DNA of 41,959 nucleotides from Boothiomyces macroporosus. Lineage: Eukaryota > Chytridiomycota > Chytridiomycetes > Rhizophydiales > Terramycetaceae. Positions 1-41,959 of the stretch are shown here, one piece after another; positions within the stretch are counted from its first letter, which is position 1, and the number at the start of each line of letters is the position of its first letter. The DNA is taken from positions 1-41,959 of the forward strand of contig JADGKB010000115.1 in the NCBI GenBank assembly GCA_027604185.1, written 5' to 3'. Under the pieces are notes generated by a model. That model had not been told where the DNA came from. It was given only the letters and a program-made list of their open reading frames with translations, and did no database searches. The position numbers were made by a program, and so were the translations under genes.

Positions 1-341
1 AATTTGATCAAATATTTAAAATTAAGACTTGAGTTTGAAATTTTCAAATATTTAAAGTATATTTGATCGATAGATTTGGATTTGTGTGGAGCCCTACAAT
101 GTATTAGTAGCACTGGCAAAGCTCTTACTCCAAGTCCACAGTTATCGATGTTTGATGTTTCAGCAGATCTCCATCATCCTGTCAAAGCGGGATAATACTT
201 TAAGCGATCCCTTTCATGTAAAACTTAATGCGGATCTCGTAGTCATAGCTTGATCCAAAAGTTCTAAAATATTTTCCAAAAAAGGAAGTCTTAAAAATAA
301 GAAAGACCCTCTCCTTAATTCCTTAAAAATCTGCGACAAAG
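1..341. other. AT-rich left end, no gene seen
   Basis: I see no convincing coding sequence here. The first 60 bases hold a 12-bp perfect palindrome (ATTTGATCAAAT at 2-13) and a 13-bp direct repeat (TCAAATATTTAAA at 8-20 and 44-56). Both are A/T-only or nearly so and may be chance in this base composition. The right part is the upstream region of the DPBB gene. Confidence 0.5.
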
Positions 342-348
342 TATAAAA
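342..348 (+). promoter_or_regulatory. TATA box of the DPBB protein gene
   Basis: The sequence TATAAAA begins 32 nt before the start codon at 374. An out-of-frame ATG at 362 lies between the two and would give only eight codons. Transcription therefore probably starts close to 374, which would leave almost no 5' leader. The same spacing recurs at three other genes in this window. Confidence 0.6.
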
Positions 349-373
349 GGTTCGAGTACAAAATGATCCGCAC

Positions 374-1138
374 ATGTTATTCTTGTTGATCCAGACCATT
401 GCAGCTCAATGGAGCACTGGCCTTTGCACCTTCCATGATTATGAAGGTGATTACAATAGATTCGGAAAGGCTTTGGACAACAATCCTGGCTGGTGTGGAA
501 TAAGATACTCTGTCTTGAATGTGGCTCGTATCACTGCTATGCACGGAATATCAGCATCCTCTTGCAACCAGTGTCTGGAATTCTCTGCTGCCGATGGATC
601 TGGGCCTTCTGTTTATGTTCTAGTAGTTGATCAAAAGGGAGCGGAAGGACTGGATGTTGCTCAGTCATCATTTGCTGCTGCATTCCCAGGAAAAAATTCT
701 CTTGATCCAGAAACTTGCAGATGGAGAATTGTAGATCCAAGCAAGTGTGGAAAAATCTGTTATGCTGATGATCCTGAATGTAATGTTGGTGAAAGAAATA
801 TATTGGCACCTGCACAGCTTCCACCTGCCAATCAAGCACCAATCGGATTAAATGTTGGGGCAGTTAGCTCTAGTTCCTCTAGCACCACTTCCAGCACCAG
901 TTCAAATGGTGCATCTAATAGCAATTCTTCAGGGGGTTCAACTTCTGGATCTAACCTTGCATCAAACATTCAATCAAACTCCACTTTAAACTCTACTGCA
1001 ACCACTACTACCCCTGCTTCTGTCCAGACTGTTGGTCAAGCGTTTCAAATTATCGGTTCCAATCCTTTTCAGTCAAATGCATTTATAGATCTACCATACC
1101 TGTACACTATTTTGTTACTAGCACTATTAATAAATTAA
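374..1138 (+). CDS. secreted DPBB (RlpA/expansin-like) protein with Ser/Thr-rich tail and GPI-type C-terminus
   Basis: The 254-residue product starts with a short signal peptide (hydrophobic residues 1-11, cleavage before QWSTG). Residues about 12-135 look like the double-psi beta-barrel domain of fungal RlpA/expansin-like secreted proteins. Support comes from the WCG segment, the paired SCNQC cysteines, the VYVLVVDQKG strand followed by LDVAQSSF, and the CRWRIVDPSKCGKIC end. Residues about 160-225 are Ser/Thr/Asn-rich, as in O-glycosylated stalks. The last 20 residues are hydrophobic, fitting a GPI-anchor signal. Such proteins act at the cell surface or on wall polymers, but enzymatic activity cannot be claimed because the domain alone does not define it. 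AATAAA lies just before the stop codon. No intron is needed. Confidence 0.85.
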   Translation: MLFLLIQTIAAQWSTGLCTFHDYEGDYNRFGKALDNNPGWCGIRYSVLNVARITAMHGISASSCNQCLEFSAADGSGPSVYVLVVDQKGAEGLDVAQSSFAAAFPGKNSLDPETCRWRIVDPSKCGKICYADDPECNVGERNILAPAQLPPANQAPIGLNVGAVSSSSSSTTSSTSSNGASNSNSSGGSTSGSNLASNIQSNSTLNSTATTTTPASVQTVGQAFQIIGSNPFQSNAFIDLPYLYTILLLALLIN

Positions 1139-1231
1139 GTTATTGTCTCTTTCTAAATCGTAGTATCCTTGTTCAAGATATTAGTTGGATGGAACTGATA
1201 GAGTCTTGAAATTCGTGAACGTACTATTAAT

Positions 1232-3182
1232 TTATTCAATGATTTTCTTTTCCTTTAATCTCTGCAATGCTGCCTTCTTCATTTCCTTCTTTTCACTTCT
1301 GTTCAAAGCCTTCTTTTCAACTTCTGGCCCTGGCTTTGGCAAAACAGGCTTCTTTTTCTTCTTTTCTACAGTCAATTCTACATTAAATGATAATTACCTT
1401 GCATAATCTTTTCATCTTCGTCATCGTTAAATGTGACTGGCTTTTCTACCTTTTCAACAGTAGGTTTATCTTCTTTTTCTTTGGCTTTGAAAGTGTTGCT
1501 GGTTTTTTGAAGTTTGGCTACAAAGAAACCGTCCATGTTATGAGTATGGGGATAGTATCTCTTTGTCAAGTTCATGTTTTGGTGGAATCTCTGTCCACGG
1601 AAGTTGGTGAATCCATCCTTTCCGAACTCTAAACCAGTAGGTACTAGTTTAACGTTTGGACGTTTTTGAAGGGCATATTGAATAACTTGTTCGTTCTCTT
1701 CTACAGTAATGGAGCAGGTAGAGTAAACCAAGTAGCCGCCAGTTTTTGAATTTGCATCTATCGAATCAATAGCAGCCAGAATTAATTCTTTTTGAACGTG
1801 GGTCAAAAATTGGAAATCTTCTTTGCTCTTGTTCAACTTTACACTTGCATCCTTGGAAATGACCCCAGTACCAGAACATGGAGCATCTAGCAATATACGG
1901 TCAAATCCACCGATAATTTCTGGGAATTCCCTTCCATCATAGTTGCAGACAACTGTATTTCTTATCCCTAGACGGTGAACGTTACCAATTAGCGCCTTCA
2001 TTCTATCTTTGCTGATATCATTTGCAAATACACATCCAGTATTTTTCATTAAAGACGCAATATAAGTAGTTTTACCACCTGGTGCTGCACACATATCCAA
2101 GACTCGTTCATGTTCTTGAGGTGCAAGGGCCATGACTGGCAAGAATGAAGCTGCTGCTTGAAGCATATAATGCCCAGCAAGATATTCTGGAGTGGCACCA
2201 ATAGGTACAGGAGAATCAAATATTTGAATCCCGACTTTGGACCATTTACCAATAGGTTCCAAGTTCACACCTCTGTTAATCAACGCTTGTGCCAAATCCC
2301 TTCTTCTTGTTTTAAGAGTGTTTGCTCTGATAACAACTGGTCTTGGGACTTCGTTCGCTTCAAAGAATTCCACGACTTCAGAAAGAGGGAACAGGTGGAA
2401 TAGCATTTCAACCAAGAACAAATTATATCCATAGTAAAGTGCAATATCTTTGAGTAATTGGTCGACATATTCTGAACGGGATCTACATTAAACTAATTTT
2501 ACCTGTCAGGATCTCTTAAATCATTGAAATTACTAAGAGTACGGATAATTTCACTGATTCTAGCATGAACGACAGTAATATCTTCTGCTTCGTCTTCTTC
2601 GCCTTCACCCTTAGGCTCAGGAAGAATCAACTTTTCTCTTTGTTCGATATTGTCGAGCATTTCTTGATTGGCCAATTCTTCATCTTCCAAATCTTTTTCA
2701 TCTTCCAATTCAGCTTGCTTTTCAAATTCAGTAGGCCCTTCATCGTCAGAGTCGTCAAACATTTGTCTGACTTCCATATCTTCATCAGAATCGGCATTGG
2801 AGTCTTCTACTTCAATATCTGAAGGTATATCTTCTTCGTCCTCTTCAATAACTGGCTCGTCATCATCGAAAGCCGGTTCTTCATCTTCTTCCAATTGTTC
2901 AAATTCGTCTTCTCCTTCGAATTCATCCGCGCCTTCAAAGTCATCCTCACCTCCAAAGTCATCCATCTCTTCAAATTGTTCAGATTCCTCCGATTCTGGT
3001 TCAGGCTTCTTTTTTCCCTTTCCATTCTTCTGAGTTTGCTTTCCATTCGTTTCAACTCTTTGGATTTTATTTGGCTGCTCCAATTCTGGATTCTTTTTTC
3101 TCTTGAGCTTGTTGAATAGCTCATCAGACAGTGGAAGTGGGTCTCTCTGCTTGTTCTTTGCCTGTCTACTTCTGTTTCCCAT
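1232..3182 (-). CDS. NOP2: NOP2/NSUN1 rRNA (cytosine-C5)-methyltransferase
   Basis: Exons on the minus strand are 3182-2503, 2482-1398 and 1377-1232. The two introns are 20 nt each, and splicing gives 636 residues. Residues 1-190 are basic and then strongly acidic (long Glu/Asp runs), typical of nucleolar Nop2. From about residue 230 the RsmB/NOL1-type methyltransferase domain follows. It includes the SAM-binding segment VLDMCAAPGGKTTY near 354-367, DAPCSGTG with Cys429, and STCS with Cys483; Cys429 and Cys483 are the two family catalytic cysteines. The lysine-rich tail is encoded mainly by exon 3. By homology the protein methylates 25S/28S rRNA and is needed for 60S subunit assembly in the nucleolus. 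The stop codon lies within AATAAA. The gene diverges from the PDCD2L-like gene across a 150-bp gap. Confidence 0.95.
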
Positions 3183-3332
3183 ACTGAAAAAGAAAAAAAA
3201 ATATGAGCAAAAAAAAAGTTAAATTGAGAGCGCAAGAAATATTTTGAATAAACTAAGAGTCAAGTGACTTGAGCCAAGCTAAATTTCACTCTAGCATGTA
3301 AACGACAGTCCTGCAATTTTTTTTTATTTTTT
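3183..3332. promoter_or_regulatory. bidirectional promoter between NOP2 and the PDCD2L/TSR4-like gene
   Basis: Only 150 bp separate the two divergent start codons. The interval contains A tracts of 9 nt next to each other near NOP2 and a T-rich tract just before the PDCD2L-like ATG. Such poly(dA:dT) tracts commonly keep promoters free of nucleosomes in fungi. I see no clear TATA box, which fits a growth-type promoter. Shared regulation of the two ribosome-assembly genes is an inference. Confidence 0.5.
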
Positions 3333-4211
3333 ATGCAAGTTGGATTTGTAGGTTCGTCAACAAACGAAGATGTGGATAAAATTGGAGGAGAACCATATGG
3401 TATAAAGAATCCAGCATGTCCGCATTGCTCCAAGATATGTTTTTTGCTCACTCAAATTTATTCCATGGACAGGACAATTTTAGTATTCATATGTCCCAAT
3501 AATCCTTGCAAATAGTATGTTGTATTTCATAGTAGTGTGGTATCATTCAGAATCAATTTGAAAATTACAATTGTTGAGCAAGTTAAAGTAACCAAGGCTG
3601 AGCCGTTGTTCAAAGTAGAGAGTTGGTCAGATTCTGAAGACGATACGCCAGATATAACGAACCAGAGTAAGGAAATTACCATGAATCAAACCAGTTACAA
3701 GACAATTGAGCTCGATTTATTTGAAACTGATTCGAAATTTCCTTGCTTTGAACTGTATTTTGAAAACGAAACAAGAGCAAAAGAGTCATATACATATGAA
3801 CAGAAACTACTTGAAGAATATTTAAAAAACAATCCGCAAGATGAGCAGATATTGAACGGTAAAGTGGAAGAAGGCGAATGGAACGAGGATTACGAACCAG
3901 CAGACCTTTCGATGAAGCTCTTTAAAAAGTTTACAAAGACTATACAGTTCAATCCTACTCAAGTTATGAGATACGAGTACAAAGGAAAGCCATTGTATTA
4001 CAAACGCTTGGAGAATATTCCAGACTGTCCGTGCGGTGCCAAGAGGGTATTTGAATTCCAAATAATGCCATATGTGCTGACTATCATACAAAAGATTGAC
4101 CAAGTCCAAGACTTTATCGATAATGGATTGGATTTTGGAACAATATTGGTCTTTGTATGTGAAAAGGATTGTGACAACCAGACAGAATTTGCAGTTGCTC
4201 AATCAGATTAA
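3333..4211 (+). CDS. PDCD2L: PDCD2L/TSR4-like ribosome-assembly protein
   Basis: Exon 1 is 3333-3514 and exon 2 runs from 3533 (or 3536) to 4211, giving 286 (or 285) residues. The N-terminal part has the family's KIGG...CPHC segment (here KIGGEPYGIKNPACPHC) and a second Cys pair in CPNNPC. The C-terminal half carries the hallmark VMRYEYKGKPLYY, then CPCGAKRVFEFQIMPYVL and a final LDFGTILVFVCEKDC segment. No MYND finger is visible in the middle, so PDCD2L/yeast Tsr4 fits better than PDCD2. Family members act as chaperones for ribosomal protein uS5 in 40S biogenesis. AATAAA overlaps the stop codon. The single intron has an ambiguous acceptor. Confidence 0.9.
3515..3535 (+). other. ultra-short intron with tandem acceptor in the PDCD2L-like gene
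   Basis: The donor GTATGT at 3515 is followed by TAGTAG, so the intron could be 18 nt (ending 3532) or 21 nt (ending 3535). Both keep the frame and differ by one serine after CKY. Without splicing, an in-frame TAG forms across the donor site, so unspliced RNA would terminate there. Confidence 0.7.
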
Positions 4212-4281
4212 TAAATACAAGTTAAAGTGAATTTAATTTATTATGTGCTTGGGATATTTACACATTTAATAATAGGTGGAT

Positions 4282-4908
4282 TTAGAGAGCCAAGAAGGCA
4301 ACAGCGATAGCAGCCAGGGAGAATACAGTAGATTGAGCACCAGAGACAATTGGGGCATTGTATCCAGAGGCAGCAGTGGTAGCAGCAACTGGAAGGTCAG
4401 CAGTAGCAGTTCCGTAAACATCCGCTGCTGGGGTGGTTGCAGCAACTGGAAGGTCTTCATCGCATCCAGTGGTGGTTGGTACAGCAACTGGAAGATCTTG
4501 GTTGTAAGCTGGGGTTGGGACAGCCTTTGGAGCATCTTCAGCGCATGGAGTGGTAGCTGGGGCAGCAACTGGAAGGTCTTGTCCATAAGCATGGGTTGGT
4601 GCAGCTACTGGAAGGTCTTGTCCATAAGCTTGAGTTGGAGCAGCCTTTGGGAGGTCTTGTCCATAAGCTTGAGTTGGAGCAACAACTGGAAGGTCTTGTC
4701 CATAAGCATGGGTTGGAGCAGCCTTTGGAAGGTCGTGGTTGTAGGCTGGAGCAACTTTTGGAAGATCGTGGTTATAAGCTTGAGTTGGAGCAGCTTTTGG
4801 GAGGTCATTGTTGTATGGAGCAGCAGTGGTAGCAACTGGAAGGTCATTTACGTAAGCGTTGTAAGCTGGAGCAGCGATGACAGCAGAGGCGATGATGAAG
4901 AATTGCAT
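4282..4908 (-). CDS. mucin-like GPI-type surface protein with 13-residue DLP repeats
   Basis: The 208-residue product begins with a signal peptide (MQFFIIASAVIAAPA). Twelve repeats follow, each centred on DLP or DAP and mostly 13 residues apart, of the form AYGQDLPVAAPTH. Only two acidic-flanked cysteines occur (PCAED, GCDED). The C-terminus, IVSGAQSTVFS plus about 12 hydrophobic residues, looks like a GPI-attachment signal. The composition suggests an extended, glycosylated wall or coat protein. It has a close paralogue at 5629-6159 and two more diverged relatives at 12836-13315 and 13386-13847 with a similar tail. The family is not one I can name. AATAAA lies about 40 nt after the stop. Confidence 0.8.
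   Translation of the reverse strand: MQFFIIASAVIAAPAYNAYVNDLPVATTAAPYNNDLPKAAPTQAYNHDLPKVAPAYNHDLPKAAPTHAYGQDLPVVAPTQAYGQDLPKAAPTQAYGQDLPVAAPTHAYGQDLPVAAPATTPCAEDAPKAVPTPAYNQDLPVAVPTTTGCDEDLPVAATTPAADVYGTATADLPVAATTAASGYNAPIVSGAQSTVFSLAAIAVAFLAL
4369..4845 (-). repeat. in-frame tandem repeats of about 39 bp within the surface-protein gene
   Basis: The coding repeats have a 39-nt period, with exceptions of 33, 42 and 57 nt. They encode variants of AYGQDLPVAAPTH or AYNHDLPKAAPTQ. The central copies (residues about 60-113) are the most alike at DNA level, as expected if copy number changes by slippage or unequal recombination. Confidence 0.85.
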
Positions 4909-4948
4909 TTTTATTTCTATTTGTTGATAACTACTTTCAAAAAACTTG

Positions 4949-4956
4949 TATTTATA
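4949..4956 (-). promoter_or_regulatory. TATA box of the DLP-repeat protein gene
   Basis: TATAAATA on the minus strand starts 48 nt before the ATG at 4908. The paralogue at 6159 has the same box at 49 nt. Both genes also share the leader TAGAAATAAAAATG across the start codon. Confidence 0.6.
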
Positions 4957-5628
4957 TTTTTCTTCTGACAGGGAGGCGTCAATGTTAATTGGTTGCCATG
5001 TCCGGGGCGTTTGATGCGCCTTCGAAAGTTCACTGAGCGTGGAGTCAGTCAGTTTGTTTTATGTAGAAGCCATCACTTTTTTTGCGTTTCGGGACTCGAG
5101 CAACTGTTTTTAATATGTGAGCCATTCAGTAAGAATAATTATTCGCGTAGAGGGAATTGGTATATCGTGTAGCTCAATTGTTTGATATCCAATATATAGC
5201 TTGCCCAACCAAGTAATTTATTTGCCATTTGGTAACCGCGGTTTGAATCCACAAAAGTCAATGAGGCTTACTTTTGGTGAAAAATGGTATCTAAATGTTA
5301 CAGATAAATATGGAGCTGTAATATGGGAACTTTAAACTATGATTAACAAAAGTGCAACTTTTGGTAGTTTAATGTTTCTCCAGTTTAAGTTATTGAAAAG
5401 TTAAATTCAAGTACAGAAAGTTTAAATTAACTAAAGTTTACTATTATGTTTCAGCTTTGGATTCCGAGAATAATCTTGGAGTCCCTGTAGTTGAACCAGA
5501 GGTAATACCAACTACTGGAGTAAAGTCAAAGTCAATGAGGTGGAATCAAGTAAAGCACAACTATATGAATTGAGAATTTATTAAATGTTATTATAAACAG
5601 GTTTTACAGATTTCAAATCAGATTACGT
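4957..5628. other. intergenic region without a visible gene
   Basis: No open frame or RNA gene could be supported. A segment near 5169-5255 has weak A-box-like (TAGCTCAATTG) and B-box-like (GGTTTGAATCC) matches, but no tRNA cloverleaf could be drawn. ATGTCCGG at 4998-5005 resembles ATGTCTGG upstream of the paralogous gene (6236-6243) and could be a shared upstream element. Confidence 0.5.
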
Positions 5629-6159
5629 TTACAATACAAGCAAGAAGGCAGCAGCAGCCAAAACTGAAAAACCAGCAGTTTGTGCACTGCTGATTACGTT
5701 AGCGCCATATGGAGCAGAGGTAGTTGCAGCAACTGGAAGATCTGCAGTAGCAGTTGGGTAGGAAGCAACAGCAGCTGGAGTTCCGTATACTGGAGCAGTG
5801 GTAACTTCAGGAGCATCTTCTTCACATTCATCATAAGCAGTTGTGGTGGCTACAACTGGTAGGTCTTGTTCGCAAGGAGTAGTGGTAGCAACAACTGGCA
5901 AATCAGTAGTTTGAGCTCCATAACCTCCATACGCAGAAGGAGTAGCAATGACTGGAGAGTCTGTGGTTTGAACACCGTATGCGGCTCCAACTGGAGCTTG
6001 GGTCTGAGCAGCATAAGCTGCAACTGATGAAGAGTAAGCTGCCATTTCTTCAGGGCAGTTGGTGTTGGTTGGGGTAGGGATAGCAACTGGAGCTTGTTGA
6101 CCATAAGCACCATAAGCAGGAGCAGCGATAGCGACGGAAGCGAGTACAATGAATTTCAT
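5629..6159 (-). CDS. mucin-like GPI-type surface protein, paralogue of 4282-4908
   Basis: I place the start at the ATG at 6159. It begins a good signal peptide (MKFIVLASVAIAAPAYGAYG) and shares its leader sequence with the paralogue. The 176-residue product is rich in Ala, Thr, Pro, Val and Tyr. It carries looser DLPVVATTTP-type repeats than its neighbour, plus a few cysteines next to acidic residues (CEQD, ECEED, CPEE). The end, NVISSAQTAGFS followed by a hydrophobic stretch, resembles the tails of the other family members and suggests GPI anchoring. The function is probably structural at the cell surface, which is inference from composition only. Confidence 0.78.
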   Translation of the reverse strand: MKFIVLASVAIAAPAYGAYGQQAPVAIPTPTNTNCPEEMAAYSSSVAAYAAQTQAPVGAAYGVQTTDSPVIATPSAYGGYGAQTTDLPVVATTTPCEQDLPVVATTTAYDECEEDAPEVTTAPVYGTPAAVASYPTATADLPVAATTSAPYGANVISSAQTAGFSVLAAAAFLLVL

Positions 6160-6200
6160 TTTTATTTCTAGTTTTGATTTGTTCACTAGCTATATGGCTG

Positions 6201-6208
6201 TATTTATA
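6201..6208 (-). promoter_or_regulatory. TATA box of the surface-protein gene at 5629-6159
   Basis: TATAAATA on the minus strand starts 49 nt before the ATG at 6159, matching the 48-nt spacing of its paralogue. Confidence 0.6.
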
Positions 6209-6676
6209 TCAATTGTATGAGGCACCTGAACGTTCATGTCTGGACGCCCCCTATTGCCTCATCCAAAGGTGAGCCTGCTTTAGGCTCAGGCTCAAGATTA
6301 TTGCTTTTATCAATTAAAGATTTGTAAATTATTTTCCGACTGATAAGACGATGCAGTGATACGATATAAAGAGTAATTGAACTATTCCACCAGGTTTTAA
6401 AATTCCTACAGTACTACAAGTTTAGTTGGAGCCGCGCTACAATTTTTTTGGTGCTTGGAGGGATGAAACTGTCTCACTTTTACGGCCTACGGGACCTTAC
6501 ACACAAGCTAATTAATTACAAGAGCCAACAACTAAATTCAAAGTGCAGATCAACGACTTGCTTAAAGACCGCGCACTGAAAGTGAAATTTCTCTTTATTC
6601 AACTTTTCAAAGGCTGAACCTGTTCACATTTTACAAAGGGAACCGAAACAAAAAAATAAGTGTACATGCAGAAATA
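6209..6676. other. intergenic region without a visible gene
   Basis: No coding frame is supported. A small perfect hairpin (GAGCCT/AGGCTC around 6270-6290) sits near the left end. The remainder is unremarkable AT-rich sequence. Confidence 0.45.
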
Positions 6677-6985
6677 TTACAAGTACTTTCTGGCTTCTTT
6701 GCCAACTAATGACCTACCGGGATTATTCCCAGATATCCATTCGTCAGGAGGAAACAAGTCAAACAACCCCACTTTAATTAGTGTCGGAACAGAGGCAGAT
6801 AGTTCATTTGCTACCGTTTGGTCTCCAGAATTGTACTTTGCAATATTCACAAGCATAGTGGCAACTGTTCCTGTTTGTACTTTGGTACCATCAGCTAAAG
6901 TGACGGCTGGTAACGGAGCACTGTCTGCAGCTAAAATCTTTGAGTTGATCGTCTTTAAATCTGCTGTTAAATCTTGTTTTGTCAT
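6677..6985 (-). CDS. small protein of unknown function (102 aa)
   Basis: The start is the ATG at 6985. The product has no signal peptide, membrane segment or cysteine, and looks like a compact soluble protein. A central segment, LPAVTLADGTKVQTGTVA, followed by a helical-looking stretch, resembles a conserved domain core rather than random translation. The end, DLFPPDEWISGNNPGRSLVG, contains turn-forming residues. I do not recognise the family. Support for a real gene is the ATG start, a clean stop, non-random composition and absence of a competing frame. It lies alone between the surface-protein pair and MET1. Confidence 0.65.
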   Translation of the reverse strand: MTKQDLTADLKTINSKILAADSAPLPAVTLADGTKVQTGTVATMLVNIAKYNSGDQTVANELSASVPTLIKVGLFDLFPPDEWISGNNPGRSLVGKEARKYL

Positions 6986-7471
6986 TGTCGAGGTAATGTT
7001 GTGTGGTAATTTATAATTTTCGGGTATATCCGGTTAAATATCGGGTTTAATTCAAATACCAAGTAAAGACGGAACACAATATGGGCTTGCGGAACGCTAT
7101 GCGAATCAAAATTAAATTCTTTAGCGGTTCATATTCGGTTAACAAGCACATCCGGGTTGCTTTGGTAATTACAAAGTCGCTCAACTTTCATTTTCTCAGG
7201 TGTAAAGTAATATCGCTATCGCTTATCGACGTATTGCGTTATCTCTGGACTTTTGGTATCGTTCACCACATTTATCATACGTAAGCAAGCCTTGCACCAT
7301 TTTTCAAGTCCAGCACGCAACATGGAGACAAACGGTTAAAAAATATGAATAGTAAAAGAATGGCGGCTGTATAAAGACTGGTCTTGTCAGAAATGGAAAA
7401 ACTATTTGTTAATGATGTCCATGTTGTGTGTTATCAGTCTTGTGCCTGTTATCAGTTGAGAGATGAATGAG
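6986..7471. other. intergenic region upstream of MET1
   Basis: No convincing gene is visible. A 67-codon open frame at 7081-7284 has no domain-like features. A 9-bp direct repeat, GTTATCAGT, occurs at 7430-7438 and 7448-7456, shortly before the putative Cbf1-like site of the next gene, and includes a GATA-type core on the opposite strand. Confidence 0.4.
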
Positions 7472-7481
7472 GTCACATGAC
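7472..7481 (+). promoter_or_regulatory. candidate Cbf1-type site upstream of MET1
   Basis: GTCACATGAC contains an exact match to RTCACRTGA, the consensus bound by yeast Cbf1 at methionine and sulfate-assimilation genes. It lies about 43 nt before the MET1 start codon. A short motif can occur by chance, so the regulatory role is inference from position and gene function. Confidence 0.4.
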
Positions 7482-7523
7482 TTTGCGATTAGTTTAAAAA
7501 TCAAAAAATAATTTTGAAAATTA

Positions 7524-8681
7524 ATGTTCAATATCCGGTTAGAAAACAAGCAGATTCTAGTGGTAATAGGAAATGATTATCAGCAACAAAACGATGCTGG
7601 GGTTATCAAGAAGCTGCTGCCATCCAATGCAAACCTTACTGTTGCATCATCAAAGCCTCCATCCAAACATTTGGAATCATTCATCGTCACTGGAGAAGTG
7701 GGGTTGATTAATAGAGAGGTTGAACCGGAAGAATGTCGTAATTATCATTGGATAATATTGGTTGGAAACAATAATGAAATTGTGAAATACTGCAAGCACT
7801 CTAGGATCTGGATTACGGTATTGGACGATCCAATTATCTCTGACATTGAATTCACTTTTGAAAAATTGGGGATGGAAATTGTTGAAAGCGACTCTGATTC
7901 AAGTTCAATTTCTGAATGCGAGTCCCTGGTTTCTGAAACTACGTTGAATGGAACCAATGAAAAGAGTGGTACTCTATACTTGGTTGGAGTTGGTCCTGGG
8001 TCACCAGATTTACTGACTATTCGTGCTCAAAAGCTGTTGCAGACTTGCCCTGTAATTATTTCTGATAGACTGGTCTGTAAAGAAATATTTGAAAATATAC
8101 CGTCGAAATCTAGACTATTATTCACTAGAAAAGTGTGTGGCAAAGCAAACATGGCTCAGAATGAAATAAATAATTGGATAGTGGAGCATTTACAACAGGG
8201 CCAGGATGTGCTAAGGATCAAGGGTGGTGATCCATTTGTTTTTGGAAGAGGAGGTGAAGAATGGAACCTTGTAAGGCAACTTGGGTATAAAGTAGAGCTG
8301 GTTCCTGGTATCTCGAGTTGTATTTCTGCCCCAGGGCTGGCAGGAATACCAGTTACTCAAAGAGGTGTTGCCGACTCTTTTGTGGTAGCTACTGGTCAGA
8401 AGGAAGATGGTACGTGGTCTGGCGTTCCAAAGTATTCTAGCACTAGAACACTTGTCCTACTAATGTCAATTGGAGTACTAGATAAATTGCAATCGAATTT
8501 GATGAAATACCATGACTATCCCGCAGACATTCCAGTGGCCGTTATATACAGAGCAAGTTGGCCAGATCAACAAGTGATCAGAGGCTCCCTCAAAGATATC
8601 GCACAAAAAGTGAAAGACTCTGGTATAAACAACCACTCTACTGTTATAATAGGCAACGTGGTAGATTATTTGCTGAAATAA
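7524..8681 (+). CDS. MET1: uroporphyrinogen-III C-methyltransferase (siroheme synthesis)
   Basis: The 385-residue product has two parts. Residues 1-120 form an alpha/beta region (KQILVVIGNDYQ, WIILVGNNNE) like the N-terminal domain of fungal Met1, similar to the precorrin-2 dehydrogenase fold. A Ser/Asp-rich linker follows. Residues about 150-385 are the tetrapyrrole methylase: LVGVGPGSPDLLT near 153, RIKGGDPFVFGRGGEE at 231-246, and VPGISSCISAPGLAGIPVTQRG from 260. The enzyme transfers two methyl groups from SAM to uroporphyrinogen III to make precorrin-2. Precorrin-2 leads to siroheme, the cofactor of sulfite and nitrite reductases. The N-terminal part lacks an obvious complete NAD-binding motif, so a separate Met8-like enzyme may be needed. 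No intron is present. The stop codon sits inside AATAAA. Confidence 0.93.
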   Translation: MFNIRLENKQILVVIGNDYQQQNDAGVIKKLLPSNANLTVASSKPPSKHLESFIVTGEVGLINREVEPEECRNYHWIILVGNNNEIVKYCKHSRIWITVLDDPIISDIEFTFEKLGMEIVESDSDSSSISECESLVSETTLNGTNEKSGTLYLVGVGPGSPDLLTIRAQKLLQTCPVIISDRLVCKEIFENIPSKSRLLFTRKVCGKANMAQNEINNWIVEHLQQGQDVLRIKGGDPFVFGRGGEEWNLVRQLGYKVELVPGISSCISAPGLAGIPVTQRGVADSFVVATGQKEDGTWSGVPKYSSTRTLVLLMSIGVLDKLQSNLMKYHDYPADIPVAVIYRASWPDQQVIRGSLKDIAQKVKDSGINNHSTVIIGNVVDYLLK

Positions 8682-8692
8682 ATAATTTATTT
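8676..8692. terminator. palindromic bidirectional poly(A) signal between MET1 and 7TM protein 1
   Basis: This 17-bp A/T palindrome contains AATAAA on both strands (8677-8682 plus strand, 8686-8691 minus strand). The stop codons of the two convergent genes lie inside these hexamers. Only 5 nt separate the coding regions, so the 3' untranslated regions must overlap the neighbouring gene. Confidence 0.6.
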
Positions 8693-10204
8693 CACTTCTG
8701 ACTTTGTTTCAAATCCAGACGTTCCTACTCTAGTTTTCGACTGATAACTAAACAGTTTGTTCTTTTTAATGATGTCACTCATTCGTTCAAAGAGAAGCGC
8801 AGTCAATGAAGCGTGAACTCCAAAAGCCAGCGATTCAGCATTCAGAAATCCCAGCCATACTCTATCATCACGTAGCCACTCTGTACTTGCTTTAATGCGG
8901 TCTTGAAGAATGTAGAAGCCAAACATGATGAATTGACAGATAAAGTTGATTAAAAAGTACTTGTCCACCACCCACAGTATTTTGAAAATGTCCGTGAATT
9001 GGTTGTAATCTGGTGAGCCTTTGATCAGTCTGTAAATGATGAATATTGGTGGTACACAATCAATGATGTAGTAGAGCAAGTTCCATGCCAAATTTGTAGC
9101 AGAAATTGTTGCGACTAACTGCTGGTTAAATGTTACACCTGGCACAACAGCAAAGAACCTTGTGTACTGATTCCAGCATAAACATACATTGACGGCGGCA
9201 ACCAAGAAATATGTTCCATATTCAATGCCAATATGAACCTTTTGAACTGAAAACACAATCTTGAATGACTGGCAAACCGATAAAATCGTGGCAATCATCA
9301 TACTCGTATAGTGCAGCCCGTCAATCAACTTTGAATAGTATCCCATACTGGCAAAGAATGCTACCAGAATGAAAAATAGGAAAATCACTTGAGTGATAAA
9401 GTTTACAATCAGGTATAGCTTTCGCTGTTTCAACAATTTGATTCCATGGACATATAATGTGAATAGAATGCATACTAGAGCTACAAGCGGCATGAATATA
9501 GTCATGTAATCTCCCCAAAAAGTAAAATCTGGAATAAACTGGTTGGTAGAAATCATGATTGTGTACGATATTTTAGAGCTTCCAGTTCCAGCAGGTACTC
9601 CAGTGAACTGCCCAGTAACAGTGTTCAAAGTTGAGGTAGTAAGTGTTGTTGGTGAGGATAAATCAAATGTTTGTGCAGTACCAGCGCATCCTGGCGACGA
9701 GTATATGTTTAAAGTGGCATTTGGAAAGCAAATTACGTTTTCCGCTGGGGTACAGTTTCCATCTGCCAGGTAGTATGCGCTAGTGTAGCCTTTTAGTGAA
9801 TTTGAAGTAGTTGCACTAAGAGAGCAGTATTGTGCATCTGTCCCTAAATACGGACTGGCGGCCAGTGGACTATCTTGTACCAAGACAGTAGACATACTCT
9901 GATAATTCCCAGCTTGTGCTATGAACTGAGGTACATTATTCTGAACTAAGGGGTAAGCACAACATTCTTGTGAAAGGACAGCTTTCAAAGTCCCAAAACA
10001 CCGTAGACTGTAGTACTTTCCGTTATTCGCTTGAAACTTGTATCCGACTGGCCAAGTTTCATTTGCTGGTGCAGTTTTTATTCCTTCATTTGAAATTGAG
10101 TGATAGTACATTACGTTTGGCGGACCATTGTTGCATTTGCCGCTCCACCACTGAGACGTGAGGAACATTCGAGCATCGCACAGACTAATGAGCAAATAAA
10201 GCAT
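8687..10204 (-). CDS. seven-transmembrane protein with eight-cysteine ectodomain (paralogue 1)
   Basis: The 505-residue product starts with a signal peptide (MLYLLISLCDA). An ectodomain of about 215 residues follows, with eight cysteines in the order KCN, RCF, ECC, YCS, NCT, ICF, GCA and several N-glycosylation sites. Seven hydrophobic segments then run from about residue 232 to 475, beginning MTIFMPLVALVCILFTLY and ending in SLAFGVHASLTALLF. The tail is short and basic (FERMSDIIKKNK). The topology is that of a receptor-like protein, but I find no class-defining GPCR motif and do not recognise the family. The next gene upstream is a close full-length paralogue with the same cysteine pattern. 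The stop lies inside AATAAA. Confidence 0.8.
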   Translation of the reverse strand: MLYLLISLCDARMFLTSQWWSGKCNNGPPNVMYYHSISNEGIKTAPANETWPVGYKFQANNGKYYSLRCFGTLKAVLSQECCAYPLVQNNVPQFIAQAGNYQSMSTVLVQDSPLAASPYLGTDAQYCSLSATTSNSLKGYTSAYYLADGNCTPAENVICFPNATLNIYSSPGCAGTAQTFDLSSPTTLTTSTLNTVTGQFTGVPAGTGSSKISYTIMISTNQFIPDFTFWGDYMTIFMPLVALVCILFTLYVHGIKLLKQRKLYLIVNFITQVIFLFFILVAFFASMGYYSKLIDGLHYTSMMIATILSVCQSFKIVFSVQKVHIGIEYGTYFLVAAVNVCLCWNQYTRFFAVVPGVTFNQQLVATISATNLAWNLLYYIIDCVPPIFIIYRLIKGSPDYNQFTDIFKILWVVDKYFLINFICQFIMFGFYILQDRIKASTEWLRDDRVWLGFLNAESLAFGVHASLTALLFERMSDIIKKNKLFSYQSKTRVGTSGFETKSEVK

Positions 10205-10228
10205 ATTGATTTATCTTGTTTTCAGCTG

Positions 10229-10236
10229 TATTTATA
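10229..10236 (-). promoter_or_regulatory. TATA box of 7TM protein 1
   Basis: TATAAATA on the minus strand starts 32 nt before the ATG at 10204, the same spacing as at the DPBB gene. A very short 5' leader is implied. Confidence 0.6.
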
Positions 10237-10387
10237 GGCTAGTTGCATTGTTTCTTTCTATTAACCATAATGTAAATATCTAGAGTAAATAAAACAAATA
10301 CGACAATGAGGTTATTTTCAGTGAGATTACTTCAAAAGAGTAGTAAAAAGGCAAGTCATTCTAGTTTTTTATTTTCAATCTACCACG

Positions 10388-11953
10388 CTATTCTTTGGTA
10401 AAATTAGTCTTTGCTAGTTCAGACTTTACTCCTATTGAAGTAGTTCCAAGTTTACTCCTAACGGTAGATTTGCCTTGGGTGCCATAGGTAAAGATCTTGT
10501 TCTTTTTGATAATATCCGTCATGCGTTCAAATAGCGCGGCCGTCAAAGCAGCATGAACAGCGAATGCCAAAGAGTCAGCACTGAGAAATCCTAACCATAC
10601 CCGATCATCTCTCAACCATTCAGTAGAGTTTTTAATCCGATCTTCTAAAATAAAGAATCCAACCATGACAATTTGACAGATAAAGTTTAGCACAAACCAC
10701 GGATCAATAGCCCAAACAATCTTGAAGATGTCTGTTGCTTTTTGATATTCAGGAGAAGTTACTACTAACTTGTAGATGATGACCAAAGGTGGGATGCAAT
10801 CGATAAAATAGTACAACAGGTACCATGCCAAATTTGTAGCAGAAATTGCAGAGACGAGTTGTTGATTAAAGTTGACACCAGGCACAACAACCATAAATCT
10901 AGTGTATTGGTTCCAAGATAAGCAAATGTTTACTGCAACTACTAGAAAGTAGGTGCCATATTCAACTGCCCAATGAGCTTGATTTACAGAATATATAATT
11001 TTGAAAGAAAGGATCATTGATAGAATAGTACCAACCATCAAACTAGTGTAGTGAAGCCCATCGACCAACTTTGAATAATAGCCCATATTTGCCAAGAACG
11101 CTACAATGACAAAGAACAGGAAGATGATCTGAGTCAAGAAATTGATCAGCAAGTACGTTTTGCGTTGTTTCCACAACTTGACCCCGTGGAAATAAATCGA
11201 ATACGCTAAACATAAGACTGAAACTAACGGCATAAACATTGTCATGTAATCCGACCAAAATGTGAAATCAGGAATAAAAGGATTTGTGGATATCATGATG
11301 GTGTAAGATATTTTTGCTTTACCAGTGCCAGAGGGAATCCCCAAGAAATTGGCAGTAACAGCTTGCAAATTAGAAGTGGTAATTGACACTGGTCCCAAAG
11401 TCAGATCATAAACTGAAGGCGTTCCAGTACAACCTGGGGAAGGATATATGTTCAAAGTACCATTAGCATTACAGATGATGTTTTCAGCAGGCGTGCAGTT
11501 GCTATCCGCTAAATAGTATATATCGGCGTAGCCTTTTAGGGAGGTTGATGTGGTAGCGGTTAATGAGCAGTACTGGACGTCTGAGGATAGAGCTGGTACA
11601 GCAGATAATGGACTATCATTAGGGGCATATACAGTCATCACACTGCTATAATTGCCCGCTTGAGTCAAATATTGCGGATATCCTTTCTGAATTAGAGGAT
11701 AAGCGCAACACTGTTCCGACAAAACTGCTTTTAGCGTCCCAAAGCACCGCAAGCTGTAGTATTTGTAATTCCGAGCTTGGAAAGAGTATCCAACTGGCCA
11801 AGTTTCATTCACTGCCGCAGTGGCTGCCTCGTTTGTTATCGAGTGGTGGTACATTACATTTGGAGGACCGTTGTTGCATTTCCCCTGCAACCACTGTGAA
11901 GTGATAAACATCCGGGCATAAATGGTAGAAGCAATAATCAGAATAGCGAGCAT
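10388..11953 (-). CDS. seven-transmembrane protein with eight-cysteine ectodomain (paralogue 2)
   Basis: The start is the ATG at 11953, giving 521 residues. A signal peptide (MLAILIIASTIYA) precedes an ectodomain that opens RMFITSQWLQGKCNNGPPNV, almost as in paralogue 1, and keeps the same eight cysteines. Seven hydrophobic segments follow in the same order, with matching loops such as GYYSKLVDGLHYTS, NQYTRF, VPGVNFNQQLV, EWLRDDRVWLGFL and FERMTDIIKKNK. The cytosolic tail is longer than in paralogue 1 and Lys/Ser/Thr-rich. The two genes lie head to tail, about 180 bp apart, as expected after local duplication, with divergence concentrated in the ectodomain and tail. Function is unknown; a sensory or transport role is possible. 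Confidence 0.8.
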   Translation of the reverse strand: MLAILIIASTIYARMFITSQWLQGKCNNGPPNVMYHHSITNEAATAAVNETWPVGYSFQARNYKYYSLRCFGTLKAVLSEQCCAYPLIQKGYPQYLTQAGNYSSVMTVYAPNDSPLSAVPALSSDVQYCSLTATTSTSLKGYADIYYLADSNCTPAENIICNANGTLNIYPSPGCTGTPSVYDLTLGPVSITTSNLQAVTANFLGIPSGTGKAKISYTIMISTNPFIPDFTFWSDYMTMFMPLVSVLCLAYSIYFHGVKLWKQRKTYLLINFLTQIIFLFFVIVAFLANMGYYSKLVDGLHYTSLMVGTILSMILSFKIIYSVNQAHWAVEYGTYFLVVAVNICLSWNQYTRFMVVVPGVNFNQQLVSAISATNLAWYLLYYFIDCIPPLVIIYKLVVTSPEYQKATDIFKIVWAIDPWFVLNFICQIVMVGFFILEDRIKNSTEWLRDDRVWLGFLSADSLAFAVHAALTAALFERMTDIIKKNKIFTYGTQGKSTVRSKLGTTSIGVKSELAKTNFTKE

Positions 11954-11976
11954 TAACAATTTTGCTCTTGGCGAGG

Positions 11977-11982
11977 TTTATA
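11977..11982 (-). promoter_or_regulatory. TATA box of 7TM protein 2
   Basis: TATAAA on the minus strand starts 29 nt before the ATG at 11953, again implying a very short leader. Further upstream an 8-bp inverted repeat, ATTGTTCA (12009-12016) with TGAACAAT (12036-12043), lies in the 206-bp gap shared with the divergent zinc-finger gene. Confidence 0.55.
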
Positions 11983-12159
11983 ACTGATTATGTCATTGTA
12001 TTCTAAACATTGTTCAGCTTGGCCGAGGGAAAGAATGAACAATCGATCCTTTGATCTAATGCCAGCAGGGTAACTCTCTCTGCCCAGCGCTGGCCTATTG
12101 TCTCCAAGTTCCGCCCAGTCCTCTATTGGCTGTCACTTTTTCCTTTCTTTTTAGAAGTA

Positions 12160-12741
12160 ATGAAAAACAGAAATTGCCAAATAGATGATATATCGAGAAA
12201 GAGGATAAAATTACAGAGTCAAGAGCCGCAAGATGAATTAAAGTGCGTCAGATGCGGTTTTACTTTCTTTACTTTGAACCACTTTGTCCTGCACCAAATG
12301 GCCCATGAAGGAAAGAGCTTTAGGCTTAATTTGCAGTTTACCAAAAAGAATCCAAACGATATAGGTGCTTCTGATCAGTCTGGAAGAAAGGAAAAAGGAA
12401 ACGAACCAGTCTCGCAGTTTTCACTAAAGCCTGATAAATACCTCGATGCCAGTCAAATTGCTAAGCAGTCCAATGTAGAGAATTTCAAAGAGTTGCACGA
12501 TACAAACAGCGACGATACTCTGTCTAACCATGAAGAAGGGATACCAGACTGCGAAATACAAGTTGGTAGAGATCTAGTATTGGATACGATACGGATTCCG
12601 AATGTTGATTTCAATTTCAAATCGAAAATAGTCCAGGAACCAGAGGAATGCGAATCCATAAATTCCTTTGATTTGTCATTCGCTTCGCTGGTACCAGCAA
12701 ACCATGACATTTATTCCAAACTATATCAATCATATTTATAA
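12160..12741 (+). CDS. protein with a single C2H2 zinc finger
   Basis: The 193-residue product contains one canonical C2H2 finger near its start: Cys29-x2-Cys32-x12-His45-x3-His49, within ELKCVRCGFTFF and LHQMAHEG. A basic stretch before it (SRKRIKLQ) could be a nuclear localisation signal. The remaining 140 residues are polar and acidic and probably disordered. One finger alone rarely gives specific DNA binding, so a protein- or RNA-contact role is equally possible. The ortholog is not identifiable. The gene diverges from 7TM protein 2. No intron is needed. Confidence 0.7.
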   Translation: MKNRNCQIDDISRKRIKLQSQEPQDELKCVRCGFTFFTLNHFVLHQMAHEGKSFRLNLQFTKKNPNDIGASDQSGRKEKGNEPVSQFSLKPDKYLDASQIAKQSNVENFKELHDTNSDDTLSNHEEGIPDCEIQVGRDLVLDTIRIPNVDFNFKSKIVQEPEECESINSFDLSFASLVPANHDIYSKLYQSYL

Positions 12742-12835
12742 TATATTCTTAATCATACGTATATTTTTAGCTTGTAATTACTGCTAATTCTTGCTGTCAT
12801 TCCATTGTTGGCATTGTTCCAAACAAACTTGCCAA

Positions 12836-13315
12836 ATGATTTTACAATTGATTGGAATATGCGCTGCTGTAACTTTTTCCAATACGGATTCCAGTGCTGT
12901 TACTAGTCTCTCTTTATCCAATGAACCAGTTTCGTCTGGTACTTTTGCTAGCAGCACTATTACTACTACTACCACAACAGACTCGCCTACAACCATCAAC
13001 AATATACCAACCGTAGCAGTTTTACCAGTGGTTGACGTGCCTCTAAGCTCAGTAAAAAGTCTCTCCACCGTCATTACTCAATTACCTACAACAGCCATAG
13101 CTCAAAATATAGATACTATTAGCGATCCAATTCCTACGATTCATATAGGAGCGGCTTATGCAGATATTCAGCCAGATTCGCAAGATGTACCCCAAGTAAC
13201 AACAAATACTCAACCAACCATGAATTCCACTTTATTTGGAGACTCTGTTTTATCCAGCGCAAGTGAAATATCAATCTCATTAGTCGTATTGATCATACTA
13301 GGATTGATTTTCTAA
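12836..13315 (+). CDS. Thr/Ser-rich secreted surface protein
   Basis: I choose the ATG at 12836, which begins a hydrophobic signal-like segment (MILQLIGICAAVTFS). The 159-residue product is rich in Ser, Thr, Val and Ile. It contains the segment SQDVPQVTTNTQP, which resembles the DLPVxATT repeats of the genes at 4282 and 5629. The C-terminus (SVLSSASEISIS plus a strongly hydrophobic end) fits a GPI or membrane anchor. It is probably a diverged member of the same surface family. AATAAA begins almost directly after the stop codon. Confidence 0.7.
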   Translation: MILQLIGICAAVTFSNTDSSAVTSLSLSNEPVSSGTFASSTITTTTTTDSPTTINNIPTVAVLPVVDVPLSSVKSLSTVITQLPTTAIAQNIDTISDPIPTIHIGAAYADIQPDSQDVPQVTTNTQPTMNSTLFGDSVLSSASEISISLVVLIILGLIF

Positions 13316-13356
13316 AATAAAGTTTCATGTTGAACAATGGGTTTGGGTCTGGCTAG

Positions 13357-13364
13357 TATAAATA
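13357..13364 (+). promoter_or_regulatory. TATA box of the surface-protein gene at 13386
   Basis: TATAAATA starts 29 nt before the chosen ATG at 13386. Two ATGs at 13370 and 13376 lie between them in another frame and would end after about 20 codons. Transcription probably begins downstream of them, which supports the 13386 start. Confidence 0.55.
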
Positions 13365-13385
13365 AGCGCATGACAATGGAGGGCA

Positions 13386-13847
13386 ATGCTTCTCATCCCG
13401 CTCGTGCTTGGTCGTTCACTGGAAAGTAATGTTGTGGATGTATCACTTTCACATACGGCAAATGCTTATGGCAACGCTCACACAGCAGATACACTTCAAC
13501 CCACAACAACACTTGAACAGAGATTATATTTGACAGTGAATACCGACAGCCCACCATCTAGTACAATTGTAGTGACAAAAGCAAGCCCAATGATAAACAC
13601 TGCAAATAGCTACGAGCCTATACCAACACTGACAACTGCGTGCAGTACAGTAGCACCACTGGCTTCAATTACCACTGAATGTGGCCCTGTTCCTTCATTG
13701 GAACCAGATTCGATACCCCAACTAACTACCGCGGCATATAACGATTCCTTGTTTACCATTATTAATCCAGAAAAGGCCATAGTTTCTGGAGCACAGTCGT
13801 TTGGGTTCTCTTTGTTTATCATCATGTTATTCACAATGTTGATTTAA
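13386..13847 (+). CDS. Thr/Ser-rich GPI-type surface protein
   Basis: The 153-residue product has a short signal peptide (MLLIPLVLGRSLE) and a Thr/Ser/Pro-rich body with one cysteine pair (TACSTVAP, TECGPVP). The tail, IVSGAQSFGFS followed by a hydrophobic end, is nearly the same as IVSGAQSTVFS in the DLP-repeat protein at 4282-4908. The segment DSIPQLTTAAYNDS also echoes the repeat motif. This makes family membership likely although the central region differs. It is expected to be anchored at the cell surface. AATAAA follows about 50 nt after the stop. Confidence 0.75.
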   Translation: MLLIPLVLGRSLESNVVDVSLSHTANAYGNAHTADTLQPTTTLEQRLYLTVNTDSPPSSTIVVTKASPMINTANSYEPIPTLTTACSTVAPLASITTECGPVPSLEPDSIPQLTTAAYNDSLFTIINPEKAIVSGAQSFGFSLFIIMLFTMLI

Positions 13848-14001
13848 CAACCAGACTGGAATCTTTTGATATCTATCGTCCAATGATTTGGTATTCAATA
13901 AAGTATCTCAATAATTTAGAGCTTTTGATGAGTTTAAACTAATTTCAGGTCTTTCTGAAGCCAAATTCAAATATCTACAAAATATTTTTTATTTTTTTTT
14001 G

Positions 14002-14508
14002 ATGGGCAAAAAAATTAGCAAACGAATTGAAAAGAATATAGAGGAAAAAGAGCCTGTAAACGACCAGCCAGTGCCAAGCACAGTTTCGCCTGTTGATGAG
14101 CAGCCAGCACCAACTACAGATTCGCTTGTAAATGACCAGCAAGAGCCAATCACAGATACACATCAAGAACCAAAACCAAAAAAGTACGTCCCAGGACTAA
14201 ACACTGCATTTGTTTATACAACAGAATACTCTAAACAAAAAGTTTACGAACTGAATTGGCAGAACGTGCCAGTGATGCGGAGAACATCTGATGATTATAT
14301 GAATGCTTCAAATATATTGCAAGCTGCCAAAGTCCCAAAAGAAAAGAGAAAGAAAATAATCAAGAAACTTTGTTCATTAGTGCCGTTTGAACGAATCGAA
14401 GAAGGATATTATAAATACCAAGGTGTTTGGGTTCCTTTGAAAGCTGCCAAGTCACTGGCGGAACGATGGAACGTATATGAATACATTAAACCAATATTTG
14501 ATAAATAA
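14002..14508 (+). CDS. short APSES-domain (Mbp1/Swi4-like) DNA-binding protein
   Basis: The 168-residue product starts MGKKISKR. Residues about 18-55 form three imperfect repeats of about 12 residues (VNDQPVPSTVSP, VDEQPAPTTDSL, VNDQQEPITDTH). Residues about 75-168 match the APSES/KilA-N fold of Mbp1 and Swi4. They include VPVMRRTSDDYMNASNIL, then a basic helix (KEKRKKIIKKL), GYYKYQGVWVPL and AKSLAERWNVYEYIKPIFD. Mbp1-type proteins normally continue with ankyrin repeats and a dimerisation region. This protein stops right after the domain, so it may act as a stand-alone DNA binder or competitor. The duplicated block starts at codon 73 of this gene. The stop codon sits in AATAAA, 8 nt from the convergent redox gene. 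Confidence 0.85.
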   Translation: MGKKISKRIEKNIEEKEPVNDQPVPSTVSPVDEQPAPTTDSLVNDQQEPITDTHQEPKPKKYVPGLNTAFVYTTEYSKQKVYELNWQNVPVMRRTSDDYMNASNILQAAKVPKEKRKKIIKKLCSLVPFERIEEGYYKYQGVWVPLKAAKSLAERWNVYEYIKPIFDK

Positions 14509-14509
14509 A
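14504..14509 (+). terminator. AATAAA containing the APSES stop codon
   Basis: The hexamer spans the TAA stop (14506-14508). The convergent redox gene ends at 14517, so the two transcripts must overlap at their 3' ends. No AATAAA is visible for the opposing gene at this junction. Confidence 0.5.
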
Positions 14510-14516
14510 TGATATA

Positions 14517-17403
14517 TTAGGAAACTGAATTGATTGCTTCCTTGAGCAGTCCAATGCCATCAATCTTCTTTTTAGCAATTAGTCTTTGACTATTGCCAAA
14601 GATTTTCAAATCAGTTTGTTCAAGGCCATTGCTCAATAACAAGTCTGTAACATTTCCTTGCATTTCATTGGGGCCAATGATCAATACGATTTGGGATTTG
14701 GATCTCGTGTAGTCCCATAAATCATTGAGCATCTTCTTTATAATATTTTCATCTATTCTACCTCCAATACAATTCCCAAAGGTTTCTGATTGCTCGAGAT
14801 CCTCTTTTGTGAGCAAGTGGAGAATGGAAAACTCTATTGGGTATGAAAGTAGAGCATGAGATACGATATCTTTACCAAAAATATCCTTTTGACTTTTGCA
14901 TGTGTTTAATACCGCCAATTTGGTGGGTGTGGGTGGGAATGTGATTGAGAGAGGGAACATTCCCTTGTTGTTTGTGGTCATGTTTAAGCCATATGCCCAA
15001 CCTTCTCCAATAATATGGTTGAAAACAACCACATAGTCTCCTCTTGAAATAAACAATTCATCCCGCTGAGCAGGTATATATCCTTGCCATGCCTATATTA
15101 GCAACTAAATACCTGTAAAGGCACGTTCGTTTGTAGAAAAAGTGATTGTATCAATGCTAAAGAGACTGTGAATCCAGAACCGCCTGTGATGCACAATATG
15201 GAATCAAAATTAGCGAGATTGGAGAATCTAGTTTGGAATCCACTATAACCACTAATAAGAGTCGATGTTTCACTAGCAGTGTCTTTGATGGAATAGTATG
15301 GATTGAATATTGGATCTCCAAAAGGACCGCTAATTTGGAATTGTCTTTTTCCAGGCTCTTGTTCAGTGAGGAATCGAGATACATTTCCTTCTGGATATGA
15401 TTTCACATAAATTTCAAATGCATTCAAATCATTAGTGACTGGAGTATAATGGCACTGCTGATATTGCCTATTATAAAAGTATCTAATCAAAACAGATTGG
15501 CCAGGCAGGATTTGAGGCTGATGTGTTCGCCTTTCGAAAGGGTACAAGAGTGCAAACTTTATCCTGTATATAGGATTAGATTGAGAAGAATTTTCCAATG
15601 TTTTTGAGACGATCGCGTATCTCCGATTTTCGTACTTGTCAAATCTAGTTTCAGTTGTGTTTGTTGTGAGTTCCCCAACAATCATTTGAGATAGTTTCTT
15701 GATTGCGAGTCTGGAATGCACATGAGTTCTTCTGGCTTTTAATACAGCATCCCATTCAGACTTGCTAATCGACAGTGGTGCTTGCTCTTGTTCTGGAGTG
15801 TATTTTGGTTTCTTGTCAATGCTAATTCTCTTTTCTTGCTGACTTTCTTTGGTTGGGGTAAAAGTCCTTTTTCGAGGCAGTTGTTCTATAGTACGAGGAA
15901 TGAAGCCCTCAATGTCGAATCCACTCTCGTTGAAATAATCAGGAGTAATATCAGTTCCAGCAACAGAGCGTAGGATGATAGAACCGCCAGGATGGTTGTT
16001 TAACCAGCTATTGATTTGAATGACATATTTTCCTTCCGCGACTACTAGCAAATTGTCTTTTTCCATTTCTTCAGCAATATCTTTCCAAGTGTAAAACTTT
16101 GGTTTATCACTGATAACAGAAAGTACTGGATCTCTTTTGTTTTCAATTTTCTGCAACTTGTTTCCAATCCTTTTGTACTTGATGCCTGGCAATTCAAACC
16201 TGTATTTGCGATATAGCTCTGCTAGAACAAATAGCAGTAGCCAAAATATAGCATTGATAAAGTAGGTAATCCAGTATCCAACACCCCTAAATTTGAGTTC
16301 TTCCCACGGATAAAGCACTTGTAATCCCAGGGCAGCTTGAATGAAAGCAACAACTACAAGCACCCTTCCTAGCCATCGATGCCCTCCTGTTATCCAAGCA
16401 ATCTTTTTCGACTCAATCAGCTTGTTTTCAACAATCATTGACCTTCTATGGGCCATGCCCAAGAAACCTATTTTAAGGTTTATTTACCTTGCACGTATGT
16501 GAACGCAACAACAGTCAATCCAACAATAGAGTGTGGGCGCAAGACAGTTCCATACGCTGAATTAGAAACACCGTTATCAGGCAGGGTTAAAATCATGTAG
16601 ATTGCAGATGCAGCCATGCCTACATATGAGCCAATACTCTGAATACTCATGTGCATTGTGATCCAACCAGTCAAAAATCTGAAATATCTCGTTACAAACA
16701 ATGACATTGGGAATAAAAACATCCATATTATTGACATTGACAGTGCATGAACTTGCTTGGCAAAAAGACCATCTGGAACAGAATAATCAACGGTGGCCGT
16801 GTTGTAATTGATAAATGTTCTTCCTCTGTTGATTCCATGAGAAAACATCCATCCGTTTTTACCTGCTGGATTTGGATCAGTGTTGAAAGCCCACAATTGC
16901 GCAACTTGCTCCATTTCTAAAACTCTATGCAGGTTGTCATTAACGTTGGTAACTCTTTTAAATTCAACGATAGCAATGTTCCTATCCAAATCGCATGTTT
17001 GCTTCATGTTATCCAAGATGAAGACTTTGGAAAAAGGAGTGTTGACTGGAGGCTCGTAACCACCAGTTGAGACTGACTCCATTACATTTGGAGTACTAGC
17101 GCCTCGTGGGCAGTGGGCAATCAAAAACTCTGCTGTCAACATTGATTTTCCAAAGCCTAATCCAAACCACATTCCAGTAATATTGGTATTGGGGAAAACG
17201 GACGAATGCTGAGTGCCATTAAAGACCAGTGCTCCATGAAGAGTTTCATTTGGTGTATCTGGATCTTCAATTGACCAATAATACTGATAGCCTCTACCCA
17301 ATGTGAACTTGTCAATTCCAAAGTCAAATTGCGATAGGAATGGGTCTGACGATAGGGAGTTCGCTGCTGCCACGGCTGCAACCAATGTGTTGATGATTAT
17401 CAT
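14517..17403 (-). CDS. DOMON-cytochrome b561-cytochrome b5-flavin reductase fusion (protein A, copy 1)
   Basis: Exons are 17403-16488, 16467-15113 and 15092-14517, with two 20-nt introns, giving 948 residues. A signal peptide (1-14) precedes a DOMON domain (about 25-200). The cytochrome b561 membrane region (about 215-390) has four candidate heme histidines at 219, 251, 291 and 335. Cytochrome b5 follows, with HPGG at 464-467. A ferredoxin-reductase-like FAD/NAD module fills about 575-948 (GPFGDP near 686, ITGGSGF near 740). This layout predicts transfer of electrons from cytosolic NAD(P)H across a membrane to the extracytoplasmic DOMON heme, perhaps for metal or wall redox chemistry. Oddities are a b5 core that appears interrupted by an insertion, and CHYT where RxYT is expected. 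A close paralogue lies just upstream. Confidence 0.88.
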
Positions 17404-17509
17404 GGTTCTAATTCTATTTTTTTGAAAAACTGTTGTAGCCAAAATGTCAGGGATCTACTGCGCCGTAAAGGGTTCTCAATGGGTAGAATTAAGATTAAAA
17501 CTCGTTTAT

Positions 17510-20357
17510 TCATTTTATCTCGTTTGAAAAAATTACAATATCTCTTTGGTCTACGCCAACCGAGAGTAGAAGATCGACTACTGTTCCCTGCATTGAGTTT
17601 GGTCCAACAACCACTATCTTTTGCCTTTGGGTTCTGTTAAAGTCCCAGAGATCAGAAACTAGTGCGCCAATGATATTTCTGTCTATTCGACCGTTTCCAC
17701 ACACGCCATAGGTTTCCAGTGAAGGTGGATAGGATTTTCTGGTAAATGTGTTCAGAATGGAAAGCTCGATAGGATAAGACAAAAGTGCATGAGAGGTGAT
17801 CTCTTGGCCAAATATCTCTTCCTTCTTGCGGCAAGTGTTTAAAAGAGCTATTTTTGTAGCTTGAAGTGGGAATGTCACCGCAAGTGGGAATACTCCTGAT
17901 TGATTAGTGGTCATGTTTAGGCCATAGCACCAGCCATCATAAAAGTGAGTGAATACCATCAAATAATCACCGCTTGTTACAAATAGTTCATCACGATTTT
18001 CGGGGATGTAGTTTTGCCAGGTCTGCAATGGAATATTTGTTGGCAAGAGTAAAGAATGAATCAGTGCCAATGAAACGGAATACCCAGTACCACCCGTAAT
18101 ACATATAATTGTGTCATAGTTTGCATTCACCATGTTATGGAATGAAAGAGAGTTTCTATTATCCATAGTGCTATATCGATTGAACGTATTGACGGAGCTA
18201 CTTCTGTTATTATTAAGCGCAAGAGGCATGGCCGGATCAACTACTGGGTCGCCAAAAGGCCCGCTGATTTGGAATTGCCTATCGCCCGGCTCTTGATCAC
18301 ACAAGAATTTCGATACATTGCCATCAGCATATGCTTTGACAAAGATTTCAAAAGTATTGAGTTCAGAGTTGACTGGAGTGTAGTAATTTTGGTGGTACTT
18401 TCCATTCTTAAAGTACTTGATCAACACACTTTGGCCAGGCAGTATTTTTGGTTGATTAGCTCTGATATCAAACGGATATAGGATGGAAAACTTGATTCTG
18501 TATATGGGCGACTCTGATTTTGATTCCAGCGTTTTAGCGACTATCGCATATCTTCGTGGCTCGAAAACGTCAAATTTGATTTCATCCTTGTTGGTTGCAA
18601 TTTCCCCTACGACTAATTGAGACAGTTTTTGAATTGCAATTCTAGAATGTACATGAGTTCTACGAGCGCGTAACACATGCTTCCATTCAGATTCGGTGAT
18701 CAAACTTGGATCCAAGTCAAAATCATGCTTAAATACTGGTCTTTGGCCCAAACTGGCGACACTGCCTCTCTTTGTGACTTCAGAGCTAATAGGTTGATAG
18801 GCTTTCTTTTTGTTTGACTTTTGGATTGGTTTTGGAATAAATGACTCAATGTCAAACCCACTTTCGTTGAAATAGTCTTGAGTGATGTCTGTTCCTGCAA
18901 CTGAATTTAAAATCAGCGCTCCTCCAGGGTGACTGTTGATCCATTTATCAATTCGAATTACGTACTTTCCTTCAGCAACCACTAACCAGTCTCCATTTTG
19001 CAAGGCTTCCCCGATTTCTTTCCATGTGTAAGACTTTAAGTTGTGCTCTTTTGGTATCAAAGGCTCAGCACTCCCATCAAGTTTCCTTAGGCGATTTCCT
19101 ACTTTTTCGTACTTGAAACCCGGTAGCTGCAATCGATACTGTTTGTAGATTTCCGCCACTACATATATAATCACCCAGAAAGACAGGTCAATAAAATACA
19201 GAATCCATGCCAACAGTCCCCTGAATTTCACTTCCTCCCAAGGAAAGAGTACATTGAGCCCTAGTCCTGCTTGAACAAACGCGGCAAGTAAGAGTGCTCT
19301 TCCAAGCCAGTGGTGTACCGTTGATACCCACCAAAATCTACTTCTGTCAATGTTGATGGATTCAATCTTCAGGGAAAGTCGATTTGCAATACCAAAGAAG
19401 CCTTGAACGTAGGTAAATCCAACTATAAACAGACCAGTCAACGAATGCGGCCTTAATATTGTTCCATAGTAAGTATTTGAAATATTTTCGGGCAAGCTAA
19501 AGATTACATATAGAGCGGAAGCCATTACACCAATGAATGAACCAGCAGCTTGAATAAATACGTGAATCTTCATCCACCTAAAGTTAGAAAAATATTACTG
19601 ATTGAGGAATTTAAAGTAACGAGTAACGAATATTGAAATTGGGAAAAGGAATAGCCAAATTGATGCCATTGCTATAGCGTGAACTCTTTTTTCAAATAAT
19701 CCATCAGGCACAGATAGATTGATATCAGAGGAGAGGTAGTTGATAAATGTCCGTCCTCTATAGATGCCATGCCAGTACATCCATCCATCTGAATTAGCAA
19801 TCAAACTTACTTTTACCAGCCGGGTCAGGATTGAGATTAAACGCCCACAACTGAGGAATTCTTGTTACATCCAAATTTCGATGTAACCCGTCATTTGGAC
19901 TGGTGATTCTAGTAAATTCAACGATTGCAACGTTTCTAGTAACATCACAAACTTGCGTCATTGTAGCCAAATTGAATACTTTGTTGTTTGGGGAGGGTAT
20001 TGGCGGGGCATAACCTCCAGGATTAATGGCTTCAATCACAGTAGGTTTTGTAGCGCCTTCCTTACAGTAAGCTACCAAAAATTCCCCAGTCAGCATACTT
20101 TGTCCATATGCCATTCCAAACCAAATGCCTTCGACTGAGGTGTTTGGTGTGTCCAACGAATACTGAGTGCCATTGAATACCATGGCTCCATGAATAGTCT
20201 CGTTCGGTGTCCCTAAATTCAGAACACTCCAGTAGAACTGATAGCCCAAACTGTCATCAAAAGTGTTTGCAACAAATTCAAACTTTGATAGCAGAGGGTC
20301 TGGATTGCTGTTTTTGATACAGAATATTAAACCTGCTAGTAGTAAAGTATATATCAT
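17510..20357 (-). CDS. DOMON-cytochrome b561-cytochrome b5-flavin reductase fusion (protein B, copy 1)
   Basis: Exons are 20357-19811, 19788-19599 and 19577-17510, with introns of 22 and 21 nt, giving 934 residues. Domain order equals protein A: signal peptide (MIYTLLLAGLIFC), DOMON (about 20-195), b561 membrane region with histidines in RVHAIAM, KIHVF, RPHS and VHHWLGR, b5 with HPGG at 462-465, then the FAD/NAD module. The second b5 ligand is probably His556 in THVHSRIAIQKLSQ, after an insert unlike that of protein A. The FAD motif reads NYYT instead of RxYT, and the C-terminal segment VVVGPNSMQ lacks the cysteine of the usual CGPxxM. Its second intron interrupts the b561 region, whereas protein A is continuous there, so introns have been gained or lost since duplication. 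The stop is followed at once by AATAAA. Confidence 0.88.
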
Positions 20358-20867
20358 GAATTATAATTATGAAACTTTTTTGGCTTGGGGTTTTAAATGG
20401 ATTTCTCCCAAGGCTGAATCCCACCCAAGTTGAAGGCGAAGTGGATGGTTGTACAGACAATGACGTCACCAATTAACTCATCCACGAATGAAAAGAATGA
20501 GCGACTGAGATCTACAACCATCGCACGATTGCAAATATCAATTTGCTATAATTGCTTGCAAATTGTTTTTTGATTTTGATTAATGCCCGCGGGCTCATTT
20601 TCTAAAATCTTTCGTGCACTTGCTGGGCTGGCGTAACCTAAAGAATGATACACCCGAGTTGTGCCAGGTGAACAGTGATGAAATTTCGAAACTCAAATAC
20701 AGAATATCTCAAGGTCTGAAATATTTGTTTTCAATCGTGATGGCTTATTCATATCACTATGTATTCTAAATTCTGGATGGGAGTGACCCAACTTTGAATT
20801 TAAAATGATCTATAATAGGTTTACACTCAAAGAATTTTTAACAACAAACAAACGCGTCATTTCAAGG
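20358..20867. promoter_or_regulatory. 510-bp divergent promoter of redox gene B and CC2D2A, with CRE site
   Basis: The region separates the start of protein B (minus) from CC2D2A (plus) and contains no gene. A perfect 8-bp cAMP-response element, TGACGTCA, lies at 20461-20468, about 105 nt upstream of gene B. In fungi this palindrome is bound by ATF/CREB-type bZIP factors active in stress and redox responses, which would suit gene B. No clear X-box (RFX site) for the ciliary gene was found. Confidence 0.45.
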
Positions 20868-23800
20868 ATGAATACACAGCGCCAACAACTGATAGATAGA
20901 GTGAGGCAGAGGCTTCGCGAACAAAAAGAAAGAGGATTAAGTGGAATTACTGAACTTGTAGCACAGTATTAATCCAGGAAAAAGATGAAGCGGCAGAAAT
21001 CAGATATAGAAGAACAAGTTTGATTGATAATCTGGCGAAAATACCTTCAGCTGCTCAAATTCCAACCCACCCACCTCCAGCTCATGAAGGGGACGATGTC
21101 ATTACACCTTTACCACTAAAGGAACAAAGCAAAACCGTCAACCCAGTGGTTCAAAAGGCTCCATCCTTTCAGATGAAACGAAACGTACTTGGAATTAACC
21201 AAAGGATTCGCATATATCTTCCGCCAGTTCAAATCTTAATTTAATGAGAAATGTATAAATTATTAACCAAGAACTCTAACCGCAAACTAGTAGCTAGCAG
21301 AGTAAATACATACTAATCCAGTCATTGAATAAGTTATTGGAAAGAGGGGTGACACTTTGCGACTATGCCTTCAATGGAGTGCAAATAATGCCATTGGTGC
21401 CAACGGTAGAGCCAGATATAGTCAAAAGGAGGAAAGCATTAATGAAAAAGAAAAAGAAAGGAAACAGTGTAGTATTTACTCTTGATGGTATTTGTTCTTT
21501 TACAAAGAACTCGAGGAAATCAATGAAATTGAAGAGCTTTATTCCCCAATGGGAATGACGGAACTACAAAAATGGTCTCCAAACTCAACTTTTACATCTG
21601 AGCAGGTAATTTTATGCTAATGAGATTACCCCTTACACGTTTTACTATCCAACCCCATTAGAACTGAATAAGGATGTGAAAACAATAGTGAATTTAAACT
21701 AATCCAGAAATCTAAGCGAGATGAAGGCTTTTACGAAGGTGATATACCTGTGATTAGCACATGGAACTATGACAGACTTCTAAGACGATTGGCGATAACT
21801 AAGCACAACAGGTAATAATCGCTAATTTTTGCTCGTGGTTCACCAGTCCAGTGACTTTAAACATATTGCCTGATCCATTAAACTATATACACTATAAGGC
21901 TTTACCAGACTTGTCTCTTTGTGGAAATATCGAATCTGGACCAGGATTTTGCGAAACAGTACTTACAAAAGCTTCATTGTCCAATGCTAACCAAGTACTT
22001 TCGGAAACCCTTATGCTTGTTGTTAATTTATCAAGCGTTGAATTTGAAAACCATCCATTAATGCTCCAAGAAACAAAGCTGTGTATAAAACTAGAGAAAT
22101 TAGTTCATGCATATCAGCAGCGAAAAAAGAATAACAACATTGACTATTTGACGGCAAAGATTGAAGCTATTAGGGCAACTTTAGCTGAAGAACACATGCA
22201 TTTGGAAACTCTTCGCTACACTCCTTCATTATCAGATGAGAATCTTAGTCCACGGAAAGCTTCTCTTCGTCTGGGGAAAATGGAATCCGAGAGATCAAGG
22301 CTGGAGAAGAATCAAGAAGATAAAATCATCCAACTTTTAAAAGACATCTTTGCCCATCGAAAACTCAGAGTAAATTTCTTTTATACAGGATTCTGAATGC
22401 AAAATCAATCGAGATTTGGAATACAAAATCGTAAAGTGCTGGGAGGATATAAAAGCTGCTCGAGCACACCAAGGATTTACTTCAAATGATTTGAAACTGT
22501 CAATCAAATTGAAAAAGAGAAAAAAGGTGCACTAAAAGTAACTGTAGAATATGATTTCGATAGACGTTGAGCTAGAAAATGAGCTAAGTGAATACAATGA
22601 TTTGTATGAAATTGAATACCAACAGGAATTGCGAGAATATCAAAAGAAAGCTGGTACTAGCGGTATTTCGAAAGCTTCATCTTTAAAGCGAATTGACGAA
22701 GATGATGAAAAGAACTTTTCAGACTCTGATTTACTGATTAAAAAGGATGATTCAATAGGATTTATACACTCTAAATCCAGCTTGGGAATAGAGCCAACAA
22801 AGAAAACAGTTTCCAAATCAGTGAAATCGTCAATTATGAAGAGACTAAGAAAATCTCATCCCTCAAAAGATAGCCATATTCTTGATTTTACATTGGACCA
22901 TTCGACACCAGTTACTATCCTTATGGAGTGCCCAGAGGTAGTTTAAACTAAAAATAGGCTGAACAATTCCGTAGGAAAAGGCAAGAGAACACGTTTGTCC
23001 ACGTTGTGCTAAAGTTCAACAACAAAACAATCACACAAACTGTGCCTAAGCAATTGCAAAACGACTTTTTCATCAAGTTTAACGGAGTTTGTGATTTGGC
23101 AGACATGAAAAATACGATTGATGCTGAAAATGCGGACCACGGAACAGCTTTTTGCATTCAAATACGTGAAGTACCAAGGTCAATGCAAGTGCACATTTAT
23201 GAGACTGTAACTTATTATTGATACAATAGTCTACATTAGGAACGAAAGCAATCTGTAAAGTTGATGTGCCCTTGCCTGCAAAATCAGACTTTTCAACGGC
23301 ACTAGATAGAGAATTAAATGAAATTGAATTTGCTGGCGATTCTTTTGAAGATCCGGCAAATTATTCATTTTTAAGACACGGAAATGTCAGTGGATTGCTT
23401 TCTGCAAATGTTTCCTGGGGTGCGTCAGACGAACGAGAAGTAACCACAAAAGATTTGATGTAACTCAATTATAACCTAGCCCTAAAAAGACTCACCCGCT
23501 TGGTGATCCTTTGAGCTTTCATGGGCCGGTTGGATTGCTAAACATTCCTAAAATGATTGAATGGCTTGGGAAAACAGCAGTAGATCCGAATGATCCAAGA
23601 AATCAAAACCTATTACAGATTAAGCAATTATTTGATACTGTCTATGGTCACTCCAAAAGCGCTGTTCTACACAATTCGCCATGCTTTTTTAGAGAAAATA
23701 TTCCAAATTGGCTTCATGAGCTAACCCTTGGTGTTGGGGTAATATTTCTTTGACCAAGGTTCAAATTACTTCAAATATTGCTAAAAGATTTCAAGTGTTA

Positions 23801-25941
23801 AGAGACAGGTTTGACAGAAAGATTGTGCTGGATCAACCTGTTCCCCTTCACTTTACTGATCAGGTAATTGAAGCCATTACTGTTCCAAATTCACAGCGTG
23901 ATTTAACTGTAAGTGTTGCTTACTTTAGGAAGAAGAAACAGTGAAAAAGTGGAGTTCCAGAAGTAATTTGGAAAAGATTCATGATACACCAACAGATTTA
24001 GGTTTTCTCAAAAGAATCCGAGAACTCCAACTGATAAGAAAGCTTTCGTTGGAAAAACCAAAAACAGTTGACGATTATGTGCGAGAAGAGAGAATAGCCC
24101 CAGCTCCAGAAGCCGAATTTGACCTGTTTGCTCTATTTCGTCCTCTAAGACCGTTAAATCCATACAGGAACAAAAAATCAAATATAACAACATCAAAAGT
24201 AGAGCACTGTATTATTTCTGTACAAATTTTGCAAGGATTAAACTTCCCAGCCCGGCAGCAAGAAATCCCAGAAGCAAATCATATCAAGCTAAAACCATTT
24301 ATCGAAGTATCCTTCCAAAAGAATAAAATCAAGTCTAATGTAAGTGATGGAGAACAGCCACTATGGAACCAAACAATGTTTTTGAAGGTTCAGGCACCAA
24401 ATGGAGATTTCAGTCCAGAGGCGTTAATGGAAACGGATTTAGCAACTGAAATACTGTATATTAATATTTTTGATGAAATTACTGTGGATTTATTGGAAGA
24501 CAAAAGGGATAGGGACAGAACAACTTATGTAAGAAGGGATCGTGTTTGGATAGGTAGTGTAAAAATTCCGTTTTGCTTCATTTGGGAAAGAGCAAGGGTA
24601 ACTTTGTGTTTATACTAGATTGACGGATATTTCCCTGTATCTCATCCATGTACGCTTTTAGGATATGAATTTAAAGACACTGAAGAATCTCTGCCTAGAG
24701 TAGAATTGATTCAAAGGAGCCAATTGCACATGTTCATTACTCTAGATCCGCCTTTGAATCAACCAAGGAATTTGATATTCAAAGTATATATTGTTAACTC
24801 TAGTTCCAAACGGATGAAGACCCAAAGTTTTTAAAGCATTGCACTAGTTGGCAGGAAACCGCAAAGTATCCGGGGAGGCATGCGTTGGCAGTAACTCATG
24901 ATATGGACGGAAAGACCACATTTATTTGCAAATACATCAGACCACAGAATCCCCCATCATCAATGACAACTATTCCGCAAATCTTACGATTCGTTTCAAT
25001 GATTCCATTTCTGCCAAATAGATCCGTTTTTGCAATGACATGCTATTTGTGGGCAACATCGGATCAAATACTGAATATTGGGGCAGCGGATGCAATTGAG
25101 CACGCAATTCTATTGTGCAACTATTTTGTATATTTGGGTTACAACGCATGGGTAATATTGGGAAATGGTATTTTGGAAGGAAAGACAGCAGCTGTGATTG
25201 TTCAACAAGATAATATTGATGTTCCACTGAAAGAGCAAAAAGCAATGTACAGATTGTACCATCCTATGTCTGGCAAGTCTTTCTACATTGACGACAAACT
25301 TTTCCCTCTAATGGAAATTGATCTCGTGTTTAATCATGAAAATGTAAGTTATAACTGACTCAGATTTGGCTCAATATTCAACAAGATTACTCACCTGACA
25401 AAGTCAAGTACAACTTTTCCGATGCAACTTGTTGGAGGGCATTCTTTGGACATGGATCACATAGGCCTTCTCTGTCAAGCATTCAGGTATAGATGCGTTA
25501 ATTCAGCCTCCATTGCTAAGTTATGAAGAGGTCTCAAAGAAATGGTGTTCAGATTTGGAGTGGAAACTCGAAAAGGCAATAGTATCCAAATTTGAAGAGT
25601 GGAGAAAGGGCAACGTAACTAGATGGAATAGGTTGTGCAGCAGATCCCTCAAAGCTTTAATCAGCCGCTTCGAAGAAAATATTTTGGGAGAAGTGCCTTT
25701 GTCGAAAATCATTTTAGACTCTAGCGAATTAAGCTCGATTGGTAAAGTATACAAGCTGAATGGGCATCCGATTAATTTACCATACACTGATATTCCTTCA
25801 GCGTGTGATGCAATATTCAACACAGAAATTCATACCAACGTGTCTCAAGGGGTGGAATTCGCCTTGGCAGTCCATGTGGATGGCTACACCTCCCATATAG
25901 CTAGCGTATGGATATTCTTGACTTCTCTCTTGAAAAAATAA
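20868..25941 (+). CDS. CC2D2A: CC2D2A ciliary transition-zone protein (copy 1)
   Basis: Twenty exons join into an open 1558-residue frame: 20868-20957, 20978-21184, 21205-21252, 21272-21301, 21322-21487, 21508-21605, 21625-21687, 21708-21811, 21847-22369, 22389-22526, 22548-22937, 22958-23206, 23230-23459, 23480-23738, 23759-23908, 23929-24597, 24619-24783, 24804-25343, 25364-25486, 25507-25941. The animal protein has about 1620 residues. Recognisable parts are CWEDIKAARAHQGFTSNDLK, the N-terminal C2-like region (about 620-760), VDPNDPRN, the C2 domain (about 1008-1135), and the inactive transglutaminase-like end (FVSMIPFLPN, AILLCNYFVYLGYNAWVILGN, final VEFALAVHVDGY). CC2D2A belongs to the MKS module at the ciliary base. 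The stop lies in AATAAA. The first four exons are the least certain. Confidence 0.92.
21812..21846 (+). other. 35-nt intron of CC2D2A, the only long one
   Basis: It starts GTAATAATCGCTAAT and has no AG before the acceptor at 21845-21846. It is the only intron here outside the 18-23 nt range. Its branch-like GCTAAT lies 20 nt or more from the acceptor, unlike the about 5-8 nt seen in the others. It joins codons ...KHNR/S and PVTLNILPD in frame. Confidence 0.65.
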
Positions 25942-26025
25942 AAAGATCTGATTTTGATAGTAAACAATGTGTTGGTTACAATGTAAATGTTGTTGATCAC
26001 GTCACATTCACTTTCCCTTTGACAC

Positions 26026-27045
26026 ATGGGAGAATTAGAAACTGTGCAGCATACACTGCCGCCCTTATCGCAGTCGATATTTCATGACTGGCCGACTGAA
26101 CAGCTCTCACTTTCGAAACTAAAGCCAATGCTGATTTCTCAACTTCCATTCGTAATAACATCAAAGAAAAAGAAAAAGCAAAATCAAGATATAATTACCA
26201 TGTACAAAACTATAAAAATCACTCCTGTTAATTCAGCAAAATCCAGGCAAAAAAAGGAAGAAACGCTACCGAATATAACGGTAAAGAATACGACTTTGGC
26301 ACTATCGAAAATCAACTCTGATTTTATGACAGCTGTTGGACAGAGCACAAAGAGATGGCATTCGCCAAAAGCGCTCCCAGAAAACACCATTCACCTTGTG
26401 TCGAAAAAGATGGGCAGCCAGTCACTGGTAAAACCTGTTCTGTCAGAGGCAATAAAAATGCCACTGCTGCCTGAAGAAATACTAGAAAGAAATCATAAAG
26501 CAGAATCATTCTACAAACATCAAAAAAGTCCTAATTTATACTGTCATAATTATAATGAAAAATCAAATCGGCTGGAGCCATGGAGGTGCTTACAGAAACA
26601 GCTCCTAATGTGGGAATGCGAATATTCTCCTTTACAAATGCATAAAAACTTTAAGGGAAATAATCCAGAGACTGTTTATTTAAAGAAATTGGAAGAGTTT
26701 GAAAAGAAATGGAAACCGCCAGCCTTACCTGTCAAAAAGGATTCGTTAGGACCATATCCATATCCATCCCGATTCCTTGCAAAGGAAGAAAGGATGCCGA
26801 TAAAACCAGAAAAACCACCTGTGCAAGATGAAGGATCAGTCAGATTAGATTTGCTACTATCGATTTCAGAACTTAATTACTGGGCTAAATATACAATCGA
26901 ACAACTGGAGCAAATATTGGAAAAGGAAGAATCAGAAATCAGTAGAGAGAAACAAAAGAGATATAGAGAGTATATCCAAGAATTTAAAAGGAAGCATTGT
27001 TGCTTGGTTGCTAAAATGCTGAAAAAGAATGATTTAAAGAAATAA
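26026..27045 (+). CDS. basic protein of unknown function (339 aa, copy 1)
   Basis: The ATG at 26026 follows CC2D2A by 84 nt on the same strand. The product has no signal peptide or membrane span. It is Lys-rich, with a KKKKK run near residue 50 and Pro/Lys-rich segments such as WKPPALPVKKDSLGPYPYPS (about 245-265). Residues about 285-335 look like a coiled-coil helix rich in Glu, Lys and Leu (EQLEQILEKEESEISREKQK). Charge and coiled coil suggest a cytoskeletal or structural protein, and the position beside CC2D2A makes a ciliary role imaginable, but I do not recognise it. The stop codon sits in AATAAA. Confidence 0.7.
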   Translation: MGELETVQHTLPPLSQSIFHDWPTEQLSLSKLKPMLISQLPFVITSKKKKKQNQDIITMYKTIKITPVNSAKSRQKKEETLPNITVKNTTLALSKINSDFMTAVGQSTKRWHSPKALPENTIHLVSKKMGSQSLVKPVLSEAIKMPLLPEEILERNHKAESFYKHQKSPNLYCHNYNEKSNRLEPWRCLQKQLLMWECEYSPLQMHKNFKGNNPETVYLKKLEEFEKKWKPPALPVKKDSLGPYPYPSRFLAKEERMPIKPEKPPVQDEGSVRLDLLLSISELNYWAKYTIEQLEQILEKEESEISREKQKRYREYIQEFKRKHCCLVAKMLKKNDLKK

Positions 27046-27085
27046 ATCATTTTGCATTTTTTTAAAACGAAATTTATAGCAATAT

Positions 27086-28029
27086 TCAAGCAGAATCTGC
27101 GGCACTGAGTACCTTTTGGATCTGTTCTTGGTCAGGTCTTTCGGCAATTTGCTTGCCCAACGAATCAGTCAGAATTGCTTTTTCCAATTTCAACTTTGTT
27201 TCTTGCAAGGCTGGTGAGACATTAGATTCTAAATTAGATATATAAACACCTTTTAGAATGTTTAATTCTTCCAGCCTGGTTACGGATGGTCTCTTGGCCA
27301 TGTTCTTTTTCAATTCATCTGTTGCCAAAGATTTTTCCAGGTCAATCTGTGGTCCTAGTAAAGCAGGTGCCAATTTATCATAGTTTTCTGGCAAAATGTT
27401 TCTGTCAATCAGTGATTGGGCGTCTGGTCTACGTAACTGCGTTTGGTTGATCTTATCGACCACAAGCGATTTTTCCAATTCCACAGTAGGCCCAAGCAAT
27501 GCTGGAGCTACTTTTTCAGACATTTCTGGCAAGATGTTCCTATCAATCAATTCTGATTTTGAAGGTCTTCGTGATCTATTTAGCTTGTCCGCGACAATGG
27601 ATTTTTCAAGATCAAGTGCAGTACCTAGCAAACTAGGCGAAATTTTATCATAGTTCTCTGGTAAAATGTTCTGGGCAATCAATTCTTTTTTAGAAGGTCG
27701 TCGGGTTTGGTTGAGTTTATCAGCCAAAAGGGATTTCTCCAACTCTTTCGCGGCAGCTTGTAATTTCGGAGCAACAGGAGAATCAACGATAATGTTAATA
27801 TTGACAAGGTCGGACTTTTCTGGTCTGCTTTCCAAGGAATTTTTGACGGCGAGGTTCTTTAGTGCGAGATCCAAATCGACCGCTTTTGATTGTAACCCTG
27901 GATCTACACTGTAATCTGCGTAAATAACCACTAGTACCTTTTAAGATGTTTTGATCAATCAACTACTGATAAGCTTGCCCTTACCTGCCGAGTAGAAGGT
28001 CGGTTTTCGAGCTTTTCTTGCAAATCCAT
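27086..28029 (-). CDS. multi-RPEL actin-binding protein (copy 1)
   Basis: Exons are 28029-27985, 27962-27938 and 27915-27086, with two 22-nt introns, giving 299 residues. The protein consists almost entirely of RPEL motifs, the G-actin-binding element of MRTF and Phactr proteins. Cores are RPSTRQLIDQNIL, RPEKSDLVNINII, RPSKKELIAQNIL, RPSKSELIDRNIL, RPDAQSLIDRNIL and RPSVTRLEELNIL, plus a degenerate seventh, RPDQEQIQKVL. Between them lie spacers such as PALLGPTVELEKSL. No SAP, leucine-zipper or phosphatase-binding domain is visible. A role as a scaffold or buffer binding several G-actin monomers is inferred. The first RPEL is split between exon 1 and a 25-nt microexon. The gene starts only 60 bp from the repeat junction, so its promoter may be incomplete in this arrangement. 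Confidence 0.88.
27938..27962 (-). other. 25-nt microexon of the RPEL gene
   Basis: On the minus strand this exon encodes LIDQNILK plus one base. It lies between introns at 27963-27984 and 27916-27937, each 22 nt. Its inclusion completes the first RPEL motif (LENRPSTRQ joined to LIDQNILK) and keeps the frame, which is strong evidence that it is real. Confidence 0.85.
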
Positions 28030-28088
28030 TTTCACCTTTTGGTCAGGAAAACTCGTGGATACCACGATTCTATTAAAAAAGTGGTTCA

Positions 28089-28379
28089 ACAACAGAATAC
28101 TCTAAACAAAAAGTTTACGAACTGAATTGGCAGAACGTGCCAGTGATGCGGAGAACATCTGATGATTATATGAATGCTTCAAATATATTGCAAGCTGCCA
28201 AAGTCCCAAAAGAAAAGAGAAAGAAAATAATCAAGAAACTTTGTTCATTAGTGCCGTTTGAACGAATCGAAGAAGGATATTATAAATACCAAGGTGTTTG
28301 GGTTCCTTTGAAAGCTGCCAAGTCACTGGCGGAACGATGGAACGTATATGAATACATTAAACCAATATTTGATAAATAA
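28089..28379 (+). pseudogene. 5'-truncated APSES gene at the repeat junction
   Basis: The duplication breakpoint cuts the APSES gene at codon 73, so this copy keeps residues 73-168, which is essentially the whole DNA-binding domain. Reading upstream through the junction in frame reaches a TAA at 28074 with no ATG. The first in-frame ATG is at 28146 (Met92 of the intact protein) and would give a 77-residue fragment. It lacks the original promoter and faces the RPEL gene start 60 bp away, head to head. Confidence 0.85.
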
Positions 28380-28387
28380 ATGATATA

Positions 28388-31274
28388 TTAGGAAACTGAA
28401 TTGATTGCTTCCTTGAGCAGTCCAATGCCATCAATCTTCTTTTTAGCAATTAGTCTTTGACTATTGCCAAAGATTTTCAAATCAGTTTGTTCAAGGCCAT
28501 TGCTCAATAACAAGTCTGTAACATTTCCTTGCATTTCATTGGGGCCAATGATCAATACGATTTGGGATTTGGATCTCGTGTAGTCCCATAAATCATTGAG
28601 CATCTTCTTTATAATATTTTCATCTATTCTACCTCCAATACAATTCCCAAAGGTTTCTGATTGCTCGAGATCCTCTTTTGTGAGCAAGTGGAGAATGGAA
28701 AACTCTATTGGGTATGAAAGTAGAGCATGAGATACGATATCTTTACCAAAAATATCCTTTTGACTTTTGCATGTGTTTAATACCGCCAATTTGGTGGGTG
28801 TGGGTGGGAATGTGATTGAGAGAGGGAACATTCCCTTGTTGTTTGTGGTCATGTTTAAGCCATATGCCCAACCTTCTCCAATAATATGGTTGAAAACAAC
28901 CACATAGTCTCCTCTTGAAATAAACAATTCATCCCGCTGAGCAGGTATATATCCTTGCCATGCCTATATTAGCAACTAAATACCTGTAAAGGCACGTTCG
29001 TTTGTAGAAAAAGTGATTGTATCAATGCTAAAGAGACTGTGAATCCAGAACCGCCTGTGATGCACAATATGGAATCAAAATTAGCGAGATTGGAGAATCT
29101 AGTTTGGAATCCACTATAACCACTAATAAGAGTCGATGTTTCACTAGCAGTGTCTTTGATGGAATAGTATGGATTGAATATTGGATCTCCAAAAGGACCG
29201 CTAATTTGGAATTGTCTTTTTCCAGGCTCTTGTTCAGTGAGGAATCGAGATACATTTCCTTCTGGATATGATTTCACATAAATTTCAAATGCATTCAAAT
29301 CATTAGTGACTGGAGTATAATGGCACTGCTGATATTGCCTATTATAAAAGTATCTAATCAAAACAGATTGGCCAGGCAGGATTTGAGGCTGATGTGTTCG
29401 CCTTTCGAAAGGGTACAAGAGTGCAAACTTTATCCTGTATATAGGATTAGATTGAGAAGAATTTTCCAATGTTTTTGAGACGATCGCGTATCTCCGATTT
29501 TCGTACTTGTCAAATCTAGTTTCAGTTGTGTTTGTTGTGAGTTCCCCAACAATCATTTGAGATAGTTTCTTGATTGCGAGTCTGGAATGCACATGAGTTC
29601 TTCTGGCTTTTAATACAGCATCCCATTCAGACTTGCTAATCGACAGTGGTGCTTGCTCTTGTTCTGGAGTGTATTTTGGTTTCTTGTCAATGCTAATTCT
29701 CTTTTCTTGCTGACTTTCTTTGGTTGGGGTAAAAGTCCTTTTTCGAGGCAGTTGTTCTATAGTACGAGGAATGAAGCCCTCAATGTCGAATCCACTCTCG
29801 TTGAAATAATCAGGAGTAATATCAGTTCCAGCAACAGAGCGTAGGATGATAGAACCGCCAGGATGGTTGTTTAACCAGCTATTGATTTGAATGACATATT
29901 TTCCTTCCGCGACTACTAGCAAATTGTCTTTTTCCATTTCTTCAGCAATATCTTTCCAAGTGTAAAACTTTGGTTTATCACTGATAACAGAAAGTACTGG
30001 ATCTCTTTTGTTTTCAATTTTCTGCAACTTGTTTCCAATCCTTTTGTACTTGATGCCTGGCAATTCAAACCTGTATTTGCGATATAGCTCTGCTAGAACA
30101 AATAGCAGTAGCCAAAATATAGCATTGATAAAGTAGGTAATCCAGTATCCAACACCCCTAAATTTGAGTTCTTCCCACGGATAAAGCACTTGTAATCCCA
30201 GGGCAGCTTGAATGAAAGCAACAACTACAAGCACCCTTCCTAGCCATCGATGCCCTCCTGTTATCCAAGCAATCTTTTTCGACTCAATCAGCTTGTTTTC
30301 AACAATCATTGACCTTCTATGGGCCATGCCCAAGAAACCTATTTTAAGGTTTATTTACCTTGCACGTATGTGAACGCAACAACAGTCAATCCAACAATAG
30401 AGTGTGGGCGCAAGACAGTTCCATACGCTGAATTAGAAACACCGTTATCAGGCAGGGTTAAAATCATGTAGATTGCAGATGCAGCCATGCCTACATATGA
30501 GCCAATACTCTGAATACTCATGTGCATTGTGATCCAACCAGTCAAAAATCTGAAATATCTCGTTACAAACAATGACATTGGGAATAAAAACATCCATATT
30601 ATTGACATTGACAGTGCATGAACTTGCTTGGCAAAAAGACCATCTGGAACAGAATAATCAACGGTGGCCGTGTTGTAATTGATAAATGTTCTTCCTCTGT
30701 TGATTCCATGAGAAAACATCCATCCGTTTTTACCTGCTGGATTTGGATCAGTGTTGAAAGCCCACAATTGCGCAACTTGCTCCATTTCTAAAACTCTATG
30801 CAGGTTGTCATTAACGTTGGTAACTCTTTTAAATTCAACGATAGCAATGTTCCTATCCAAATCGCATGTTTGCTTCATGTTATCCAAGATGAAGACTTTG
30901 GAAAAAGGAGTGTTGACTGGAGGCTCGTAACCACCAGTTGAGACTGACTCCATTACATTTGGAGTACTAGCGCCTCGTGGGCAGTGGGCAATCAAAAACT
31001 CTGCTGTCAACATTGATTTTCCAAAGCCTAATCCAAACCACATTCCAGTAATATTGGTATTGGGGAAAACGGACGAATGCTGAGTGCCATTAAAGACCAG
31101 TGCTCCATGAAGAGTTTCATTTGGTGTATCTGGATCTTCAATTGACCAATAATACTGATAGCCTCTACCCAATGTGAACTTGTCAATTCCAAAGTCAAAT
31201 TGCGATAGGAATGGGTCTGACGATAGGGAGTTCGCTGCTGCCACGGCTGCAACCAATGTGTTGATGATTATCAT
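28388..31274 (-). CDS. DOMON-b561-b5-flavin reductase fusion (protein A, copy 2)
   Basis: Exons are 31274-30359, 30338-28984 and 28963-28388. The product is identical to copy 1 (948 residues), including the CHYT variant of the FAD motif and the interrupted b5 domain. It remains intact, so if the duplication is real its dose is doubled. Confidence 0.85.
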
Positions 31275-31380
31275 GGTTCTAATTCTATTTTTTTGAAAAA
31301 CTGTTGTAGCCAAAATGTCAGGGATCTACTGCGCCGTAAAGGGTTCTCAATGGGTAGAATTAAGATTAAAACTCGTTTAT

Positions 31381-34228
31381 TCATTTTATCTCGTTTGAAA
31401 AAATTACAATATCTCTTTGGTCTACGCCAACCGAGAGTAGAAGATCGACTACTGTTCCCTGCATTGAGTTTGGTCCAACAACCACTATCTTTTGCCTTTG
31501 GGTTCTGTTAAAGTCCCAGAGATCAGAAACTAGTGCGCCAATGATATTTCTGTCTATTCGACCGTTTCCACACACGCCATAGGTTTCCAGTGAAGGTGGA
31601 TAGGATTTTCTGGTAAATGTGTTCAGAATGGAAAGCTCGATAGGATAAGACAAAAGTGCATGAGAGGTGATCTCTTGGCCAAATATCTCTTCCTTCTTGC
31701 GGCAAGTGTTTAAAAGAGCTATTTTTGTAGCTTGAAGTGGGAATGTCACCGCAAGTGGGAATACTCCTGATTGATTAGTGGTCATGTTTAGGCCATAGCA
31801 CCAGCCATCATAAAAGTGAGTGAATACCATCAAATAATCACCGCTTGTTACAAATAGTTCATCACGATTTTCGGGGATGTAGTTTTGCCAGGTCTGCAAT
31901 GGAATATTTGTTGGCAAGAGTAAAGAATGAATCAGTGCCAATGAAACGGAATACCCAGTACCACCCGTAATACATATAATTGTGTCATAGTTTGCATTCA
32001 CCATGTTATGGAATGAAAGAGAGTTTCTATTATCCATAGTGCTATATCGATTGAACGTATTGACGGAGCTACTTCTGTTATTATTAAGCGCAAGAGGCAT
32101 GGCCGGATCAACTACTGGGTCGCCAAAAGGCCCGCTGATTTGGAATTGCCTATCGCCCGGCTCTTGATCACACAAGAATTTCGATACATTGCCATCAGCA
32201 TATGCTTTGACAAAGATTTCAAAAGTATTGAGTTCAGAGTTGACTGGAGTGTAGTAATTTTGGTGGTACTTTCCATTCTTAAAGTACTTGATCAACACAC
32301 TTTGGCCAGGCAGTATTTTTGGTTGATTAGCTCTGATATCAAACGGATATAGGATGGAAAACTTGATTCTGTATATGGGCGACTCTGATTTTGATTCCAG
32401 CGTTTTAGCGACTATCGCATATCTTCGTGGCTCGAAAACGTCAAATTTGATTTCATCCTTGTTGGTTGCAATTTCCCCTACGACTAATTGAGACAGTTTT
32501 TGAATTGCAATTCTAGAATGTACATGAGTTCTACGAGCGCGTAACACATGCTTCCATTCAGATTCGGTGATCAAACTTGGATCCAAGTCAAAATCATGCT
32601 TAAATACTGGTCTTTGGCCCAAACTGGCGACACTGCCTCTCTTTGTGACTTCAGAGCTAATAGGTTGATAGGCTTTCTTTTTGTTTGACTTTTGGATTGG
32701 TTTTGGAATAAATGACTCAATGTCAAACCCACTTTCGTTGAAATAGTCTTGAGTGATGTCTGTTCCTGCAACTGAATTTAAAATCAGCGCTCCTCCAGGG
32801 TGACTGTTGATCCATTTATCAATTCGAATTACGTACTTTCCTTCAGCAACCACTAACCAGTCTCCATTTTGCAAGGCTTCCCCGATTTCTTTCCATGTGT
32901 AAGACTTTAAGTTGTGCTCTTTTGGTATCAAAGGCTCAGCACTCCCATCAAGTTTCCTTAGGCGATTTCCTACTTTTTCGTACTTGAAACCCGGTAGCTG
33001 CAATCGATACTGTTTGTAGATTTCCGCCACTACATATATAATCACCCAGAAAGACAGGTCAATAAAATACAGAATCCATGCCAACAGTCCCCTGAATTTC
33101 ACTTCCTCCCAAGGAAAGAGTACATTGAGCCCTAGTCCTGCTTGAACAAACGCGGCAAGTAAGAGTGCTCTTCCAAGCCAGTGGTGTACCGTTGATACCC
33201 ACCAAAATCTACTTCTGTCAATGTTGATGGATTCAATCTTCAGGGAAAGTCGATTTGCAATACCAAAGAAGCCTTGAACGTAGGTAAATCCAACTATAAA
33301 CAGACCAGTCAACGAATGCGGCCTTAATATTGTTCCATAGTAAGTATTTGAAATATTTTCGGGCAAGCTAAAGATTACATATAGAGCGGAAGCCATTACA
33401 CCAATGAATGAACCAGCAGCTTGAATAAATACGTGAATCTTCATCCACCTAAAGTTAGAAAAATATTACTGATTGAGGAATTTAAAGTAACGAGTAACGA
33501 ATATTGAAATTGGGAAAAGGAATAGCCAAATTGATGCCATTGCTATAGCGTGAACTCTTTTTTCAAATAATCCATCAGGCACAGATAGATTGATATCAGA
33601 GGAGAGGTAGTTGATAAATGTCCGTCCTCTATAGATGCCATGCCAGTACATCCATCCATCTGAATTAGCAATCAAACTTACTTTTACCAGCCGGGTCAGG
33701 ATTGAGATTAAACGCCCACAACTGAGGAATTCTTGTTACATCCAAATTTCGATGTAACCCGTCATTTGGACTGGTGATTCTAGTAAATTCAACGATTGCA
33801 ACGTTTCTAGTAACATCACAAACTTGCGTCATTGTAGCCAAATTGAATACTTTGTTGTTTGGGGAGGGTATTGGCGGGGCATAACCTCCAGGATTAATGG
33901 CTTCAATCACAGTAGGTTTTGTAGCGCCTTCCTTACAGTAAGCTACCAAAAATTCCCCAGTCAGCATACTTTGTCCATATGCCATTCCAAACCAAATGCC
34001 TTCGACTGAGGTGTTTGGTGTGTCCAACGAATACTGAGTGCCATTGAATACCATGGCTCCATGAATAGTCTCGTTCGGTGTCCCTAAATTCAGAACACTC
34101 CAGTAGAACTGATAGCCCAAACTGTCATCAAAAGTGTTTGCAACAAATTCAAACTTTGATAGCAGAGGGTCTGGATTGCTGTTTTTGATACAGAATATTA
34201 AACCTGCTAGTAGTAAAGTATATATCAT
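31381..34228 (-). CDS. DOMON-b561-b5-flavin reductase fusion (protein B, copy 2)
   Basis: Exons are 34228-33682, 33659-33470 and 33448-31381. The product is identical to copy 1 (934 residues), and the gene has the same 22- and 21-nt introns. Its divergent promoter is duplicated with it. Confidence 0.85.
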
Positions 34229-34738
34229 GAATTATAATTATGAAACTTTTTTGGCTTGGGGTTTTAAATGGATTTCTCCCAAGGCTGAATCCCACCCAAG
34301 TTGAAGGCGAAGTGGATGGTTGTACAGACAATGACGTCACCAATTAACTCATCCACGAATGAAAAGAATGAGCGACTGAGATCTACAACCATCGCACGAT
34401 TGCAAATATCAATTTGCTATAATTGCTTGCAAATTGTTTTTTGATTTTGATTAATGCCCGCGGGCTCATTTTCTAAAATCTTTCGTGCACTTGCTGGGCT
34501 GGCGTAACCTAAAGAATGATACACCCGAGTTGTGCCAGGTGAACAGTGATGAAATTTCGAAACTCAAATACAGAATATCTCAAGGTCTGAAATATTTGTT
34601 TTCAATCGTGATGGCTTATTCATATCACTATGTATTCTAAATTCTGGATGGGAGTGACCCAACTTTGAATTTAAAATGATCTATAATAGGTTTACACTCA
34701 AAGAATTTTTAACAACAAACAAACGCGTCATTTCAAGG
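34229..34738. promoter_or_regulatory. divergent promoter, copy 2, with CRE site
   Basis: Identical to 20358-20867. The TGACGTCA palindrome lies at 34332-34339. No gene is seen in this 510-bp interval. Confidence 0.45.
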
Positions 34739-37700
34739 ATGAATACACAGCGCCAACAACTGATAGATAGAGTGAGGCAGAGGCTTCGCGAACAAAAAGA
34801 AAGAGGATTAAGTGGAATTACTGAACTTGTAGCACAGTATTAATCCAGGAAAAAGATGAAGCGGCAGAAATCAGATATAGAAGAACAAGTTTGATTGATA
34901 ATCTGGCGAAAATACCTTCAGCTGCTCAAATTCCAACCCACCCACCTCCAGCTCATGAAGGGGACGATGTCATTACACCTTTACCACTAAAGGAACAAAG
35001 CAAAACCGTCAACCCAGTGGTTCAAAAGGCTCCATCCTTTCAGATGAAACGAAACGTACTTGGAATTAACCAAAGGATTCGCATATATCTTCCGCCAGTT
35101 CAAATCTTAATTTAATGAGAAATGTATAAATTATTAACCAAGAACTCTAACCGCAAACTAGTAGCTAGCAGAGTAAATACATACTAATCCAGTCATTGAA
35201 TAAGTTATTGGAAAGAGGGGTGACACTTTGCGACTATGCCTTCAATGGAGTGCAAATAATGCCATTGGTGCCAACGGTAGAGCCAGATATAGTCAAAAGG
35301 AGGAAAGCATTAATGAAAAAGAAAAAGAAAGGAAACAGTGTAGTATTTACTCTTGATGGTATTTGTTCTTTTACAAAGAACTCGAGGAAATCAATGAAAT
35401 TGAAGAGCTTTATTCCCCAATGGGAATGACGGAACTACAAAAATGGTCTCCAAACTCAACTTTTACATCTGAGCAGGTAATTTTATGCTAATGAGATTAC
35501 CCCTTACACGTTTTACTATCCAACCCCATTAGAACTGAATAAGGATGTGAAAACAATAGTGAATTTAAACTAATCCAGAAATCTAAGCGAGATGAAGGCT
35601 TTTACGAAGGTGATATACCTGTGATTAGCACATGGAACTATGACAGACTTCTAAGACGATTGGCGATAACTAAGCACAACAGGTAATAATCGCTAATTTT
35701 TGCTCGTGGTTCACCAGTCCAGTGACTTTAAACATATTGCCTGATCCATTAAACTATATACACTATAAGGCTTTACCAGACTTGTCTCTTTGTGGAAATA
35801 TCGAATCTGGACCAGGATTTTGCGAAACAGTACTTACAAAAGCTTCATTGTCCAATGCTAACCAAGTACTTTCGGAAACCCTTATGCTTGTTGTTAATTT
35901 ATCAAGCGTTGAATTTGAAAACCATCCATTAATGCTCCAAGAAACAAAGCTGTGTATAAAACTAGAGAAATTAGTTCATGCATATCAGCAGCGAAAAAAG
36001 AATAACAACATTGACTATTTGACGGCAAAGATTGAAGCTATTAGGGCAACTTTAGCTGAAGAACACATGCATTTGGAAACTCTTCGCTACACTCCTTCAT
36101 TATCAGATGAGAATCTTAGTCCACGGAAAGCTTCTCTTCGTCTGGGGAAAATGGAATCCGAGAGATCAAGGCTGGAGAAGAATCAAGAAGATAAAATCAT
36201 CCAACTTTTAAAAGACATCTTTGCCCATCGAAAACTCAGAGTAAATTTCTTTTATACAGGATTCTGAATGCAAAATCAATCGAGATTTGGAATACAAAAT
36301 CGTAAAGTGCTGGGAGGATATAAAAGCTGCTCGAGCACACCAAGGATTTACTTCAAATGATTTGAAACTGTCAATCAAATTGAAAAAGAGAAAAAAGGTG
36401 CACTAAAAGTAACTGTAGAATATGATTTCGATAGACGTTGAGCTAGAAAATGAGCTAAGTGAATACAATGATTTGTATGAAATTGAATACCAACAGGAAT
36501 TGCGAGAATATCAAAAGAAAGCTGGTACTAGCGGTATTTCGAAAGCTTCATCTTTAAAGCGAATTGACGAAGATGATGAAAAGAACTTTTCAGACTCTGA
36601 TTTACTGATTAAAAAGGATGATTCAATAGGATTTATACACTCTAAATCCAGCTTGGGAATAGAGCCAACAAAGAAAACAGTTTCCAAATCAGTGAAATCG
36701 TCAATTATGAAGAGACTAAGAAAATCTCATCCCTCAAAAGATAGCCATATTCTTGATTTTACATTGGACCATTCGACACCAGTTACTATCCTTATGGAGT
36801 GCCCAGAGGTAGTTTAAACTAAAAATAGGCTGAACAATTCCGTAGGAAAAGGCAAGAGAACACGTTTGTCCACGTTGTGCTAAAGTTCAACAACAAAACA
36901 ATCACACAAACTGTGCCTAAGCAATTGCAAAACGACTTTTTCATCAAGTTTAACGGAGTTTGTGATTTGGCAGACATGAAAAATACGATTGATGCTGAAA
37001 ATGCGGACCACGGAACAGCTTTTTGCATTCAAATACGTGAAGTACCAAGGTCAATGCAAGTGCACATTTATGAGACTGTAACTTATTATTGATACAATAG
37101 TCTACATTAGGAACGAAAGCAATCTGTAAAGTTGATGTGCCCTTGCCTGCAAAATCAGACTTTTCAACGGCACTAGATAGAGAATTAAATGAAATTGAAT
37201 TTGCTGGCGATTCTTTTGAAGATCCGGCAAATTATTCATTTTTAAGACACGGAAATGTCAGTGGATTGCTTTCTGCAAATGTTTCCTGGGGTGCGTCAGA
37301 CGAACGAGAAGTAACCACAAAAGATTTGATGTAACTCAATTATAACCTAGCCCTAAAAAGACTCACCCGCTTGGTGATCCTTTGAGCTTTCATGGGCCGG
37401 TTGGATTGCTAAACATTCCTAAAATGATTGAATGGCTTGGGAAAACAGCAGTAGATCCGAATGATCCAAGAAATCAAAACCTATTACAGATTAAGCAATT
37501 ATTTGATACTGTCTATGGTCACTCCAAAAGCGCTGTTCTACACAATTCGCCATGCTTTTTTAGAGAAAATATTCCAAATTGGCTTCATGAGCTAACCCTT
37601 GGTGTTGGGGTAATATTTCTTTGACCAAGGTTCAAATTACTTCAAATATTGCTAAAAGATTTCAAGTGTTAAGAGACAGGTTTGACAGAAAGATTGTGCT

Positions 37701-39812
37701 GGATCAACCTGTTCCCCTTCACTTTACTGATCAGGTAATTGAAGCCATTACTGTTCCAAATTCACAGCGTGATTTAACTGTAAGTGTTGCTTACTTTAGG
37801 AAGAAGAAACAGTGAAAAAGTGGAGTTCCAGAAGTAATTTGGAAAAGATTCATGATACACCAACAGATTTAGGTTTTCTCAAAAGAATCCGAGAACTCCA
37901 ACTGATAAGAAAGCTTTCGTTGGAAAAACCAAAAACAGTTGACGATTATGTGCGAGAAGAGAGAATAGCCCCAGCTCCAGAAGCCGAATTTGACCTGTTT
38001 GCTCTATTTCGTCCTCTAAGACCGTTAAATCCATACAGGAACAAAAAATCAAATATAACAACATCAAAAGTAGAGCACTGTATTATTTCTGTACAAATTT
38101 TGCAAGGATTAAACTTCCCAGCCCGGCAGCAAGAAATCCCAGAAGCAAATCATATCAAGCTAAAACCATTTATCGAAGTATCCTTCCAAAAGAATAAAAT
38201 CAAGTCTAATGTAAGTGATGGAGAACAGCCACTATGGAACCAAACAATGTTTTTGAAGGTTCAGGCACCAAATGGAGATTTCAGTCCAGAGGCGTTAATG
38301 GAAACGGATTTAGCAACTGAAATACTGTATATTAATATTTTTGATGAAATTACTGTGGATTTATTGGAAGACAAAAGGGATAGGGACAGAACAACTTATG
38401 TAAGAAGGGATCGTGTTTGGATAGGTAGTGTAAAAATTCCGTTTTGCTTCATTTGGGAAAGAGCAAGGGTAACTTTGTGTTTATACTAGATTGACGGATA
38501 TTTCCCTGTATCTCATCCATGTACGCTTTTAGGATATGAATTTAAAGACACTGAAGAATCTCTGCCTAGAGTAGAATTGATTCAAAGGAGCCAATTGCAC
38601 ATGTTCATTACTCTAGATCCGCCTTTGAATCAACCAAGGAATTTGATATTCAAAGTATATATTGTTAACTCTAGTTCCAAACGGATGAAGACCCAAAGTT
38701 TTTAAAGCATTGCACTAGTTGGCAGGAAACCGCAAAGTATCCGGGGAGGCATGCGTTGGCAGTAACTCATGATATGGACGGAAAGACCACATTTATTTGC
38801 AAATACATCAGACCACAGAATCCCCCATCATCAATGACAACTATTCCGCAAATCTTACGATTCGTTTCAATGATTCCATTTCTGCCAAATAGATCCGTTT
38901 TTGCAATGACATGCTATTTGTGGGCAACATCGGATCAAATACTGAATATTGGGGCAGCGGATGCAATTGAGCACGCAATTCTATTGTGCAACTATTTTGT
39001 ATATTTGGGTTACAACGCATGGGTAATATTGGGAAATGGTATTTTGGAAGGAAAGACAGCAGCTGTGATTGTTCAACAAGATAATATTGATGTTCCACTG
39101 AAAGAGCAAAAAGCAATGTACAGATTGTACCATCCTATGTCTGGCAAGTCTTTCTACATTGACGACAAACTTTTCCCTCTAATGGAAATTGATCTCGTGT
39201 TTAATCATGAAAATGTAAGTTATAACTGACTCAGATTTGGCTCAATATTCAACAAGATTACTCACCTGACAAAGTCAAGTACAACTTTTCCGATGCAACT
39301 TGTTGGAGGGCATTCTTTGGACATGGATCACATAGGCCTTCTCTGTCAAGCATTCAGGTATAGATGCGTTAATTCAGCCTCCATTGCTAAGTTATGAAGA
39401 GGTCTCAAAGAAATGGTGTTCAGATTTGGAGTGGAAACTCGAAAAGGCAATAGTATCCAAATTTGAAGAGTGGAGAAAGGGCAACGTAACTAGATGGAAT
39501 AGGTTGTGCAGCAGATCCCTCAAAGCTTTAATCAGCCGCTTCGAAGAAAATATTTTGGGAGAAGTGCCTTTGTCGAAAATCATTTTAGACTCTAGCGAAT
39601 TAAGCTCGATTGGTAAAGTATACAAGCTGAATGGGCATCCGATTAATTTACCATACACTGATATTCCTTCAGCGTGTGATGCAATATTCAACACAGAAAT
39701 TCATACCAACGTGTCTCAAGGGGTGGAATTCGCCTTGGCAGTCCATGTGGATGGCTACACCTCCCATATAGCTAGCGTATGGATATTCTTGACTTCTCTC
39801 TTGAAAAAATAA
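34739..39812 (+). CDS. CC2D2A: CC2D2A ciliary transition-zone protein (copy 2)
   Basis: All 20 exons recur at +13,871 bp, from 34739-34828 to 39378-39812, with identical introns and the same 1558-residue product. The absence of any silent or intronic change against copy 1 argues that the copies are either extremely young or not independent loci. Confidence 0.88.
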
Positions 39813-39896
39813 AAAGATCTGATTTTGATAGTAAACAATGTGTTGGTTACAATGTAAATGTTGTTGATCACGTCACATTCACTTTCCCTTTGACAC

Positions 39897-40916
39897 ATGG
39901 GAGAATTAGAAACTGTGCAGCATACACTGCCGCCCTTATCGCAGTCGATATTTCATGACTGGCCGACTGAACAGCTCTCACTTTCGAAACTAAAGCCAAT
40001 GCTGATTTCTCAACTTCCATTCGTAATAACATCAAAGAAAAAGAAAAAGCAAAATCAAGATATAATTACCATGTACAAAACTATAAAAATCACTCCTGTT
40101 AATTCAGCAAAATCCAGGCAAAAAAAGGAAGAAACGCTACCGAATATAACGGTAAAGAATACGACTTTGGCACTATCGAAAATCAACTCTGATTTTATGA
40201 CAGCTGTTGGACAGAGCACAAAGAGATGGCATTCGCCAAAAGCGCTCCCAGAAAACACCATTCACCTTGTGTCGAAAAAGATGGGCAGCCAGTCACTGGT
40301 AAAACCTGTTCTGTCAGAGGCAATAAAAATGCCACTGCTGCCTGAAGAAATACTAGAAAGAAATCATAAAGCAGAATCATTCTACAAACATCAAAAAAGT
40401 CCTAATTTATACTGTCATAATTATAATGAAAAATCAAATCGGCTGGAGCCATGGAGGTGCTTACAGAAACAGCTCCTAATGTGGGAATGCGAATATTCTC
40501 CTTTACAAATGCATAAAAACTTTAAGGGAAATAATCCAGAGACTGTTTATTTAAAGAAATTGGAAGAGTTTGAAAAGAAATGGAAACCGCCAGCCTTACC
40601 TGTCAAAAAGGATTCGTTAGGACCATATCCATATCCATCCCGATTCCTTGCAAAGGAAGAAAGGATGCCGATAAAACCAGAAAAACCACCTGTGCAAGAT
40701 GAAGGATCAGTCAGATTAGATTTGCTACTATCGATTTCAGAACTTAATTACTGGGCTAAATATACAATCGAACAACTGGAGCAAATATTGGAAAAGGAAG
40801 AATCAGAAATCAGTAGAGAGAAACAAAAGAGATATAGAGAGTATATCCAAGAATTTAAAAGGAAGCATTGTTGCTTGGTTGCTAAAATGCTGAAAAAGAA
40901 TGATTTAAAGAAATAA
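39897..40916 (+). CDS. basic protein of unknown function (339 aa, copy 2)
   Basis: Identical to 26026-27045, with the same 84-nt gap after CC2D2A and the same stop codon embedded in AATAAA. No function is recognised. Confidence 0.68.
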   Translation: MGELETVQHTLPPLSQSIFHDWPTEQLSLSKLKPMLISQLPFVITSKKKKKQNQDIITMYKTIKITPVNSAKSRQKKEETLPNITVKNTTLALSKINSDFMTAVGQSTKRWHSPKALPENTIHLVSKKMGSQSLVKPVLSEAIKMPLLPEEILERNHKAESFYKHQKSPNLYCHNYNEKSNRLEPWRCLQKQLLMWECEYSPLQMHKNFKGNNPETVYLKKLEEFEKKWKPPALPVKKDSLGPYPYPSRFLAKEERMPIKPEKPPVQDEGSVRLDLLLSISELNYWAKYTIEQLEQILEKEESEISREKQKRYREYIQEFKRKHCCLVAKMLKKNDLKK

Positions 40917-40956
40917 ATCATTTTGCATTTTTTTAAAACGAAATTTATAGCAATAT

Positions 40957-41900
40957 TCAAGCAGAATCTGCGGCACTGAGTACCTTTTGGATCTGTTCTT
41001 GGTCAGGTCTTTCGGCAATTTGCTTGCCCAACGAATCAGTCAGAATTGCTTTTTCCAATTTCAACTTTGTTTCTTGCAAGGCTGGTGAGACATTAGATTC
41101 TAAATTAGATATATAAACACCTTTTAGAATGTTTAATTCTTCCAGCCTGGTTACGGATGGTCTCTTGGCCATGTTCTTTTTCAATTCATCTGTTGCCAAA
41201 GATTTTTCCAGGTCAATCTGTGGTCCTAGTAAAGCAGGTGCCAATTTATCATAGTTTTCTGGCAAAATGTTTCTGTCAATCAGTGATTGGGCGTCTGGTC
41301 TACGTAACTGCGTTTGGTTGATCTTATCGACCACAAGCGATTTTTCCAATTCCACAGTAGGCCCAAGCAATGCTGGAGCTACTTTTTCAGACATTTCTGG
41401 CAAGATGTTCCTATCAATCAATTCTGATTTTGAAGGTCTTCGTGATCTATTTAGCTTGTCCGCGACAATGGATTTTTCAAGATCAAGTGCAGTACCTAGC
41501 AAACTAGGCGAAATTTTATCATAGTTCTCTGGTAAAATGTTCTGGGCAATCAATTCTTTTTTAGAAGGTCGTCGGGTTTGGTTGAGTTTATCAGCCAAAA
41601 GGGATTTCTCCAACTCTTTCGCGGCAGCTTGTAATTTCGGAGCAACAGGAGAATCAACGATAATGTTAATATTGACAAGGTCGGACTTTTCTGGTCTGCT
41701 TTCCAAGGAATTTTTGACGGCGAGGTTCTTTAGTGCGAGATCCAAATCGACCGCTTTTGATTGTAACCCTGGATCTACACTGTAATCTGCGTAAATAACC
41801 ACTAGTACCTTTTAAGATGTTTTGATCAATCAACTACTGATAAGCTTGCCCTTACCTGCCGAGTAGAAGGTCGGTTTTCGAGCTTTTCTTGCAAATCCAT
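40957..41900 (-). CDS. multi-RPEL actin-binding protein (copy 2)
   Basis: Exons are 41900-41856, 41833-41809 (microexon) and 41786-40957, identical to copy 1. Only 59 bp upstream of the start codon are present before the window ends, so its natural promoter cannot be judged. Confidence 0.85.
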
Positions 41901-41959
41901 TTTCACCTTTTGGTCAGGAAAACTCGTGGATACCACGATTCTATTAAAAAAGTGGTTCA

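What the first reader, a model, noticed from the sequence alone, without database searches (positions are those of the whole stretch)
20868..25941. Spliceosomal introns fixed at about 20 nt
Reconstruction of CC2D2A needs 19 introns with lengths 20,20,19,20,20,19,20,35,19,21,20,23,20,20,20,21,20,20,20. Removing them restores a 1558-codon frame that matches CC2D2A throughout. NOP2 (20,20), redox A (20,20), redox B (22,21), RPEL (22,22) and the PDCD2L-like gene (18 or 21) agree, so 16 of 28 introns are exactly 20 nt. Nearly all start GTA or GTG, end AG, and carry a TAAT/TAAC/TGAC-like branch motif only about 5-8 nt from the acceptor. Known extremes are chlorarachniophyte nucleomorph introns (18-21 nt) and Stentor introns (15-16 nt). 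Such uniform shortness in a flagellated fungus-like nucleus would be notable.
Basis: partly seen in the sequence, partly recalled or inferred. Interest (0 to 1): 0.88.

Follow-up and report, generated by a model that had tools for sequence, protein, structure and literature searches.

The report
Twenty-nucleotide introns in a chytrid fungus
Genes of this swimming-spore (chytrid) fungus are interrupted by spliceosomal introns almost all about 20 letters long, close to the shortest known and about a third of the average in the short-intron fungus Cryptococcus, although the splicing parts we could check look ordinary.

Summary
Confirmed, and genome-wide. The window is a whole contig of a 15.2-Mb genome; a protein match on a contig of identical length identifies it as the chytrid Boothiomyces macroporosus. 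The 19 CC2D2A introns are present as described and give 1558 codons. A gene model without length or motif preference, on 26 loci (277 kb), finds a GT-AG peak at 19-21 nt that five decoy pairs lack; after training, 317 of 374 introns are at most 24 nt. A motif-only scan and a whole-genome pattern (84 of 100 listed matches are 19-22 nt) agree. The branch A mostly lies at position 14-15, 5-6 nt before the 3' G. U1, U2 and U6 are canonical where they pair; Prp8, SF1, U2AF65, Slu7 and Prp18 are present. U2AF65 has lost both RNP1 aromatics of RRM1, kept in 118 of the 120 listed homologues. Public protein models seem to stumble over these introns. The kind is known from ciliates, mikrocytids and nucleomorphs; ten paper searches of an open-licence library listed no fungal case. 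No RNA evidence was available.

The parts
20868..25941 (+). CC2D2A-like ciliary transition-zone gene, 20 exons, 1558 codons after removal of 19 introns
   Evidence: spliced frame; homologues
20958..20977 (+). intron 1, 20 nt
21185..21204 (+). intron 2, 20 nt
21253..21271 (+). intron 3, 19 nt
21302..21321 (+). intron 4, 20 nt
21488..21507 (+). intron 5, 20 nt
21606..21624 (+). intron 6, 19 nt (ends GAG)
   Evidence: the following 63-nt exon has a counterpart in Globomyces P0003; the trained gene model fused introns 6 and 7 into one 102-nt call
21688..21707 (+). intron 7, 20 nt (starts GTG)
   Evidence: fused with intron 6 by the gene model
21812..21846 (+). intron 8, 35 nt as GT-AG; possibly 20 nt (21812-21831) with a TG acceptor, which keeps the peptide SWFT found in Terramyces
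22370..22388 (+). intron 9, 19 nt
22527..22547 (+). intron 10, 21 nt (starts GTG)
22938..22957 (+). intron 11, 20 nt
23207..23229 (+). intron 12, 23 nt
23460..23479 (+). intron 13, 20 nt; the public Terramyces protein has eight extra residues here that read like a retained 21-nt intron
23739..23758 (+). intron 14, 20 nt
23909..23928 (+). intron 15, 20 nt
24598..24618 (+). intron 16, 21 nt
24784..24803 (+). intron 17, 20 nt
25344..25363 (+). intron 18, 20 nt
25487..25506 (+). intron 19, 20 nt
2483..2502 (-). NOP2-like gene (1232-3182, -), intron 20 nt
1378..1397 (-). NOP2-like gene, intron 20 nt
3515..3535 (+). PDCD2L-like gene (3333-4211), intron 21 nt (18 nt also ends in AG)
19789..19810 (-). 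redox gene B intron, 22 nt
19578..19598 (-). redox gene B intron, 21 nt
16468..16487 (-). redox gene A intron, 20 nt
15093..15112 (-). redox gene A intron, 20 nt
27963..27984 (-). RPEL-repeat gene (27086-28029, -), intron 22 nt
27916..27937 (-). RPEL-repeat gene, intron 22 nt
34739..39812 (+). second, letter-identical copy of the CC2D2A gene, inside the 13,871-bp exact tandem duplication; coordinates are the first copy plus 13,871

Best explanation
These are genuine U2-type (major-spliceosome) introns, shrunk genome-wide to 18-23 nt in the chytrid fungus Boothiomyces macroporosus. Length is held by two short spacings: 5' splice site to branch A (A mostly at position 14-15) and branch A to the last G of the intron (mostly 5-6 nt). 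Each varies by about one base, which gives 19-21 nt with a mode of 20. The 5' site (GTAWNT) meets a canonical U1 and U6, and the branch motif (YTAAY) meets a canonical U2. Only three or four bases lie between branch A and AG in most introns, too few for a polypyrimidine tract, so I infer that the acceptor is simply the AG just after the branch point, with SF1 and U2 doing most of the selection. In keeping with this, U2AF65 survives but has lost the two RNP1 aromatics of RRM1. Shown: intron structure, lengths, spacings, presence of three snRNAs and five splicing proteins. Inferred: that the introns are actually spliced, the recognition order, and the relaxed role of the pyrimidine tract.
For: Flat-length, motif-free model (limit 60 nt): 75 of 176 introns are 19-21 nt; 64 of these 75 carry a branch motif 4-7 nt before the G although the model knew no such motif, against 11 of 83 outside 18-23 nt. 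GT-AG against five decoy pairs, first pass: 69 of 268 in 19-21 nt against 2-9; after five passes 275 of 374 against 1-5. Without a gene model, GTA to YTAAY..HAG at lengths 19/20/21 occurs 54/74/39 times against a mean of 8.6 per length at 30-120. Whole genome: 122 matches of GTAAGTN{0,30}CTAAYNHAG (79 for the reversed pattern); 84 of the 100 listed are 19-22 nt. Spacings: 232 of 300 with the A 5-6 nt before the G, 229 of 300 with it at position 14-15. Removing 6 introns of 19-22 nt gives a 2329-aa Prp8 whose match to human Prp8 spans residues 6-2311. Removing 4 of 19-20 nt gives a U2AF65 matching solved RRM1-RRM2 and UHM chains. snRNAs. SF1, Slu7, Prp18. U2AF65 RNP1.
Against: No RNA reads: splicing itself is inferred. 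The trained length distribution reinforces itself; the untrained passes are the fair ones and contain many scattered, probably false, other lengths. 57 of 374 calls exceed 24 nt; most look false (10 of 57 carry the branch motif against 224 of 315 short ones; random HAG 386 of 5000), but some real longer introns are not excluded. The sample is 1.8% of the genome. U1 scores just under the Rfam cut-off (68.8 against 69.5), and the U2AF65-like locus under its NCBIfam cut-off when read exon by exon (230.7 against 310.3). The two spacings are uncorrelated only in a core of 262 introns; over all 300 with a motif r is -0.88, driven by branch assignments far from the usual place. The RNP1 change is a correlation in one species plus one unnamed sequence (P0013).
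Confidence: 0.88

Rival explanations
1. Same introns, different acceptor mechanism: a U2AF-independent route (for example SPF45/RBM17 replacing U2AF on SF3B1, as described for human short introns) rather than a weakened U2AF still helping to define the AG.
For: PMC8363638 (abstract and passages): human introns with truncated pyrimidine tracts depend on SPF45 and not on U2AF, and efficient U2AF-dependent splicing needs at least eight pyrimidines. Here three or four bases lie between branch A and AG in most introns, and U2AF65 RRM1 RNP1 is altered.
Against: U2AF65 is retained, with RRM2 and the UHM well matched.
Confidence: 0.3
2. The spliceosome is reduced or specialised for tiny introns, as reported for mikrocytids (17-19 proteins found) or Stentor (Slu7 and Prp18 not found).
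For: Tiny introns go with a reduced spliceosome in mikrocytids (PMC10245619, passages), and the Stentor paper's table lists Slu7 and Prp18 as N/A (PMC9505925, passages).
Against: Slu7 (E 2.6e-44), Prp18 (2.3e-50), SF1-HH (3.6e-32), U2AF65-like (1.1e-67) and Prp8 (2.3e-50) all have matches, as do U1, U2 and U6. The other splicing proteins, well over a hundred by recalled counts, were not tested.
Confidence: 0.1
3. Assembly or sequencing artefact: spurious indels or stretches that only look like introns.
For: The assembly shows an exact tandem copy ending at a contig end and other repeated blocks, so it has some structural errors.
Against: Random errors would not start with GTA, end in AG and carry a branch motif at one distance. 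With GTA and YTAAY fixed, AG is the most enriched end (93 against 14.8); TA (84 against 17.6) and CA (34 against 15.9) I read as the same acceptors one base early, with weaker excess for TT (36 against 20.8) and GA (20 against 12.5). The public CC2D2A proteins of JEL0866 and Terramyces mostly run through the junctions without extra residues (by eye); exceptions are JEL0866 at intron 8 and Terramyces at intron 13, where the extra residues read like a retained 21-nt intron.
Confidence: 0.02
4. The segments are not spliced but skipped in translation (bypassing or frameshifting) or removed from DNA like ciliate internal eliminated sequences.
For: Nothing beyond the lack of RNA data here.
Against: GT-AG ends, a branch motif at fixed spacing, and a genome that encodes U1, U2, U6 and the five splicing proteins tested.
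Confidence: 0.02

Closest known systems
Chlorarachniophyte nucleomorph introns (18-21 nt)
   Same: Almost the same length window, numerous introns, narrow distribution (lengths and 'more than 800 in approximately 300 genes' as quoted in PMC10245619, passages).
   Different: That is a relic algal endosymbiont nucleus; this is the nucleus of a chytrid fungus with about 15 Mb of DNA and an estimated 17,000 such introns (extrapolated from 315 in 277 kb).
Heterotrich ciliate introns (Stentor coeruleus, 15-16 nt)
   Same: Fixed branch position and a 3' tail of about 5 nt; SF1 and U2AF subunits listed as found (PMC9505925, passages and section 2.1).
   Different: Here 19-21 nt, branch A at 14-15 instead of 10-11, a clear YTAAY branch consensus where the Stentor paper reports no strong one, and Slu7 and Prp18 present where its table lists none.
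Mikrocytid introns (Mikrocytos mackini, 16-17 nt)
   Same: Uniform tiny spliceosomal introns across a genome (PMC10245619, passages).
   Different: Mikrocytids are parasites with 224 introns and 17-19 splicing proteins found; none of the five splicing proteins tested is missing here.
Paramecium introns (around 25 nt)
   Same: Short and narrow; length given in the abstract of PMC5014332 (start seen in the listing).
   Different: Longer, and a ciliate.
Short introns of other fungi (Cryptococcus neoformans, mean 63 bp)
   Same: Intron-rich fungus with short introns (PMC8476143 section 14).
   Different: About three times longer; that section, from a survey of 644 fungal genomes, names 63 bp as its example of relatively short.

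Membership tests
U2-type spliceosomal introns | GT...AG ends | tested here: met
   GT-AG peak absent from five decoy pairs; of seven donor triplets only GTA exceeds expectation with AG, and of 16 end dinucleotides AG is strongest, TA and CA being the same acceptors one base early
U2-type spliceosomal introns | Branch-point motif near the 3' end | tested here: met
   300 of 315 short introns have one; 232 of 300 with the A 5-6 nt before the G; random same-length GT..AG: 12.9% of 5000 at 5-6
U2-type spliceosomal introns | Genome encodes U1, U2, U6 with canonical pairing regions | tested here: met
   U1 5' end AUACUUACCUG, U2 GUAGUA, U6 ACAGAGA; U1 68.8 bits against a cut-off of 69.5
U2-type spliceosomal introns | Removed from RNA | not testable with these tools
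   No reads; indirect: homologous proteins lack the segments
U12-type introns | U12 snRNA in the genome | tested here: inconclusive
   No hit, but no positive control rang either
Ultra-short-intron lineages (nucleomorph, heterotrich, mikrocytid kind) | Nearly all introns under about 25 nt in a narrow window | tested here: met
   317 of 374 calls at 24 nt or less, 275 at 19-21 nt; whole-genome pattern; the remaining 57 calls are mostly doubtful
Ultra-short-intron lineages (mikrocytid kind) | Strongly reduced spliceosome | tested here: not met
   Prp8, SF1, U2AF65, Slu7, Prp18 all matched; which of these mikrocytids lack was not looked up, and the full inventory was not tested
Ultra-short-intron lineages (heterotrich kind) | Branch A at intron position 10-11 | tested here: not met
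   Position 14-15 in 229 of 300, position 10-11 in 16 of 300

The most novel reading that the evidence does not exclude
A fungus has carried essentially its whole intron set to near the geometric minimum while keeping a conventional spliceosome. Acceptor choice has become a pure distance rule from the branch point, and U2AF65's pyrimidine-tract surface (RRM1) has begun to decay as a consequence. That would make Boothiomyces the first fungal, perhaps first opisthokont, genome of this kind and a system for asking how U1 and U2 can share about 14 nt of RNA.
Probability: 0.4. Interest if true: 0.82.

Novelty: new member of a known kind. Interest (0 to 1): 0.72.

Why it matters
The ultra-short uniform introns I could find in print belong to relic nuclei, reduced parasites or ciliates. 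Here they fill the nucleus of a fungus whose splicing parts, as far as tested, look conventional, which would separate intron shrinkage from spliceosome loss. Lengths this close to the sum of the 5' splice-site and branch helices (recalled structures) set a hard limit on how early complexes can assemble. Gene annotation is also affected: the public U2AF65 protein of this very species lacks a conserved 11-residue stretch, explained by a 52-nt intron where a 19-nt one fits, and two public CC2D2A proteins of relatives lack a 63-nt exon that sits between two tiny introns here (the cause is inferred).

Tried and rejected
Slu7/Prp18 loss was predicted from the short branch-to-acceptor distance and from Stentor; both have matches. 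An in-frame-stop (NMD) test gave 59 of 76 21-nt introns with an in-frame stop against 49 expected, but 27 of 62 against 39 at 19 nt and 81 of 137 against 92 at 20 nt; the gene model prefers to call 3n introns when a stop forces it, so I do not use it. A TG acceptor class was suggested by the 35-nt intron; TG is not enriched overall (17 against 14.9). A first script with a 250-nt intron limit swapped tiny introns for long ones and mis-built CC2D2A. A first motif regex with wrong spacing missed the 5-nt class and was redone. Searching for long calls made of two tiny introns gave 0 of 57; the one known case (19+63+20) ends its first intron in GAG, outside the regex. rRNA for taxonomy failed: RF01960 got no usable answer and RF00002 had no hit. 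A public CC2D2A protein of this species was not among the hits of 857-2726 aa or 428-1361 aa; I do not conclude that none exists. One search stopped with a script error after part of its output and was repeated; I cite base composition and density.
Full report
WHAT WAS CHECKED. A self-trained gene model reproduced 17 of the 19 introns. Where it differed, it fused a 19-nt and a 20-nt intron and the 63-nt exon between them into one 102-nt intron; it also began the gene upstream, at 20805. The public proteins of Boothiomyces sp. JEL0866 and Terramyces lack it.

ORGANISM. The spliced CC2D2A is 81% identical to Boothiomyces sp. JEL0866, 75% to Terramyces and 41% to Globomyces. The U2AF65 of this genome, on contig C2, matches HK103_002678 of Boothiomyces macroporosus at 98%, on a contig of 351,873 bases, exactly the length of C2 here. 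I therefore take the genome to be B. macroporosus: Fungi, Chytridiomycota, Rhizophydiales, Terramycetaceae.

IS THE 20-NT PEAK REAL? A codon-based gene model with flat intron lengths and only the two terminal dinucleotides was run on about 244 kb (all 26 sequences then held, window cut to its first 28,088 bases; lengths 10-100): 51 of 166 GT-AG introns fell at 19-21 nt, against 1-7 for six decoy dinucleotide pairs. After five passes with learned donor, acceptor and length it gave 275 of 374 (317 at 24 nt or less), against 1-5. Training reinforces whatever is there, so the untrained passes matter more: with lengths 10-60 and no motif, 75 of 176 were 19-21 nt, and 64 of those 75 had the branch motif at the right distance, against 11 of 83 introns outside 18-23 nt. 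Without any gene model, GTA followed by YTAAY..HAG peaks at 19, 20 and 21 nt with 54, 74 and 39 cases against a mean of 8.6 per length at 30-120. Of nine other starting strings, GTAA (a subset) and AGT (the same introns one base early) share the peak; GTG, GTT, GTC, ATG, TGA, GAT and TAG do not, GTT having at most a slight excess. Over the whole genome the pattern GTAAGTN{0,30}CTAAYNHAG has 122 matches (79 for the reversed pattern); of the 100 listed, 84 are 19-22 nt although 15-45 nt were allowed (lengths counted). All 26 loci hold introns of 18-23 nt (1 to 25 each).

ANATOMY. Of 315 introns of 17-24 nt, about 90% have A at position +3 and 20% have G at +5. Their ends are TAG 188, CAG 79, AAG 39 and GAG 9; they are 70% A+T; phases 0, 1 and 2 number 126, 93 and 96. 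A branch motif was found in 300 of 315: the A lies 5 or 6 nt before the last G in 232 and at position 14 or 15 in 229. Over all 300 the two spacings are anticorrelated (r = -0.88), because a branch A assigned far from the usual place must trade one spacing for the other. In a core of 262 (38 such cases dropped) their standard deviations are 0.75 and 0.72 and r = -0.07. I read this as two separately fixed spacings. Short-intron density is 1.49 per kb of coding sequence; scaled up, about 17,000 introns (inference; the sample is not random).

MACHINERY. U1, two U2 copies and U6 are present with canonical pairing regions; U12 was not found, without a positive control. Prp8 is 2329 aa after removal of six introns of 19-22 nt; its match to human Prp8 spans residues 6-2311, 2306 residues against 2297 (only the first part of one alignment was printed). 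SF1, U2AF65 (under the NCBIfam cut-off when read exon by exon), Slu7 and Prp18 have matches. The two Slu7 matches, which meet at the same profile position, are 17 bases apart. U2AF65 keeps RRM2 and the UHM, but RNP1 of RRM1 reads EHCHVEF where most relatives read NYAFVEF or NFAFLEF. Of the 120 listed homologues (of 1301; this species' own included), 118 keep aromatics at both positions; the exceptions are B. macroporosus and P0013, a protein from an unnamed record. That RNP1 aromatics contact RNA bases is recalled knowledge.

HOW IT PROBABLY WORKS. With the branch A at 14-15, the stretch paired by U6 at the 5' site and the stretch paired by U2 at the branch point nearly touch (inference from recalled spliceosome structures). 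Three or four bases between branch A and AG leave no pyrimidine tract; human U2AF-dependent splicing is said to need at least eight pyrimidines (PMC8363638, passages). The simplest model is a conventional spliceosome selecting a strong branch site and then the AG at a fixed distance, with U2AF reduced to protein contacts. Whether SPF45 or U2AF35 takes part is open; neither was searched for.

WHAT IS KNOWN. Stentor 15-16 nt (PMC9505925: passages and section 2.1). Mikrocytids 16-17 nt and nucleomorphs 18-21 nt (PMC10245619: passages). Paramecium about 25 nt (PMC5014332: start of abstract in a listing). A survey of 644 fungal genomes gives a Cryptococcus mean of 63 bp as its example of relatively short fungal introns (PMC8476143: passages and section 14). 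Ten paper searches listed, by title and start of abstract, no report of about 20-nt introns in a fungus. Two of them listed only 20 of many papers, and the library holds open-licence papers only, so a report elsewhere is possible.

CONSEQUENCE FOR ANNOTATION, AND A HINT ABOUT RELATIVES. The public U2AF65 protein of this species lacks GMFLLPCHLLK, a stretch with counterparts in Globomyces and Kappamyces. The DNA shows how: a 52-nt GT-AG intron would remove it, a 19-nt one keeps it (the public gene coordinates were not seen). The same protein begins with the sequence of an upstream gene. At the place of our intron 13 the public Terramyces CC2D2A has the extra residues MYLNVYTS; read back into codons in the phase of our intron they fit a 21-base GTA...AG segment without a stop, that is, a retained tiny intron (my back-translation; Terramyces DNA was not seen). 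So the trait probably reaches beyond this species, and tiny introns probably cause further errors in public proteins of the family (inference).

LIMITS. No RNA. The loci cover 1.8% of the genome. Real longer introns may exist among the 57 long calls. The window holds one stretch twice (13,871-bp exact tandem copy); its second copy was left out of the gene-model and motif counts.

Noticed in passing
window 14218-28088 and 28089-41959: A 13,871-bp stretch is repeated head to tail with 100% identity, and the second copy ends exactly at the contig end; probably an assembly artefact.
   Followed up: partly
G000 contigs C20, C2, C49/C100 (outside the window): In C20 one motif and one domain hit each recur 45,067 bases apart; in C2 an identical 19-base match recurs 42,596 bases apart; C49 and C100 share an identical 38-base match. 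This suggests more duplicated blocks in the assembly.
   Followed up: no
L028 (G000:C2 near 122,543), U2AF65 gene: RNP1 of U2AF65 RRM1 has histidines in place of both aromatics; a protein from an unnamed record (P0013) has lost them too.
   Followed up: partly
window 21812-21846: The only CC2D2A intron longer than 23 nt may be a 20-nt intron with a TG acceptor, which would keep the peptide SWFT shared with Terramyces.
   Followed up: partly
public Terramyces CC2D2A (P0002) at the place of intron 13 (window 23460-23479): Extra residues MYLNVYTS look like a translated, retained 21-nt intron, suggesting that Terramyces has tiny introns too (my back-translation).
   Followed up: no
window 4282-4908 and 5629-6159 (-): Two secreted-looking proteins with many DLPVAAPTQAYGQ-like or related repeats, ending in a hydrophobic tail (my reading of the sequences).
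   Followed up: no
window 14517-20357 (-) and 8687-11953 (-): Two tandem pairs of paralogues: large redox-type membrane proteins and multi-span membrane proteins (the description is my reading of the sequences).
   Followed up: no
G000:C80 and C178: Two U2 snRNA genes that differ mainly in the 3' half but share the branch-recognition region.
   Followed up: no
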